A DNA stretch of 64,000 nucleotides from Dryocola clanedunensis subsp. sulfonylureivorans. Its GTDB lineage: Bacteria; Pseudomonadota; Gammaproteobacteria; Enterobacterales; Enterobacteriaceae. Shown here piece by piece: positions 1 to 64,000 of this stretch. The stretch is taken from positions 186,001-250,000 of the forward strand of contig NZ_JAERMU010000007.1 of the NCBI RefSeq assembly GCF_016756775.1. The letters run 5' to 3'. Under the pieces are notes generated by a model. The model was not told the DNA's origin. It ran no database searches and saw only the letters and a list, made by a program, of their open reading frames with translations. How positions within the stretch are numbered: position 1 is the stretch's first letter; every line of letters begins with the position of its first letter. The translations under genes were made by a program, and so were the position numbers.

Positions 1-1
1 C

Positions 2-604
2 ACCGGACATTATTCCGGTGGCCGAAATATGACGGTCGTGCGCATTGATAAAGTTTCTTACCGTACGAAGCCCATTTTTGAATCACTCTATCTCGGGATG
101 CCGTGGACGGAGATTGATTATCTGATGGGGCCGGCAACCTGCGTGCCTCTTTATCAGCAGCTAAAGGCAGAATTCCCCGAGGTGCAGGCCGTTAACGCCA
201 TGTACACCCACGGTCTGCTGGCCATCATTTCCACCAAAAAGCGTTACGGTGGTTTTGCCCGGGCGGTTGGTCTGCGGGCGATGACCACGCCCCACGGTCT
301 GGGCTACGTGAAGATGGTGATCATGGTTGATGAGGATGTGGATCCGTTTAACCTGCCGCAGGTTATGTGGGCACTGTCGTCGAAAGTCAACCCGGCAGGG
401 GATCTGGTGCAGCTACCGAATATGTCTGTGCTGGAGCTTGATCCTGGCTCCAGCCCCGCGGGGATCACGGACAAGTTGATCATTGATGCCACCACGCCGG
501 TGGCACCGGATAACCGGGGCCACTACAGCCAGCCGGTCTGTGATTTGCCTGAAACGAAAGCCTGGGTGGATAAGCTGACCGCAATGCTGGCCACTCGTCA
601 TTAA
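2..604 (+). CDS. Non-oxidative hydroxyarylic acid decarboxylase subunit C (UbiD family), 3' part
   Basis: This is the C-terminal 200 residues of a UbiD-type decarboxylase; the open frame continues through the left window edge (it opens TGHYSGG), so the gene is truncated by the window, not broken. UbiD enzymes use prenylated FMN to decarboxylate aromatic acids; this branch (KpdC/EdcC/VdcC) acts on 4-hydroxybenzoate- or vanillate-type acids. Support comes from the family match across the C-terminal domain and from the subunit D gene that follows after 10 bases, the usual B-C-D operon order. The prenyl-FMN synthase gene (UbiX-like, subunit B) would lie outside the window. The exact substrate cannot be told from this part. 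Confidence 0.85.
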   Translation, partial: TGHYSGGRNMTVVRIDKVSYRTKPIFESLYLGMPWTEIDYLMGPATCVPLYQQLKAEFPEVQAVNAMYTHGLLAIISTKKRYGGFARAVGLRAMTTPHGLGYVKMVIMVDEDVDPFNLPQVMWALSSKVNPAGDLVQLPNMSVLELDPGSSPAGITDKLIIDATTPVAPDNRGHYSQPVCDLPETKAWVDKLTAMLATRH

Positions 605-614
605 GGAGAAACAA

Positions 615-851
615 ATGATTTGTCCACGTTGTGCCGATGAAGATATTGAAGTGATGGCGACGTCACCGGTGAAAGATGTCTGGACGGTGTTTCAGTGCCA
701 GCACTGCCTGTACACCTGGCGTGATACGGAACCGCTACGCCGTACCAGCCGTGAGCACTATCCGGAAGCGTTCAGGATGACGCAGAAAGATATCGATGAC
801 GCGCCGATGGTGCCGAGCATTCCACCGTTACTGCCGGCTGACAAGCGTTAA
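615..851 (+). CDS. Non-oxidative hydroxyarylic acid decarboxylase subunit D
   Basis: A 78-residue protein of the VdcD/KpdD/EdcD family, the small third component of the hydroxybenzoate/vanillate decarboxylase system. It carries two CxxC pairs (CPRC near residue 3 and CQHC near residue 28), which suggests a small zinc ribbon; the middle WRDTEP stretch is typical of the family. A ribosome binding site AAGGAG precedes the ATG, and the gene follows subunit C by 10 bases, so the two are cotranscribed. Its biochemical role is not settled in the family. It faces mutS tail to tail. Confidence 0.88.
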   Translation: MICPRCADEDIEVMATSPVKDVWTVFQCQHCLYTWRDTEPLRRTSREHYPEAFRMTQKDIDDAPMVPSIPPLLPADKR

Positions 852-867
852 GCCAGCTGTTTTCAGT

Positions 868-893
868 GCCCGCCAGTGATGACTTTGGCGGGC
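868..893. terminator. Hairpin between the decarboxylase operon and mutS
   Basis: An 8-bp perfect stem, GCCCGCCA with TGGCGGGC, sits in the 48-base gap between two convergent genes. There is no clear run of T on either side, so it is probably a bidirectional end structure of modest strength. Confidence 0.5.
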
Positions 894-899
894 ATTGCC

Positions 900-3479
900 C
901 TACACCAGACTCTTTAGCCGATAAATCCACTCCAGCGCCTGACGCGGCGACAGAGAATCAGGATCGAGTGCTTCCAGCGCTTCTACCGCAGGCGACGTCT
1001 CCTGGGCGACTGACAGCAACGACATCTGTGTACCATCTACCTGGGTCGCCGCTGTGTTGCCGGACACCGTTTCCAGTTCGCGCAGTTTCTGACGCGCGCG
1101 TTTAATCACATCTTTCGGTACGCCCGCCAGCGCCGCCACGGCCAGGCCGTAGCTTTTACTTGCCGCGCCGTCCTGTACGCTGTGCATGAAGGCGATGGTG
1201 TCGCCGTGCTCCAGCGCATCCAGATGGACGTTGGCCACGCCCTCCATTTTTTCTGGCAGGGTGGTCAGTTCAAAATAGTGCGTTGCGAACAGCGTCAGCG
1301 CCTTGATGCGGTTTGCCAGGCTTTCGGCACACGCCCAGGCGAGCGACAGGCCGTCGTAGGTTGACGTACCGCGGCCAATTTCATCCATTAACACCAGGCT
1401 ATGCTCGGTGGCGTTATGCAGAATATTTGCCGTTTCGGTCATCTCTACCATGAAGGTGGAGCGCCCGGAAGCCAGGTCGTCCGCTGCGCCAACGCGGGTA
1501 AAGATACGGTCGATTGGGCCGATCTCCGCCTGCTGGGCCGGCACAAAGCTGCCGATATAGGCAAGCAGCACGATCAGCGCCGACTGGCGCATATAGGTAC
1601 TTTTACCGCCCATGTTCGGGCCAGTAATGATCAGCATGCGGCGGTGGGGTGAGAGGCTCAGGGGGTTCGCGATAAACGGTTCGCTCAGCACTTTCTCGAC
1701 CACCGGGTGACGACCGCCAACCACTTTGATCCCTGGCTTGTCGGTCAGCTGTGGGCAGCTGTAGTTAAGGGTGTAGGCACGTTCGGCCAGATTCGCCAGC
1801 ACATCCAGTTCCGCCAGCGCAGTCGCGCTTTGCTGCAGGGCTTCCAGATGGGGGAGCAGCATATCAAACAGCCGATCGTAGAGCTGTTTCTCAAGCGCCA
1901 GCGCCTTGCCCTTCGAGGTCAGCACCTTGTCCTCGTACTCTTTCAGCTCGGGAATGATGTAGCGTTCCGCGTTTTTCAGCGTCTGGCGGCGGACATAGTG
2001 GATCGGCGCGTGGTGGCTTTGCCCGCGGCTGATCTGGATAAAATAGCCGTGTACGGCATTATAGCCGACCTTCAGCGTGTCCAGGCCCAGCCTTTCACGC
2101 TCGCGAATTTCCAGCTTATCGAGATAATCCGTCGCGCCGTCTGCCAGCGCACGCCATTCATCCAGCTCTTCGTTATAGCCCGGCGCGATGACACCACCGT
2201 CCCGAACCAGCACTGGCGGGGATTCCACCACCGCGCGCTCCAGCAATTCGCGAAGGTCAGTAAACTCGCCCATATTTTCGCGCAAAGTCTGCACGTAATC
2301 CGTTGGCACGTCCGCCAGCATTTCACGCAGTTCCGGCAGCTGCTGGAAGGCGTAGCGCATGCGGGCCAGGTCGCGTGGACGAGCGGTGCGCAAAGCCAGA
2401 CGAGCAAGAATACGTTCCAGATCGCCAACCTGGCGCAGCACCGGTTGGATCTCCGCCGTGCGGTCTTGTAATGCGGCAATAGTACTCTGACGCTTTTTCA
2501 GCACGTCCACGTTGCGGACGGGCATATGAAGCCAGCGCTTGAGCATACGGCTGCCCATTGGCGTGACGGTACAGTCCAGCACCGAAGCCAGGGTATTTTC
2601 AAAGCCGCCGGAAAGATTCTGGGTGATCTCCAGGTTGCGGCGGGTAGCGGCATCCATAATGATGCTGTCCTGCTGCCTGTCCATGGTGACGGAGCGGATA
2701 TGCGGCAGCGAGGTGCGCTGAGTATCTTTGACATATTGCAGCAGGCAGCCCGCGGCGCACAGGGCATGTTGCGCATTTTCGACACCAAAACCGGTTAAGT
2801 CGCGCGTACCGAATTGCAGGTTAAGCTGCTGGCGGGCGGTTTCAATTTCAAACTCCCACAGCGGACGGCGGCGCAGGCCGCGGCGGCCTTCAATCAGGCG
2901 CATCTCCGCAAAATCTTCCGCATACAGCAGTTCAGCAGGATTGGTGCGCTGTAGCTCGGCGGCCATGGTTTCGGCATCTTCCGGCTGGCTCAGGCGGAAG
3001 CGGCCGGAGCTGATATCCAGTGTCGCATAGCCGAAACCTTTGCTGTCCTGCCAGATGGCGGCGAGCAGGTTATCCTGGCGCTCCTGGAGCAGCGCTTCGT
3101 CGCTGATGGTGCCGGGCGTCACAATGCGCACAACTTTGCGCTCAACCGGGCCTTTGCTGGTGGCCGGATCGCCAATTTGCTCGCAGATAGCGGCGGATTC
3201 ACCGAGGGTAACCAGCTTTGCCAGATAGTTTTCGACGGCGTGGTGCGGCACACCCGCCATTGGGATTGGCTCACCCGCCGACGCCCCGCGTTTGGTCAGC
3301 GAGATATCCAGCAGCTGAGAGGCGCGTTTTGCATCGTCATAGAAGAGCTCATAGAAGTCTCCCATGCGGTAAAAAAGGAGAATATCAGGATGCTGCGCCT
3401 TCAGACGAAGATACTGCTGCATCATTGGGGTATGGGAATCTAAATTTGTATTGTCAGCCATAGATTTAATCTTAGTCAT
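900..3479 (-). CDS. mutS: DNA mismatch repair protein MutS
   Basis: MutS binds base mismatches and small loops and, with MutL and MutH, starts methyl-directed repair. The protein follows E. coli MutS almost throughout: N-terminal mismatch domain with the FYE motif, connector and lever domains, and a C-terminal ATPase with Walker [10 protein letters not shown] and the conserved DEIGRGTS. Two starts are possible. The ATG at 3479 has a good AAGGA site and gives 859 residues. The in-frame ATG at 3461 gives 853 residues and E. coli numbering (F36-Y37-E38) but has a weak ribosome site. It is transcribed away from mltB and toward the decarboxylase genes. Confidence 0.97.
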
Positions 3480-3951
3480 CCATTCCTTTCTTTCCCGCTA
3501 TACTAGCCCAGCGATGGATAGGCTGTCACAGGTAAAAGTAGCGAATAATAAGTAAACTGAGGCTGTCGCAGCAGGGACAACAATGGCGTAGCTTAGTGAA
3601 AACAGTCGAATCCCCCAGAACTGATACCTCCTCCTGAAACGCTCAGCGGCTCCCTCTTTGAAGGTTTGCGATATTTATTTTCAGGCCTCATTACCGCGCC
3701 GTCTTAGAGAAGCTTTTTCAGAGCCTCATTAATGATTTCAGCGTTGCCTCATCGCTTTTACCAGCGCTGATAGCACTGTTTCACGCCCTGTGGCTTATTC
3801 ACCCGATAAGAGAAAGCCGAAGGCCCTGGCGCGAGCAATCCAGATATAAATGAAAATAGTTATTTCACAGAGTACACACTATTACCCGCGCTGCGTTTTT
3901 GCTTTACCATGAGGGGAACCATACTGGTCAGACATACGGATATCTCAGCCC
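3480..3951. other. Gene-free gap between divergent mutS and mltB
   Basis: These 472 bases must hold both divergent promoters. I find no gene, no RNA gene and no clear remnant. In E. coli the interval between mutS and mltB holds fhlA, hyp, hyc, nor and srl genes; none is present here. A 20-codon open stretch on the minus strand near 3710-3770 ends in a protein-like string but cannot be identified. Confidence 0.6.
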
Positions 3952-5028
3952 ATGCGTTATTCAGCAGCACTTCTTCCCCTACTTGTTTTACTTAGCGCCT
4001 GTAGCAGCAAACCTAAAACTGAGGCGCAGATCGAGCAGACATCCGGCGCGAAGTCCGGGGGGTTCTTGCTCCAGCCGCAGCATGATGTTTTCCTGCAAAC
4101 CGGGGATTTTGCCTACAATCCGGAAGCTGAAAAGTTTATCGACAAGATGGTGAATGAGCACGGTTTTGACCGTCAGCAGCTGCAGGAAGTGCTGTCGCAG
4201 ACCAAAAAGCTGAACTACGTGCTGCGTCTGATGGATCGACAAGCACCAACGACCGCGCCGCCTCCGGGGCCTAATGGTTCATGGTTACGCTATCGCGCTA
4301 AATTCATTACGCCGGATAACGTACAAAATGGCGTAGTGTTCTGGAACCAGTATGACGATGCGCTTAAGCGTGCTTTCCAGGTCTATGGCGTACCGCCAGA
4401 AATTATCGTTGGGATTATTGGCGTGGAAACCCGCTGGGGACGCGTGATGGGCAAGACTCGTATCATCGATGCGCTGTCGACGCTGGCGTTTGCCTACCCT
4501 CGTCGCGCGCAGTACTTTGCTGGCGAACTGGAAACATTCCTGATTATGGCGCGGAACGAAGGTGATGACCCGCTGGCGCTGAAAGGTTCCTTCGCAGGCG
4601 CCATGGGGTATGGCCAGTTTATGCCCTCCTCCTTTAAAGAGTATGCCGTTGATTTCAATGGCGATGGTCACGTCAATCTGTGGGATCCTGAAGATGCGAT
4701 TGGCAGCGTGGCAAACTACTTCAAAGGCCACGGCTGGGTGAAGGGCGATCTGGTTGCCGTGCCTGCCAACGGCCAGGTGCCTGGTCTTGCGGATGGTTTT
4801 AAAACGAAATATTCCGTTTCTGCGCTGCAGCAGTCTGGCCTGAGCCCGCAGGGCTCGCTGGGTAACCACCAGGAAGCAAGCCTGCTGCGCCTGGATATGG
4901 GAGACCGCTATCAGTACTGGTACGGTCTACCGAATTTCTACACCATTACCCGCTACAACCACAGCACGCACTATGCGATGGCTGTCTGGCAGCTTGGTCA
5001 GGCCGTAGCCCTGGCGCGCGTACAGTAA
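3952..5028 (+). CDS. mltB: Membrane-bound lytic murein transglycosylase B
   Basis: MltB cleaves the MurNAc-GlcNAc bond of peptidoglycan with formation of 1,6-anhydro ends, in the periplasm on the inner face of the outer membrane. The 358-residue protein has a lipoprotein signal with lipobox LSAC (C17), the catalytic glutamate in GIIGVETRWG (E159, equal to E162 of E. coli Slt35), the motif GAMGYGQFMPSS, and the EF-hand-like calcium loop DFNGDGHVNLWD. It matches E. coli MltB (361 residues) along its full length. The gene is monocistronic; a Zur-type box and a metal transporter operon follow it, in place of the srl-side neighbours found in E. coli. Confidence 0.96.
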   Translation: MRYSAALLPLLVLLSACSSKPKTEAQIEQTSGAKSGGFLLQPQHDVFLQTGDFAYNPEAEKFIDKMVNEHGFDRQQLQEVLSQTKKLNYVLRLMDRQAPTTAPPPGPNGSWLRYRAKFITPDNVQNGVVFWNQYDDALKRAFQVYGVPPEIIVGIIGVETRWGRVMGKTRIIDALSTLAFAYPRRAQYFAGELETFLIMARNEGDDPLALKGSFAGAMGYGQFMPSSFKEYAVDFNGDGHVNLWDPEDAIGSVANYFKGHGWVKGDLVAVPANGQVPGLADGFKTKYSVSALQQSGLSPQGSLGNHQEASLLRLDMGDRYQYWYGLPNFYTITRYNHSTHYAMAVWQLGQAVALARVQ

Positions 5029-5139
5029 TCTCTGTTGTCGCCCCTTCCCGGGGCGGCATTGCCTCCCGCGACCTCCGCTAATTTCCGTGGTTTAGCCGCA
5101 GTTTAAGTCCAAAATATACAATCGCTTTAAAATGGATTA

Positions 5140-5154
5140 TGTTATGTTATAACA
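5140..5154. promoter_or_regulatory. Probable Zur operator
   Basis: The 15-mer TGTTATGTTATAACA differs from the Zur core TGTTATANTATAACA (quoted from memory) at one position. It ends about 20 bases upstream of the first possible ATG of a zinc-type ABC transporter operon and covers a likely -10 hexamer (TATAAC), which fits repression by zinc-loaded Zur. Confidence 0.75.
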
Positions 5155-5174
5155 AATCATTTTGAGCGATGCCT

Positions 5175-5294
5175 ATGTTCCTGTCACACCCAACGACGCT
5201 TTTCTCTGCCTCCGGTCTGCTGCGCGTCAGCGCCGTTCTTCTCCTGGCTGGCTGCCTGTGGCTGGCAATTCTTTGGGCTATTGCGCTGCCATGA
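5175..5294 (+). CDS. Small hydrophobic ORF heading the metal transporter operon
   Basis: A 39-residue open frame (41 if the ATG at 5169 is used) lies between the Zur box and the ATPase gene. Its stop codon overlaps the ATPase start as ATGA, the same coupling used between the ATPase and permease genes. The C-terminal half is strongly hydrophobic, enough for one membrane span, and contains LLAGC, a possible lipobox. The ribosome site is only a weak GAG. I do not recognise a family. It may be a real small membrane protein, or a leader whose translation couples to the ATPase gene. It is too short to be certain from sequence alone. Confidence 0.4.
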   Translation: MFLSHPTTLFSASGLLRVSAVLLLAGCLWLAILWAIALP

Positions 5295-5986
5295 TCGAGC
5301 TTCAAGAGGTTGTCGCGGGCTATCAGGGCAGGGCGGTGTCCTCGCCATTAACCGGTAAATTCCGTGCGGGCAGCATGACGGCGGTGATTGGCGCTAACGG
5401 CACCGGGAAATCTACGCTATTGAAAACGCTGATCAAGCTTCAGCCTCCCGTGTCGGGAAACGTGATTTTTGCCCGAAGCATCATGCCGCGCGTTGCCTGG
5501 CTACCGCAGCTTGCGGAGATGGATCGGCAGTTCCCTGCGACGGTTTATGATGTCGTGAGCATGGGGGGCTGGCCTGCGACAGGGATATTCTCCGCGCTCG
5601 GCCGCCGGAAGAGACAACAAGTGGCTGAAGCCATTGAGCGAGTCGGACTAAGCGGCATGAGCAGACAACCGATCGTAACCCTGTCCGGCGGCCAGTTCCA
5701 GCGCATGCTTTTTGCTCGCCTGCTTATCCAGAAGGCACCGCTGGTGCTGCTCGATGAGCCTTTTACTGGCGTAGATATTCAGACCACAAACTTTCTGATG
5801 CTGCTGATCCGGCAGATGCATGAGGCAGGGCAGACGGTCATCACCGTGCTGCACGATAACGAACTCGTCGGGCGCTTCTTTCCTGAGACTCTGCTGCTTG
5901 GGCATGAGTCCGCATGCTGGGGGCGCACTGCGCAGGTGTTGCCTCATTATCAGCCTGCAGCCTTTCATGTGGCGTCATCCGCATGA
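5291..5986 (+). CDS. Zinc/metal ABC transporter ATP-binding protein
   Basis: The cytoplasmic ATPase of a ZnuABC/MntABC-type metal importer. It has Walker A GANGTGKST, a Q-loop region, the signature LSGGQFQRM, Walker B LVLLDEPF and the switch histidine in TVLHD. The frame is open upstream to 5162, but the ATG at 5291 opens on the usual MIELQEV N-terminus, gives 231 residues, and overlaps the stop of the small ORF before it; I chose that start. The 3' end overlaps the permease start as ATGA. The Zur-type box upstream makes zinc the likely substrate rather than manganese. Confidence 0.9.
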   Translation: MIELQEVVAGYQGRAVSSPLTGKFRAGSMTAVIGANGTGKSTLLKTLIKLQPPVSGNVIFARSIMPRVAWLPQLAEMDRQFPATVYDVVSMGGWPATGIFSALGRRKRQQVAEAIERVGLSGMSRQPIVTLSGGQFQRMLFARLLIQKAPLVLLDEPFTGVDIQTTNFLMLLIRQMHEAGQTVITVLHDNELVGRFFPETLLLGHESACWGRTAQVLPHYQPAAFHVASSA

Positions 5987-6864
5987 TTTATCACTTCTTA
6001 ATCGAACCGTTTGTCGACTATGGCTTTATGCGTCGTGCGCTGGTGGCCTCACTGGCGCTCTCATTAAGCACGGCCCCGCTCGGCATTTTTTTGCTGTTAC
6101 GTCGGATGAGCCTGGTGGGGGATGCTCTCTCCCACGCCATTTTGCCGGGGGTGGCCGTAGGCTATCTGCTGGCGGGGATGTCGCTGCTGGCGATGGGTAT
6201 TGGTGGCTTTGTCGCGGGCGTAGTGGTCGCGCTGATTTCGGGGCTGGTAAGTGCTCGTACCAACCTGAAAGAGGATGCCAGCTTCGCCGGTTTCTACCTC
6301 GGGTCACTGGCTTTGGGCGTCACGCTGATATCCCTGCGCGGTTCGAGCGTCGATCTCCTCCATCTGCTGTTTGGTTCTATTCTCGCGGTTGACGACCAGG
6401 CGACAGTTTTTGTCGGCATTATTGCCAGCGTCACTTTGATCCTGCTGGCGCTGCTTTATCGCGGTCTGGTCATGGAGACATTTGACCGGACGTTTCTGCG
6501 GGTTAACAGCCGGCTGGCACCTCCTTTTCTGCACGGGATTTTTCTGGCGCTGCTGGTACTGAACCTGGTGGCGGGTTTTCAAATACTCGGCACGTTGATG
6601 TCCGTCGGGCTGATGATGCTTCCTGCCGTAGCGGCCCGCTGCTGGGCGAAAACCCTGGCGGGCTCGCTGATGATCGCCGTGCTCTGTGGCCTGGGCTGTG
6701 CGTGGCTCGGTCTGGCCTGGTCCTTCAGCGCCTCACTTCCCGCGGGGCCAGCCATTGTGCTGACCGCCAGCGGTGCATTTGTTCTTTCTCTTCTTTTCGG
6801 GCCACGTAGTGGGCTAATCCGGAGCTTATACCGGGGTGGGTTAACAATCAGCAAGGGGGGGTAA
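5983..6864 (+). CDS. Zinc/metal ABC transporter permease
   Basis: A polytopic inner-membrane protein of the ZnuB/MntB (ABC-3) family, 293 residues from the ATG at 5983, with about eight hydrophobic spans. Family signs are the early LLLRRMSLVGDALSHAILPG stretch and the later QILGTLMSVGLMMLPA stretch. The frame extends upstream to 5914, but the ATGA overlap with the ATPase and the normal N-terminus (MIYHFLIEPF) favour 5983. It forms the membrane channel for the ATPase before it and the binding protein that follows directly. Confidence 0.92.
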   Translation: MIYHFLIEPFVDYGFMRRALVASLALSLSTAPLGIFLLLRRMSLVGDALSHAILPGVAVGYLLAGMSLLAMGIGGFVAGVVVALISGLVSARTNLKEDASFAGFYLGSLALGVTLISLRGSSVDLLHLLFGSILAVDDQATVFVGIIASVTLILLALLYRGLVMETFDRTFLRVNSRLAPPFLHGIFLALLVLNLVAGFQILGTLMSVGLMMLPAVAARCWAKTLAGSLMIAVLCGLGCAWLGLAWSFSASLPAGPAIVLTASGAFVLSLLFGPRSGLIRSLYRGGLTISKGG

Positions 6865-7743
6865 ATGAAAGGTTTTGGGATGGCATTAACATTAGTTGCC
6901 GCAGTTTCAAGCCAGGCCGTAATGGCGAAGGAATTAAATGTGGTAGCCAGTTTTACCGTACTGGCGGATATGGCGAAGCAGGTGGGGGGCGAGCACGTTA
7001 AAGTGACGAGTCTGGTTGGGCCAGATGGTGACCCGCACAGCTTTGAACCTTCCCCAAAAGACAGCGTAGCGCTCAGCCATGCCGATGTCGTGATCGTCAG
7101 TGGGCTGGGGATGGAAGGGTGGATGGACAGGCTGGTGAGCGCATCGGGCTATAAAGGCAAAGTGATTGTTGCCTCTCAGGGGGTGGATACGCGTAGCATG
7201 GAAGAGGACGGGAAAGCCATTACCGATCCGCACGCCTGGAACAGCGCTGAAAACGGGGCGATTTACGCCAGCAACATCATGAAAGCATTTATCGCCGCCG
7301 ATCCTCAGGATGCGCCGGAGATTCGTCAGACGGGTGAGGAGTATGTCACGCGCCTGAAGCTGCTGGATAGCTGGGCGAAAACGCGTTTCGCAGCAATACC
7401 CAAAGCACGCCGCCATGTGCTGACCAGCCATGACGCATTTGGCTACTTTGGCAAAGCGTATGGTGTGACGTTCCTTTCACCGGTCGGTTTCTCTACGGAG
7501 GCGCAGGCCAGCGCCAGCGACGTCGCGGCATTAATTAAGCAGCTTAAAGCCCTGCACATCAAAACCTATTTTATTGAGAATCAAACAGATCCGCGGTTGG
7601 TAAAGCAAATTGCCGCCGCCAGCGATGCGAAGCCCGGCGGGGAGCTTTATCCAGAAGCGCTGTCCCCGGCTGATGGCCCGGCGAGCACCTACGAGATGGC
7701 CTTTAAACACAATGTTGAAACGATTGCCGACAGCATGAAATAA
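6865..7743 (+). CDS. Periplasmic zinc/metal-binding protein of the ABC transporter
   Basis: A cluster A-I solute-binding protein (ZnuA/AztC/MntC fold) of 292 residues with a signal peptide ending near AVMA. The three expected metal-ligand histidines are visible in DPHSFEP, DPHAWNS and TSHDAFGYFG, and an acidic ligand is likely in the SPADGPAST segment. The His-rich loop of E. coli ZnuA is missing, so this is not the main ZnuA but a second system. The ATG follows the permease stop directly. A strong hairpin ends the operon 8 bases downstream. Confidence 0.92.
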   Translation: MKGFGMALTLVAAVSSQAVMAKELNVVASFTVLADMAKQVGGEHVKVTSLVGPDGDPHSFEPSPKDSVALSHADVVIVSGLGMEGWMDRLVSASGYKGKVIVASQGVDTRSMEEDGKAITDPHAWNSAENGAIYASNIMKAFIAADPQDAPEIRQTGEEYVTRLKLLDSWAKTRFAAIPKARRHVLTSHDAFGYFGKAYGVTFLSPVGFSTEAQASASDVAALIKQLKALHIKTYFIENQTDPRLVKQIAAASDAKPGGELYPEALSPADGPASTYEMAFKHNVETIADSMK

Positions 7744-7750
7744 TCCCACC

Positions 7751-7778
7751 GGCCAGCTTTTGCTGGCCATTTTCATTT
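7751..7778 (+). terminator. Terminator of the metal transporter operon
   Basis: The stem GGCCAGC / GCTGGCC has a TTTT loop and is followed by ATTTTCATTT, immediately after the binding-protein stop codon. Confidence 0.85.
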
Positions 7779-7871
7779 CTGGAATTTGCCTCGAGCTTCG
7801 AGATGTAATCCCCTGAAAACACCGTAAAGTGCTATCCTGGTAACAAGGGCATGACTACAATCGGAGCCAAC

Positions 7872-8367
7872 GTGTCAGAGAAAACATTACGTCAGTTAAG
7901 CCATCAGGTCGGTGAAGCCTTAGGCCAGTTGGGCGCTACCGTAACGACCGCAGAATCCTGCACCGGCGGGTGGATAGCCAAAGTGATTACGGATGTATCA
8001 GGCAGCTCAGCCTGGTTTGAACGCGGCTATGTTACCTACAGTAATGACGCCAAACATCAGATGATCGGCGTCGACAGCGGCACCCTCGAGACGCATGGTG
8101 CGGTTAGTGACGCCGTCGTGCGGGAAATGGCGCAGGGTGCGCTTTATGCCGCTGGCGCAGACTTTGCGATTGCCGTCAGCGGCATCGCCGGGCCGAACGG
8201 CGGTAGCGATGAAAAACCGGTGGGCACCGTGTGGTTTGGCTTCGCCTCAAAGCAGGATGGCACCGTTGCCCGTCATCAGCTTTTCGACGGCGACCGGGAT
8301 GCGGTCAGACGTCAGTCCACGGAATACGCCTTGCAAACCCTGTGGGAAGAATTTCTAAAAAATAAGC

Positions 8368-8381
<14 letters not shown>
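7872..8381 (+). CDS. pncC: Nicotinamide-nucleotide amidohydrolase PncC
   Basis: PncC (CinA C-terminal family, formerly YgaD) deamidates NMN to nicotinate mononucleotide in pyridine nucleotide recycling. The motifs TTAESCTGG, GVSDAVV-like and SGIAGPNGGS..KPVGTVW are all present. I chose the GTG at 7872 because CGGAG lies 5 bases upstream and the resulting N-terminus (SEKTLRQLS) lines up with E. coli PncC; an ATG at 7851 would add seven residues. The stop codon lies within the LexA box of recA, the same close packing as in E. coli. Confidence 0.93.
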
Positions 8382-9528
<1,147 letters not shown>

Positions 9529-9536
9529 TTTATCCA

Positions 9537-9556
9537 GGGCCGCTTAATGCGGCCCT
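9537..9556 (+). terminator. recA terminator hairpin, copy 1
   Basis: The hairpin GGGCCGC-TTAAT-GCGGCCC lies directly after recA. The same 19-base hairpin recurs at 9700. This copy lacks a good T run. Confidence 0.7.
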
Positions 9557-9613
9557 CAGACTAATTGAGAAACTTCATTCTGTCGCAAGGCGCACATGTG
9601 CCACCGGATAAGA

Positions 9614-9696
9614 AACAAGGAAAATCAATTCGTTGATTTTCGGCTGATAACCACAAAGAAGGAAAAACCACGCTTTTTCCTTCTTTGTCAGCGATC
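9614..9696. repeat. Dispersed two-hairpin element, copy A
   Basis: An intergenic element of about 83 bases built of two hairpins: GAAAATCAA / TTGATTTTC with a four-base loop, and a 15-bp perfect stem opening ACAAAGAAGG and closing CCTTCTTTGT. A second copy occurs in reverse orientation at 53233-53316, with about seven differences. Here it lies between two identical recA terminator hairpins, as if inserted into one. It codes for nothing. It resembles the small non-autonomous elements of enteric genomes but is not REP or ERIC as I know them. Confidence 0.75.
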
Positions 9697-9699
9697 TCG

Positions 9700-9721
9700 G
9701 GGCCGCTTAATGCGGCCCTTG
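9700..9721 (+). terminator. recA terminator hairpin, copy 2
   Basis: The same GGGCCGC-TTAAT-GCGGCCC hairpin as at 9537, followed by TTGTTG. Its position just before recX fits the native terminator that in E. coli lets some transcription run on into recX. Confidence 0.75.
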
Positions 9722-9757
9722 TTGCATTTGGCCCTGAATTACCGCAGTTTATAACCT

Positions 9758-10267
9758 ATGTCTGAATCCTCCTCTCCGAAACGCAGCGGCTACGCTCGCT
9801 TACTCGACAAAGCCACCCGCGTTCTTGCTATGCGCGATCACAGCGAGCATGAACTGAGGCGTAAACTCACCGCAGCACCCACTTTTCCTGGCAGCAATAC
9901 GTCAGAGCAACCAACCTTTACTCCTGAAGATATCGAAAAAGTCATTGCCTGGTGCTATGACCATCGCTTCCTGGACGACGCGCAGTTTGCCTCGCGCTTT
10001 ATCGCCAGCCGCGGCCGTAAAGGCTATGGCCCGCAGCGCATTCGACAGGAGCTGCAGCAAAAAGGGATCGACAGGGCAACGGGGGAAGCCGCCATGATGG
10101 ATTGTGAAGTTGACTGGCAGGCGATGGCACGAGAAATGGCTGAAAAAAAATTTGGCGATCCGTTACCTTCAGAGTGGAAAGAGCGTGCCAAAGTGCAGCG
10201 TTTCTTGTTGTATCGTGGGTTCTTTATGGAAGATATCCAGGCGATCTACCGAAATTTTAACGATTAG
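9758..10267 (+). CDS. recX: Regulatory protein RecX
   Basis: RecX binds RecA filaments and limits their extension. The 169-residue protein is made of three-helix repeats and keeps the family stretches [24 protein letters not shown] and [16 protein letters not shown]. It lies downstream of recA on the same strand and is probably expressed by read-through of the terminators, and so is induced with recA. The ATG at 9758 gives the normal N-terminus; no strong ribosome site is visible. Confidence 0.95.
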
Positions 10268-10406
10268 AGTCATACGGGATTTTACTTCCCCGGTTAGAAA
10301 ACTTATCTTATTCCCACTTTTTTCCAGGTAAACTTGCCGTCTCTTCAGTATCCCTGTGGGTGATGTCAGGTTTGCAACACCTCTTTAGCTTGATTTCAGG
10401 ATAATT

Positions 10407-13034
10407 ATGAGCAAGAGCACCGCTGAGATCCGTCAGGCGTTTCTCGACTTTTTCCATAGTAAAGGTCACCAGGTTGTAGCGAGCAGCTCCCTGGTTCCGA
10501 ATAACGACCCGACTCTGCTGTTTACCAACGCCGGTATGAACCAGTTCAAGGATGTATTCCTGGGCGTCGATAAGCGTAACTACTCACGCGCCACAACGTC
10601 ACAGCGTTGCGTCCGTGCGGGTGGTAAACATAACGATCTGGAAAACGTCGGCTACACCGCGCGTCACCATACTTTCTTCGAAATGCTGGGTAACTTTAGC
10701 TTCGGTGATTACTTCAAGCACGACGCTATCAACTTCGCCTGGGAACTGCTGACCGGCGAGCAGTGGTTTAACCTGCCAAAAGAGCGTCTGTGGGTGACCG
10801 TCTACGAAACCGACGACGAAGCGTTTGAGATCTGGGAAAAAGAAGTGGGCGTGCCTCGCGAGCGTATTATCCGCATCGGCGACAACAAAGGCGCGGCCTA
10901 TGCATCTGACAACTTCTGGCAGATGGGCGATACCGGTCCCTGCGGCCCGTGCACCGAAATTTTCTTCGATCATGGCGATCACATCTGGGGCGGCCCTCCG
11001 GGCAGCGCTGAAGAAGATGGCGACCGTTATATCGAAATCTGGAATATCGTCTTCATGCAGTTCAACCGTCAGCAGGATGGCACCATGCTGCCGTTGCCTA
11101 AACCGTCGGTTGATACAGGTATGGGGCTTGAGCGTATTGCCGCTGTTCTGCAGCACGTTAACTCCAACTATGAAATCGACCTGTTCAGCAAGCTTATCCA
11201 GTCCGTTGCCAAAGTCACTGGCGCGACTGACCTGACCAGCAAATCTCTGCGCGTTATTGCCGACCACATCCGTTCCTGTGCCTTCCTGGTTGCCGATGGC
11301 GTGACGCCATCCAACGAAGGGCGCGGCTACGTGCTGCGTCGCATCATTCGTCGCGCTATCCGCCACGGCAATATGCTGGGCGCGAAAGAGACCTTCTTCT
11401 ACAAGCTGGTTGGTCCGCTGGTTGACGTCATGGGGTCTGCGGGCGATGAGCTGAAGCGCCAGCAGGGCCTGGTTGAGCAGGTGCTGAAAACCGAAGAAGA
11501 GCAGTTTGCCCGTACGCTTGAGCGTGGTCTGGCACTGCTGGATGAAGAGCTGGCGAACCTGAAGGGCGATACGCTGAATGGCGAAACCGCTTTCCGTCTG
11601 TATGACACCTACGGCTTCCCGGTTGACCTGACGGCGGACGTTTGCCGTGAGCGCAATCTCAAAGTAGATGAAGCTGGCTTTGAGGCCGCGATGGAAGAGC
11701 AGCGCCGCCGTGCGCGCGAATCCAGCGGTTTTGGTGCGGACTACAACAGCATGATCCGTGTTGATACGCCATCTGCGTTCAAAGGTTACGATCGCCTCGA
11801 TCTGAGCGCGAAAGTCACCGCGCTGTTTGTCGACGGCAAAGCCGTTGAACAAATTTCGGCGGGTCAGGATGCCGTGGTTGTGCTGGACGAAACGCCATTC
11901 TACGGCGAATCTGGCGGTCAGGTGGGCGATAAAGGTGCCATCAAAGGCAACGGCATCGACTTCACCGTTAATGATACGCAGAAGTACGGCCAGGCAACTG
12001 GTCACCTCGGCAAGCTCGCCTGCGGCGTGCTGAAAGTCGGCGACAGCGTCAAGGCTGAAGTGGACGAAGAACGCCGTGCGCGTATCCGCCTGAACCACTC
12101 CGCAACGCACTTACTGCACGCAGCACTGCGTCAGGTGTTAGGCACTCACGTTGCTCAGAAAGGTTCTCTGGTCAACGACAAAGGTCTGCGCTTCGACTTC
12201 TCGCATTTTGAAGCGATGAAACCGAGCGAAGTTCGCGCTGTCGAAGATATCGTAAACGCCCAGATTCGTCGTAACCTGCCTGTCGAAACCAATGTTATGG
12301 ATCTCGAAGCAGCTAAAGCGAAAGGTGCGATGGCACTGTTTGGCGAGAAGTATGACGACCACGTTCGCGTGCTGAGCATGGGCGACTTCTCAACTGAACT
12401 GTGTGGCGGTACTCACGCCAGCCGTACAGGTGATATTGGCCTGTTCCGTATCGTTGCAGAATCCGGTACTGCCGCAGGCGTTCGTCGTATTGAAGCGGTC
12501 ACGGGGGAAGGTGCACTGAACAGCCTGCATGCGCAGAGCGATCAGCTGCACGAGATTGCACACCTGCTGAAGGGTGACAGCCAGAACCTGAACGAGAAAG
12601 TGCGTTCAGTGCTGGAGCGTACCCGTCAGCTGGAAAAAGAATTGCAGCAGTTAAAAGAGCAGCAGGCTTCGCAGGAGAGCGCAAATCTTTCCAGCAAAGC
12701 AACAGAAGTGAAGGGCGTGAAACTGCTGGTGAGCGAACTGAGCAACGTCGAACCTAAGATGTTGCGTACGATGGTCGATGACCTGAAAAATCAGCTTGGC
12801 TCAGCGGTAATCGTTCTGGCCACCGTGTCAGAAGGTAAGGTTTCTCTGATTGCTGGTGTCTCCAAAGATGTGACCGACCGCGTTAAAGCGGGGGAACTGG
12901 TGGGGATGGTTGCACAGCAGGTCGGAGGCAAAGGTGGTGGTCGTCCGGACATGGCTCAAGCGGGTGGTACTGACGCTCAAGCCTTGCCTGGCGCGCTGTC
13001 CGGCGTAGAAGCCTGGGTCACGGCTAAACTTTAA
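10407..13034 (+). CDS. alaS: Alanine-tRNA ligase
   Basis: AlaS charges tRNA-Ala and edits mischarged Ser and Gly. The 875-residue protein has the class II catalytic core at the N-terminus, with motif 2 around [22 protein letters not shown], the editing domain with HSATHLLH and CGGTH (zinc ligands), a coiled region after residue 720 and the C-terminal glycine-rich DHHA1 domain ([15 protein letters not shown]). An AGGAT site precedes the ATG. It is the usual neighbour between recX and csrA. Confidence 0.98.
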
Positions 13035-13281
13035 GTCACTATAAAAGTGGAGGCGGGCGCCTGTTGGTTTTTGTGAGCTGGCGCTCGTTCATCTACACAT
13101 TATCAATAATGATAAAGTCAGGTTGAAGTTGTGTATATCGGCTAAACTTAGTCATAACAGAATGTAATGCCGTGACTGCTTACACATATGTGTTTGTCAT
13201 CGCTTACTTTTTGGCGTTATATGATGGATAATGCCGGGATACGCACAGACCCGACTCTTTTAATCTTTCAAGGAGCAAAGA

Positions 13282-13467
13282 ATGCTTATTCTGACTCGTC
13301 GAGTTGGTGAGACCCTCATGATTGGGGATGAGGTGACAGTGACAGTACTAGGGGTTAAAGGCAACCAGGTTCGTATTGGTGTTAATGCCCCGAAGGAAGT
13401 CTCTGTACACCGTGAAGAGATCTACCAACGTATCCAGGCTGAAAAATCGCAACAAACGAGTTACTAA
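13282..13467 (+). CDS. csrA: Carbon storage regulator CsrA
   Basis: CsrA is a dimeric RNA-binding protein that recognises GGA in hairpin loops and controls translation and stability of mRNAs for glycogen, biofilm and motility genes. The 61 residues are essentially those of E. coli CsrA, including L4, R6 and the R44 region ([10 protein letters not shown]). A strong AAGGAG precedes the ATG. The 247-base gap after alaS probably holds several promoters, as in E. coli. Confidence 0.98.
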
Positions 13468-13474
13468 AGTTACT

Positions 13475-13510
13475 GCGTCTCGCTAACTATCGGCGAGGCG
13501 CTCTCTTTTA
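13475..13510 (+). terminator. csrA terminator
   Basis: The stem GCGTCTCGC / GCGAGGCGC (one G-U pair) is followed by TCTCTTTTA, just past the csrA stop. Confidence 0.75.
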
Positions 13511-13803
13511 TCCCTCTCTTCTCCTTCTTAGCGCTTCGTTTTTCTCCCTGATAACCTTCCTGACCGTATCTTGCCGCACTTTTTTTCCAACAAACGCCTC
13601 CATCTCTTATCCCTTATCCCGTATCTTGCCTGTTGATAAAACACTCTTTTTGCCTTCAAATTGCCCGAATTGCATGGGAAGTGTGCAATTGATTGCGAGT
13701 CGGGAAAAATTGTTTGACTTATAAGTGCGGGAAAGTAATATGTGCGCCACGCAGTGCCGATGAGCAGAAACAAGTTCAGCGGTACGACTCGAAAGAGGCG
13801 TGT
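13511..13803 (+). promoter_or_regulatory. tRNA array leader with promoter
   Basis: This gene-free stretch carries a good sigma-70 promoter at 13714-13741: TTGACT, 16 bases, TAATAT. It is followed by a GC-rich discriminator (GTGCGCC), the kind that makes stable RNA genes subject to stringent control. It drives the tRNA-Ser and tRNA-Arg genes. Nothing else is seen here. Confidence 0.7.
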
Positions 13804-13896
13804 GGTGAGGTGGCCGAGAGGCTGAAGGCGCTCCCCTGCTAAGGGAGTATGCGGTCAAAAGCTGCATCCGGGGTTCGAATCCCCGCCTCACCGCCA
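13804..13896 (+). tRNA. serV: tRNA-Ser (GCU)
   Basis: A 93-base tRNA with a long variable arm and encoded CCA. The anticodon loop CTGCTAA gives anticodon GCU, which reads AGC/AGU. It matches E. coli serV and lies in the same place, directly after csrA. Confidence 0.98.
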
Positions 13897-13900
13897 TTTT

Positions 13901-13977
13901 GCATCCGTAGCTCAGCTGGATAGAGTACTCGGCTACGAACCGAGCGGTCGGAGGTTCGAATCCTCCCGGATGCACCA
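13901..13977 (+). tRNA. argV: tRNA-Arg (ACG), copy 1
   Basis: A 77-base tRNA with encoded CCA and anticodon ACG (read as ICG), for CGU/CGC/CGA. It lies 4 bases after tRNA-Ser, so both come from one transcript. The sequence is the same as the two copies that follow. Confidence 0.98.
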
Positions 13978-14178
13978 TCTTCTTCCTGACTATCAGCAAT
14001 GATAGTGTGCCAGAGAACTTAGTGCTCTCAGCCTGCACCAGGGAGGAAAACGTTGCTTTAGCAAGCAACGGCCCGTAGGGCGAGCCTTCGGTGAGTAATC
14101 CTCCCGGATGCACCATATCTCTTCAATGTTGCGGCAAGTTGAGTGACATTGAGTCAGCAGTAAATCAGCAGTCCCGAT
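13978..14178 (+). repeat. tRNA spacer repeat, unit 1, with partial tRNA tail
   Basis: The spacer after tRNA-Arg copy 1 contains a 19-base copy of the tRNA 3' end (AATCCTCCCGGATGCACCA, 14097-14115), preceded by a GGAGGAAAACGTTGC...GGCGAGCCTTCGG stretch. A close variant of the whole spacer follows tRNA-Arg copy 2. It looks like remains of tandem duplication of a tRNA unit. Confidence 0.8.
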
Positions 14179-14255
14179 GCATCCGTAGCTCAGCTGGATA
14201 GAGTACTCGGCTACGAACCGAGCGGTCGGAGGTTCGAATCCTCCCGGATGCACCA
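14179..14255 (+). tRNA. tRNA-Arg (ACG), copy 2
   Basis: Identical in sequence to copy 1, 278 bases downstream of it, with encoded CCA. The preceding bases CAGTCCCGAT are shared with copy 3. Confidence 0.98.
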
Positions 14256-14445
14256 TATTTCTCCTGATTCTCAGCGATGAGAGAGCGGCAGAGAATTTAA
14301 CGTTCTCAGCCAGCACCAGGGAGGATAACGTTGCTTTAGCAACGGCCCGCAGGGCGAGCCTTCGGCGAGTAATCCTCCCGGATGCACCATATTTCTGATT
14401 ATCTTCCCTGATGATTAGACACCGCAGTAAATCAGCAGTCCCGAT
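14256..14445 (+). repeat. tRNA spacer repeat, unit 2, with partial tRNA tail
   Basis: A second version of the spacer, again with the 19-base tRNA tail (14371-14389) and the same GTTGCTTTAGCAACGG and GGCGAGCCTTCGG parts. It differs from unit 1 by substitutions and small deletions. The tRNA-plus-spacer period is 267 bases here and 278 before. Confidence 0.8.
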
Positions 14446-14522
14446 GCATCCGTAGCTCAGCTGGATAGAGTACTCGGCTACGAACCGAGCGGTCGGAGGT
14501 TCGAATCCTCCCGGATGCACCA
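14446..14522 (+). tRNA. tRNA-Arg (ACG), copy 3
   Basis: Identical to copies 1 and 2. It is the last tRNA of the array; no tRNA-tail repeat follows it. Confidence 0.98.
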
Positions 14523-14695
14523 TATTCTTCCTGATGTTCAGCAAATCATTCTCCCTGATGCACCCTTTCCTTGTCTTTCCCCCATTGTTTTCAACATCGT
14601 TCCGGCGTTCAAATCTTCCCCTCATGACAAAAAGCGACAAATATCCTTGTTTACGCTAAAGTAATGCCTCGATATTTAGCGATGTGAGGGATGAT

Positions 14696-15262
14696 ATGTA
14701 CGAACGTTACGACGGGCTGATATTCGATATGGACGGAACCATCCTTGATACCGAACCTACACATCGTAAGGCCTGGCACGAGACGCTGTCCCGCTATGGC
14801 ATGCAGTTTGACGAGCAGGCAATGGTGGCGTTAAACGGTTCCCCGACCTGGCGCATCGCCCAGGCCATCATCGACAGTCATCAGGCCGATCTCGATCCTC
14901 ACCATTTAGCAAAAGAAAAAACTCAGGCCGTCAGAGCGATGCTGCTCGACACTGTGCGTCCTTTGCCGCTGATTGAGGTGGTGAAGGCCTGGCATGGTCG
15001 TCGCCCCATGTCGGTCGGTACAGGCAGCGAGAGCGATATGGCCGAAGCATTGCTTAACCATCTTGGCTTGCGCAAATATTTCACAGCGGTCGTCGCCGCC
15101 GACCATGTCAAAAATCACAAGCCTCATCCTGACACCTTCCTGTTGTGCGCTGAACTCATGGGCGTGCCACCCGCCAGGTGCGTGGTCTTTGAAGATGCTG
15201 ATTTTGGCCTCGAAGCGGCCCGCGCGGCAGGCATGGCGGGTGTTGACGTTCGTTTACTGTGA
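14696..15262 (+). CDS. yqaB: Fructose-1-phosphate / 6-phosphogluconate phosphatase
   Basis: A HAD-superfamily sugar phosphatase of the beta-phosphoglucomutase-like group, 188 residues. Motif I is FDMDGTILDTEP, motif II lies in SVGTGSES, motif III has the lysine of KNHKPHPD, and motif IV is VFEDADFG. The frame opens earlier at a GTG (14684), but the ATG at 14696 has GAGGG at good distance and matches E. coli YqaB. Its stop overlaps the GTG start of yqaA, so the two are translationally coupled. Confidence 0.95.
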   Translation: MYERYDGLIFDMDGTILDTEPTHRKAWHETLSRYGMQFDEQAMVALNGSPTWRIAQAIIDSHQADLDPHHLAKEKTQAVRAMLLDTVRPLPLIEVVKAWHGRRPMSVGTGSESDMAEALLNHLGLRKYFTAVVAADHVKNHKPHPDTFLLCAELMGVPPARCVVFEDADFGLEAARAAGMAGVDVRLL

Positions 15263-15687
15263 GCGATCTGCTGTCACTGGCTTCGCTATTTACCAGCAGT
15301 TTCCTCAGCGCAACGTTATTGCCGGGTAGCTCCGAAGCTGTTCTGGTTGCGTTGTTGGTCGCGGGGGCTGGCCCTACCTGGTTGCTAGTGTTAATAGCAA
15401 CAATGGGTAATAGCCTCGGGGGGCTAACTAACGTTATTCTGGGGCGTTTTTTCCCGCAGCGTGCGCAGTCTCGCTGGCAGGGAAAAGCGACCGCCTGGCT
15501 GACCCGATTCGGCCCGGCTGCTTTATTACTGAGTTGGTTGCCGTTGATTGGCGACCTTTTGTGCCTGCTTGCCGGTTGGTTACGTCTGGCATGGGGGCCA
15601 GTAATCTTTTTTTTATGCCTTGGAAAAGCAATACGCTACATCGTTGTCGCGGCTGCAACGGTACAAGGCATGGCGTGGTGGCAATAA
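15259..15687 (+). CDS. yqaA: Inner membrane protein YqaA (DedA/SNARE-associated family)
   Basis: A 142-residue polytopic protein with about four membrane spans and the SNARE-associated domain signature (SSFLSATLLPGSSEA and a central NSLGGLTNVILG). The DedA superfamily is linked to lipid scrambling and membrane stress tolerance, but YqaA itself has no settled function. It starts with GTG inside the stop of yqaB (GTGA overlap). Confidence 0.93.
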   Translation: MSDLLSLASLFTSSFLSATLLPGSSEAVLVALLVAGAGPTWLLVLIATMGNSLGGLTNVILGRFFPQRAQSRWQGKATAWLTRFGPAALLLSWLPLIGDLLCLLAGWLRLAWGPVIFFLCLGKAIRYIVVAAATVQGMAWWQ

Positions 15688-15766
15688 TTGCATGGCGTGA
15701 GGGTAACCGACGCCCGCTAAAACAATTATGCTTAATAAAAATGAATTCGACAGGCGGGAGGTCAAT

Positions 15767-17326
15767 TTGATCCCGGACGTATCACAGGCGTTGGCCTGGC
15801 TGGAAAAGCATCCTCAGGCGGTAAAGGGCATCTGTCGCGGCCTTGAACGCGAAACATTGCGTGTTACGCCAACGGGCGAACTGGCAACAACAGGTCACCC
15901 GGAAAGCCTCGGCTCAGCGCTGACACACAAATGGATAACCACGGACTTCGCCGAAGCCCTGCTGGAGTTTATTACCCCGGTGGATGGCGATATCGACCAT
16001 ATGCTCACTTTCATGCGCGATATTCATCGCCATGTTGCCCGTGAACTGGGCGAAGAGCGCATGTGGCCGCTGAGCATGCCGTGCTATATCGACGATGGAC
16101 AGAACATTGAACTGGCGCAGTATGGCTCGTCTAACACTGGCCGTCTGAAAACGCTGTATCGTGAAGGGCTGAAGAATCGCTACGGCGCGCTGATGCAGAC
16201 CATCTCCGGCGTACATTACAACTTCTCGCTGCCGCTGGAATTCTGGCAGGCAAGGCTGGGTATTAAAGATGCCGAAAGCGGGAAAGAAGAGATCTCCGCC
16301 GGTTACTTCCGCCTGATCCGCAACTACTACCGTTTTGGTTGGGTTATTCCGTATCTGTTCGGCGCCTCGCCGGCGATTTGTTCGTCTTTCCTGCAAGGGA
16401 AGGAGAGCACGCTGCCGTTTGAAAAAACCGAATGCGGCATGAACTACCTGCCGTATGCGACGTCGTTGCGTCTGAGCGATCTGGGCTACACCAACAAATC
16501 GCAAAGCAATCTGGGTATCACCTTCAACGAGCTTAATACCTATGTTGCAGGGCTGAAACAAGCGATTAAAACGCCGTCGGAAGAGTACGCGCAGCTTGGT
16601 CTGGAGAAAGACGGTAAGCGTCTACAGATCAACACCAACGTGCTGCAGATTGAAAACGAACTCTACGCGCCGATTCGCCCGAAACGCGTCACCGCGAAAG
16701 ACGAATCGCCGTCCGACGCGCTGCTGCGCGGCGGAATTGAATACATCGAAGTGCGTTCGCTTGATATCAACCCGTTCTCCGCCATCGGCATGGACGAGCA
16801 GCAGATCCGCTTCCTCGACCTGTTTATGATCTGGTGCGTGCTGGCTGATGCGCCGGAAATGAGCAGTGACGAACTGCTGTGTACCCGTAAAAACTGGAAT
16901 CGGGTCATCCTGGAAGGACGCAAGCCCGGACTGACGTTGGGCATGGGTTGTGAAACCGCTCAGCATCCGTTGTCCCAGGTGGGTAAAGATCTGTTTGCCG
17001 ACCTGCGCCGTGTCGCCCAAACGCTGGATGGCATTGCGGGTAATCATGAATACCAGAAAGTCTGTGATGAGCTGGTCGCCAGCTTTGACGATCCGGAACT
17101 GACATATTCAGCGCGCATTCTGCGGTCTATGATTGAGAATGGCATTGGCGGTACGGGGCTTGCGCTTGCGGAGCAGTATCGTCAGCAGTTAATCAGTGAA
17201 CCGCTGGAGATTTTGACCACGGAAGTTCTACAGCAGGAGCACGATGCTTCATGGCAGCGTCAGCGTGATATCGAAGCCGGGGACAGCGAGCCGTTTGAGT
17301 CGTGGCTTGAGAAACAGTCGCGGTAG
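15767..17326 (+). CDS. gshA: Glutamate-cysteine ligase
   Basis: GshA makes gamma-glutamylcysteine, the first step of glutathione synthesis. The protein follows E. coli GshA over its length, including [10 protein letters not shown] and the substrate-binding core. I chose the TTG at 15767: GGAGGT lies 4 bases upstream and translation then begins [10 protein letters not shown], as in E. coli, whose gshA also uses TTG. This gives 519 residues; an upstream ATG at 15728 would add 13. The rare start may lower expression. The micA gene abuts its 3' end on the other strand. Confidence 0.96.
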
Positions 17327-17330
17327 AAAA

Positions 17331-17406
17331 GAAAATGGCCACAAGCAATGTGGCCAAAATATTCATCTCTGAAGACAGGGATGATGATAACAAATGCGCG
17401 TCTTTC
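17331..17406 (-). ncRNA. micA: Small RNA MicA
   Basis: Read on the minus strand, the sequence opens GAAAGACGCGCATTTGTTAT, the conserved seed region of MicA, and ends in a GGCCAC / GTGGCC hairpin with a TTTTCTTTT tail. MicA works with Hfq to block ompA translation during envelope stress. The place between gshA and luxS is that of E. coli. Upstream on the minus strand are GAACC and TCTGA boxes, compatible with a sigma-E promoter. Confidence 0.93.
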
Positions 17407-17479
17407 ATATACTCAGACGCCCTTGAAACAGAATGGTTCAATTAATTTTTTAAAAAAATCACTTATCGGAGGTGACCAG

Positions 17480-17995
17480 ATGCCATTGTTGGATAGTTTC
17501 ACAGTCGACCACACCCGCATGGGCGCGCCAGCAGTACGTGTAGCCAAAACGATGCACACACCGAGCGGCGATACCATCACCGTATTCGACCTGCGCTTTT
17601 GTGTCCCGAACAAGGAAGTGATGCCGGAAAAAGGGATCCATACGCTTGAGCACCTTTTTGCAGGTTTCATGCGCGATCACCTGAACGGTAACGGCGTTGA
17701 GATCATCGACATTTCGCCGATGGGCTGCCGCACCGGCTTTTACATGAGCCTGATTGGCGTGCCTGAGGAATCTCGCGTTGCCAACGCATGGAAAGCGGCA
17801 ATGGAAGACGTGCTGAAGGTCAAAGAGCAGAACCAGATCCCTGAGCTGAACGTCTACCAGTGTGGCACTTACCACATGCACTCGTTGCAGGAAGCTCAGG
17901 ACATTGCGCGCCATATCATTGAGCACGGCGTGAGCGTCAACAGCAATGACGAGCTGGCGCTGCCGAAAGAGAAGCTGAAAGAGCTGCATATTTAG
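17480..17995 (+). CDS. luxS: S-ribosylhomocysteine lyase LuxS
   Basis: LuxS cleaves S-ribosylhomocysteine to homocysteine and DPD, the precursor of autoinducer 2. The 171-residue protein has the metal site H54-xx-E57-H58 (HTLEH) and C128, plus the catalytic C83 in MGCRTGF. The ATG at 17480 has a strong GGAGGT site; the longer open frame upstream overlaps micA and is not used. A REP element and a terminator follow. Confidence 0.98.
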
Positions 17996-17996
17996 C

Positions 17997-18029
17997 CGTA
18001 GGTCGGATAAGCGCAGCGTCATCCGGCAT
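17997..18029. repeat. REP element
   Basis: The stretch GTAGGTCGGATAAGCGCAGC with GTCATCCGGCA is a classical enteric REP sequence placed between a gene end and its terminator. Confidence 0.8.
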
Positions 18030-18041
18030 AGCTTGTCGACA

Positions 18042-18066
18042 AAAGGAGCCTGACGGCTCCTTTTTT
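18042..18066 (+). terminator. luxS terminator
   Basis: The stem AAAGGAGCC / GGCTCCTTT with loop TGAC runs into TTTTTT. Confidence 0.92.
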
Positions 18067-18083
18067 ACAAAGAAATAAAAATT

Positions 18084-18881
18084 ATGTCCACCACTCTCCA
18101 GTTCAACTTTGCCACACGCCCGCTGGTGCCGTTCGCCCATGACTATCCTCACGGTGCTACGGAGCCATGGCACAGCCACGATTGCGCGCAGCTTCTGCAC
18201 GCGCTCAGCGGCGTGGTACGAGTTGAAACGGAGCAGGGATACTGGGTGGTGCCGCCAAGCCGGGGCGTGTGGCTGCCTGCGGGCACAAAGCACCGTTTTC
18301 AGGTGACCGGGCATGTCGCCGCCCGAACGTTGTTCATCGACCCCTTTGCGCGGGCGGACCTGCCTTCGGTTTGCCAGGTGGTGCAAATATCAGACTTGCT
18401 GCGTGAGCTTATTATCAGCTCACTGACGCTGCCCGAAAGTTACGCGGCCGGGAGCAGGGAAGAGCGGATCTATGAGCTGATCCTCGATGAGATCCGCGTG
18501 ATGACGGTGCTGCCGTTTAATCTTCCTGAACCGGCATCGGCGGCCTTACTGGCGCTTTGTCGTCAGATCCAGGATGAACCCGGCAAAATGTGGAGCACGG
18601 CGCTGGCCGCCGGGCTGCTCAATATCAGTGAAAGAACCCTGCTGCGGCATTTCCGTCAGCAAACCGGGCTGGCGTTCAGCGAGTGGGTACGGCGGGCGAG
18701 GCTGATGGAAGCCCTGAGCCGCCTTGCCCAGGGCCAGTCCGTATTGCGGGTAGCGCTGGATTTAGGCTACGAGAGCCACAGCGCGTTCAGCGCCATGTTC
18801 CGTCGCACCCTCGGCGTTTCCCCCGGCGAATACTTCCATCAGAACCGATCGTCTGACGGCAGTGCATTAAGCAACGCCTGA
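18084..18881 (+). CDS. AraC-family transcriptional regulator
   Basis: A 265-residue regulator with an N-terminal cupin-like sensing half (histidines in PWHSHDCAQLLHA, and LPAGTKHRF) and a C-terminal double helix-turn-helix from about residue 165, with the family signature region ALDLGYESHSAFSAMFRRTLGVSPGEY. The target is unknown. It is convergent with the isopropylmalate synthase gene and overlaps its 3' end by 43 bases. The short, strongly ended gap after luxS makes it independent of that gene. Confidence 0.9.
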   Translation: MSTTLQFNFATRPLVPFAHDYPHGATEPWHSHDCAQLLHALSGVVRVETEQGYWVVPPSRGVWLPAGTKHRFQVTGHVAARTLFIDPFARADLPSVCQVVQISDLLRELIISSLTLPESYAAGSREERIYELILDEIRVMTVLPFNLPEPASAALLALCRQIQDEPGKMWSTALAAGLLNISERTLLRHFRQQTGLAFSEWVRRARLMEALSRLAQGQSVLRVALDLGYESHSAFSAMFRRTLGVSPGEYFHQNRSSDGSALSNA

Positions 18882-20509
18882 AGCGAAGCCCGCGCCACGT
18901 CGTTATCGATACCCACGCCCCAGCAGCTTTCGCCTTTGGCGAAGGTACAGCGGATGTAGGCCGCCGAACGACTTTCGCTGTGTCTGCCAAGCGTGTGTTC
19001 ATGATAATCCTCAATGGCGAACGCGACGTTAAACCGGCTCTTCAGAGCATCGGCGGCGGCGGACAGCAGACCATTTCCTTTTCCCTGAAGCGTAATGACG
19101 CCAGCTTCCATCTGAATACGCGCCTGTAGCGACAGCAGGCCCTCTCCCTGACTTTCGCTGCGGTAATCCAGCAGCTGCCGTCCGGCGAGCTTGTGAGGCC
19201 CGTACAGCTCGCGGAACAGCTGCCAGATGGCGGTCAGCGTCATCTCGTTTCCGTCGCGATCGGTCCGGGCCTGCACATGGCGACTAAAATCCTGCTGCAA
19301 AGCGCGCGGCAGCATCAGACCATGATTCTGCTCCAGCATCCACGCCGCGCCGCTTTTTCCGGACTGGCTGTTAACGCGGATCACCGCTTCGTAGCTGCAG
19401 CCGAGATCGTTAGGATCGACAGGTAAATAGGGCATCTCCCAGCGTGGGGAGGAGGTATGCTGTCGTGCAGTAAAGCCTTTCTTAATCGCATCCTGGTGCG
19501 ATCCTGAAAAGGCCGTAAAGGCCAGCTTTCCGGCGTAGGGATGGCGAGGATGGACGGGCAGCTGATTACATTGTTCGACCACTTCGACGACCTGCCTGAT
19601 ATCGCTGAAATCCAGCTGCGGTGAAATTCCCTGACTGTAGAGGTTCATTGCCATCGTCACCAGGCAGACGTTGCCGGTACGCTCGCCGTTGCCGAATAAG
19701 CAGCCTTCCACGCGATCGGCTCCCGCCAGGATTGCCAGCTCCGCACTGGCGACGCCGCTTCCCCGGTCGTTATGGGGATGAACGCTGATGCACACAGCGT
19801 TACGTCTTGTGAAGTGGCGGCAGAAATATTCAATCTGATCGGCATAGACGTTCGGCGTATTGACCTCTACCGTCGCTGGCAGGTTGATAATCATTGGCCG
19901 CTCGGTGCAGGGTTCCCACACGTCCGCTACCGCCTCGCAGATTTGCAGGGCGAAGTCAGGCTCGGTAAAGCAAAACGTTTCCGGTGAGTACTCATAACTC
20001 CACTGCGTTTGCGGATGAGCTTCACACAGGGCGCGGATCTGGCGTGTCGCGCTGACCGCAAGCTGAACGATCTCCTCTTTGCTCTGGCGGAACACCAGGC
20101 GGCGGAAGAGCGGGGCGGTGGCATTATAAAGATGCACGGTTGCGCGGTGGGCATCCTGCAATGCAGCAAAGGTGCGCTCGATAAGATCGCTACGCGCCTG
20201 GGTCAGCACCTGGATGGTGACGTCTTCGGGGATGCGGCGCTCTTCAATCAGCTGGCGCACAAACTGAAAATCCGTTTCCGAAGCGGAAGGGAACGCTACC
20301 TCGATCTCTTTAAAACCGCATTTGAGCAGCAGTTCCCAGAAGCGCAGTTTGCGCTCGCTGTCCATCGGCTCAGCCAGTGCCTGGTTGCCGTCGCGCAGGT
20401 CGGTGGAAAGCCATCGCGGCGCATGGGTTAACTGTTTATTCGGCCACTGGCGATCCGGCAGATTAACCGTTGGATGCGGAAGGTATTTTTGCGACGGGTC
20501 TTGCAGCAT
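18839..20509 (-). CDS. 2-isopropylmalate synthase (type 2 LeuA)
   Basis: The protein condenses acetyl-CoA with 2-oxoisovalerate. It has the DRE-TIM-like barrel with LSTDLRDGNQAL and SVHPHNDRGSGVASAE near the active site, and a C-terminal allosteric domain (after about residue 430) with the VITLQGKGNGLLSAAADAL stretch. At 556 residues it belongs to the actinobacterial/fungal-type LeuA branch, not the 523-residue LeuA of the enteric leuABCD operon, so it is probably a second enzyme. An 18-base hairpin (GTCAGG / CCTGAC, 20530-20547) lies just before its ribosome site and may affect translation. Confidence 0.88.
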   Translation of the reverse strand: MLQDPSQKYLPHPTVNLPDRQWPNKQLTHAPRWLSTDLRDGNQALAEPMDSERKLRFWELLLKCGFKEIEVAFPSASETDFQFVRQLIEERRIPEDVTIQVLTQARSDLIERTFAALQDAHRATVHLYNATAPLFRRLVFRQSKEEIVQLAVSATRQIRALCEAHPQTQWSYEYSPETFCFTEPDFALQICEAVADVWEPCTERPMIINLPATVEVNTPNVYADQIEYFCRHFTRRNAVCISVHPHNDRGSGVASAELAILAGADRVEGCLFGNGERTGNVCLVTMAMNLYSQGISPQLDFSDIRQVVEVVEQCNQLPVHPRHPYAGKLAFTAFSGSHQDAIKKGFTARQHTSSPRWEMPYLPVDPNDLGCSYEAVIRVNSQSGKSGAAWMLEQNHGLMLPRALQQDFSRHVQARTDRDGNEMTLTAIWQLFRELYGPHKLAGRQLLDYRSESQGEGLLSLQARIQMEAGVITLQGKGNGLLSAAADALKSRFNVAFAIEDYHEHTLGRHSESRSAAYIRCTFAKGESCWGVGIDNDVARASLQALLNALPSDDRF

Positions 20510-20594
20510 GTGGAGTCTCCTTTGCTCGGGTCAGGCTTTATCCTGACAACTCGCCGGGGAAATTACTGGCGCAAAACTGACAACCTGTGCTGAG

Positions 20595-20639
20595 AAACAG
20601 CCATAGGGGGCAAAGGCGAACCACCCTATGGCTGTTTTT
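20595..20639. terminator. Terminator hairpin between emrB and the leuA-type gene
   Basis: The arms AAACAGCCATAGGG and CCCTATGGCTGTTT form a 14-bp stem with TTTTT on the plus side. It lies downstream of emrB, which is read leftward, and separates it from the synthase gene. Confidence 0.75.
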
Positions 20640-20672
20640 GTCGTTCGAGTAAGCGAGCGCCACCCGACATTT

Positions 20673-22211
20673 TTAGTGCGCACCGCCTGCGCCACCGCCT
20701 GCACCGAATGGCGGTTTGGCGAACCACACCAGCCCCAGCAGCAGAATGAAAACGCCGCCGGAGAACCAGAAAATCTCGTTTGCCGAGATAATCAGCCCCT
20801 GGCTTGTGATCTGCTGGGCGATATAGCCGGACGCCTGCTGCGTCGTCATCCCCAGATTCTGCAGATCGTTATACATCTGCACGGCATTCTGGTTAAACGG
20901 CGTCACCGACTCCGTGAGCTGGGCGTGGTGCAGAGACTCGCGGTTAGTCCACAGCGTGGTGGTTATCGACGTACCGATAGAGCCAGCCAGCGTACGGGTA
21001 AAGTTGGACAGGCTCGACGCCGCCGCCAGGCGCTCAGGCGGCAGGCCGGAGAGCGTAATGGTCGTCAGCGGCATAAAGAAGCACGCCACCGCGAAGCCCT
21101 GAATAAACTGCGGCCACGCCGATCCGCCAAAGTCCATCCCCGGCTCGAAGGTATACGCGCGCCAGTAGAAACAGACCGCGTACATGATAAAGCTGAACGT
21201 CACCAGCCGCCGCATATCGAGCTTGTGCGCAAAGCGCCCGATGATCGGCGACAGCAGTACCGGCAGAATGCCGACGGGCGCAGAAGCCAGGCCCGCCCAG
21301 GTTGCCGTGTAGCCGTATACCTCCTGTAGCAGCTGCGGCAGCAGAACAATCGCGCCGAAGTAGAGCATGTAGGCAAGGCTGATACACAGGCAGCCGATGG
21401 TAAAGTTTCGCGACTTAAACAGCGACAGGTCAACTATCGGGTTATCGTCCGTCAGCTCCCAGACAATCAGGAAGCTTATCGTCACCACCGCGACGATGGT
21501 CAGCACGATGATTTCCGTTGAGTTAAACCAGTCCAGCTCTTTACCCCGGTCGAGCATCACCTGCAGGCTGCCAATACCGACCACCAGCAGCGCAAGGCCG
21601 ATGGCATCAATGCGCCGATTTTCAGTGCGCGTTTCCCGACCCCGCAGCGTTTGCAGCGTCATCAGTACCACGACCGCGCCGATAGGCACGTTGATAAAGA
21701 AGATCCAGCCCCAGTGATAGTTATCACTGATATAGCCGCCGAGGATCGGCCCGAAGATAGGCGCGACGATAACCGTCATCGACCACATCGCCAGCGCAAT
21801 GCTTCTTTTGGCCGGCGGATAATTGCTCAGCAGAAGACTTTGCGACAGAGGGATCAGCGGCCCGGCGACAATCCCCTGGATCACGCGGAAGAAGATCAGC
21901 ATCTCAAGGCTATTCGAGACGCCGCACGCCCACGAGGCGATCACAAACAGGATGGTCGACCACAGGAACAGTTTTACTTCGCCGAAACGTTTAGCCAGCC
22001 AGCCGGTGAGCGGGATCGAGATGGCGTTTGCCACCCCGAAGGAGGTGATAACCCATGTCCCCTGGCTCAGGGACGAGCCAAGGTTCCCGGCAATGGTCGG
22101 GATCGCCACGTTGGCGATGGTGGAGTCCAGCACCTGCATGAAGGTCGCCAGAGACAGCGCGATGGTCATGATGACCAGCTGGGCTCCTTCTAGCGGTTTA
22201 AGCTGTGCCAT
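20673..22211 (-). CDS. emrB: Multidrug efflux MFS permease EmrB
   Basis: EmrB is the 14-span inner-membrane transporter of the EmrAB-TolC pump, which expels hydrophobic uncouplers and nalidixic acid. The 512-residue protein has the DHA2 family motif LDSTIANVAIPTIAGNLG near the N-terminus and matches E. coli EmrB throughout; a glycine-rich tail (GAGGGAGGAH) is slightly extended. It follows emrA by 15 bases in the mprA-emrA-emrB order. Confidence 0.97.
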   Translation of the reverse strand: MAQLKPLEGAQLVIMTIALSLATFMQVLDSTIANVAIPTIAGNLGSSLSQGTWVITSFGVANAISIPLTGWLAKRFGEVKLFLWSTILFVIASWACGVSNSLEMLIFFRVIQGIVAGPLIPLSQSLLLSNYPPAKRSIALAMWSMTVIVAPIFGPILGGYISDNYHWGWIFFINVPIGAVVVLMTLQTLRGRETRTENRRIDAIGLALLVVGIGSLQVMLDRGKELDWFNSTEIIVLTIVAVVTISFLIVWELTDDNPIVDLSLFKSRNFTIGCLCISLAYMLYFGAIVLLPQLLQEVYGYTATWAGLASAPVGILPVLLSPIIGRFAHKLDMRRLVTFSFIMYAVCFYWRAYTFEPGMDFGGSAWPQFIQGFAVACFFMPLTTITLSGLPPERLAAASSLSNFTRTLAGSIGTSITTTLWTNRESLHHAQLTESVTPFNQNAVQMYNDLQNLGMTTQQASGYIAQQITSQGLIISANEIFWFSGGVFILLLGLVWFAKPPFGAGGGAGGAH

Positions 22212-22226
22212 ACAACCTCCGCTTTA

Positions 22227-23402
22227 TTAACCCGCATTCGCCTGGATAATCTGGTTAATCAGCTTGTTAACCGGTGCCAGATCCAGCTCTCGGGCGTTAC
22301 TTTCATAAACCGGCGAGTTACGGGTCTTGCTTGACAGCATGCTGCCTTCGCGATCCGTGGTGTTCACGGTGACTAACGTTGACAGGCCGATACGCAGCGG
22401 ATGCTGCTCAAGCTGTTTTGCATCCAGCTCGATACGCACCGGCAGACGCTGAACCACTTTGATCCAGTTACCGGTGGCGTTCTGGGCTGGGAGCAAGGAG
22501 AAGGCGCTGCCGGTCCCCATATCCAGGCCGACGACCTTGCCGGTGTATTCTACGTTGTCGCCGTAAATATCGCTGACGACGGTAGCGGACTGGCCAATAC
22601 GCATGTGGGCCAGCTGGGTTTCTTTAAAGTTGGCATCAACCCACAGGCCGCTAGCCGGCACGATGGCCATCAGAGGCGTGGTTGGGCTGATTTGTGCGCC
22701 AACCTGCACCGCACGGCGGGAGACATAGCCGGTCATCGGGCTGACGATTTTGGTCCGCTGCAGGGCCATCCATGCGTTACGCAACTCGGCGGCCGCCTGC
22801 TTCACGTTGGGCTGCTCTTCGAGTTTCGTTCCGAGGATCATTGCCTGGTTGGCGTTGTACTGCTGAACGGCAACGTCCAGCGCAGCCTGAGCGGATGCCA
22901 CGGTGTCACGGGCGTGCTGCAGCTCTTCACGGCCAATCAGGTTTGCGCTGCCTAAAGGTATACGACGGTTCAGGTCGCTTTGCGCCTGGGCCAGCGCGGT
23001 CTTTTTCAGCTCAATGTTGGCCTGATACTGCTTGCTGTTGATCATCTGCTGGCGCGTCTGACGCACGCTGGAGGCCAGCACGGTCTGCGCCTTCTCGAAC
23101 GCCTGCTGGGCGTCGGCCTGGTCAAGCGTGACCAGCACATCGCCTTGTTTAACGAAATCAGTATTATCAGCCCAGACCTTGGTGACGCTGCCTGAAACCT
23201 GGGACATGATCTGGACCTGGTTACCGGCGACGTACGCATCGTCCGTATTTTCGTAATGACGTAATACCAGGAACCAGTAAATTCCATATGCCACGGCAAT
23301 AATGACGAAGAGCAAGGTTAACAGCAGGAGGGCAGTTTTACGTTTGCCCTTCTTATTGTTGACCGGTTGCTGCGGGTTTTCAGTCTCCGCATGTGCGCTC
23401 AT
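22227..23402 (-). CDS. emrA: Membrane fusion protein EmrA
   Basis: EmrA links EmrB to TolC across the periplasm. It has a cytoplasmic lysine-rich start, one membrane span at about residues 25-45, a lipoyl-like domain (DDAYVAGNQVQIMSQVSGSV), a long coiled-coil hairpin and a second barrel half. I chose the ATG at 23402 because GGAG lies 6 bases upstream and the protein then begins MSAHAETE, as in E. coli; the in-frame TTG at 23414 lies in that ribosome site. Confidence 0.96.
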   Translation of the reverse strand: MSAHAETENPQQPVNNKKGKRKTALLLLTLLFVIIAVAYGIYWFLVLRHYENTDDAYVAGNQVQIMSQVSGSVTKVWADNTDFVKQGDVLVTLDQADAQQAFEKAQTVLASSVRQTRQQMINSKQYQANIELKKTALAQAQSDLNRRIPLGSANLIGREELQHARDTVASAQAALDVAVQQYNANQAMILGTKLEEQPNVKQAAAELRNAWMALQRTKIVSPMTGYVSRRAVQVGAQISPTTPLMAIVPASGLWVDANFKETQLAHMRIGQSATVVSDIYGDNVEYTGKVVGLDMGTGSAFSLLPAQNATGNWIKVVQRLPVRIELDAKQLEQHPLRIGLSTLVTVNTTDREGSMLSSKTRNSPVYESNARELDLAPVNKLINQIIQANAG

Positions 23403-23457
23403 GCTTATCTCCAAACTTATTATTATTGTGGCCAGCTTAGCTGACCCGTTAGTGCAT

Positions 23458-23486
23458 AGAGGCCAGCAATGGAGTTGCTGGCCTCT
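23458..23486. promoter_or_regulatory. Hairpin between mprA and emrA
   Basis: A 12-bp perfect stem (AGAGGCCAGCAA / TTGCTGGCCTCT) lies within the mprA-emrAB operon and lacks a T run. It may be a processing or partial termination site that sets the ratio of regulator to pump. Confidence 0.5.
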
Positions 23487-23533
23487 ATAGTTATCTGTTT
23501 TCCGGGATGCTTAATCGGGTCTGACGCGTCCTG

Positions 23534-24064
23534 TCAGCGAACGGCTTCGAGCATGGTCTGATCGACGTCCATTTTGTCCAGACGGGTCAGCAATTTGCGG
23601 GTGATGGCTTCCAGCTGCTCTTTTTCAGTGCCGCTCAAAGACGACCACAGCTCGTGCAGGCAGCTATGCTGCGGCGGCAGGACCTGGCGCAGGAATTCAT
23701 GACCTTTATCGGTCAGCTGCAGGTGCAGGCAGCGGCGATCATTATCGCTTTCACGGCGTTCAATCCAGCCGCGTTTTTCCAGCTCATCGGCAATGCGCGT
23801 TGCATTCGTACGGGATGAACCCAGCGCACAGCTCAGTTCGGATGGCTGAATGCTGTGGTTTTCCTGGGACTCAAGCGTAATTAACGCCATAAACAACGTT
23901 TCGTTAATCCCCTGAGCTTTCAGCATCTTATTGCGGTTTTCCAGCAGCTTACCCTGCATGTGCATACACAGACGGGTCAGCAGGATCTCCTGATACGGGA
24001 AATCCTGATGGCGCTTGGCGCGAAATTTTAGCATTTGTTCAATGGGCGTAAACGAACTATCCAT
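23534..24064 (-). CDS. mprA: Transcriptional repressor MprA (EmrR)
   Basis: A MarR-family repressor of 176 residues that controls its own operon and emrAB and is released by uncouplers and salicylates. The winged helix-turn-helix is visible from [28 protein letters not shown], the wing from [16 protein letters not shown]. It is the first gene of the leftward mprA-emrA-emrB operon. Confidence 0.96.
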
Positions 24065-24094
24065 TTTGGCATAACCTCATTAGTTGCAGCCGAT

Positions 24095-24123
24095 ATAGTA
24101 ACGATGGTGACAAATAAAGTAAA
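24095..24123 (-). promoter_or_regulatory. Probable mprA promoter
   Basis: On the minus strand a -35 TTTACT and -10 TACTAT are 17 bases apart, about 30 bases before the mprA ATG. The MprA operator should overlap this region. Confidence 0.5.
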
Positions 24124-24154
24124 TCTATTGTTCAGGGATTTTTATCCGTCGGGT

Positions 24155-24490
24155 CTATATCACCATCATAAGTTTCCAGGCTAATCCATAACCCAGAGCA
24201 CTGAGTAGCGTAGGAATGATAATGCTACGCGTCTTATAGAAGCTCATGCCGAGGACCGCGAAACCGACCAGCGTCGGCAGCAGACGCCTGCTGTCCTGCA
24301 TGATTTCCGGTGCGCTTGAGACGACCAGCAGCGCGCAGATTGACGCGATGCCGATGCTATCCAGCAGCACGCCGGTTGCGCCACGTTTTGCCGGGCGAGT
24401 GGCGTTTGCCCGCAGACGCAGGGGCAAATAGCGGAATAAGTAATTGGCGAAGCCGACCAGCAGGCCGAGTATCAGGACTTGCGTACTCAT
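24155..24490 (-). CDS. ygaH: L-valine exporter subunit YgaH (AzlD family)
   Basis: A 111-residue membrane protein with about four spans, the small partner of YgaZ in exporting branched-chain amino acids such as valine. It has the AzlD features (N-terminal [20 protein letters not shown]). Its ATG overlaps the ygaZ stop, so the two are coupled. Confidence 0.94.
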
Positions 24491-25227
24491 TAGGCCTCCT
24501 CCTGATAAAACGCCTGGATCACGGCGGCCAGGCAGCCGCAGACGATGCCAGCCAGAATGGCGACGGGAATAGAAACAAGCGTTACGCCCAGCAGCGCGCC
24601 CGCCAGTGCCGAGGTGACCGTCCAGGATTGCTTGCGCTGGAAGGAAGCCAGCAGGAAGCTTAAGAACAACGCGGGCAGCATGAAGCCCAGGGCAGCTTCT
24701 ACCGCCGGGAAGTTATCCAGCAGGCCATTGCCTGACCAGGCACCGAGCGCCGTTCCCAGGATCCATGAAAACCATGAGCTGAAGGCGATGCCGATCATCC
24801 ATTTTTCGCTCCAGCGGCGGTTGTCTCGCACCAGCTTCGCGGTGGCCGCGGCGAACACTTCGTCGGTCAGACCGAATGCCCAGACGGCGGTTTTGCGTCC
24901 GCTGAGCGTTCTGGTAATACGTTGACGCAAAGAAGGGCCATATAGCACGTGGCGAACATCCATCGCCATTACGGTCAGCGCGGCAACCCAAAGGGAGCTG
25001 CCCGCCGCCAGCAGCGCGGTTATCACAAACTGGCTGGCACCAGCGTAGATAATGCAGGAGAAAAAGAGACTTTCGAGCGGCGTGAAGCCCAGCTTAGTGG
25101 CGTTGAGTCCGAAGGCAAAGGCCACCGGGAGGTAGCTGATGACGATAGGTAAGCTATCTTTCAGACCTTCAACCCAGGTTGCTTCGTCAGGATGGTTATC
25201 GGTTGATACTGTCGCGGGAGTGTCCAT
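24490..25227 (-). CDS. ygaZ: L-valine exporter subunit YgaZ (AzlC family)
   Basis: The 245-residue large subunit of the branched-chain amino acid exporter. Family marks are [18 protein letters not shown], the AGASQFV loop and [12 protein letters not shown]. It matches E. coli YgaZ over its length and overlaps ygaH by one base, with the same gene order as in E. coli. Confidence 0.95.
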
Positions 25228-25341
25228 ATTAAATTTTTATAAATAACCAGCGTGAATGTCACTCGAATTAATAATCAGGGACAACCTTAACAGACTGCCC
25301 CAGGCCTTAACACCCCCAAATGTCCACATGGGTGTAAAGGA

Positions 25342-26526
25342 TTATTGGCACTCAGGCTGGCGATGGTAGCCGCGCCACCAGACAAACAGGTTTAGCAGCG
25401 CCATCACGGCACCCGCCAGACAAACGCCATTCCAGCCCGCGTGCTGGTAGGCGCTCGCTGAAATCATTGAGCCCGCCGCGCCGCCGATAAAATAGCTGGT
25501 CATATAGCCTGCCGTCAGACGGTTGCGGGCCTCAGGCATCATGCGATAAATCACCGTCTGGTTGGTGATGTGCACGCCCTGCACGGTGAGATCCAGCACC
25601 AGAATGCCAACAATCAGCGCGATAACCGAAAACTGACCAAGTGCGATGGCAATCCAGGACAGCAGAAGAAGCACCAGACCCACGGTCGTGGTCAGGTGCG
25701 CTTTGCCCTTATCAGCAAACCCACCCGCCGGGCGTGCGCCTAATGCGCCAGCTGCACCCGCCAGGCCGAACAGGCCGATGACGCCTTCCGAGAAATTAAA
25801 CGGCGGTGAGGCGAGCAGGAACGCCATTGACGTCCAGAGAATGCTGAAGTTCGCGAATGTCAGGCAGCCGAGCAGGGCACGGGTGCGCAGCAAGCCGTCT
25901 TTGATAAATAAGCTGAACACGGAGCGGAGCAGTTGGGGATAGTTAAGATGATTTTCCTGCTTCACCGTAGGCAGGCCGCGCCACAGCGCTATGGCCATAA
26001 TAACCATCAGCACGCTGGCAACCCAGTAAACCGTGCGCCAGCCGCCCAGGCTTGCCAGTAAACCTGCTACGGTACGCGCCAGCAGGATCCCCAGCAGCAG
26101 GCCGCTCATAATGGTACCCACGACCTTACCGCGCTTAGCGGGTTCTGCAAGGTGTGCCGCGAGCGGCACCAGAATCTGCGCGACGACGGAGAATAAACCG
26201 GTTAACGCGGTGCCGAGAATCATCATTGGCAGCGTCTGGCTGGTGGCCGTGATCAGCATGCCACCTGCGGCCAGCAGCGTCATAAAGACAATTAGGCCGC
26301 GTCGTTCAAACATATCCCCCAGCGGCACCAGCAGCAGCAAGCCTGCGGCATAGCCCAGCTGGGCTGCGGTGACGATAAACCCGGCCTGATTGATAGAAAG
26401 GGAAAATGCGTGAGCGATGGTATCCAGCAGCGGCTGCGCGTAGTAATTGCTTGCCACGGCAAGGCCGGTGGCGACAGACATCAGGGCAATCAGTGCGGGA
26501 GTCAGCCCGTGAGAAGTATTTTTCAT
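25342..26526 (-). CDS. ygaY: MFS transporter YgaY
   Basis: A 394-residue, 12-span major facilitator protein, with the loop 2-3 motif GDMFERRGLI and a related repeat in the second half. Its place between ygaZ and proX identifies it as YgaY. In E. coli K-12 this gene is usually listed as a pseudogene (from memory); here it is open and full length with no frameshift. The substrate is unknown; an efflux role is likely from its closest subgroup. Confidence 0.88.
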   Translation of the reverse strand: MKNTSHGLTPALIALMSVATGLAVASNYYAQPLLDTIAHAFSLSINQAGFIVTAAQLGYAAGLLLLVPLGDMFERRGLIVFMTLLAAGGMLITATSQTLPMMILGTALTGLFSVVAQILVPLAAHLAEPAKRGKVVGTIMSGLLLGILLARTVAGLLASLGGWRTVYWVASVLMVIMAIALWRGLPTVKQENHLNYPQLLRSVFSLFIKDGLLRTRALLGCLTFANFSILWTSMAFLLASPPFNFSEGVIGLFGLAGAAGALGARPAGGFADKGKAHLTTTVGLVLLLLSWIAIALGQFSVIALIVGILVLDLTVQGVHITNQTVIYRMMPEARNRLTAGYMTSYFIGGAAGSMISASAYQHAGWNGVCLAGAVMALLNLFVWWRGYHRQPECQ

Positions 26527-26719
26527 TGTTATCTTCAGCTTGTCATTGAGACCGCGAATAATAACGAAAATTGATCGTTAAGACAGGATGGGTGGGTGTC
26601 GGATTGTGCGGTTAATATTAAGATTTTGTAGGGTGGATGTCATTATATTTAACCGGATGGACCTTGCTTACTACGACAGACGTAAGCAAAGTATCATCCG
26701 GATAGATTAGGCGGAATGT

Positions 26720-26765
26720 GTTACCTGTGTGGCCGGTCTGATCTGTAACCTATGTGACCGGTCGT
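26720..26765. repeat. Two-unit direct repeat, 25-base period
   Basis: Unit 1 GTTACCTGTGTGGCCGGTC and unit 2 GTAACCTATGTGACCGGTC differ at three of 19 positions. Spaced repeats like this occur at the ends of some insertion sequences as transposase binding sites. No transposase is present, so it could be a leftover end. Confidence 0.5.
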
Positions 26766-26827
26766 ACAGGTAGCGTCATCCACCCTTTACGCTGGCGTCG
26801 GGAGGCGCTGGCGCTTTCCCGACCGAC

Positions 26828-26867
26828 TAAAAGACTCTGATACTTCCCGCCAACGCAGGAAGTATCA
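26828..26867 (-). terminator. proX terminator
   Basis: On the minus strand the stem TGATACTTCC / GGAAGTATCA is followed by GAGTCTTTT. It ends the proVWX operon 6 bases after proX. Confidence 0.85.
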
Positions 26868-26873
26868 AGATTG

Positions 26874-27866
26874 TTACTTAGCGGCGAGCGCCTCTTTTAC
26901 CCAGCCATCAAACTGTGCCTGGTGAGCTTTGATCCAACCGTCAACGTGACCGTTAATGTCGGCTTCTGAAGAGTGACCGGCATGCATCATTGCATTTTCA
27001 GCATTGATATCGGCCAGCGGCAGTTTCATCAGGCTGAACAGTTTTGCCGCCTGTGGGTTTTTCTCAGCCCAGGCTTTGTTTGCCACAATGTGCATGGAGT
27101 TAACCGGGAAGCCGTAGTTCGCGCCGTTTGGCAGTTTGGTATCGATATTTTTCTGTTCACCCGGCATGGATGAGAACGGCACCTGCAACCAGACGGTATC
27201 TTTTCCAGGAACGACGACATCGCTTACCCAGTATGGCGTCCAGGTGTAGTACAGAATCGGCTTGCCTTCTTTATAGCGGGTCAGGGTATCGGCGATCATG
27301 GCCGAATAGTTACCCTGGTTATGCACCACGGTGTCGCTCAGCCCAAAGGCTTTAATCTGGTGGTTGATCACGGCTTCACATCCCCAGCCAGGCGTACAGC
27401 CCGTCAGGTCTGCTTTACCGTCGCCGTTGGTATCGAACAATTTGGCAATCTTAGGGTCTTTGAGCTGGGCAATGTTGCTGATTTTGTACTTTTCAGCGGT
27501 TTTTTTATCGATCAGATAACCCTGGGCGGCACCTTCGACATAATTACCTTCACGATAAAACCTGGTCTTCCCCCCAGCGGCGGCAAACATATCATCGTGC
27601 AGGGGTTGCCAGTTAGTGGCGGTAAAAGTAGCGTCGCCAGCGGCAATCGAGGTGTAAGCCACGTTGTAATCAACTTCGCTTGGCTTGTTAACGGTATAAC
27701 CCATTTTCTCCAGCGCGCGGCTGACCAGCAGCGTCTGGAAAGTCTCTTCAGAGATGGTGCTCTGCACGGGCTGAACGGTAATGCCTTTACCCGGCAGGTC
27801 GGCAGCAAAGGTGCTGGTGGTAACGAGTGTGGCAAGGGCTGTGGCTAAGATAGCAGTGTGTCGCAT
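26874..27866 (-). CDS. proX: Glycine betaine/proline betaine-binding protein ProX
   Basis: The periplasmic binding protein of the ProU importer, 330 residues, with a signal peptide ending at TFAADLPG. Aromatic residues of the betaine box are present (W in [12 protein letters not shown] and [13 protein letters not shown]). It is the last gene of the operon, 57 bases after proW. Confidence 0.96.
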
Positions 27867-27923
27867 CGTTAATCCTTATTTGTTATGAGGGGCAAGGGGG
27901 CGGCAAAAGTGCCGCCGCCAGGC

Positions 27924-29003
27924 TTATTTACAGAAGGGGCGAATCAGCAGGCCCAGAGGACCGGTGGTATACCAGCGACGGTTACCACGGCTTCGTGAAT
28001 CGCGGCCGATAGACTGCGTCAGGCGGTCGAGAATAATGGCCAGGATAACAATCCCCACACCGCCGACGGTGGCAAGCCCCATATCGAGGCGGCCAATGCC
28101 GCGCAGCACCATCTGGCCAAGACCGCCGACGGCAATCATTGAGGCGATGACGACCATCGACAGGGCAAGCATCAGCGTCTGGTTTACGCCCGCCATAATG
28201 GTCGGCATGGCCAGCGGCAGCTGTACTTTAAACAGCATCTGGTGTGGACTGGCACCAAACGAACGGGCCGCCTCAATCAGATCTTCCGGCACCTGTTTGA
28301 TACCAAGGATGGTCAGACGCACGATAGGCGGCAGGGCGAAGATAATTGTCACCACTACGCCCGGCACGTTGCCGATACCAAACAGCATGACGATCGGCAC
28401 CAGATAGACAAACGCCGGGGTTGTCTGCATCGCATCCAGCAGTGGACGAATAAACTTCGCGGCCCGATCGCTACGCGCAAGCCATATGCCGAGCGGCAGC
28501 CCGATGATCATACAGAACAGCAGGGCCGTCAGGACCAGCGCCAGAGTAATCATCGCCTGAGACCAGGCTCCGATGGCACCGATGGCAACGAGGGAGACCA
28601 GCGTTGCAATCCCCATCCCGAGGCTGGACATCTGCCAGGCAATCAGCGCGAAAATAATAATGGCCACCGGCGCAGGCATCCCCAGCAGGAAGTGCTGGAA
28701 GCCGCTGAGGATGTAATCCACCGGCACACGGATCCCCTGGAACACAGGTCGGAAGTTGGTGACGACCCAGTCGATGCCGTGTGTGACCCAGCTGTCTAAC
28801 GGGATCAGCGTCTTATGAAACGGATCGAGAATATTAAAATGTTCTGCCTGCGGGGCCGGTGCTGCATTTAACCAGTCAGCGCTGCCGCTGGCGGCAGGCG
28901 TTGAGGCTGCCTGGCTGCCCCATGCATCTGCACTGGCTGCGGCCTGATTTGTTGTTGCGTCGGCAGCTGCGCTGCCGGTATCCCACGGATTTGAATTACT
29001 CAT
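27924..29003 (-). CDS. proW: Glycine betaine/proline betaine ABC transporter permease ProW
   Basis: The inner-membrane permease of ProU, 359 residues against 354 in E. coli. A long N-terminal hydrophilic tail rich in Ala and Gln precedes the spans, and the EAA loop ([27 protein letters not shown]) contacts ProV. The ATG overlaps the proV 3' end by 8 bases, which couples translation. Confidence 0.96.
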
Positions 29004-30198
29004 TGGTCACCCCCTCACGGTCTAATGCCTGCAGCAGCACCCCTTTTGAGATGATGCCTACGTACTGATTGTCTTCACCCACAACCGGTACCGCGCACGG
29101 CGCCTGACCTACATGGGTGAGCAGATCGCTCAGTGACGTTTCGGCGGAGACGGCCGCCGGGGATTCCAGAAATGCGCTATCCAGACCCAGTCCGTTGGCC
29201 ATAGCGGCTTTCAGGGAGTCGGTGGAGACAATGCCGAGGAATTTCTGGCCGCGCTCGATGACATAGCCGTATTCACGATCGTCGTCCTGAAGCAGCTTCA
29301 GCGCGACGCGAGGACCAAAACCTACAGTCTTACGCAGCAGGCCTGCCGGGCTACGACGGGCGATATCTTTTGCGCTAAAGACCTGGCTGATATCTACGCC
29401 GCGGAAGAAGGTGCGCACATAGTCATTGGCCGGATTATTAAGGATTTCATCCGGCGTGCCGACCTGTACCACTTCACCGCCCTGCATAATGGCAATACGG
29501 TCGCCAATACGCATGGCTTCATCAAGATCGTGGGAAATAAAGACAACGGTACGCTGATGTTTCGCCTGCAATTTAACTAACTCGTCCTGCATCTCAGTAC
29601 GAATTAATGGGTCGAGGGCGGAGAATGCTTCATCCATCAATAATATGTCTGGATTGATGGCCAGCGCACGGGCTAATCCCACGCGCTGTCGCATGCCGCC
29701 GGAGAGTTCATCAGGGTAAGCGTGGGCATAATTTTCCAGCCCAACCTGACGCAAGGCATCGAGCGCTTTTTCATGACGCTCAGCAACCGGCATGCCTGCT
29801 AATTCCATACCAAACGCCGTATTATTTAATACGTTCATATGAGGCATTAAAGCGAATGACTGGAAGACCATTGATATCTTATTTTTGCGAACCTCGCGGA
29901 GTTCAGAGTCTGATATTTTAGCAATGTCTATGCCGTCTATCAGTACCTGCCCGCGGGTTGGTTCAATCAGGCGATTGAGAAGGCGAACCATGGTCGATTT
30001 ACCCGAACCGGATAACCCCATGATGACGAAAATCTCGCCTTCTTCAATTGCCAGACTGGCGTCTTTTACGCCAAGCGACAGTCCTGTCTTTTCCAGTATT
30101 TCTGCCTTGGAAAGGCCTTTTTCAATATATTTGAACGCGCGCTGTGGATGCTCGCCAAATATTTTATATAAGTTTTTTACTTCTAATTTAATTGCCAT
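28996..30198 (-). CDS. proV: Glycine betaine/proline betaine ABC transporter ATPase ProV
   Basis: The 400-residue ATPase of ProU. Walker A is GLSGSGKST, the signature [15 protein letters not shown] and Walker [14 protein letters not shown]; a pair of CBS domains fills the C-terminal third, as in other osmosensing ATPases of this family. It is the first gene of the operon, expressed at high osmolarity in E. coli. Confidence 0.97.
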
Positions 30199-30735
30199 GC
30201 AATAAAGTTAATCCCATATTTAATTTAGCTATACACAATTCCTGATGGAAATATTTACCTGGTTACACCCTAACACACTCAGAATCTGAGACAACCCTCA
30301 ATGCCTGCGCAGATAATTACCCACAAAATATGCGTGGGTGAAATTGTCTGTGATAGCAGGGGCTAAGCGCAAATTCATGGCAAACGATATTTTTTGTTAA
30401 TAAATGGATATTTTTGCCTGTTGGAGGGTGCGCGAGCCGAAATTTTGTGGTCATAAGTCAAGCAGGATGCATATTAATTTCGTCAAATGCTGCGGGTAAT
30501 AGCGGCTTAAATGTAGTAGTTATTACGTAAATTTATGCAAATTTTTAAATGTTGCAGTGAACTTGTTAAGTAAAAATGCTAATCACAATTTACCTTAAAA
30601 TCCTTTTTAGAATTTTAAGATTTTCTTTATGGTAAACTCGTCGGTTCAGCTTTTTCAGGCGATAATTTTTTTCGTTTGTTGGAGGGTTTTTAACAGTCAA
30701 TCTCGCTCTTTAACGGACTAACAAAAAGGTATTTT
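30199..30735. promoter_or_regulatory. Divergent control region of proVWX and betT
   Basis: This 537-base, AT-rich gap serves two divergent osmoprotectant transport units. On the minus strand a proU-P2-like promoter is clear: TTGTCT (30289-30294), 16 bases, TAGGGT (30267-30272); the unusual -10 TAGGGT is that of E. coli proU P2. The right half, from about 30400, is very AT-rich and suited to H-NS binding. The betT promoter was not fixed. Confidence 0.75.
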
Positions 30736-32730
30736 ATGAGTCAAAGCGATACGGAAAACGTAGGTCGCCGCAGTAAGATTAATCCCCCGGTATTTTTTAT
30801 CTCTGCCGCGTTAATCATTGTTCTTGTTGCATTTTCTTCTATTTTCCCCGAGCTGGCTGACCGCAAGTTCAAAGCGTTGCAGCAGGGGATTTTCACTAAC
30901 GCCAGCTGGTTTTATGTTCTTGCTGTTGCCCTGATACTTCTGAGCGTCACCTACCTCGGGCTGTCGCGTTACGGCAACATCAGGCTTGGGCCGGATCACG
31001 CCCAGCCAGACTTTAGCTATGTCTCCTGGTTCGCCATGCTGTTTTCCGCAGGCATGGGTATCGGCCTGATGTTCTTCGGCGTTTCCGAACCGGTGATGCA
31101 TTACCTTAATCCACCAGTAGGGACGCCAGAAACCGTAGAGGCCGCCAAGCAGGCCATGCGCCTGACCTTCTTCCATTGGGGTCTGCATGCCTGGGCGATT
31201 TATGCCATCGTCGGGCTGATTCTTGCCTTCTTCAGCTATCGCCACGGTTTGCCGCTGACGTTACGTTCCGCGCTCTATCCTATTATAGGTAACCGGATTT
31301 ACGGGCCGATTGGCCACGCGGTGGACATCTTTGCGGTCATCGGCACGGTCTTTGGCGTCGCTACCTCCCTGGGCTATGGGGTTTTACAGGTCAACGCGGG
31401 GCTGAACCACCTCTTCGGCGTGCCTATTAACGAAACCATGCAGGTGATTCTGATTGTCGTGATCACCGGGCTGGCGACGCTTTCTGTGGTTTCCGGGCTG
31501 GATAAAGGAATCCGAATTCTGTCCGAGCTGAACCTCGGCCTTGCCGTGCTGCTGCTGCTGCTGGTCATGATCCTCGGGCCAACCGTTCTGATATTGAAAT
31601 CCTTTGTGGAAAATACCGGCGGCTACCTGTCCGAGATTGTCAGTAAGACCTTTAACCTCTATGCCTACGAGCCAAAATCCAGCAACTGGCTGGGTGGCTG
31701 GACATTGCTTTACTGGGGCTGGTGGTTGTCATGGTCGCCGTTTGTCGGCATGTTTATTGCCCGCGTTTCCCGTGGTCGTACCATTCGCGAGTTTGTGACG
31801 GGCGTGCTGTTTGTTCCGGCGGGCTTTACGCTGCTGTGGATGACGGTGTTCGGCAATACGGCTATTAATCTGATCATGAATAAAGGAGCGAAGGATCTGG
31901 CAACTACCGTGCAGACCGACGTTTCACTGGCCCTGTTCAACTTCCTCGAGCACTTCCCGTTCTCCACGGTCCTGTCCTGTATCGCTATGGCAATGGTCGT
32001 GGTGTTCTTTGTCACTTCTGCGGATTCCGGTGCAATGGTGGTGGATACCCTGGCATCCGGTGGTTCCGACCAGACGCCAGTCTGGCAGCGGATATTCTGG
32101 GCTGGCATGATGGGCGCCGTCGCCATTGCTCTGCTGCTTGCCGGTGGGCTGGGGGCGTTGCAAACGGTGACTATCGCCAGTGCGCTGCCATTCTCTGCCA
32201 TCCTGCTGGTCTCTATTTATGGTCTGCTGAAGGCGCTACGCATTGATGCCTACAAGCAGGACAGCCAGCAGATGACGACCATTGCGCCAACGGCCGCCCG
32301 GAACCCGATCTCCTGGCAGCGCCGTTTACGCAATATCGCCTACTTCCCGAAACGTTCGCAGGTCAAACGCTTCGTCAGTGAGGTGGTCCACCCGGCGATG
32401 CTGCTGGTGGAAGCGGAGCTGGCTAAACAGAATACCGTCTCCGCTATCGACGATACCGCGGAAGATCGTATTCGTTTCGAAGTGGACTTTGGCGACGATC
32501 TTAACTTCGTCTACGAGGTTCGTCTGCGCGCCTACATTCAGCCCGCCTTTGCTCTGGCAGGCTTAAGCGATGAAGAACGCGACGATGAACAGAAATATTA
32601 CCGTGGTGAAGTTCACCTGAGAGAAGGCGGTCAGGATTACGACCTGATGGGCTGGAACCAGGAGCAGATCATTCACGATATCCTCGACCAGTACGAGAAA
32701 CACCTGCACTTCCTGCATCTGGTTCGTTAA
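30736..32730 (+). CDS. betT: BCCT-family choline/betaine transporter (BetT-like)
   Basis: A 664-residue carrier with 12 membrane spans and a cytoplasmic C-terminal domain of about 150 residues, the layout of BetT, the proton-driven choline transporter. The BCCT signature is seen in the GWWLSWSPFVGMFIARVSRGR region and in the glycine-rich AMLFSAGMGIGLMFFG. No choline dehydrogenase, aldehyde dehydrogenase or betI gene is nearby, so it may feed enzymes encoded elsewhere. It stands divergent to proVWX, an insertion compared with E. coli, where nrdF is next to proV. Confidence 0.85.
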   Translation: MSQSDTENVGRRSKINPPVFFISAALIIVLVAFSSIFPELADRKFKALQQGIFTNASWFYVLAVALILLSVTYLGLSRYGNIRLGPDHAQPDFSYVSWFAMLFSAGMGIGLMFFGVSEPVMHYLNPPVGTPETVEAAKQAMRLTFFHWGLHAWAIYAIVGLILAFFSYRHGLPLTLRSALYPIIGNRIYGPIGHAVDIFAVIGTVFGVATSLGYGVLQVNAGLNHLFGVPINETMQVILIVVITGLATLSVVSGLDKGIRILSELNLGLAVLLLLLVMILGPTVLILKSFVENTGGYLSEIVSKTFNLYAYEPKSSNWLGGWTLLYWGWWLSWSPFVGMFIARVSRGRTIREFVTGVLFVPAGFTLLWMTVFGNTAINLIMNKGAKDLATTVQTDVSLALFNFLEHFPFSTVLSCIAMAMVVVFFVTSADSGAMVVDTLASGGSDQTPVWQRIFWAGMMGAVAIALLLAGGLGALQTVTIASALPFSAILLVSIYGLLKALRIDAYKQDSQQMTTIAPTAARNPISWQRRLRNIAYFPKRSQVKRFVSEVVHPAMLLVEAELAKQNTVSAIDDTAEDRIRFEVDFGDDLNFVYEVRLRAYIQPAFALAGLSDEERDDEQKYYRGEVHLREGGQDYDLMGWNQEQIIHDILDQYEKHLHFLHLVR

Positions 32731-32732
32731 CC

Positions 32733-32837
32733 AGCCGGATGACGCTGCGCTTATCCACCAGTTTTTAGGTCGGATAAGCGCCAGCGTTGCCCACCAGTTT
32801 TTGTATGTCGGATAAACGCCAGCGCCATCCGACACTT
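32733..32837. repeat. REP cluster between betT and nrdF
   Basis: Three REP-like units occur in about 100 bases between convergent genes: CCGGATGACGCTGCGCTTATCC, then AGGTCGGATAAGCGCCAGCG, then ATGTCGGATAAACGCCAGCG with CATCCGAC. The arrangement is that of a BIME. Confidence 0.8.
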
Positions 32838-32855
32838 AAGACGCCTCAGGCAATA

Positions 32856-33827
<972 letters not shown>

Positions 33828-35975
33828 TTATAGGGCGCAGGACACGCAGCCCTGCACCTCCGTGCCTTCCAGCGCCATCTGCCGCAGGCGAATGTAATAG
33901 AGCGTTTTGATGCCCTTCTTCCAGGCGTAAATCTGCGCTTTATTGATATCGCGGGTGGTGGCGGTATCCCGGAAAAACAGCGTCAGCGACAGCCCCTGAT
34001 CGACATGGCGCGTGGCCTCGGCGTAGGTATCAATGATCTTCTCCGGGCCGATGTCGTAGGCATCCTCATAAAACTCGAGGTTATCGTTGGACATAAACGG
34101 GGCGGGGTAGTAGACGCGCCCGGTTTTGCCCTCTTTGCGAATTTCAATGCGCGAGACGATCGGGTGAATGCTTGAGGTCGCATGGTTGATATACGAGATG
34201 GAACCGGTTGGCGGAATCGCCTGCAAATTCTGGTTGTACAGGCCGTGCTTCATCACGTCGTCACGCAGCTGCCGCCACTGTTCCCGCGTCGGGATCTCTA
34301 TCCCCGCCCCGGCAAATAACTCGCGTACCTTCTGGGTTTTCGGCTGCCACTCCTCTTCCAGATACTGGCGGAAATAGTCGCCGCTGGCGTAGCGGGAGTT
34401 TTCAAAGCCCGCAAAGCGCTGTTGACGTTCCCGAGCCAGCAAATTTGAGGCGTGGATGGCGTGCCAGGTGATGGTGTAGAAATAGATATTGGTAAAGTCC
34501 AGCCCCTCCGGCGAGCCGTAGGCAATGCCCTCGCGGGCCAGATAGCCGTGGAGGTTCATCTGCCCGAGGCCAATCGCGTGGGATGCCGCGTTCCCGGCAT
34601 CTATCGAAGGCACCGAGCGGATATGGCTCATGTCCGAGACCGCCGTCAGCCCGCGAATTGCCGTCTCTACCGTGCGGCCAAAGTTCGGCGAGTCCATGGT
34701 ATGAGCGATATTCAGCGAGCCAAGATTGCAGGAGATGTCTTTACCGATCTGCGCGTAGTCGAGATTTTCGTCATAAGTGGACGGGCCGTTAACCTGCAAA
34801 ATCTCCGAGCACAGGTTGCTCATATTAATGCGCCCGGCAATCGGGTTGGCGCGGTTAACCGTGTCCTCAAACATGATGTACGGATAGCCGGACTCAAACT
34901 GGATTTCCGCCAGCCGCTGGAAGAAGTCGCGGGCGTTGATAAACGTTTTGCGGATGCGCTCGTCCGCCAGCATCTCTTCATATCGTTCGCTCACCGCGAT
35001 ATCACCAAACGGCTTGCCGTAGAGGCGTTCCACGTCGTACGGCGAGAAGAGCGCCATCGGCTGATTATCCTTCGCTAACTGGAAGGTGATATCAGGAATG
35101 ACCACGCCGAGGGAAAGCGTTTTGATACGAATTTTTTCGTCGGCGTTTTCGCGCCTGGTATCCAGAAAATGCAGGATATCAGGGTGATGGGCATGAAGAT
35201 AAACCGCCCCGGCCCCCTGGCGTGCGCCGAGCTGGTTGGCGTAGGAAAACGCATCTTCGAGCATTTTCATTATGGGGATCACGCCGGACGACTGGTTTTC
35301 GATGCGCTTAATCGGCGCACCGGCCTCACGCAGGTTTGAAAGAAGAAATGCCACGCCGCCGCCGCGCTTTGAAAGCTGTAAGGCCGAGTTCACCGCCCGG
35401 CCAATCGACTCCATATTGTCTTCGATGCGCAGCAGGAAGCAGGAGACCAGCTCCCCGCGCTGCTGCTTGCCGCAGTTGAGGAAGGTTGGCGTGGCGGGCT
35501 GAAAGCGGCCGGAAAGCATCTCATCCATCAGTAGCCAGGCGAGCTTCTCGCTGCCCTGTGCCAGCGTCAGCGCTACCATGCAGACGCGATCCTCGAAATG
35601 CTCCAGGTACTCTTTACCGTCGTAGGACTTCAGGGTGTAGCTGGTGTAAAACTTCCAGGCGCCGAGGAACGTTTTGAAGCGGAAGCCGCTGTTGTGCGCC
35701 TTCTCAAACAGCGCCACGACAAAGCCGTACTCGTAGCGTTTAAGCACGGCGTCATCGTAGTAGCCTTCGGCAACCAACGCGCTGAGCCGGGCATGCTGGC
35801 TGGAAAACTGCCGGGTTCGGGGCAGCACGTGCTGCTCAAGAAACTTTTCGACCGCCAGCTCGTCTTTGGCAAACTGAATGCGGCCATCGGCATCATAAAG
35901 ATTCAGCATGGCGTTGAGCGCGTGATAGTCCGCGCTCCCGGTCGCGGTTACGCGGATTGATTCTGTCGTAGCCAA
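33828..35975 (-). CDS. nrdE: Class Ib ribonucleotide reductase subunit alpha NrdE
   Basis: The catalytic subunit, 715 residues. It has the ten-stranded barrel with active-site cysteines in ELVSCFLL and NLCSEI, the glutamate nearby, and a C-terminal redox pair in GCVSCAL that is reduced by NrdH. The N-terminal ATP cone of class Ia is shortened, as expected for class Ib. Its start overlaps the nrdI 3' end by 28 bases. Confidence 0.97.
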
Positions 35976-36358
35976 AATTCGCTCACTCCTTTACGCACGT
36001 TTTCGATGTCTTGTCCGGTGCCCAGCAGCTCAAAACGGTAGAGATACGGCACCCGGCATTTTTGGGCTATCACGTCGCCCGCCCGACAGAACCCTTCCCC
36101 GAAGCTGCGGTTGCCGCTGGCGATCACCCCGCGCAGCAAAGCCCGGTTTTCAGGGTTGTTCAAAAAGCGAATGACCTGAGCCGGCACCGCGCCTGCAATC
36201 CCGCCGCCGCCGTAGCTGGGGACGATCAAAATATAGGGTTCGGTCACGACCAGCTTCTGTTTAACCTCAAGCGGAATGCGCAGGGCGGGTAGCCCAAGGC
36301 GTTCGACGAAGCGCCGGGTGTTTTCCGACTCGCTTGAAAAGTAAACGAGGCTGCTCAT
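35948..36358 (-). CDS. nrdI: Flavodoxin-like protein NrdI
   Basis: NrdI supplies the oxidant that builds the Mn(III)2-tyrosyl cofactor of NrdF. The 136-residue protein has the FMN-binding loops ([20 protein letters not shown] and [12 protein letters not shown]). Its ATG overlaps the nrdH stop and its end overlaps nrdE, so the first three genes are tightly coupled. Confidence 0.96.
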
Positions 36359-36591
36359 GCGTGGGCGACGATACGCAGGCGGTTGATCATGTCCGGACGA
36401 AAACCGCTCCAGCTCTCCTGGTCGGTGACAACGACCGGCAGCTGGCGAAAGCCCATGGCCCGCAGATCGTCCGCCGCTTCGGGCCGCTGGTCGAGATTCA
36501 CCAGCTCAAAGGCGAAGCCACGGCTTTCGATGGCGCGTTTGGTTGCATGGCACTGAACGCAGTCGTTACGCGTGTAAATAGTAATGCGCAT
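36355..36591 (-). CDS. nrdH: Glutaredoxin-like protein NrdH
   Basis: NrdH is the specific electron donor to NrdE. The protein is 78 residues with the redox motif CVQC (C11 and C14) and the C-terminal WSGFRPDMI. The open frame runs further upstream, but [11 protein letters not shown] is the family start, so I use the ATG at 36591. It is the first gene of nrdHIEF, behind two NrdR boxes. Confidence 0.96.
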
Positions 36592-36622
36592 GATTCGTAT
36601 TCTCTCGTTGGTTGATGAGTGA

Positions 36623-36669
36623 ATACTAGATGTAGTTGAAATGATATTCAACCGTACAAGATATAGTAT
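36623..36669. promoter_or_regulatory. Two NrdR boxes upstream of nrdH
   Basis: On the minus strand two boxes are seen: ACTATATCTTGT (plus-strand 36656-36667) and ACTACATCTAGT (36625-36636). Their starts are 31 bases apart, three helical turns, which is the usual spacing of paired NrdR boxes (consensus ACACTATATATTGTGT from memory). A TTGAA / TTCAA dyad lies between them and could be a weak Fur site. Confidence 0.8.
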
Positions 36670-36715
36670 TTTTAGATAAGGGGATTTAGAGCGGAGGAGG
36701 GCGTGGTGGAAAATT

Positions 36716-36750
36716 GTAGGGTGGACAAGCGATAGCGTCATCCACCGGGA
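36716..36750. repeat. Palindromic REP-like unit
   Basis: GTAGGGTGGACAAGCG with GCGTCATCCACC forms an imperfect palindrome between nrdH and the AhpD-like gene. The same GTAGGGTGGA / TCCACC arms flank the repeat region near 26.6-26.8 kb. Confidence 0.6.
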
Positions 36751-36761
36751 ATTCACAAAAT

Positions 36762-37193
36762 CTACATCCGCATGCTGATTGCCAGACGGTTAAAGGCGTT
36801 CATCAGGCTGGCAGCGAAGGTCAGGTCGCTTATCTCCTGAGCGGTGAAAAACTGCAGCAGCGGGCGATAAACGGCGTCGTCCGCGCCGCCTTCGGTAATC
36901 AGCGTTACCGCTTCGGCCCACGCCAGCGCCGCGCGCTCTTTATCACTGAAGTGATTACTCACTTTCCATCCAGCCAGGGCATCCAGCTTGCTCTGCTCTA
37001 CGCCGTCCTTGCGCAGCGCTTTGGCGTGCATCTCCAGGCAGTAGGCGCAGCCGTTAATCTGCGACACGCGCAGGAAAACCAGCTCAATCAGCGTCGAACC
37101 CAGCGAGCTGCCTTCCAGACCGCTCAGCGCCTGAAGCATAGGTTTAAACACGGCCGGGGAGAGGTCGTAGTAAGGCTGGCGTAATTCGATCAT
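36762..37193 (-). CDS. AhpD-like carboxymuconolactone decarboxylase family protein
   Basis: A 143-residue protein of the CMD/AhpD superfamily. The redox motif is the CAYCLEMHAKALR segment (CxxC followed by histidine), typical of alkylhydroperoxidase-like members. The ATG at 37193 has AGGAG upstream and gives the usual MIELRQPYY start; earlier in-frame ATGs are less well placed. It is divergent from a MocR-type regulator, a common pairing, so the regulator probably controls it. The natural substrate is unknown. Confidence 0.85.
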   Translation of the reverse strand: MIELRQPYYDLSPAVFKPMLQALSGLEGSSLGSTLIELVFLRVSQINGCAYCLEMHAKALRKDGVEQSKLDALAGWKVSNHFSDKERAALAWAEAVTLITEGGADDAVYRPLLQFFTAQEISDLTFAASLMNAFNRLAISMRM

Positions 37194-37280
37194 GGTGTGG
37201 CTCCTCATGTTGGTGTGGGGGCAATTTATCACTATGATGGACTGTAAAAGAGAGCCATAAACTAACTAAAAAAGCAGACC

Positions 37281-38657
37281 ATGAAAAAGAAGCCAGTCTC
37301 AATGGTAGTGAACGCTCACCACGCGATTCCCCGTTATCAGCAGATAGCCCGCCAAATCAAACAGGCGATTGGCGACGGTGAGCTGGCCGCCGGAAGCCGC
37401 CTGCCGTCCAGCCGGACGATGGCGCTGGAGCTGGGCGTGGCCAGGGCGACGGTGGAGAATGCCTATGGAGAGCTGGTTGCTCAGGGCTGGCTTGAAAGGC
37501 GTGGCCAGGCGGGGACGTTTGTCAGCCCCTCCGCAAGCCCTACGGCCAGCGGCGCAAACATTGCGACCAGCCAGCCGCAGGGGGCACCGATGCCTTTTCA
37601 GATGGGCCTGCCCGCGCTGGACGCTTTCCCGAGGGCGCTGTGGGCGAGGTTAACGGGCAGAAGGTTACGGCTGCAGACGCGTTACGATCTGCTGATGCCG
37701 GAGGCAAACGGCGAATCGACGCTTCGCCAGGCCATTGCGGACTACCTGCGCTTTTCGCGCAGCATCGACTGCCAGCCGGAGCAAATCTTTATTACCGCGG
37801 GCTTTCAGGCCGCCTTGCGGCTGGTGGTCGGGACGCTGGCGGAAGCGGGTGATGGCATCTGGCTGGAAGATCCCGGCTATCGCTACGTCCGCCCGGTATT
37901 TGCCGACGCGGGCATGGCGCTACATCCGGTGCCGGTGGACGGCGAGGGAATGCAGATTGACTATGGGCTGGAGCATTATCCCCAGGCGCGATTTGCGCTG
38001 TTAACGCCCGCGCACCAAAGCCCGCTGGGCGTGGCGCTCTCCCTTAACCGGCGTCATCAGCTGCTGGAGTGGGCATCCGCGCGGCAGAGCTGGGTTATCG
38101 AAGACGATTACGACAGCGAATTCCGCTACCACGGCAAACCGCTGCCGCCGGTCAAAAGCCTGGACGGGCCGGAGCGGGTGATTTACGCCGGCACTTTCAG
38201 CAAATCAATGTTTCCGGCGCTGCGCACCGCCTGGCTGGTGGTGCCCCAACAGCAGATAGCCGCCTTTACGCGTCAGACCAGACATCTTCCCTGTACGGTC
38301 CCCGTCTTAATCCAGCAGACGATTGCCGATTTTCTTCGCGAGGGGCACTTCTGGCGACACCTGAAAAAAATGCGCCACTGCTACAGCGAACGACGAATCT
38401 GGCTGGAGAACGCATTATCAAAAGAAGGGTTCGAGGTTGTGCCGCAGGAGGGAGGAATTCAGCTGGTGATGCGGGTACAAGGGGACGACCGTGAGAGGGT
38501 AGCAAAAGCTCGGGCTGCAGGGCTTGCCGTGCAGGCGCTCAGCGACTGGCGGATAACGCCCGAGGGGGCGGGGGGCATTGTCATGAGTTTTACCAACGTT
38601 GTGTCTGAGGAGCAGGCTCAGCGCTATGCGCGCAGGCTTCGGCAGGCCATAACGTAA
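37281..38657 (+). CDS. MocR-family regulator (GntR helix-turn-helix with aminotransferase domain)
   Basis: A 458-residue protein with an N-terminal GntR winged helix (YQQIARQIKQAIGDGELAAGSRLPSSR, then ELGVARATVENAYGEL) and a fold-type I aminotransferase domain from about residue 110. The PLP lysine is in YAGTFSKSMFPALR. MocR/PdxR proteins sense PLP or amines and usually act on a divergent neighbour, here the AhpD-like gene 87 bases away. Confidence 0.88.
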   Translation: MKKKPVSMVVNAHHAIPRYQQIARQIKQAIGDGELAAGSRLPSSRTMALELGVARATVENAYGELVAQGWLERRGQAGTFVSPSASPTASGANIATSQPQGAPMPFQMGLPALDAFPRALWARLTGRRLRLQTRYDLLMPEANGESTLRQAIADYLRFSRSIDCQPEQIFITAGFQAALRLVVGTLAEAGDGIWLEDPGYRYVRPVFADAGMALHPVPVDGEGMQIDYGLEHYPQARFALLTPAHQSPLGVALSLNRRHQLLEWASARQSWVIEDDYDSEFRYHGKPLPPVKSLDGPERVIYAGTFSKSMFPALRTAWLVVPQQQIAAFTRQTRHLPCTVPVLIQQTIADFLREGHFWRHLKKMRHCYSERRIWLENALSKEGFEVVPQEGGIQLVMRVQGDDRERVAKARAAGLAVQALSDWRITPEGAGGIVMSFTNVVSEEQAQRYARRLRQAIT

Positions 38658-38686
38658 AAACCCCGGGAGCCTGGGCTGCCGGGGTC
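38656..38686 (-). terminator. ygaM terminator
   Basis: On the minus strand the stem ACCCCGG / CCGGGGT runs into TTTTT, 30 bases after the ygaM stop. It also separates the convergent MocR gene. Confidence 0.85.
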
Positions 38687-38716
38687 AAACAGACATGTCG
38701 TCTCACTCTCCGTGAT

Positions 38717-39043
38717 TTAGCGGCGTGAGGCTAACAGCGCACCAAGAACCAGGCCCACCGCTGCGCTCAGACCCACGCTCTGCCATGGTTTTTCACGAAT
38801 GTAATCATCCGCGCAGCCCAGCGCGTCACAGGCGGCCTGCTTAACGCGGCCACGGCCTTGCATGCGAGCTCGTGTCTCTTTCAGGAGGGATTCAGCCTTT
38901 TTACGTGCCGCTTCGCCTTCCTCTTTAACATCGCTACCGAAAGACTTGAGAACCTCTTCCAGCGTATCCGCCAGCTGGTTCACGTCGCGGTTAATATCAT
39001 CAACACCTTCATCAACTTCGTTTCTGTTTGGTCGGTTAAACAT
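38717..39043 (-). CDS. ygaM: YgaM, ElaB/YqjD/DUF883-type membrane-anchored protein
   Basis: A 108-residue protein with a long amphipathic helical part and a C-terminal membrane span (VGLSAAVGLVLGALLASRR). Its relatives YqjD and ElaB are stationary-phase inner-membrane proteins that bind ribosomes through their N-terminal part. The ATG at 39043 has GGGAGA upstream and matches E. coli YgaM (MFNRPNRN). Confidence 0.92.
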   Translation of the reverse strand: MFNRPNRNEVDEGVDDINRDVNQLADTLEEVLKSFGSDVKEEGEAARKKAESLLKETRARMQGRGRVKQAACDALGCADDYIREKPWQSVGLSAAVGLVLGALLASRR

Positions 39044-39202
39044 GGGTATCTCCCTTTTTGCGATGTGACATCTAGTGTAGACCATAATCTATAGTGATGA
39101 GTCAGGTCACGGACTTTCACCGTCTTTATGGACTAATCCGAAAGCCGCGCTAATGCTGGATAATGTATGGTTGCCTGGCTAAAAAGATGACGAGGATAAA
39201 AT

Positions 39203-39544
39203 ATGTATTTAAGACCTGATGAGGTGGCCCGCGTACTGGAAAAAGCTGGTTTTACCATGGATGAAGTGACGCCGAAGGCGTACGGCTATCGCCGTGGAGA
39301 CAACTATGTTTACGTCAATCGCGAAGCCCGCATGGGGCGCACCGCGCTGATTATCCACCCGACGCTGAAAGAGCGCAGCCAGTCACTCGCCGACCCGGCG
39401 ACGGATATCAAAACCTGCGCTCACTACCAGCAATTTCCATTGTACCTTGCCGGCGACACTCACCAGCATTACGGTATTCCGCACGGCTTTAGCTCCCGCA
39501 TCGCCCTTGAGCGCTATTTGTCAGGACTATTTGGCGAGCACTAA
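39203..39544 (+). CDS. ygaC: YgaC (DUF2002 family)
   Basis: A 113-residue soluble protein, nearly the same as E. coli YgaC ([17 protein letters not shown]... and [17 protein letters not shown]). The function is unknown; the E. coli gene is reported in the Fur regulon (from memory). It is divergent from ygaM and convergent with alaE, as in E. coli. Confidence 0.93.
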
Positions 39545-39550
39545 TCATAA

Positions 39551-39570
39551 GACTGGCATTGCTGCCAGTC
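39551..39570. terminator. Bidirectional hairpin between ygaC and alaE
   Basis: A perfect 8-bp stem GACTGGCA-TTGC-TGCCAGTC lies in the 40-base gap between convergent genes. Confidence 0.65.
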
Positions 39571-39584
39571 ACGCTGTCTGTGAT

Positions 39585-40040
39585 TCAGACGCCAGCTTTA
39601 GCATTCTGGTCATCGCTCAGGCGGAACAGGCGGCGACAATAATCAAGAAAATAGCCGTATACCGCGCCCATCAGCATCGACACCACGATATTCGAACTTA
39701 CCGCGGCGACAATCTGGCTCCAGTCCGCGCCGACGCTCAATAAGATCAGCATGTAAACAGGGGACTGGAAGGTGACATACGCCAGCACGTCGGCCAGATT
39801 TCCTACCCAGCTGGCCGTGCTGTAACGCCGGGCTGCTCGCAGCCAGGCATCGCGGTAGAGGCCATAAGGCCAGGCAATAAGCATGTTAACCGGCACGGCG
39901 ACAAGGCGGGAAGAGAGTGACTGATCGAAGCTCATGCCTGAGAGGAAGATCTCAATCATCATGTTAACTACCGAGCAATAAACCACCATAGCAAACGTAT
40001 CTGCTGCTACATGGCGCAGGCGTGACTCAGGAGAAAACAT
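39585..40040 (-). CDS. alaE: L-alanine exporter AlaE
   Basis: A 151-residue inner-membrane protein with about four spans, matching E. coli AlaE (formerly YgaW) throughout, including [21 protein letters not shown] and [24 protein letters not shown]. It exports excess L-alanine and is controlled by Lrp in E. coli. In E. coli stpA follows; here it does not. Confidence 0.95.
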
Positions 40041-40364
40041 TATTCTGATTCCGTATCATGAAAGGTGGTAAATGCCGGCAATCTGGCTGATTACTAGCTT
40101 GATTGATTGATTAATTTCCGGTGAGTAGATTATATCTCTATGTTGAAATCATCAATTAGCGTAAAATTTTTATTTATTGTTGTTTGGTCAATAAAATCTG
40201 CCAAAAGCCGTTTTCCCTTCACGCTTTCCTGATTTTCTCTTCTGTAATTTAAAATGGTCATTAAAATCATTGCGTTAATACATTTTCCGTTTTTGTCCTT
40301 TCCTGACGATAAATTATCGCTGTATAATTCCGTATATAGCGATTTGCGAAACAGGAGCAAACGG
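40041..40364. other. AT-rich gene-free gap upstream of the yghW-like gene
   Basis: This AT-rich gap carries a short (GATT)3 run near 40100 and a TATAAT hexamer at 40322, which probably serves the yghW-like gene. A minus-strand frame of 84 codons (40130-40384) has no ribosome site and no recognisable family. In E. coli stpA occupies this place; no trace of it is seen. Confidence 0.5.
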
Positions 40365-40652
40365 GTGGATAACCATTTTGGCAAGGGGTTGATGGCGGGG
40401 CTAAAAGCCCGTGAAGCCGACAGTGTCTCGAGGGTGACACGGTTTTGCTCCGACTATAAGCGTGGCTTCGTGCTGGGGTTTACGCACCGCATTTCAGAAC
40501 AAACGGGCAACAGACAGCGTGCCGCATGGGAAGCGGGCGTGCTGACGCGTCGTTATAATCTGGATAAAGAGCTAGTGGCTGATTTCTTTCGGGAAGTGAA
40601 TACCGAAGTCGCGGTTAAGTGTTTTTTGGCGGGCTACGAAAAGGGCTATTGA
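40365..40652 (+). CDS. YghW-like protein (DUF2623)
   Basis: A 95-residue protein of the DUF2623 family. It resembles E. coli YghW closely ([42 protein letters not shown]) and has the same length when the GTG at 40365 is used; AGGAG lies 8 bases upstream of that GTG. The longer open frame covers promoter-like AT-rich DNA. The function is unknown. E. coli yghW lies elsewhere, so its place here is different. Confidence 0.85.
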
Positions 40653-40727
40653 TTGCAGCGCCTTATATACCGCCGTGCCCGGTTGTTGAGAACTGGCGAT
40701 GACAAGGACAGGGCATATTTTATTTGT

Positions 40728-40753
40728 GGCTGGCGGGGGATTGCCCGCCAGCC
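40728..40753. terminator. Hairpin between the yghW-like and yodC-like genes
   Basis: A 10-bp perfect stem GGCTGGCGGG / CCCGCCAGCC lies between convergent genes, with an AT-rich tail on the minus-strand side. Confidence 0.7.
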
Positions 40754-40760
40754 GGTGAGA

Positions 40761-40940
40761 TCAGCAGACGCCGAAATCACCTTCCTCGTGATATAAAGCC
40801 AGCTCAGAAGCCTTAAGGGTGATCTTCTCGCCGCTGAGGATATTCGCTGGCGTACAGGTTACATCTTCACCTTGAACATCAATCACTTCCATTTTTGGTC
40901 CGCCTTTTTTTGGCTGGACGAGATCGCCTGCTTTAAACAT
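40761..40940 (-). CDS. YodC-like protein (DUF2158)
   Basis: A 59-residue small protein with the family N-terminus FKAGDLVQPKKGGPKMEVIDV, expected to fold as a small beta barrel. The ATG at 40940 follows GAGG and gives the usual length; the upstream in-frame ATG at 40979 is unlikely. The function of the family is not known. Confidence 0.82.
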   Translation of the reverse strand: MFKAGDLVQPKKGGPKMEVIDVQGEDVTCTPANILSGEKITLKASELALYHEEGDFGVC

Positions 40941-41014
40941 AGAGCCTCTTTTTCCTCGGGTAGAATCTGCTTTAACCATAGATCAGTTTGCACAAGCGAT
41001 AAAGCGGTCTGTTA

Positions 41015-41539
41015 TTAGCGACGGTTCCACGGCATCCGCGCCAGCAGGCGAGCCATGCCGCAAAAGCCGCTAATTCCGGCAAACAGCAGGCCAGCGCCGA
41101 CGAAGCCCGAGAGCAAAAAGAAGGCAGGATGCACGGCGTAGCCCAGGACAACACCGGCCAGAATCAGCGAGCCCGCGACAATCTGCACCTGGCGCATCAC
41201 CGGCAGCGGCTGAGTGCTGTCTGCCAGAATCTCCTGCCCCTCTTTCTTCCAGCCGTTCAGCCCGCCCTCAAGCAGCAATACTTTTGCCGGTTCGACGGCT
41301 GCGGCCAGCTTCTGGGCGTTCTGGGCGGTACGCGTTCCCGACTGGCAATAAAAGATCACCGTATCGAAAGGATCAAAAGGGCCAAGGCGATCGCCATTTT
41401 CGATAGCCGAAAGAGAAAGCAGATGGGCCTCGGGGATATTCTCCCGCGCGTATTCATCCCGTTCGCGGATATCGATAAGCGCCGCGCCTTGTGCAAGCAG
41501 GACTTTGGCTTCCGCCGGGGAGATGGTTGGAATAGTCAT
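41015..41539 (-). CDS. ygaP: Membrane-bound rhodanese YgaP
   Basis: A 174-residue protein with a cytoplasmic rhodanese domain (active cysteine in [11 protein letters not shown]) and two C-terminal membrane spans, the layout of E. coli YgaP, a sulfurtransferase. In E. coli it follows the ArsR regulator gene ygaV, which is missing here. Confidence 0.93.
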
Positions 41540-41613
41540 GGGTTTAGCATCGATTCTTAAACGGCTTAATTTAAAGGGATGCTAAACCAGTGGGGCTAAA
41601 TGTCAAAGATCGC

Positions 41614-42069
41614 TCAGAGCTGCTTCACCATAAAGACGCTTAGCGGATCGGGTAAGTAAGGGGGGAACGCCTCGCAAACCTGATAGCCGCAGTTCCGATA
41701 GAGTTTGATGGCAGGATGCTGATGAATACCGGTTTCCAGACGTAGCGTAGAGCATCCGGCCTGCATAGCCACGGATTCAAGTTCCGTGACAATCCGCTCT
41801 CCGAGTTTAAAGCCGCGGCTGGTGGGCTTGATATAAATCCGCTTCAGTTCGGCCGCTTCATTGCCCTGTAACATAATCGCGCCACATCCTACTGCTTCTC
41901 CTTTTTGATCGCGCACCAGCAAACAGCGCACTGTATCTTCGGCAAGGGACGTCAGCTCAACGCAATGATTGCTTTCGGTGGGGTAGAGCTGCTCCTGAAA
42001 AGCATCAAGTTCAGAAACAAGAAGTTTTAGCTCAGAATTAGTTGGGGGGACAGCGGCGATCTGGAACAT
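41614..42069 (-). CDS. GNAT-family N-acetyltransferase
   Basis: A 151-residue acetyltransferase. The acetyl-CoA-binding motif is in IYIKPTSRGFKLGERIV (RxxxxG/A type) and the C-terminal part carries LYRNCGYQVCEAF. The substrate is unknown; similar proteins act on small molecules. It has no operon partner, and a hairpin separates it from the sugar cluster that begins next. Confidence 0.85.
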   Translation of the reverse strand: MFQIAAVPPTNSELKLLVSELDAFQEQLYPTESNHCVELTSLAEDTVRCLLVRDQKGEAVGCGAIMLQGNEAAELKRIYIKPTSRGFKLGERIVTELESVAMQAGCSTLRLETGIHQHPAIKLYRNCGYQVCEAFPPYLPDPLSVFMVKQL

Positions 42070-42204
42070 CCTGGCCTCGGTAAGGGAGTGTTTTTCCTGA
42101 GTATAACTATCCGCAGAGAAACGGGTGATAGGGTTTTGTTATGACCCATTTTTGTGATGATCGCCGCAGCCACTTCACCATTAATATACGATGGCAAGGG
42201 CAAC

Positions 42205-42225
42205 GCCTGATGTCTGCCATCAGGC
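42205..42225. terminator. 21-bp palindrome ending the leftward sugar operon
   Basis: Arms GCCTGATG / CATCAGGC with loop TCTGC (approximately) lie 25 bases after the last gene of the operon. The same 21 bases occur at 53207-53227, at the far end of the cluster. It probably works as a terminator or RNA-stabilising hairpin. Confidence 0.7.
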
Positions 42226-42249
42226 GCGAATATCCTGCCAGGTCGTTTC

Positions 42250-43035
42250 TTACCAGCAAACAAACCCGCCATCCACGACCAAATCAACGCCGGTACAAAA
42301 TGATGCGGCATCGCTGGCCAGGAAGATAGCCGGGCCCGCCATCTCTTCAACTTTTGCCATGCGCTGAATGGGCGTCTGACTTTCAAACTCTTTCGTCTGG
42401 TGCACCATCTCCGGCCTGGTATTCATCGGTGTCGCCGTATAACCCGGACTGATGGAGTTAACGCGGATATTTTTGCTCACCCATTCCATCGCCAGGCTTT
42501 TGGAGAGGTGAATCACACCCGCTTTCGAGCTGTTGTAATGCGCCTGTTCCAGACCTCGATTGACGATAATTCCCGACATGGAAGCGATGTTAATGATGGA
42601 GCCGCCGCCGCTTTCCAGCATCAATTCCGCCTCGGCTTTGCAGGCGTTCCATACGCCCGTCAGGTTGATGTCGATCACGCGCTGCCACTGCTCTGCCTCC
42701 ATTTCCAGTGCCGGATTGGCATTAGCAATGCCCGCGGCGTTGACGGCAATGTCCAGACGACCGAAATGACTTTTTGCCTGCGCCATGGCTTCACGCAGAT
42801 CGCTCAGTTTGCGTACGTCGCCGACGAACAGGCAAGCCTTCTGGCCCATAGCCTGAACGGCGTCCACCGTTTCATTCAGACCCTGGTCTTCGCGGACATC
42901 AAAGCAGACGATATTTGCGCCGGCACTCGCCAGGCCGCAGGCAATCATCTGTCCAATACCGCTGCCTGCACCCGTGACGAAAGCGACCCGACCCTGGAGG
43001 TTGAAAAGCTGCTGTGAGAAATCTTTTGCGATCAT
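42250..43035 (-). CDS. Short-chain dehydrogenase, sugar/polyol type (SDR 1)
   Basis: A classical SDR of 261 residues: cofactor site TGAGSGIG, NAAGIANA, catalytic S and the HYNSSKAG motif (Y and K four apart). The acidic residue in VCFDVRE after the second strand points to NAD. It ends the operon that starts at the kinase. It probably oxidises a polyol or sugar to a ketose, or reduces in reverse; the substrate is not known. Confidence 0.85.
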   Translation of the reverse strand: MIAKDFSQQLFNLQGRVAFVTGAGSGIGQMIACGLASAGANIVCFDVREDQGLNETVDAVQAMGQKACLFVGDVRKLSDLREAMAQAKSHFGRLDIAVNAAGIANANPALEMEAEQWQRVIDINLTGVWNACKAEAELMLESGGGSIINIASMSGIIVNRGLEQAHYNSSKAGVIHLSKSLAMEWVSKNIRVNSISPGYTATPMNTRPEMVHQTKEFESQTPIQRMAKVEEMAGPAIFLASDAASFCTGVDLVVDGGFVCW

Positions 43036-43083
43036 GTGTATTCCTTTTCCGCTGCTTTGATAAATGAAGGGGCATCTTTGCCC

Positions 43084-43881
43084 TCAGGACATAATCAGTC
43101 CGCCATCCACATTAATCGTCTGGCCGGTGATATAGCGCGCATCGTCAGAGGCCAGAAATGCCACCAGTCCTGCAACATCTTCTGGTTTACCTGCCCGCTT
43201 GAGTGGGATGCCCTCAACCCATTCGGCCATCAGCTCACCTTTGCCGTAGCGTTTGGCGTCAGTGCTGAGAATTTCACCCCATACCCGGTCGTTGTATTCC
43301 CACATTTCACTTTCGATAATGCCGGGGCAAAAGGCGTTTACCGTGATGTTAGAGGGAGCAAGTTCGTGGGCGAGGCTTTGCGTGATACCGATAACACCCA
43401 TTTTGCTGGCCGCGTAGTGGGGGGTATAAATAAAGCCCTGGCGGCCCTGGCCTGAAGAGGTGTTGATCAGGCGACCCTGATTTTGTTTGACCATATATTT
43501 GGCGGCTTCACGGCAGCACAGCCAGACGGCCGTCGTGTTCACGGCCAGCACCTTTTCGAAGTCAATTTTTGGCATGCTGTCAAAATAATCAATGGTGATA
43601 ACCCCCGCGTTCTGGATGGACACGTCAATGCGACCGAAGCGGGCGGCGGCCTGCTCGTACAGGCTTTGCACCTGGGCCTCATCCGTCACGTCCACCTGCA
43701 GGGAGAGGATCTCGGCCTGATAGCGCTTGCGCAGATCGTCTGCCGTTTCATGAATGCGCTCGGCGTTGGACACCATCACTACGTTTGCGCCATCCCGGGC
43801 AAAACGCTCGGCGATACCCGCGCCAATTCCCCGACATGCGCCGGTGATAACCACGGTTTGATGTTTAAAATCTCTGTTCAT
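43084..43881 (-). CDS. Short-chain dehydrogenase, sugar/polyol type (SDR 2)
   Basis: A second classical SDR of 265 residues, with TGACRGIG, QNAGVIT, NTSSGQGRQG and the HYAASKMG motif. It resembles sorbitol- and butanediol-type dehydrogenases more than SDR 1 does. The two share only the fold-level motifs, so they are not a recent duplication and probably act on different steps or stereochemistries. It lies 22 bases after the permease gene. Confidence 0.85.
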   Translation of the reverse strand: MNRDFKHQTVVITGACRGIGAGIAERFARDGANVVMVSNAERIHETADDLRKRYQAEILSLQVDVTDEAQVQSLYEQAAARFGRIDVSIQNAGVITIDYFDSMPKIDFEKVLAVNTTAVWLCCREAAKYMVKQNQGRLINTSSGQGRQGFIYTPHYAASKMGVIGITQSLAHELAPSNITVNAFCPGIIESEMWEYNDRVWGEILSTDAKRYGKGELMAEWVEGIPLKRAGKPEDVAGLVAFLASDDARYITGQTINVDGGLIMS

Positions 43882-43903
43882 TTCTCTCTCCTGAATTTTC
43901 TGC

Positions 43904-44971
43904 TTAGCTCTGAGTCGGCTGGGATGCTGACGGTATAGCCGCTTTTTCTTCGTGGCGGCGCATCAGAATCACTTTGTTTTGCAGGCGCTGCTGGAATTGA
44001 TCGACGATCACCGCCGTGACGATAACCAGACCTTTGATCACCATCTGCCAGAAATCGCTGACGCCCATCATCACCATGCCGTCAGCCAGGAAGACGATGA
44101 CAAAGGCGCCTATGATCGATCCCGTGACCCGGCCACGTCCTCCTGCCAGCGCGGTGCCGCCCAGTACGGTGGCGCCGATGGCGTCCATCTCAAACATGTT
44201 GCCGGTCATCGGGTGTGCCGTTTGCAGCTGCGATGCCACAATCAGACCGACCAGCCCGGCACAAAGACCCGAGAAGGCATAAACGAAGATTTTGGATTTG
44301 ATGATCGGCACACCGGCCAGGCGAGCGGCTGATTCATTGCCGCCGATGGCGTAGATGTAGCGGCCCAGCGGCGTTTTGGTGGTCAGCCACAGGCTCAGCA
44401 GAAGGAAGCCGACCATCAGCCAGATAGGAATATAAATGCCGAGCAACGAACCAGATCCCAGGATCGAAAAGCCGGTATTGCCCAGCGCTTCCATACCATT
44501 AAGGTTGGCGTAGGTGCTACCGTCGTTGAATAACAGGGCGGAGCCGCGCGCGACATACATCATGCCCAGGGTACAAATAAAGGGCGCAACGCCAAAACGG
44601 GTGACGACGGTGCCATTAACAAACCCGATCAGAATGCCGAAGACGGCGACGATCAGAATCACTTCCGGCACGTTGAAGAAGATGATGGAGCCATTCCATA
44701 AAGGCAGACCGTTGGTTAACAGTGCGCCCGCCACCATGCCGCAGATCCCGGCGACGGCCCCCACGGAGAGATCGATTCCCCCGGTCAGGATCACAAGCGT
44801 CATACCAATAGCCAGCAGCCCGGTAATGGCGACGTGCTGAGTCATGATCAGCAGATTGGAGGTGGTCAGAAAGTTAGGCACCATCACGCTGAAAAAGATG
44901 ACGACAAGAAGAAGTGCGATAAACGTTCTCGCTTTCAGCAGGTACATATACAACATATATTTCTGGTTCAT
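43904..44971 (-). CDS. Sugar ABC transporter permease (RbsC type)
   Basis: A 355-residue inner-membrane permease with about ten spans. Family marks are LVILTGGIDLSVGAVAG and the cytoplasmic loop GGNESAARLAGVP. It is longer than E. coli RbsC (321) because of a charged C-terminal tail. With the ATPase and binding protein of the same operon it forms a CUT2-type importer. Confidence 0.9.
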   Translation of the reverse strand: MNQKYMLYMYLLKARTFIALLLVVIFFSVMVPNFLTTSNLLIMTQHVAITGLLAIGMTLVILTGGIDLSVGAVAGICGMVAGALLTNGLPLWNGSIIFFNVPEVILIVAVFGILIGFVNGTVVTRFGVAPFICTLGMMYVARGSALLFNDGSTYANLNGMEALGNTGFSILGSGSLLGIYIPIWLMVGFLLLSLWLTTKTPLGRYIYAIGGNESAARLAGVPIIKSKIFVYAFSGLCAGLVGLIVASQLQTAHPMTGNMFEMDAIGATVLGGTALAGGRGRVTGSIIGAFVIVFLADGMVMMGVSDFWQMVIKGLVIVTAVIVDQFQQRLQNKVILMRRHEEKAAIPSASQPTQS

Positions 44972-44989
44972 GAGCAGCTCCTGCCTGAA

Positions 44990-46534
44990 TTAGTCTTGAG
45001 GGGTTGAAGCGGTAATTAACCGTTCACGAGTGATCTGCTGGCGGGACAGATCGGCGGTAATACGCCCGTCCGCCATGACCAGAATACGGTCGGCCAGCGC
45101 CATAACTTCATCAAGCTCAGAGGAGGAAAACATCACCGCCAGCCCCTGGTGGGCCATGCGGCCAATCAGATGATAAACATCCGTCTTAGCCCCTACGTCG
45201 ATGCCTCGCGTTGGTTCATCCAGCAGGACGACCTGTGGATTGGTCATCAGCGCTTTGCCCAGCACAACTTTTTGCTGATTGCCGCCGCTTAACGAGGTAA
45301 TCGGCAGTCCGGCATCGCTGACCTTGATCGCCAGCTCCTTAACCATGCTTTTAACGCGCTCCTGTTCCTTGTGGGGGTTGAGCCATTTCCACGCACGTCG
45401 AAACCCCTGGAGGCTAAAATCCGAAAGCGTCATATTGGACTGGATAGACATCATCTGGATGACGCCTTCGCCCTGACGATCCTCCGGCACCAGCGCCAGC
45501 CCTTTTCTTAGCCTCGCCTGGAAGGAGGCTTTATAAATATTTTCACCGTTCAGATGAATAGTGCCCTGTTGGCAGGGCATCAGGCCTATCAGCCCTTTAA
45601 ACAGTTCGGTGCGTCCGGCACCCAGCAGGCCATAAATTCCGATGACCTCGCCTTTATGCAGGCTAAAACCAACGTTGTTCAGCTTATAGCCGCCGCTCTG
45701 ATGCAGGGCGGTCAGTCCTTCAACTTGCAGCACGCATTCGCCCTGGGATGCAGGCTGATAATCGAAATGTTTTTTCTTATCCCCGACCATCTGCTCGATG
45801 ATCCATGGAATGCTGGCATCGCTAACGTTGCGCTCAGAGATAAAGCGTCCGTCGCGGAAAATAGTGATGTTGTCGCCAATTTCCATCAGCTCTTCGAGGC
45901 GATGCGAAATGTAAATGATGGTGACGCCCCGGCGTTTGAGCTGCTCAATGACGTTGAAGAGGATTTTCACCTCGGACTGGCTAAGCGCTGAGGTTGGTTC
46001 ATCCATAATCAGCACACGAGTGTCCTTCGACAGCGCGCGGGCAATCTCCACCAGCTGCTGGTGGCCAATACCCAATTCACCCAGCGGTGTGAGCGGATCA
46101 ACGTCCAGCTCCAGCCGTTCCAGCAGACTTTTCGCCAGCTGATACTGCCAGGCTTCGTTGATGCGTCCACGCTGGAAAACTTCGTTGGCAATAAAAATGT
46201 TGTCCATCACATTCATATTCGGGAACAGGTTCAGCTCCTGAAAAATAATGCTGATGCCGTGCTTTTCCGCTTCATGGGTGGAGCCGAGCGTGACGGGTTG
46301 ACCATCAAGAAAAATCTGCCCGGAGGAGGGGGTCTCAACGCCCGCCAGCATTTTCATCATGGTCGATTTTCCGGCGCCGTTCTCGCCAATCAGCACGTTG
46401 ACTTTGTTGCGATAAACCCGGTAGTTGACGCTATCGAGCGCCATCACGCCGGGATATACCCGCGAAAGCTCACGAGTCTCAATGATGACTTCCGGCTCGT
46501 CTTGCTTGCCTTCCGGCAGCGCTGAATTAGCCAT
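44990..46534 (-). CDS. Sugar ABC transporter ATPase (RbsA type, two domains)
   Basis: A 514-residue double ATPase of the RbsA/MglA group. Domain 1 has Walker A GENGAGKST and VLIMDEPTSAL; domain 2 has a degenerate Walker A (GLLGAGRTE) and a good LSGGNQQKVVLGKAL signature with LLDEPTRGIDVG, the usual asymmetry of the family. It lies 18 bases before the permease. Confidence 0.92.
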   Translation of the reverse strand: MANSALPEGKQDEPEVIIETRELSRVYPGVMALDSVNYRVYRNKVNVLIGENGAGKSTMMKMLAGVETPSSGQIFLDGQPVTLGSTHEAEKHGISIIFQELNLFPNMNVMDNIFIANEVFQRGRINEAWQYQLAKSLLERLELDVDPLTPLGELGIGHQQLVEIARALSKDTRVLIMDEPTSALSQSEVKILFNVIEQLKRRGVTIIYISHRLEELMEIGDNITIFRDGRFISERNVSDASIPWIIEQMVGDKKKHFDYQPASQGECVLQVEGLTALHQSGGYKLNNVGFSLHKGEVIGIYGLLGAGRTELFKGLIGLMPCQQGTIHLNGENIYKASFQARLRKGLALVPEDRQGEGVIQMMSIQSNMTLSDFSLQGFRRAWKWLNPHKEQERVKSMVKELAIKVSDAGLPITSLSGGNQQKVVLGKALMTNPQVVLLDEPTRGIDVGAKTDVYHLIGRMAHQGLAVMFSSSELDEVMALADRILVMADGRITADLSRQQITRERLITASTPQD

Positions 46535-46536
46535 GG

Positions 46537-47157
46537 TTATTGCCCCCCAGCGCGACGAATTTGTACCGGTGTGATAGCCGGCAGGGTGTCAGGGATGTCC
46601 CAGGTGGAGACGACGCCATAAATCTCGCGCGTTTCGCCGACCTTGATCTGCGCTTTCTGCACCATATTCACGGCCTGGTCGTTGATTGCCCTGCCGTACT
46701 CACCGAACAGAACCTGATCGTTAAAGTCCTGATAAGTCGTGCCTTTAAAGCCATCGCGCAGCTGGGTGCCGCGAATAGTCGGGCCAATCTGCACCACGAC
46801 GTTCGCACCGCTTATGTCCTTGAGCGTTAGCTTCCCGCTACGGGAAGCGGTGTTAATATCCACCACCTGTCCTACGGCTTTAACGTAGAAAACACACGGG
46901 TACTGATCCTGCGAGCGGTAGCCGAGCTTCTGGCAGGCCGTGTCGAAATCTTTTTCCTGGTGAAGGGCCTGCAGCAGCTCGGCTACCGGCCGTGCGTCCT
47001 GAATGACCTGCGGCACCAGCTTTTGTTTCCAGCTCTGAGCAACTGCCGCCATATGCGGGTTGGGCGGCGACTGCAGATCGGCCAGTTCCTGCTGCGACAC
47101 GATACGACAGCCACCGAGCGCCAGCATGGCCGCGGCAAGCCATATTTTTCTGGTCAT
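46537..47157 (-). CDS. DUF2291 family lipoprotein
   Basis: A 206-residue predicted lipoprotein: signal MTRKIWLAAAML and lipobox LGGC (C17), with a GGAGAAGG ribosome site before the ATG at 47157. The domain is that of DUF2291, which recurs beside CUT2-type sugar importers (from memory, including rhizobial tetritol loci). Its role is unknown; it may help the binding protein or permease at the periplasmic face. It sits between the binding protein and ATPase genes, so it is probably part of the importer. Confidence 0.82.
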   Translation of the reverse strand: MTRKIWLAAAMLALGGCRIVSQQELADLQSPPNPHMAAVAQSWKQKLVPQVIQDARPVAELLQALHQEKDFDTACQKLGYRSQDQYPCVFYVKAVGQVVDINTASRSGKLTLKDISGANVVVQIGPTIRGTQLRDGFKGTTYQDFNDQVLFGEYGRAINDQAVNMVQKAQIKVGETREIYGVVSTWDIPDTLPAITPVQIRRAGGQ

Positions 47158-47201
47158 AACCTTCTCCTCTGCGCCCTTATGCAGGGCGCGACTGCATAGC
47201 A

Positions 47202-48137
47202 TCAGGACTTAAAGTTGAAATCTGAGACTTTGTCCGCGTTCTCTGGGGTGATCAGGATGCCGCGGAACATCACTCTCTGTTTCTGCGGTTTTTCATTTTT
47301 TTGCAGGTAATTATCGAGGTCGGTCACGCCCTGAGCCGCAATGGCCTGAGCCTGAAGCATGACGGTTGCCTTAAGCGTCCCGGCCTTAACGGCATCGCGC
47401 TCTTCATTACTGCCATCAATGCCTGCCACGATGACATCATTGCGGCCCGCGGCTTTCAGGGCGGCAATCACGCCCAGCGCAACGGGCCCGTTGCCACAGA
47501 TCACGCCCTTCACATCGGGGTGCGCCTGAAGAATGCTGTCCATGATGCGTTTACCATCAATCAGCGTCCCTTTGGCATCTTGTCTGGCGACGCTGGTCAT
47601 GTCCGGGTACTGATCGATGACCTGGTGGAAGGATTTGGAACGGGTCACGCAGTTGTTGTCTGCGAGGTTGCAGGTCAGTTCGGCGTACTTGCCTTTTTCA
47701 GCCATTTTCTCGACGAAGGTATTGGCAACTTCTGAACCTGCCTGGAAGTTGTTGTGCGTGATCTGCACCAGCGCTACGTCATCAACGGGGATTTCACGGT
47801 TGATTAGCACCACCGGAATACCGGCGTCTTTGGCTTTTTTGATTGCCGCAACGCTCGCCGTTGAATCCGCGTTATCCAGGATAATGCCCTGAATTTTCTG
47901 GCCAATAGCGCTGTCGATTAACTCATTTTGCTTTTTAACGTCCTCGCCGTGGGAGAGGATAGTCGTTTTATAGCCCAGCGCCTGAGCCTTCTGGCTGGCG
48001 CCTTTCGCTTCCGAGGCGTAGTAAGGATTGTCCAGGGAGTTGACCATGATCATGATGGTGCCTTTTTCTGCGGCGCTGGCCGCCAGAGATAAGGCGCTGA
48101 GGGTGGCGATGGTGAGCAGTTTTGTCGGTAATTTCAT
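47202..48137 (-). CDS. Sugar ABC transporter periplasmic binding protein (RbsB type)
   Basis: A 311-residue cluster B binding protein with a signal peptide ending SLAASAAE. The RbsB-like fold is seen in IMVNSLDNPYYASEAKGA, GIILDNADS and AGIDGSNEERDAV. Two cysteines close together (TCNLADNNC) may form a disulphide. The ligand cannot be read from sequence; the gene content suggests a polyol or an unusual pentose or tetrose. Confidence 0.9.
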   Translation of the reverse strand: MKLPTKLLTIATLSALSLAASAAEKGTIMIMVNSLDNPYYASEAKGASQKAQALGYKTTILSHGEDVKKQNELIDSAIGQKIQGIILDNADSTASVAAIKKAKDAGIPVVLINREIPVDDVALVQITHNNFQAGSEVANTFVEKMAEKGKYAELTCNLADNNCVTRSKSFHQVIDQYPDMTSVARQDAKGTLIDGKRIMDSILQAHPDVKGVICGNGPVALGVIAALKAAGRNDVIVAGIDGSNEERDAVKAGTLKATVMLQAQAIAAQGVTDLDNYLQKNEKPQKQRVMFRGILITPENADKVSDFNFKS

Positions 48138-48218
48138 AACGATGTCCTCTCTATATAGTTATTTTGGGTACAGCGAAAACTCGTGTTTTTGTCCGGCCCG
48201 GGGTTTTGCCTGGAGAAG

Positions 48219-49739
48219 CTAAGCGACGGGCGGCGACGTTTTTTCTAAGGTTCGTTCAACGGCATGACGCCACTCATGCCAGCGTTTTTGCAGACGCCCG
48301 TGGCGTTGCATATCAGGATGGAAAGTACTGTGTGCCGAGACATAGCTTTTCATCTCTGCCTGCGTCATCGGGCTGAGGGCTTTACGGGCCAGCAGGGCGG
48401 CCCCAATGGCCGACAGCTCCGGTATGTCGCTACGCATGACCGGGCAGCCCAGCAGGTCCGCCTGATACTGCATCAGCCAGTCATTACAGGTTGGGCCACC
48501 GTCAACCATCAGTGCGGAAAGGGTAAAGTCGCTATGCTGGCGCATGGCGAGCACGACGTCGGCAATCTGATAAGTAATTGATTCCAGCGCCGCGCGGATC
48601 AGATGCGCCCGCTTAACGCCCCGGCTTAAGCCGCAGATAAGTCCGCGGGCATTTTCGCTCCACCAGGGCGCGCCCAGCCCGGTCAGCGCGGGAACAAAAT
48701 AGACGCCAAGCGTTGAGTCAACGGAGGCGGGCAGGGTCGTCAGCGCGTCGGCCAGCTCATCTTTCGACAGCGCATCCAGCCCGGTCATGTCGACCATCCA
48801 GGCGACGGCGTCTCCGGTATGGGGAATGTTGCCTTCCAGCCCGAATACCATTGTCTGTCCGTCATGCCATGCAATGGTGGTAGCCAGCGAATCGATATTG
48901 CATTGTGCCGAAGTGACCGGCGCCATGACCGAAGAGCCGGTGCCGTAGGTGGCTTTGACGCGGCCCAGTTCGCCCATGGCGTGACCAAAAAGCGCAGCAT
49001 GAGAATCGCCAACCATTGACATGATCGGGATGCCGTCAGGGATCTCGTTCAGGCCTGCGGTATACCCGAACAGGCCGCTGGAGGGGCGGATATCCGGCAG
49101 GGCGGCGCGGGGGATGTGGAATATTGTCAACATTTCGTCGTCCCAGCCGGCCTGCTGTAAATTCAGCAGCTGGGTGCGGGCGGCGTTGGAGTAATCGCAG
49201 GCGAAAGCCTTGCCCTGGGTCAGGTTCCACAGCAGCCAGCTGTCGATGGTGCCCAGACAGATTTCCCCCTGTTCTGCCAGCGCAAAACCGTTGGGGACGG
49301 ACTCCAGCAGCCAGCGCATTTTGGATGCGGAAAAGAGGGGCGCGACGGGTAAACCCGTTGTGGCCTTGATATGGGCTGCCAGATTGTCACGACGCAGTCC
49401 TTCGCAGAAGTCGGCGGTACGTGAGCATTGCCAGGTGATAGCAGAAGTCAGAGGCTGGCCGCTGCTGCGATACCAGCCGATAGCCGTTTCGCGCTGGTTG
49501 CTGATGGCCAGCGCGGCCACCCGCTCAGCCCCAACGTGCGCTATGGCCTGGGCGATAACCTGTACGGACGCCGCAATCAGCATTTCGCCGGATTGTTCAA
49601 CCCAACCCTCTCGCGGAGTCTGAATCGTCAGGGCCTGCGAAAATTTTGCAATAACGTTCCCATGACCATCCAGCGCCACGGCTTTCGCATTGGTTGTCCC
49701 TTCATCAAGGGCGATAACAATATCTTTCAAACCCGACAT
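48219..49739 (-). CDS. FGGY-family carbohydrate kinase
   Basis: A 505-residue kinase of the glycerol/xylulose kinase family. The N-terminal phosphate loop ALDEGTTNAKAVALD, the NQRETAIGW and ITWQCSRT motifs, the substrate-region TYGTGSSVMAPV and the C-terminal ATP-site VDGGPTCNDWLMQYQADLLG are visible. I chose the ATG at 49739, with AAAGGAT upstream; the longer frame extends into the control region. It is the first gene of the seven-gene sugar operon and probably phosphorylates the ketose made by one of the dehydrogenases. Confidence 0.88.
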   Translation of the reverse strand: MSGLKDIVIALDEGTTNAKAVALDGHGNVIAKFSQALTIQTPREGWVEQSGEMLIAASVQVIAQAIAHVGAERVAALAISNQRETAIGWYRSSGQPLTSAITWQCSRTADFCEGLRRDNLAAHIKATTGLPVAPLFSASKMRWLLESVPNGFALAEQGEICLGTIDSWLLWNLTQGKAFACDYSNAARTQLLNLQQAGWDDEMLTIFHIPRAALPDIRPSSGLFGYTAGLNEIPDGIPIMSMVGDSHAALFGHAMGELGRVKATYGTGSSVMAPVTSAQCNIDSLATTIAWHDGQTMVFGLEGNIPHTGDAVAWMVDMTGLDALSKDELADALTTLPASVDSTLGVYFVPALTGLGAPWWSENARGLICGLSRGVKRAHLIRAALESITYQIADVVLAMRQHSDFTLSALMVDGGPTCNDWLMQYQADLLGCPVMRSDIPELSAIGAALLARKALSPMTQAEMKSYVSAHSTFHPDMQRHGRLQKRWHEWRHAVERTLEKTSPPVA

Positions 49740-49874
49740 ATCCTTTCTCCCGATGAAACGTGATCCAGCTGCTTTGAGGAGGCAAAGTCCCTTATTTGAG
49801 CTGCTCTGCAGCAGACTGCACTTTATGCCGTTACCCGATTTCATCGTCGGTATAGGGGGTCTTTGCTGTCCACT

Positions 49875-49888
49875 TGAATATATATTCG
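49875..49888. promoter_or_regulatory. Candidate SorC-regulator operator 1
   Basis: TGAATATATATTCG differs by one base from the perfect palindrome found upstream of the regulator gene itself. It lies about 140 bases before the kinase ATG. Confidence 0.6.
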
Positions 49889-50067
49889 ATGCTGATTATT
49901 TATTTGATACCTTAGCGATATATCGTCTGCCGGGCTACTGGCAATATCGGCATTTGTGCTAAAAATCACAGTTCTTTTATTAATCAGATGTAGCGAGAGG
50001 GTAAAGGTAATGAGAGGGGAAAGTGGATGATTTCTTTATAATTGATTGAAAATTAACATTAAGTTAA

Positions 50068-50099
50068 CTCGCCTTTGTCGGGGAAAACACAAAGGCGAG
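50068..50099 (-). terminator. Hairpin after the SorC regulator gene
   Basis: An 11-bp perfect stem CTCGCCTTTGT / ACAAAGGCGAG begins 7 bases past the regulator stop. The following T run is weak. Confidence 0.65.
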
Positions 50100-50106
50100 C
50101 GGCCGA

Positions 50107-51057
50107 TCACTCTTTAAGCAATAACCTTGCCGAAGGGTAATCGGTGATAAGCACGTCGATATACCCCCCCGTCAGCGCACCTTTGATGGCCGCAACTTTC
50201 TCCGCGCCGCCTGCCAGAGCCACGACGTTAGGGCATTTCTTCACCTTTTCAAGCTCCATGCCGATAACCGGATCTTCTTCATTGCGTAACACCGCGTTGC
50301 CCTGTTTGTCGTAGTAATGCAGACAGATGTCCCCGACGGCGTTGCGCTCCGCCAGCATCTTCAGCATTTCGTCATGGTAGTAGTTATCCGAGGTTTTCAG
50401 CAGCTGCGAAGGCTCAAGGCTACCAATCCCGACAATGGCAATATCCACCTCATCGAAACGGGCGATAACGTCGGCAACATCTTTGCTGGCGACCAGGCGG
50501 TTTTTCTCTTCCATGGAGCCTTCAATGCTCTGCGAAGGCAGAAGCCAGGCTTCACAGTTCAGATGCTGGGCGAGGGTCTGGGTGAGGATGGTTGCCTGAA
50601 CGTTGCCGTTGGGTCCGACGCCGCCGAGCAGCTGAATAATGCCGCTGGCTTTTAAATTCTGGGTGTGGACGGCATCGACCATCGCGCGAATGGTCGAACT
50701 CCAGGAGGAGATACCAATCAAATCTTTAGGCCGTAAGCGTGTTTCGAGATAGTGCGCAGCGGCGGAGCCGATGGCGCGCTTGATCGCCGCGTCGCTCGCA
50801 TCTTCTTCGACATCCACAATCACGGCTTGCTTCAGGCCGTAGCGTTCTTCAATCCCTTTTTCCAGATTCAAAAAAATGTTTGAGGGCTGCACTACGCTTA
50901 TTTTGACCACGCCCTCTTTCTGGCAGCGGGTAATGGCCCGGGAGACGAAGGACTGGGAAAGAGAGAGTAACTCAGCGATATCAGATTGCTTACGCCCTTC
51001 CAGATAATAGAGCGTGGCAATTTTTACCAACAGGCGCTGTTCATCCTGCTTAGCCAT
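50107..51057 (-). CDS. SorC-family transcriptional regulator
   Basis: A 316-residue regulator with an N-terminal helix-turn-helix (LYYLEGRKQSDIAELLSLSQSFVSRAI) and a C-terminal sugar-phosphate-binding domain (IGISSWSSTIRAMV and VALAGGAEKVAAIKGAL). SorC, DeoR(Bacillus) and EryD proteins use this domain to sense a pathway phosphate intermediate. The ATG at 51057 follows GAGGAA. It lies between the leftward kinase operon and the rightward transketolase genes and probably controls both. Confidence 0.88.
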   Translation of the reverse strand: MAKQDEQRLLVKIATLYYLEGRKQSDIAELLSLSQSFVSRAITRCQKEGVVKISVVQPSNIFLNLEKGIEERYGLKQAVIVDVEEDASDAAIKRAIGSAAAHYLETRLRPKDLIGISSWSSTIRAMVDAVHTQNLKASGIIQLLGGVGPNGNVQATILTQTLAQHLNCEAWLLPSQSIEGSMEEKNRLVASKDVADVIARFDEVDIAIVGIGSLEPSQLLKTSDNYYHDEMLKMLAERNAVGDICLHYYDKQGNAVLRNEEDPVIGMELEKVKKCPNVVALAGGAEKVAAIKGALTGGYIDVLITDYPSARLLLKE

Positions 51058-51224
51058 ACAATTCCTCAATATAAATCAATTAAGTGCAGCCAGATGTGGG
51101 ACACATATTACCCGATCGGCGACGCCTGTTCAGCGTGACGGGACGCATATTTTTTGCCATTCCCTGCGAAGGGTGCTGGACAATTGAGCAAAAAGGAGAA
51201 CATACTTGAATAGTAAATTATATA

Positions 51225-51238
51225 TGAATATATATTCA
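51225..51238. promoter_or_regulatory. Candidate SorC-regulator operator 2
   Basis: TGAATATATATTCA is a perfect 14-base palindrome; a further half site (TTGAATAGTAAA) lies 18 bases before it. The position, 170 bases upstream of the regulator ATG, fits autoregulation. Confidence 0.6.
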
Positions 51239-51361
51239 CAGGCAATTTCGCGCTCCATAAGTGTGAGGTTGCCACGGGAATGACAGCGGGGGAGGCCAAC
51301 TTTTTCTGACATCATCCGATCGCCATACAGCCCGATCGCGCTGATTTTTTTTATCGCCATT

Positions 51362-51375
51362 GGAATAAATATTCA
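51362..51375. promoter_or_regulatory. Candidate SorC-regulator operator 3
   Basis: GGAATAAATATTCA matches 12 of 14 positions of operator 2. It lies just upstream of the transketolase ribosome site. Confidence 0.55.
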
Positions 51376-51403
51376 ATAATGAAATTAAATTCAGAGGTGG
51401 AAC

Positions 51404-52234
51404 ATGAATCCCTACAACTATGATGTTAGCCAGCTTGAGAAAGCGGCGCGGGCGGTACGCCGGCATATCATCAGACTTAACGCCAACAGCCCGGCCGGTG
51501 GCCACACCGGGGCCGATTTGTCACAGGTTGAGCTGCTCACGACCCTCTATTTTCGGATACTCAACGTTTCCCCGGATCGTCTGGATGATGACCAAAGAGA
51601 CATCTATATCCAGTCCAAAGGCCATGCGGTGGGATGTTATTACTGCGTGCTTGCCGAAGCGGGGTTCATTCCGGTGGACTGGCTGCAGACTTATCAGCAG
51701 CCAAACTCACATCTTCCGGGCCACCCGGTAAAACAGAAAACGCCCGGCGTGGAGCTGAATACCGGTGCGCTGGGACATGGTCTGCCCGTGGCCGTCGGGC
51801 TGGCGCTGGCTGCAAAGAAAAATAACAGCCCGCGTCGCGTCTTTCTGATTACCGGCGATGGTGAACTGGCGGAAGGCAGTAACTGGGAGGCGGCGCTGGC
51901 GGCGGCTCATTATGGCCTCGACAACCTCGTCATCATTAACGACAAAAATAACCTTCAGCTGGCGGGCGCAACCAAAGACATTATGAATACCGATCCGCTG
52001 GCGGACAAATGGCGCGCTTTTGGTATGGAAGTCACGGAGTGCGCGGGCAATGATATCGCCGCCGTGGTGACCGCCATTGAGCAATTAACCCAGAAAGGGA
52101 AGCCAAACGTGATTATTGCCCATACCACTAAAGGTGCCGGCGTCTCGTTTATTCAGGGACGGCCGGAGTGGCATCACCGGGTACCCAAAGGCGATGAAAT
52201 AGAACTGGCTCTGGAGGAACTGAAAGATGCGTAA
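51404..52234 (+). CDS. Transketolase-like protein, N-terminal (TPP-binding) subunit
   Basis: A 276-residue half transketolase. The thiamine diphosphate motif is clear: ITGDGELAEGSNWEAALAAAHYGLDNLVIINDKN (GDG to N), and HLPGHPVKQKTPGVELNTGALGHGL forms the substrate channel. Enteric TktA/TktB are single chains of about 660 residues, so this is a dedicated paralogue. It overlaps the gene for the C-terminal half by 8 bases, so the pair forms one enzyme. Split transketolases are known in catabolic clusters, for example apulose-4-phosphate transketolase. Confidence 0.9.
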   Translation: MNPYNYDVSQLEKAARAVRRHIIRLNANSPAGGHTGADLSQVELLTTLYFRILNVSPDRLDDDQRDIYIQSKGHAVGCYYCVLAEAGFIPVDWLQTYQQPNSHLPGHPVKQKTPGVELNTGALGHGLPVAVGLALAAKKNNSPRRVFLITGDGELAEGSNWEAALAAAHYGLDNLVIINDKNNLQLAGATKDIMNTDPLADKWRAFGMEVTECAGNDIAAVVTAIEQLTQKGKPNVIIAHTTKGAGVSFIQGRPEWHHRVPKGDEIELALEELKDA

Positions 52235-53168
52235 TGCAGAACACCTTGCGAACGTGATGGTGCAGGCCTTTATTGATGCCGTGGATCGTGGCGTTGACCT
52301 CGTACCGGTTGTGGCGGATTCAACATCAACCGCTAAGATTGCCCCCTTTATCAAAAAATACCCCGACAGAGTCGTGAACGTGGGGATAGCCGAGCAGAGC
52401 CTGGTCGGTATGGCTGCCGGGCTGTCGCTGGGGGGCAAAATCGCGGTGACCTGTAATGCCGCGCCTTTCCTCGTTTCGCGTGCCAACGAACAAATTAAAG
52501 TCGACATCTGTTACAACAATACCAACGTTAAACTGTTTGGCCTGAATGCCGGGGCAAGCTACGGGCCGCTGGCCAGTACACACCATGCGATAGATGATCT
52601 CTCTGTGATGCGCGGTTTTGGCAATATTCAAATCTTTGCGCCATCTTCCCCGCTCGAGTGCCGCAAAATCATTGATTACGCGTTGGCGTATCAAGGGCCG
52701 GTCTATATCCGCATGGACGGCAAAGAGCTGCCGGAATTATATGATGAAAGCTATACCTTCGTTCCCGGAGCGGTGAACATCCTGCGTGAAGGGCATGACG
52801 TGGCGCTGGTGGCGACGGGGTCTACCGTCCATGAAATCGCCGATGCTGCCGCCGTGCTCGCTGACGAAGGTATCCAGGTGAAAGTCATCGGCGTTCCTTC
52901 TCTTCGCCCATGCGATAGCGCTGCACTCATGCAGGTATTAAAGGACTGCCGCACGGTGATTACCGTTGAAGAGCACAATATCAACGGCGGGCTGGGCAGC
53001 CTGGTGGCTGAGGTGCTGGCTGAAAATGGCGCAACGGCCAGACTCAAACGACTGGGGATCCCGGACGGCAGCTACGCAGCCGCAGCCGACCGTCGCTTCC
53101 TGCGCCAGTACCATGGTTTTGATGCCCAGAGCATCGTCGGGCTGGTCAAAGAGATGAGCCAGAGCTGA
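52227..53168 (+). CDS. Transketolase-like protein, C-terminal subunit
   Basis: The 313-residue partner with the Pyr domain (FPFxxRVVNVGIAEQSLVGMAAGL type: here DRVVNVGIAEQSLVG, whose glutamate activates TPP) and the transketolase C-terminal domain (VALVATGSTVHEIADAA, then EEHNINGGLGSLVAEVLAENG). It begins inside the last codons of the N-terminal subunit gene, so translation is coupled. A hairpin terminator and a dispersed element follow. Confidence 0.9.
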   Translation: MRNAEHLANVMVQAFIDAVDRGVDLVPVVADSTSTAKIAPFIKKYPDRVVNVGIAEQSLVGMAAGLSLGGKIAVTCNAAPFLVSRANEQIKVDICYNNTNVKLFGLNAGASYGPLASTHHAIDDLSVMRGFGNIQIFAPSSPLECRKIIDYALAYQGPVYIRMDGKELPELYDESYTFVPGAVNILREGHDVALVATGSTVHEIADAAAVLADEGIQVKVIGVPSLRPCDSAALMQVLKDCRTVITVEEHNINGGLGSLVAEVLAENGATARLKRLGIPDGSYAAAADRRFLRQYHGFDAQSIVGLVKEMSQS

Positions 53169-53204
53169 GCTACACTGGCAGGCTTTGCCCTTTTCGTCAG
53201 TAAA

Positions 53205-53232
53205 ATGCCTGATGTCTGCCATCAGGCGTTTT
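53205..53232 (+). terminator. Transketolase operon terminator (same palindrome as at 42205)
   Basis: The palindrome GCCTGATG / CATCAGGC is followed by GTTTT, 36 bases after the stop. The same 21 bases stand at the other end of the cluster. Confidence 0.85.
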
Positions 53233-53316
53233 AGATTGCTGACAAAGAAGGAACAAACGTGGTTTTTCCTTCTTTGTGGTAAGCAGACGAAAATCAATGA
53301 ATTGATTTTCCTTGTT
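53233..53316. repeat. Dispersed two-hairpin element, copy B
   Basis: The reverse-oriented copy of the element at 9614-9696, with about seven differences in 84 bases. Both hairpins are kept, although the longer stem has acquired mismatches near its loop. It fills the gap between the transketolase terminator and the stop of the PRD regulator gene. No flanking duplication is visible here. Confidence 0.75.
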
Positions 53317-53322
53317 TTTTAC

Positions 53323-55428
53323 TCAGTCCGGCAAAACGGCCAGCACATCCTGTAAAGACGCTGCCTTTAGCATTTGTTGCAGCATGCTGTCGTCGCTTAT
53401 CAAATCATTCAGGGCGCTCAGCAGCGGAATGTGTGACAGGTTTGCAGCAGGCACCAGAATAATGATGAGCCGCGGAGTGACCTGGTGGGTGCCGTTGTCG
53501 AACTGTAGCGGCTGTTTTAGCTTCAGCAATGCCAGTGCAGGGGCGGCCAGGCCAGGCGGCGGCGCGTCATGCAGTAATAACACATCGGGCGAGAGATACA
53601 TTGTCAGGCCTGATTTTTCGATGTGGGCAATAATCCCTTCGGCATAGTCAGACGTGATGACACGTTGATCGACCAGCGGTTTTGCCGCTTTGCGCACCGC
53701 TTTTCGCCATTCGAGCGTTTGAGCACAATATTGCACACGACCATGGAGATGCCCGGCAAGCGATCTGCATTGCGGGAGTGCTTCTCCGCCAGAGGCCTGG
53801 TGCAAATAGCGTTGCACTATGCCGCTGAAATCCTGATGGAGCGCCTCTTTCATCTGCGGCGCGTAATTTGCCGCCGCAGCGACCAGCGCGTTAACCAGCT
53901 CATGCTCCAGAACGTTATCGTTCTTACTTTCCAGCACGTTTCGGAGCTGGATCTTCTCATTTGCGCTAAGCATGTGCTGAACAAGCACGTGATGAACGCC
54001 GTGTAACTTTTCCCTGGGAAGGGCAATGCTGCTGACCACCAGCCGGGTATGGGCCGGCATCGGCTGGGCCATAAATTTGCTGTAAGAGAGGTGGCGAATA
54101 TCCAGCGGCAGCACCGTCAGATTGCGCAGCTGATTTTCAAGTATGGCGGTGGACGATACGCCGCCTTCGGTGACCAGCAGCACCGCCTGTTCGCCGGTTT
54201 CCGGCTTGCGGTCGAGCCAGGCGGCAAAACTGATGGTGATATAGCTCAGCTCATCATCATTGAAGGCGACCTGATACTCCGCTTCAAGCTCGGTAATCGC
54301 CTGCTGGCACAGCTGAAAAATTAACGGATAACGCTGGATAACATCGTCTCGCAGCACGTTTTCGCTTTTTATATTGAATAAGCAGCGGTGGATGGCAGGC
54401 CCAAGATGTGAGAAAAGCCGCGCCACCAGATTCGAAACGTCAGAAAAATAGACGCCAGAGAGAGACTGAAATTGCTCAACAAGTCGCTGAATGCAGGAGG
54501 TCAGACGCTTATCTTCCGCACTGTCGCCAGGAGTGCTGGCAATTTTTTTGCTGACGGAAAGCAAGAGCGTTAAAAACAGCGTATTCCCCGCAATCTCCCC
54601 AATATTAAGCAGTTCGGACAAACAGTTATTGAGCGAGGCGGCGGCCCAGCATTCAGGCTGGCTACGCAGCGCGTTTATCTGCGCGGCAGTGAATTCAACA
54701 TAGTGGCCCTGCAAGGTATCCAGCAGGCTGAACATCATCATGTACAGCAGCAGCCGCTTATCTTTATCGCTGAACACGCAGTTCAGATGGCTTTCCGCCT
54801 GGTCAATGGCAAAGACAATGGCGCTTTTGACCTTGTCCGTGCATAACCCCTGTTCTGTCAGGTGCTTGCGCAGAACCTGTTCCACTCTTATTTCCACCTG
54901 GGCCTGAGCATATTTCAGCGAGCGCTGAAGCATCTGGTGGATGCACAGGCGCAGCTCGAGCTGACCGCCCGTGATGTGATAACCCTCTTTTTTACTGACG
55001 CTGAGCGTCAGGCCATGCTGCTCCTGTAGCGCCGACTTCAGGGTGCTGAGGTCGTCGAGCGTTGTGTTGCGGCTGACATTATTAAGCTTGCTGAGCTGCT
55101 GGGTTAACAGAGGAAGGTTTGAGCAGGCGATGTTTAACAGAAGGTGGTTGCGACGCTCCTCGGAGCATAATTTGTAGCCCTGTTCGTCAAGGCTTGCCAG
55201 ATGGTTAAGAATGGATTCGACTTCCTGTTCCTGCAAACTCAAGCCCTGATGCCCGTCAACCCGCAGAGCTGAGAATCCGGCGTGGACCAGCCAGTCGTCG
55301 ATTTTTTTCCGGCGGTAGTAAAAGTTACGCTGCGGCAGATCTAACCTCTCGCACAGCGCACGGAGGGTCAGGCCCGGTTCGGCGGCCACTTTTTTGATGA
55401 TATCAACGGCAAGGTGATCCAGCTGCAT
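53323..55428 (-). CDS. PRD-containing transcriptional regulator (BglG/MtlR type)
   Basis: A 701-residue regulator of PTS operons. It has an N-terminal helix-turn-helix (LTLRALCERLDLPQRNFYYRRKKI), a second DNA-binding segment, two PTS regulation domains at about 180-390, an EIIB-like part and a C-terminal EIIA-like part. The EIIB-like loop reads VTEGGVSSTAI and lacks the phospho-cysteine; a histidine is kept in the EIIA-like VLLLHDAPPPG. The ATG at 55428 follows AAAGGAT. As last gene of the operon it probably activates it in response to the transport state of the EII proteins. Confidence 0.85.
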   Translation of the reverse strand: MQLDHLAVDIIKKVAAEPGLTLRALCERLDLPQRNFYYRRKKIDDWLVHAGFSALRVDGHQGLSLQEQEVESILNHLASLDEQGYKLCSEERRNHLLLNIACSNLPLLTQQLSKLNNVSRNTTLDDLSTLKSALQEQHGLTLSVSKKEGYHITGGQLELRLCIHQMLQRSLKYAQAQVEIRVEQVLRKHLTEQGLCTDKVKSAIVFAIDQAESHLNCVFSDKDKRLLLYMMMFSLLDTLQGHYVEFTAAQINALRSQPECWAAASLNNCLSELLNIGEIAGNTLFLTLLLSVSKKIASTPGDSAEDKRLTSCIQRLVEQFQSLSGVYFSDVSNLVARLFSHLGPAIHRCLFNIKSENVLRDDVIQRYPLIFQLCQQAITELEAEYQVAFNDDELSYITISFAAWLDRKPETGEQAVLLVTEGGVSSTAILENQLRNLTVLPLDIRHLSYSKFMAQPMPAHTRLVVSSIALPREKLHGVHHVLVQHMLSANEKIQLRNVLESKNDNVLEHELVNALVAAAANYAPQMKEALHQDFSGIVQRYLHQASGGEALPQCRSLAGHLHGRVQYCAQTLEWRKAVRKAAKPLVDQRVITSDYAEGIIAHIEKSGLTMYLSPDVLLLHDAPPPGLAAPALALLKLKQPLQFDNGTHQVTPRLIIILVPAANLSHIPLLSALNDLISDDSMLQQMLKAASLQDVLAVLPD

Positions 55429-55474
55429 GCGCGATCCTTTCAAATCCGGCGCCGGAGCGCCGGTAAACTCTGAA

Positions 55475-56542
55475 TCAGAGGAATGAAGGGAACGGCAAAT
55501 CAGTTTCCGCTTCAAAAATATCCGGGAAGCCGCGAGGGTGTTGATAAACGCGGCGATCTTTATCCTGAGGATAAACAAATTTACCGCCGGGCTGCCAGAT
55601 GAAAGGCACAAAGTTGTATTGCAGGCGGTGACGGCGCATTTCGAAAAGCGTCAGAATTTCATTGGTATCCGCCATCATGTTACACCAGATATCGTGATGG
55701 AACGGGATCATCACCTGAGTGCGTAAGGCCTCTGCCATGCGCAGGATATCCACCGAGGTCATTTTGTCGGTGATACCGATCGGGTTTTCACCAAACGATC
55801 CTAACGCCACGTCGATTTGGTTCTGTTTGCCGTGCTGGGCATACATATTGGAATAATGTGAGTCGCCGGAATGGTAGATATTCCCGCCCGGCGTTTTGAC
55901 CAGATAATTGACGGAGCGGAGATCCATGTCGGGGATCTCACGGCCTTCATCGGCCAGCGGTTTCGGCGGCTCGGTGATCAGGATGGTACGGTCCGACGAC
56001 TCCAGCACCAGAATCTCCATATCTTTGATTTTTACTACATCGCCTGGTTTTACCACGCGGCAGCGGTCGGCCGGAACGCCCCATTTCATCCACAGATCGA
56101 CGCACGCCTGCGGCCCGATAAACGGCACGTCATCTTTGCAGTTTTTAAGCACGGCGGCAGCCACGTTAATATCGATATGGTCGGCGTGATAGTGCGTGGA
56201 AAGCACGGCGTCGATCTCACGAATGGAGAAGGGATCAAGAACAAACGGCGTGCTGCGCAGATTCGGCTGGGCAATGCGCGCCCCGCTCATACGCGCCATC
56301 TGGTGGCTCGGCTTCATGTCTGGCAGATCTTTCTTGCGCTTCCCGGTGCCGCACCAGAAGTCGATGCTGATGTTGGCGTTACCCGACGTTTTGATCCACA
56401 TGCCGACGCAGCCCAGCCACCACATGGCTACCGATCCTGCGGCGACCTGCTCGGCTTCGATTTCATCATTGAGCCAGGTGCCCCACTCGGGGAAGGTGTT
56501 TTGTACCCAGCTTTCACGTGTGATCTCATTTACATTGCTCAT
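55475..56542 (-). CDS. UlaG-like metallo-beta-lactamase-fold lactonase
   Basis: A 355-residue protein close to E. coli UlaG, L-ascorbate-6-phosphate lactonase. The metal motif is THYHADHID (UlaG THDHNDHID), with further ligands in [10 protein letters not shown] and IPFHHDIW. Differences lie in the middle part ([19 protein letters not shown]). By family it opens a phosphorylated lactone brought in by the PTS. It lies between the PRD regulator and the UlaD-like gene, 9 bases after the latter. Confidence 0.87.
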
Positions 56543-56551
56543 TCTTCTTCC

Positions 56552-57190
56552 TTAATTTCTTGTGGATTTAGCGATAGCTTCAAAACTCAGCGCCGCACCC
56601 CGGCGGTCTTGCGCATTCAGAATTGCCCCGCCGACGATGGCGATTGCAGGCTGTAGCTGCTCTTTTATGGCCGGCAGGGTGCTGAGGTTAATTCCACCAG
56701 CCAGCGCCATCGTTAAGCCGCAGGCCTCGTTGACGTCCAGAAACTCACGGAAAGCCTGCTGCGGATCGTCTCCGCAATCGGCGTTTTTGTGGACGCACAG
56801 ATGCGTTGCGCCAAGCGCTTTCAGCTCGCGGGCGCGCTGTACCGGGTCGGGAACGGATTGCAGGTCAAACACCACGGTGGCGTTATTCTGTCTGGCAATC
56901 GCCAGCACTTTGCTGACGGCGGTGTCGCTGGCGACCGCCAGCATGGAGTAATACTCGGGCAGACACTGCGCCATCAGCGAGGCTTCCCGCTCCGGGCCAT
57001 CAATGATTTTCATATCGAGAAACAGGGGCTTGTCCGGGCAGATCGCGCGGATCTCTTTCACGATGGCAATGCCGCTGTGTTTAAGCAGTGAAGTGCCCAC
57101 TTCAATAATATCCACATGTGGCCCCGCTTCCCGGACAACGTCCAGCGCTTTGCGAGGGTCTAATAAATCAAGTGCCAGCTGAATTTTCAT
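56552..57190 (-). CDS. 3-keto-L-gulonate-6-phosphate decarboxylase / hexulose-6-phosphate synthase family protein
   Basis: A 212-residue barrel of the orotidine decarboxylase suprafamily (UlaD, SgbH, HPS). The start ALDLLD, the glutamate of IIEVGTSLLKHSG and the metal/catalytic DMKIIDG (D-x-K-x-x-D) are present. These enzymes decarboxylate 3-keto-L-gulonate-6-P or, as HPS, condense formaldehyde with ribulose-5-P. The UlaG-like gene and UlaA-type PTS favour the decarboxylase. The ATG at 57190 has AAGGAG upstream. Confidence 0.85.
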   Translation of the reverse strand: MKIQLALDLLDPRKALDVVREAGPHVDIIEVGTSLLKHSGIAIVKEIRAICPDKPLFLDMKIIDGPEREASLMAQCLPEYYSMLAVASDTAVSKVLAIARQNNATVVFDLQSVPDPVQRARELKALGATHLCVHKNADCGDDPQQAFREFLDVNEACGLTMALAGGINLSTLPAIKEQLQPAIAIVGGAILNAQDRRGAALSFEAIAKSTRN

Positions 57191-57207
57191 CGTCAACTCC
57201 TTCACAG

Positions 57208-58509
57208 TTACACGACAAGGCCAAAGGCTGTGCCGATAAGTTTCAGTAGATACAACAGCGGTAGCCAGACCAGGCTGAAGTCAATATTCGAGAACATCAG
57301 GCCGGAGCCGTAGAGCGAGCCCATCATTGGGTAGAGCAAGATCACCCCGGCGTGGGCGATAACGCTGGTGATAAAGCCCGCGCCTAACGCGCCTTTATAG
57401 CCACCGTATTTATTGCCAAACACGCCCATGGTGCAGCCGTCGAAGAACATAATGATCGGGCTGGGGAAGACGATAATCGGGCTTTTCAGCAGGATAGTGG
57501 CCGCGGTGACCACCAGCGCACCTGCCACGGAGGCGATAAAGCCGAGCATGGCTCCTGTTGGTGAGTAGGGGAACAGCGCGGGGCAATCGAGGGCCGGGAC
57601 GGCGTCCGGTAGCAGGCGATCGGAGATCCCTTTAAAAGCGGGAACAATCGAGCCGATAAACATTCTCACGCCAATCAGCAGGATGACGACACCGGCGGTA
57701 AAGCTCAGACCCTGCATCAGCAGCCAGACAACCCAGTTGGTTTTACCGCTCAGTTCAGTAATGCCCTGTGCGCCTACCGAGAAACCGATGCCGAGGAAAA
57801 TCAGCGGCATCAGGAAGGCCAGCGAGATGGTGTTATCGCGAAACATCGACAGAAAGCCCGGCAGCTTCAGCTCTTCAGCATCCTGCGACGGACTGCCGAA
57901 CAGCGGGGCAACCTTGCTGGCGAGCCATGCGCCGACCTGCTGGTTATGCCCCAGAGTGAGATCGTCGCCGATGAAGTGCTGGCCCAGCTTGCGGGTAATG
58001 GCCGGCGTCAGCGTCCAGTAGAGGCCGCAAAGTATCGCCCCGGTCAGAATCAACGGCATGCCTGACAGACCAAGCGCACCCGGTAAAGCGAGTACCATAA
58101 ACGTCGCCAGAAAGAGCTGGATATGCACCGTCAGATACACGTTTTTGCAGCGTTTGAACGGGATGATGTAAACGAAAAACAGATGGAAGATAAAGCCAAG
58201 AATAAAGGTGAGCGTGACATCATTGGCGAGTTTTAACATCGCTACGCCAAACGCTGCTTCATTCGCTGGCAGCACCCCATGGATGCCGAGGGTCGTATTA
58301 AGCTGTCCCATTATGGGCGACAGCGATTTTAATAATGTCCCCGACCCGATAGTAATCACCAGCAGCCCGACGATTGTTTTTACCGTGCCATCGATAACTT
58401 CACTGGCTTTTTTGCGCTGCAGCATTAAACCAAACAGCGCAATAATGCCGAGGAACAAAGGAGCTTTGTCCAGTATCTGAAAAATAATAAAATGGATAAT
58501 ATCAGTCAT
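57208..58509 (-). CDS. PTS EIIC component, ascorbate (UlaA/SgaT) family
   Basis: A 433-residue permease with about eleven membrane spans, of the UlaA/SgaT family, for example LLVITIGSGTLLKSLSPIM near the N-terminus and PALDCPALFPYSPTGAMLGF in the second half. AGGAG stands 9 bases before the ATG at 58509; a GTG one codon earlier is also possible. It moves and, with EIIB, phosphorylates the substrate. It is shorter than E. coli UlaA (465). Confidence 0.87.
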   Translation of the reverse strand: MTDIIHFIIFQILDKAPLFLGIIALFGLMLQRKKASEVIDGTVKTIVGLLVITIGSGTLLKSLSPIMGQLNTTLGIHGVLPANEAAFGVAMLKLANDVTLTFILGFIFHLFFVYIIPFKRCKNVYLTVHIQLFLATFMVLALPGALGLSGMPLILTGAILCGLYWTLTPAITRKLGQHFIGDDLTLGHNQQVGAWLASKVAPLFGSPSQDAEELKLPGFLSMFRDNTISLAFLMPLIFLGIGFSVGAQGITELSGKTNWVVWLLMQGLSFTAGVVILLIGVRMFIGSIVPAFKGISDRLLPDAVPALDCPALFPYSPTGAMLGFIASVAGALVVTAATILLKSPIIVFPSPIIMFFDGCTMGVFGNKYGGYKGALGAGFITSVIAHAGVILLYPMMGSLYGSGLMFSNIDFSLVWLPLLYLLKLIGTAFGLVV

Positions 58510-58529
58510 CACACTTATCTCCTGATACG

Positions 58530-58811
58530 TTATGAAGAGAGCCTGGTCAGATACTCTCCAATGCTGCTTTCAATTTCTTGCTTACGGACAAAGTTGGTCA
58601 GCACAACAGTTTTGTCCTTTAACTCCTCCGGCATATTTGCAGCCAGTTCCCGGGTGGTGACATACAGATCAGCGGGAACGCTACGGATACTGCCCAAATC
58701 GCAGGTGTCGACTGAAACATCAATGTTCATTTTTTTAACGACTTGCTCAATATTCATTTTTGCAATCACACTTGAGCCAAGGCCCATTCCGCATACGCAA
58801 ACAATTTTCAT
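58530..58811 (-). CDS. PTS EIIB component, ascorbate (UlaB) family
   Basis: A 93-residue EIIB with the phospho-cysteine in VCVCGMGLGSSVIAK (CxMGxGSS type). The long upstream frame lies over the EIIA gene and is ignored; the ATG at 58811 has GGAG. It receives phosphate from EIIA and passes it to the sugar in EIIC. Confidence 0.9.
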   Translation of the reverse strand: MKIVCVCGMGLGSSVIAKMNIEQVVKKMNIDVSVDTCDLGSIRSVPADLYVTTRELAANMPEELKDKTVVLTNFVRKQEIESSIGEYLTRLSS

Positions 58812-58812
58812 T

Positions 58813-59268
58813 TTAAGCTCCCTGATTGACGTTATTAATGGCCTGATAAACGTCTTCGACGCTTTGACAGTGCTGTAAGAAAGGCGCGCTATTTTCTTCA
58901 TCAAGAAAGTTAACGAGCTGGGAAATAATATTGATATGGCTGTTGCTGTCGGTGGCGCACAGGCCAAAGACAATCGACACGGGATCGTTTTCTTCGCTAC
59001 CAAAATTGACTGGCGTAGCGAGCGTCGCAAGGCTGATACCGGTTTTCAGTACGCAGGGGGCAGGGCGGGAGTGAGCCAGCGCAATGCCCGGCGCGACCAC
59101 GATGTAAGGCCCCAGCGTTTCCACTGCTGTAATCATCTCTTCCGTATAAGCCGGCGTGGTGTAACCCCCTGCAACCAGCAAATTTCCTGCGGCGTTCATG
59201 GCTGCTCGCCAGTCCGCGACGTCCACTTGCAGGTTGATATTCTCCCTGGAAATAATTTCATTAATCAT
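58813..59268 (-). CDS. PTS EIIA component (mannitol/fructose/ascorbate type)
   Basis: A 151-residue EIIA with the active histidine in PGIALAHSRPAPCVL and the family stretch DPVSIVFGLCATDSNSHINIISQL. It is the first gene of the operon EIIA-EIIB-EIIC-UlaD-like-UlaG-like-regulator; only one base separates it from EIIB. Confidence 0.9.
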   Translation of the reverse strand: MINEIISRENINLQVDVADWRAAMNAAGNLLVAGGYTTPAYTEEMITAVETLGPYIVVAPGIALAHSRPAPCVLKTGISLATLATPVNFGSEENDPVSIVFGLCATDSNSHINIISQLVNFLDEENSAPFLQHCQSVEDVYQAINNVNQGA

Positions 59269-59804
59269 TAGTGTCTTCCCTCGGTTTGCCTGACTTGCAT
59301 CCTATGCCGATGAAATTGAAATGAAAAAAACAATTAATACCGATAACGACTAAAAATATTGGGCCGTTAAGGATGGCGAGGGGGCGTAAACATGCTCTGC
59401 GTCACACTAATTTTCAGGATACAAATACCCATCACAAAAAAAGGGGGCTGTACGGGTAGGGGGACGCTTTGCTGGAATGGCTGAATTTATGATCGACCTC
59501 ATAGTCTGCGGGGAAGATGAGGCGATTTTTTGTCATGGATGTTGGTTTGTCACGGGGGGTAAGAGCCGTCGGGCGGCCTGCAGCACGCTTTCCCGGGTCT
59601 CATTTTTCCGCATCACCAGAAAGACATCGCTATTGCCCTTTCATTGCTATGGGTCTTAATGACTCCGGTAAAAGCTGAACAGAAAACGGTATGGGCAGAT
59701 GAGGGCGTGTGATACACGGCAATTTTTGAGCGTTTGCCATCTAAGGCCACGGGGGATCCAGTGGCCTTATGAATAAGGCTAAATTGACTCAGCAGTGTGC
59801 AGAG
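59269..59804. other. Gap between the PTS operon and the GH4 gene
   Basis: This 536-base gap holds the PTS operon promoter, not fixed further, and a hairpin near 59750 (GGCCAC / GTGGCC with CGGGGGATCCA loop) after the GH4 gene. A minus-strand fragment at 59533-59613 may be the start of a lost TetR-type gene. A plus-strand frame of 60 codons (59477-59659) is not convincing. Confidence 0.6.
59533..59613 (-). pseudogene. Possible TetR-type regulator N-terminal remnant
   Basis: A 26-codon frame reads MRKNETRESVLQAARRLL before it drifts and stops. The TRExxLxAAxRLL pattern is the usual first helix of TetR repressors. No helix-turn-helix follows. It may be chance, or the remains of a deleted regulator. 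Confidence 0.3.
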
Positions 59805-61124
59805 TTATTTGTTTTGATGGAACGCTGGCAACAATGCTTTGTTTTCGTCAATCACTTCATTTAACGCTTTTTCAAGCAGGCTACCGCTGGTGATTAAAGG
59901 ATTAAGTACCAGCGCACGCCAGGCGGTATGACGATCGCCAGTCATGGCGGCCTGTATCGTTAATTGCTCAAAACTCTTCATTAATTGCAGCAGGCGCAGC
60001 GTATCTTCCGGGAAAGGAGCAACGTTGAGAGGCAGTGGACCCGAACGAGTGATCATTGAACTCACTTCAACCGCACAGTCATCCGGCAGGCCGTTAATCG
60101 CCCCGTTATTACGGGTATTAACGTGCATGATAATACGCTTGTCATTATGGATAGCGCTCATCAACTCACAGGCGGCTTCGGAATAGTATTGTCCCCCGCG
60201 GCCTTCCAGAGCCTTAGGTTTTTCAGCCAGTTCAGGATTGCTGTAGATCGCAAACAGCTGACGCTCCAGCTCTTTGACGACTTCCCCGCGGGTGCCTTCG
60301 CCGTTGGCTTCACCGATTTCTTGCTTAAGGATATCGTCTTTCATGTAGTAGTAACGCAGGTAGGCGCAGGGGATCATCCCCAGCCCTTGCAGCACATGTT
60401 CAGGCCAGCTAAACGGAGGGATGTTACGTGGCACGAGAGGGTCATTACCCGACAGGATCTCCTGGATCACCTGCTGGAGTTTATCCTGACCATTCTGCAA
60501 AATCTGGCGCGCAAAAATAAAATGATTAAGGCCAGCAACCTGCATAATGAAGTCAGCTTCATTTTCAGACTTAAGCAGTTTTGCTACGCCTTTTTGCATA
60601 ATCACCGGGACATTGCACAGACCAACCGTTTTCACCGTACTGTGACGCAGAATGGCTTCGGTGACCATTCCTGATGGATTGGTAAAGTTCAGCAGCCACG
60701 CATCCGGGCAAAGCTGTTCCATCTCTTTTGCGATAGCAAGGGCAATCGGAATGGTTCGGCAGGCGTTAGCAAAGCCGCCCAGACCGTTAGTTTCCTGGCC
60801 GATTAAGCCATGCTTTAAGGAGATGCGCTCGTCACTAATACGCGCTTCAAGGCAACCCGCGCGGAACTGGGAACAGACATAATCTGCACCAGCCAGCGCG
60901 GTTTGACGATCCAGCGTCTCTTCAACCCTGACCGTTAACCCCGCCTTTTTCAGCATGCGGCGAGCCAGATTAGCGATGATTGCCAGCTTTTCTCGCCCTT
61001 CATCAATATCAACCATCCACAGCTCGCGTAAAGGCAGCTCGGCAGAGCGATTGATTAAGCCCTCGATAAGTTCGGGCGTGTAGCTTGAACCTGCACCAAT
61101 GATGACAATTTTTAGTCCAGACAT
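59805..61124 (-). CDS. Glycoside hydrolase family 4 6-phospho-glycosidase
   Basis: A 439-residue GH4 enzyme of the 6-phospho-beta-glucosidase group (CelF/LicH). It has the NAD-binding start KIVIIGAGSSYTPELIEG, NPSGMVTEA, the metal ligands in GLCNVP (Cys) and GLNHFIFAR (His), and the conserved TRGEVVKELE region. GH4 enzymes need NAD and a divalent metal and split phosphorylated disaccharides brought in by a PTS. No glucoside PTS adjoins it; a divergent LysR gene probably controls it. Confidence 0.88.
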   Translation of the reverse strand: MSGLKIVIIGAGSSYTPELIEGLINRSAELPLRELWMVDIDEGREKLAIIANLARRMLKKAGLTVRVEETLDRQTALAGADYVCSQFRAGCLEARISDERISLKHGLIGQETNGLGGFANACRTIPIALAIAKEMEQLCPDAWLLNFTNPSGMVTEAILRHSTVKTVGLCNVPVIMQKGVAKLLKSENEADFIMQVAGLNHFIFARQILQNGQDKLQQVIQEILSGNDPLVPRNIPPFSWPEHVLQGLGMIPCAYLRYYYMKDDILKQEIGEANGEGTRGEVVKELERQLFAIYSNPELAEKPKALEGRGGQYYSEAACELMSAIHNDKRIIMHVNTRNNGAINGLPDDCAVEVSSMITRSGPLPLNVAPFPEDTLRLLQLMKSFEQLTIQAAMTGDRHTAWRALVLNPLITSGSLLEKALNEVIDENKALLPAFHQNK

Positions 61125-61234
61125 ATTAACCTCATTAATATATTTTCGTTAATGTGATTAAATAATTTTATTTTATGGCGTTCAAACGAAATAAAATTCA
61201 CAATGCATTAATTGAATTAATCCATGAGGGCCCC

Positions 61235-62155
61235 ATGCTAGAACAGCAAAGCATACTCGCGCTGTTGCAGAGCTTCGAAATTGCCGCCAGACATATGAGT
61301 TTCACGCTTGCAGCTAAGGAGCTCAATCTTACCCAGGGCGCCATGAGCCATCGCATCAGGCAGCTTGAATCGCTGCTGGGTTTCCGGCTGTTCATCCGAA
61401 TGACCCGAAAAATGGCCCTTTCCCCGGAAGGGGAAAGACTCCTCGCGACGCTCAGTCTCTCTTTACGCTCGATTAATGATGAAATTGAGGATATCCGCAG
61501 CCAGTCTCTGCGCGGCACATTGCACATAGGTGTTGCACCGACTTTTGCTCAGCTGTGGCTGATGCCCCGTCTGGCGCAGTTTCAACAGCAGTGCCCGGGC
61601 ATTAACCTGAATGTAAAAGTTCGGGCTGGCGTGATGGAGTTCAACGACGAGCGTGTTGATTTGGCAATCTATTATGGCGCTAATCTCTATGCGGATTTAT
61701 GCCAGCAGCGTTTATTTGACGAGTATTTACTCCCGGTCTGTTCCCCAGAGTACTACCCGTTACTCAGTCAGAACGGCAAAGTTGAATTAGAGAAAGCGTG
61801 TTTTATTCATGCCAGTGAATCAACCGAAAGTCAGGTCCACTTTGCCGACTGGCGTATATGGTGTGAGAAGACGGAGCAGTGCTTACCTTACGAAAAACGC
61901 CACTATAGTTTTAACCATTATCATATGGCACTTCAGGCTGCCGAGAGTGGAATGGGAGTGATGATGGGGCGCAAGTTATTGATCCAGGCCTCTCTTGAAA
62001 GTGGCAAATTAATCCCCCTCTCCGACAAACCTGTACTTGCCCCAATGGGTTACGATCTTATCTATCCGAGAGAGAGCAGTGAGCGGATGCGTTTCAAAGC
62101 TTTTATTGATTTTTTACATACTCACCGCGGCACTGATTCGATTGTCGTAGCGTAG
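61235..62155 (+). CDS. LysR-family transcriptional regulator
   Basis: A 306-residue LTTR of the GcvA/DsdC-like group. The helix-turn-helix is in SFTLAAKELNLTQGAMSHRIRQLESLLGFRLF and the effector domain follows from about residue 90. I chose the ATG at 61235 (TGAGGG upstream, MLEQQSILALL); the open frame goes back to 61175. Divergent to the GH4 gene with a 110-base gap, so that gene is the likely target. Confidence 0.86.
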   Translation: MLEQQSILALLQSFEIAARHMSFTLAAKELNLTQGAMSHRIRQLESLLGFRLFIRMTRKMALSPEGERLLATLSLSLRSINDEIEDIRSQSLRGTLHIGVAPTFAQLWLMPRLAQFQQQCPGINLNVKVRAGVMEFNDERVDLAIYYGANLYADLCQQRLFDEYLLPVCSPEYYPLLSQNGKVELEKACFIHASESTESQVHFADWRIWCEKTEQCLPYEKRHYSFNHYHMALQAAESGMGVMMGRKLLIQASLESGKLIPLSDKPVLAPMGYDLIYPRESSERMRFKAFIDFLHTHRGTDSIVVA

Positions 62156-62167
62156 TTATCGCCGCCG

Positions 62168-63028
62168 CTATTCGTACTGTTCGTCGCGCTCTTTCGATGC
62201 CCGCTGGCGGTCGTAGTATTCGTCCTCTGCCGTGATGATTTCATCGATCAGCGAGTCCATATCCACTTCATGGTGCTCTTCAACGAACAGGCCCGTCAGC
62301 GCGATTTCCGGCGTTAATTTTCCATCTTCGTAGAGCGCCCAGATCTCTTTGGCATAGCGCGTTTGCAGCAGCTGCGGAGCGAACTGGCCGTAATAGGAAG
62401 TGATGTTATTCACGTCACGCTCAAACATCGATTCGGCATGGTTGTTGGCGGCGGCGTCTACGGCCTGCGGCAGGTCGATAATGACCGGGCCTTGTCCATC
62501 GAGCAGGACGTTAAACTCCGATAAATCGCCATGCACAATGCCCGCACACAACATGCGCACAATGTTGCGGATCATCGTATCGAAGTCGGCAATGGCTTCT
62601 TCTTCGGTGAAGGTGACATCGCTAAGACGCGGCGCTACCGAGCCTTCGGCATCCGTCACCAGCTCCATCAGCAGCACGCCATCGATACAAAGATAGGGCT
62701 GTGGCACACGTACTCCGGCTTCAGCAAGACGGAACAAGGCATCCACTTCCGCCGTTTGCCAGGTCTCTTCCTGCTGCTTACGGCCGAATTTCGAGCCTTT
62801 TTGCATAGCGCGGGCGTTACGAGAATTTCGGACTTTACGCCCTTCCTGATACTGCACAGCCTGCTTGAAACTGCGTTGCGTCGCTTCTTTGTACACTTTG
62901 GCGCACTGAATTTTGTCGCCGCACAGCACGGTGTAGACGTCGGCCTCTTTGCCGCTTTTCAGCCGCTGGAGCACGTTGTCTATCAGGCCATCATCAACCA
63001 ATGGCTGGATTCGATTTGGAATTTTCAT
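62168..63028 (-). CDS. RIO-type protein kinase (PA4780-like)
   Basis: A 286-residue protein with the RIO kinase fold: ATP-binding LKSGKEADVY, catalytic lysine in CAKVYKE, HGDLSEFNVLL and the metal aspartate in VIIDLPQAVD. The YQEGRKVRNSRNARAMQKGSKFGR segment marks the bacterial PA4780-like group. The ATG at 63028 gives the conserved start MKIPNRIQPL; the in-frame TTG at 63067 is less likely. Its target is unknown. It is convergent with the LysR gene. Confidence 0.88.
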   Translation of the reverse strand: MKIPNRIQPLVDDGLIDNVLQRLKSGKEADVYTVLCGDKIQCAKVYKEATQRSFKQAVQYQEGRKVRNSRNARAMQKGSKFGRKQQEETWQTAEVDALFRLAEAGVRVPQPYLCIDGVLLMELVTDAEGSVAPRLSDVTFTEEEAIADFDTMIRNIVRMLCAGIVHGDLSEFNVLLDGQGPVIIDLPQAVDAAANNHAESMFERDVNNITSYYGQFAPQLLQTRYAKEIWALYEDGKLTPEIALTGLFVEEHHEVDMDSLIDEIITAEDEYYDRQRASKERDEQYE

Positions 63029-63134
63029 GCGGGCTTTATACCCTATTTTTGCCGCATTTCGTACCAATAACGCAGAGGAGAATCTCTGCTGGCAACCCGC
63101 TCAGCCTGGCAGAAGGGGAGATTTCGCAAGCAAT

Positions 63135-63175
63135 ACTGCGCCTTAAAGCCTGTGGGCCATAAATTAAGGCGCAGT
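63135..63175. terminator. Hairpin after the chemoreceptor gene
   Basis: A 12-bp perfect stem ACTGCGCCTTAA / TTAAGGCGCAGT lies 30 bases past the receptor stop, between it and the RIO kinase gene. Confidence 0.6.
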
Positions 63176-63204
63176 CGGAGATGACTAAGGGGCAGGGAAA
63201 GACG

Positions 63205-64000
63205 CTAAAAAGTCTGCCACTGGCCCTCTTCTTCTCGTTTTGCTCGCCCTGGCGCAGCCCGACGCGCAGGGGCTGTCAGGGGGGATTCTTCCACTTCTCT
63301 TTCGCCAAGACGCAGGTTGCTGGTTCTCTTTTGCAGCTCAAACACCTGTTTATTGAGGACCTCAGAAGATCCTGCCAGCTCCTCAACGACGACCACGTTG
63401 CTCTGGGTCGCTTTCTCCAGCTCGGACAGGGCCAGAGTTATCTGCTGGATGCCTTTTTCCTGCTCGTTAGTCGATATGAAAATATGCCCCATCAGCGCGT
63501 CGATAGATTCAGAACCGGAGACGATATCGTGCATATTCTTTTCAGCTTCTGAAACCAGGGAGGCTCCCTGCATAACGTTTTGATTGGTTAAATCAATCAG
63601 CGACTTAATGTTTTTCGCCGACTCGGAGCTTTTATGCGCCAGGTTCCTGACCTCGCCGGCTACCACGGCGAATCCCTTGCCGTGCTCCCCGGCTCGAGCT
63701 GCTTCAACGGCGGCATTAAGGGCGAGGATATTGGTCTGGAAGGCAATGCTGTCAATCATGCTGATGATTTCCGTCATCTTATTGGCGCAGTCGGTGATTG
63801 ACGTCATATTCGTGGTCAGCTTCTGCATCAGATCGCTGCCGTGATTGGCCGACCGGTGAGCGCCGCTTGTAATATTGCTCAGCTGGCGAGTGCTGTCGGC
63901 GTTATTGCGCGTGCCGGCTGAGATCTGTTCCATACTCGAAGCGGTTTGCATCAGCATCGCCGACTGCTGTTCTGTTTTGACCGACAACGTTGCGCTCTGC
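63205..64000 (-). CDS. Methyl-accepting chemotaxis protein, C-terminal part
   Basis: The cytoplasmic signalling part of a chemoreceptor, cut by the right window edge (the frame stays open at 64000). The hairpin tip that contacts CheA and CheW is clear: [40 protein letters not shown]. Methylation helices flank it. The protein ends EEGQWQTF; the last five residues are a variant of the NWETF tail that binds CheR and CheB, so it is probably a major, self-adapting receptor. The ligand domain is outside the window. Confidence 0.93.

Follow-up and report, generated by a model that had tools for sequence, protein, structure and literature searches.

The gene cluster described here matches a cluster for the use of D-apiose that is already in print, and is not a new system. 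It occupies positions 42250-53168 of the window (the whole stretch of DNA analysed, 64 kb), and we read it, with a probability of roughly 55%, as a D-apiose operon of AplK/AptAB type whose aldose isomerase step falls to a pair of short-chain dehydrogenases, SDR1 and SDR2. Apiose, a branched sugar, occurs in the pectin and the glycosides of plants. The cluster consists of ten intact reading frames, the Pfam family of each having been verified:

42250..43035, minus strand: SDR1, short-chain dehydrogenase (NCBIfam PRK06114, 491 bits against a cut-off of 360), proposed apiitol 2-dehydrogenase
43084..43881, minus strand: SDR2, short-chain dehydrogenase (Pfam), proposed D-apiose (apiitol-forming) reductase
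43904..44971, minus strand: CUT2 ABC importer permease (Pfam BPD_transp_2)
44990..46534, minus strand: CUT2 ABC importer ATPase with two ABC domains (Pfam)
46537..47157, minus strand: DUF2291 periplasmic lipoprotein (frame opens at 47202, likely start 47157)
47202..48137, minus strand: periplasmic sugar-binding protein (Pfam Peripla_BP_4; best solved relatives 5ibq/4ry0; pocket altered)
48219..49739, minus strand: FGGY kinase of AplK type (Pfam FGGY_N/C; frame opens at 49844), proposed apulose 4-kinase
50107..51057, minus strand: SorC-family regulator (Pfam SorC-type Sugar-bind; likely start 51057)
51404..52234, plus strand: AptA-type transketolase, thiamine diphosphate-binding half (Pfam Transketolase_N)
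52227..53168, plus strand: AptB-type transketolase, pyrimidine and C-terminal half (Pfam Transket_pyr and Transketolase_C)

The start sites of the kinase (likely the ATG at 49739, giving 506 aa), of the DUF2291 protein and of the regulator were reset to agree in protein length with their counterparts in E. coli and Klebsiella. The aptB gene overlaps aptA by 8 bases, and the invariant columns in the alignment of AptA (A1) include G151, D152, G153 and N182. All the genes named by a first-pass annotation were found in their place as intact frames, in agreement with Pfam. The two dehydrogenases that it described as unlike are indeed present, but both are classical SDRs with 85 of 244 aligned residues identical. 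The interesting part is that it saw no isomerase in the set, and we agree: isomerase, aldolase and epimerase families are the main Pfam match for none of the ten proteins.

The shared operator motif also noticed in that annotation is a palindrome present at three sites:

51225-51238: operator palindrome TGAATATATATTCA, exact, between the regulator and aptA
49875-49888: operator palindrome TGAATATATATTCG, one mismatch to TGAATATATATTCA, upstream of the kinase
51362-51375: operator-like third site GGAATAAATATTCA, two mismatches to TGAATATATATTCA, just upstream of aptA

These are the only matches with up to two mismatches in the 64 kb window, and the mean in 10 simulated windows was 0.0. With one mismatch at most, the palindrome has been found in 61 of 80 related loci and in none of the 84,712 bases of control loci. 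The same operator occurs in SDR, FucI-like, ApsI and RpiB-like clusters, and it was not found in the three scanned loci with a replaced SDR1 (L050, L053 and L139). The SorC protein, by its predicted binding to the TGAATATATATTCA palindrome, would control both transcription units, and the shared operator is consistent with co-induction of the gene set.

The ten genes are present in identical order in E. coli G749, beside entD, and also in Klebsiella. Against E. coli the proteins are 65-89% identical, and against Klebsiella 64-91% (78% and 77%, respectively, for the kinase, and 77-87% to either for AptA and AptB), and the stretch from the kinase through the regulator to aptA was detected by blastn in 717 of 5,426 E. 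coli genomes. In a recent paper, the E. coli set has been named the D-apiose degradation cluster, with aplK, aptA and aptB in SE15 (Royer et al., 2026; PMC13001218). Strains carrying the cluster grew on D-apiose and K-12 did not, in assays at 10 mM apiose, and such growth is documented for strains of both E. coli and E. fergusonii that have the set; the paper also describes "two putative oxidoreductases" in place of apsI, suggested to be the ApsI replacement (PMC13001218). The rule given there for a cluster is at least five of the ten genes, including aplK, aptA and aptB, within 10 consecutive genes (PMC13001218); the window holds 10 of 10 in comparison with G749, the paper's own reference being SE15, and its aplK-type FGGY kinase lies beside a split aptA-aptB. 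The label "uncharacterised" given to the cluster in the first-pass annotation was therefore wrong, since the identical ten-gene set had been published with a growth assay, and close homologues of the exact gene set, which that annotation itself had named as the finding that would count against it, do have an assigned substrate (PMC13001218). Among the papers listed in our literature searches on apiose, no other one on bacterial apiose catabolic genes was recognised. Equally mistaken was the statement that the set fits no tetritol or apiose route, because the kinase and the transketolase constitute the D-apiose trunk (aplK, aptA, aptB).

In the proposed route, the CUT2 importer would take up D-apiose and perhaps also apiitol. 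One SDR, probably SDR2, would reduce apiose at C1 to apiitol, and the other, probably SDR1, would oxidise the only secondary alcohol of apiitol (C2) to give apulose. From what is reported of related clusters, the FGGY kinase would then form apulose 4-phosphate, and the split transketolase would hand on carbons C1 and C2 to glyceraldehyde 3-phosphate, with dihydroxyacetone phosphate and xylulose 5-phosphate as the products. The outline drawn in the first-pass annotation, from dehydrogenase to ketose kinase to C2-cleaving transketolase, agrees with this reading. Both the SDR1 and the SDR2 rows show the active-site Ser and the YxxxK motif. At the end of beta-2, SDR1 has an Asp (NAD-type) in 31 of 31 aligned rows, and the cofactor position of SDR2 is Ser in 32 of 37 rows, Asp in 3 and Thr in 2; a strict split between an NADPH reductase and an NAD dehydrogenase was rejected, as this position of SDR2 is not uniform. 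The other SDR1 of type-B clusters has a Tyr there in 5 of 5. Another SDR, just 33-35% like SDR1, takes its place in some clusters; a GolD/DthD family call refers to one protein, from L053. Among 96 loci, SDR2 is present in all 32 that have SDR1, with at least 75% identity where the window-type importer is present; G353 has SDR1 without SDR2, and in the later locus L164 SDR1 stands alone. The mixed cofactor position of SDR2, the clusters with a replaced SDR1, of which the three scanned ones lack the operator, and G353 weigh against the main reading.

The strongest competitor, although a less likely one, is that apiitol or another branched C5 compound, instead of apiose, is what importer and SDRs are there for. 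SDR1 would then oxidise imported apiitol to apulose, SDR2 would interconvert apiose and apiitol or tune redox, and growth of E. coli at 10 mM apiose would be a side benefit of the shared trunk. The binding protein speaks for it and against the main reading. The ligand of 5ibq is taken to be apiose, the source of 5ibq and 4ry0 is presumably Rhizobium etli, and we assume that the contact residues of RbsB mark the pocket positions. The window's binding protein does not belong to the apiose type (5ibq-like): window-type proteins differ from it at 8 of 15 pocket positions (29 of 29 versus 41 of 41 sequences), and a ninth position differs too but varies. At the position of RbsB F164, for example, a W in all 41 apiose-type proteins becomes a G in all 29 of the window type. 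So radical a change suggests, from sequence, another ligand or another form of the sugar. Moreover, the importer type follows the converter type. The window-type binding protein is accompanied by SDR2 in 20 of 21 loci, the remaining one being cut by a contig end, and for the apiose-type protein the partner is an isomerase in 33 of 39 loci, SDR2 being present as well in one of these, with none in 6; the same imported sugar would need no such link. Twelve stand-alone modules combine a different SDR1, the window-type importer and SDR2 without kinase or transketolase, and an isomerase, FucI-like or ApsI, is present in 11 of the 12 genomes, so that the SDR pair is not needed there to isomerise apiose. 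In G104 and G224, an isomerase and an apiose-type importer are present without the trunk, and their aptA adjoins SDR2. Because the pocket differs and those 11 genomes have an isomerase, apiitol may be the real import. On the other hand, apiitol needs one oxidation only, yet SDR2 accompanies SDR1 in all 32 loci mentioned above (L164 having SDR1 alone), and E. coli with the cluster and without apsI grows on D-apiose in the reported assays (PMC13001218). A wider proposal, in which the two SDRs are a redox-coupled replacement of the isomerase (apiose to apiitol to apulose), one of them is the gene for EC 1.1.1.114, and the pair travels with an importer that has apiitol as its main ligand, is put forward tentatively and is less likely than not to hold. 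It would give enterobacteria two exchangeable entry modules, one of isomerase type and one of redox type, that feed a single kinase-transketolase trunk.

Whether the SDR pair stands in for an isomerase was examined by comparing the surroundings of aptA. Among 99 aptA places in 392 Enterobacteriaceae genomes, counting whatever lies up to 15 kb from aptA, a FucI-like isomerase was found in 43, SDR2 in 41, neither in 15 and both in 0, against about 18 with both expected if they were independent. The 80 named loci comprise 37 with isomerase only (a class that takes in distant loci at 26-30% identity), 26 with SDR1 and SDR2, 4 with ApsI, 1 with an RpiB-like protein, 1 with the SDR pair plus isomerase and 11 with none; G267 of the 392-genome set and L095 of the named loci seem to represent a single assembly, and contig ends cut some loci (e.g., L059, L110 and G342). 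At the genome level, SDR2 is present in 49 of 98 genomes with aptA versus 1 of 294 without it. Where aptA has SDR2 or the SDR pair next to it (35 genomes), a close ApsI is absent from 34, and the 24 of these that belong to the 392-genome set lack the FucI-like isomerase too; G133, a case against the main reading, has SDR2 beside aptA, yet ApsI as well. In the window's genome, the FucI-like (PF02952) isomerase had no match at 1e-90, a threshold at which 47 of the 392 genomes matched, and ApsI (PF01261) was found neither in the cluster nor, at 1e-30, in the genome, both positive controls being matched. The converter type changes at least seven times on a quick aptA tree with a midpoint root and 32 of 84 inner branches open, a count that omits unlabelled rows; the per-group counts of the tree include contig-cut loci labelled "none". 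As the locus counts are phylogenetically structured, p-values are descriptive. The association with aptA, the exclusion at locus level and the repeated changes all argue against a promiscuous host isomerase outside the cluster, with the SDRs serving, for example, to detoxify or salvage side products. This possibility draws on the 10 mM apiose of the published assays, at which side activities may suffice (PMC13001218), and on the predicted nature of the SDR activities, and we regard it as improbable.

Another idea, that trunks without an isomerase use an unlinked SDR pair, was rejected. The Fisher test looked good (9 of 14 versus 5 of 43), and SDR2 is present elsewhere in 7 of 10 named genomes (the other three being those of L072, L075 and L082). 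The FucI-like isomerase was absent in 17 of 17 genomes, in a search run without a positive control. However, an ApsI sharing 84-88% identity with the Pectobacterium protein lies elsewhere in 12 of 15 genomes (the control apart), so complementation is not the explanation, and this observation counts for import of apiitol.

Four unrelated families (the SDR pair, FucI-like, PF01261 and RpiB-like proteins) occupy the same place beside a conserved trunk, and we infer that they do the same step. That the cluster acts on some other polyol or ketose by a route not via apulose, as the first-pass annotation left open, is the least probable reading: the kinase is generically glycerol-kinase-like, scoring under every curated cut-off shown, and the binding protein has its own pocket, but AptA is 78-80% identical to those of the Pectobacterium/Brenneria loci L070, L071 and L084, all with a PF01261 isomerase, the SorC operator is shared, apiosidase-type genes (PF13204, or at least 40% identical to such a protein) lie near the trunk or its isomerase in other loci, and E. 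coli with the same ten genes grows on D-apiose in the published account (PMC13001218). With D-apiose as substrate the cluster is explained, in that it would let its host use apiose. If a reductase and a dehydrogenase replace the isomerase, an old reductase activity gains a gene, and apiose use by Klebsiella, Citrobacter and E. coli ST131 is accounted for. If the four families do the same step, they are a clear example of how modules are exchanged in carbohydrate metabolism.

Among known systems, the cluster of E. coli ST131/ST14 and E. fergusonii has the same ten families, order and orientation (as seen in G749) and two oxidoreductases without apsI (PMC13001218). The chromosomal site is different, the E. 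coli cluster lying beside entD and the window's beside an ascorbate-type PTS cluster; of 6 genomes from the genus, 2 have the left neighbour, and the right one was located in none but the window's own, so that a clean empty site was not obtained. The FucI-like variant of Citrobacter, Enterobacter, Yersinia, Mixta and others shares the trunk and, for the majority of gammaproteobacterial loci, also the regulator, but carries a 472-aa PF02952 protein where the window has the SDRs. In Pectobacterium, a D-apiose pathway of apsI, aplK, aptA and aptB was reportedly described by Carter et al. in 2018. Its kinase, split transketolase, SorC regulator, CUT2 importer with DUF2291 and operator are shared with the window; L070 and L071 have a PF01261 isomerase, taken by its place to be ApsI, instead of two SDRs, and another binding protein, 45-46% identical to the window's. 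Finally, Neal and Kindel are said to have described in 1970 a D-apiose reductase, EC 1.1.1.114, of Aerobacter aerogenes, a Klebsiella-type organism, and we know of no gene assigned to it. KEGG R03577, the reaction of D-apiose and NADH to D-apiitol, is a precedent for this chemistry (PMC1686944). This activity would correspond to the reductase step proposed here, with SDR1 or SDR2 as the putative enzyme.

Ten genes, all intact, fill 42250-53168 of the window, and no isomerase, aldolase or epimerase has been found among them when their families were checked against Pfam and NCBIfam. On both points, and on the palindrome that the genes share, the first-pass annotation is borne out. The genes, including two short-chain dehydrogenases (SDR1 and SDR2), are arranged as follows:

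From 49739 leftwards, minus strand: FGGY kinase, binding protein, DUF2291 lipoprotein, ABC ATPase, permease, SDR2 and SDR1, in that order
50107-51057, minus strand (that of the kinase-to-SDR1 run): SorC regulator
51404-53168, plus strand: split transketolase (aptA and aptB)

The adjoining stretch (53323-59268) holds an ascorbate-type PTS cluster with an UlaG lactonase, a hexulose-6-phosphate synthase-like protein and, judged by eye, PTS-like components. It also includes a CsiE-like regulator, which was not found at 1e-60 in the five other genomes of the genus tested.

The palindrome TGAATATATATTCA is located once upstream of the kinase and twice between the regulator and the transketolase; with up to two mismatches allowed, only three matches occur in the 64 kb, whereas 10 simulated windows averaged 0.0. 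With up to one mismatch this operator is present in 61 of 80 related loci (denoted L; genomes are denoted G), against 0 matches in 84,712 bases of control loci. It is found in clusters with the SDR pair, a FucI-like isomerase, the Pectobacterium-type isomerase ApsI or an RpiB-like protein, and of the 19 loci lacking it, 15 are FucI-like ones from other phyla, three belong to Pseudomonas and one is a Myxococcales locus with ApsI. This commonality, the identity between AptA of the window and those of Pectobacterium and Brenneria clusters (78-80%), and apiosidase-type neighbours point to apiose as the substrate. Apiosidase-type genes (PF13204) lie near the kinase-transketolase trunk in L072 and L151, and also in L075, L127, L129 and L132, where the proteins are 94% and 40-42% identical to that of L072; in L162 one (310 bits to PF13204) lies beside a FucI-like isomerase.

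The two dehydrogenases, in both of which the active-site Ser and YxxxK are kept, might do the work of the isomerase: apiose would be reduced at C1 to apiitol, and apiitol oxidised at C2. From structure we infer apulose as the product, since apiitol has one secondary alcohol. SDR1 is tentatively given the C2 oxidation because it resembles galactitol dehydrogenase 2wdz (sixth among many similar SDRs) and because a GolD/DthD-type enzyme takes its place in other clusters. The kinase and transketolase steps would be those of the known apiose pathway, reportedly described by Carter and colleagues in 2018. Reaction R03577 is that of the D-apiose reductase (EC 1.1.1.114) of Aerobacter aerogenes, which is not known to have an assigned gene. 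As a listed reaction, D-apiose is reversibly reduced to D-apiitol with NADH (KEGG R03577; PMC1686944).

The distribution of these converters has been followed in the best 80 of 509 relatives, obtained by an AptA-alignment scan of genome contigs. They comprise 37 loci with a FucI-like (PF02952-type) protein, 26 with SDR1 and SDR2, four with a PF01261 isomerase as in Pectobacterium, one RpiB-like, one with both the SDR pair and a FucI-like protein, and 11 with none within reach. The double case is Vibrio salinus (L081 and L089, contig NZ_JAJSDZ010000010.1), in which one SDR-type and one isomerase-type apiose cluster adjoin. Among 392 Enterobacteriaceae genomes, AptA (cut-off 1e-70) was matched in 98, SDR2 (1e-90) in 50 and the FucI-like isomerase (1e-90) in 47. 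SDR2 is present in 49 of the 98 genomes with aptA versus one of the 294 without it, and the isomerase in 47 of 98 versus 0 of 294. Within 15 kb of the 99 aptA places, the FucI-like isomerase occurs at 43, SDR2 at 41, neither at 15 and both at none. On a quick aptA tree (87 rows, four states, unlabelled rows left out) the converter label needs at least seven changes. By these locus counts, genome counts and changes, the SDR pair and the isomerases have repeatedly exchanged places.

The lone SDR2 outside aptA genomes belongs to a remnant in G158 (L137, L175) in which only the ATPase and permease of the importer are left along with SDR2 and SDR1; a neighbouring frame looks, by eye, like a transposase. 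Twelve of the 15 places with neither converter were fetched (G387, G393 and G268 were left out). A PF01261 isomerase lies beside aptA in G334, G179 and G093 and elsewhere in the genome in G373, G313, G115, G267 and G392; G174 carries a FucI-like isomerase elsewhere (L162), G353 has SDR1 alone, G235 only SDR1 of another kind, and in G342 the locus is truncated where the contig stops. In G387, SDR2 is on a different contig. ApsI was also sought in 37 genomes, namely two positive controls, both matched, and 35 SDR-type genomes (24 in which SDR2 and aptA are no more than 15 kb apart, and 11 whose locus contains both SDRs). A close ApsI is present elsewhere in G133 and a 36% relative in G428; at 1e-30 none was found in the other 33, the window's genome among them. 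No FucI-like isomerase was found at 1e-90 in the 24 genomes belonging to the 392; for the other 11, the check covered the fetched DNA.

The FucI-like protein (472 amino acids, PF02952, in L046 and L047; also in L048, L049, L065, L066, L077, L080, L162 and others) accompanies aplK and aptAB where Pectobacterium has the PF01261 isomerase, and is likely a second D-apiose isomerase of an unrelated family; in L162 it adjoins a transporter and an apiosidase. An RpiB/LacAB-type protein (PF02502; L082:11822-12394, Marinomonas alcarazii) with the same trunk is possibly a third family for this step. As for the records, many genes inside and outside the cluster of L042 (LR134125.1, "plasmid 5", Klebsiella aerogenes NCTC10006) are broken into fragments, apparently through sequencing error; among the PLSDB "plasmids", some resemble chromosomes (CP125156.1, 5.37 Mb); and L093 (Enterobacter cancerogenus M004) and L095 (Enterobacter ludwigii EnVs2) are placed with Pantoea in the aptA tree, so their names may be wrong.

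Several results speak against replacement of the isomerase by the SDR pair: an altered binding pocket, the link between importer and converter, stand-alone modules, their mirror image and operator misses. The positions of RbsB S9/F15/F16/D89/S103/F164/F214/Q235 are N/Y/Y/N/H/G/I/L in all 29 window-type binding proteins and P/F/F/D/S/W/F/Q in all 41 apiose-type ones; that of I132 differs between types but varies, and the remaining six checked agree. Compared with 5ibq, reportedly a structure with bound apiose, the apiose-type binding protein from L046 reaches 434 bits and the window's 268. Importer type tracks converter type, SDR2 being present in 20 of 21 window-type loci (the last is cut), while the 39 apiose-type loci include 28 FucI-like, three ApsI, one RpiB-like, one SDR2 plus FucI-like and six without converter. 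Given this link and the altered pocket, the importer of the window may chiefly take apiitol or the sugar in a different form.

The twelve stand-alone modules (L139-L142, L148, L149, L184-L189) combine SDR1 of another kind, a window-type importer and SDR2; the DNA fetched around them contains neither kinase nor transketolase. Where it occurs in full clusters, this other SDR1 is 33-35% identical to the window's SDR1, and the one protein tested belongs to the GolD/DthD family. A DeoR-type regulator is present in 11 (L140 has no match), and the operator had no match, at up to two mismatches, in three loci of the DeoR-regulated kind scanned (L050, L053, L139). Eleven of the twelve genomes carry a FucI-like isomerase (G096, G169, G174, G333) or an ApsI 85-88% alike (G267, G392, G417, G420, G421, G422, G424), G416 alone having neither at close range; because of these isomerases, the SDR pair would be dispensable for apiose in the eleven. 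The mirror image is found in G104 and G224 (L160, L161), where isomerase, SorC regulator and apiose-type importer stand without the trunk; in both, SDR2 lies beside aptA, and in G104 the trunk sits in a separate SDR cluster (L144).

Identical gene sets in identical order lie beside entD in Klebsiella pneumoniae (proteins 64-91% identical to the window's) and in E. coli G749 (65-89%), and the kinase-regulator-aptA stretch is present in 717 of 5,426 E. coli genomes. In a paper of February 2026, the set of E. coli and E. fergusonii is described as a D-apiose degradation cluster found in 98 genera, in which aplK is the kinase gene and aptA and aptB are the two halves of the transketolase; apsI, the Pectobacterium isomerase gene, is missing, two oxidoreductases in its stead are proposed as replacements, and cluster-positive strains grow on D-apiose whereas K-12 does not (PMC13001218). 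The first-pass annotation had called the cluster uncharacterised, a view that falls because, according to that text, the same set has already been published with this substrate. The window cluster belongs to an already known kind with its substrate in print, and replacement of the isomerase by two oxidoreductases was suggested there before (PMC13001218); the converter exchange counts, the altered binding pocket and the stand-alone modules are new here.
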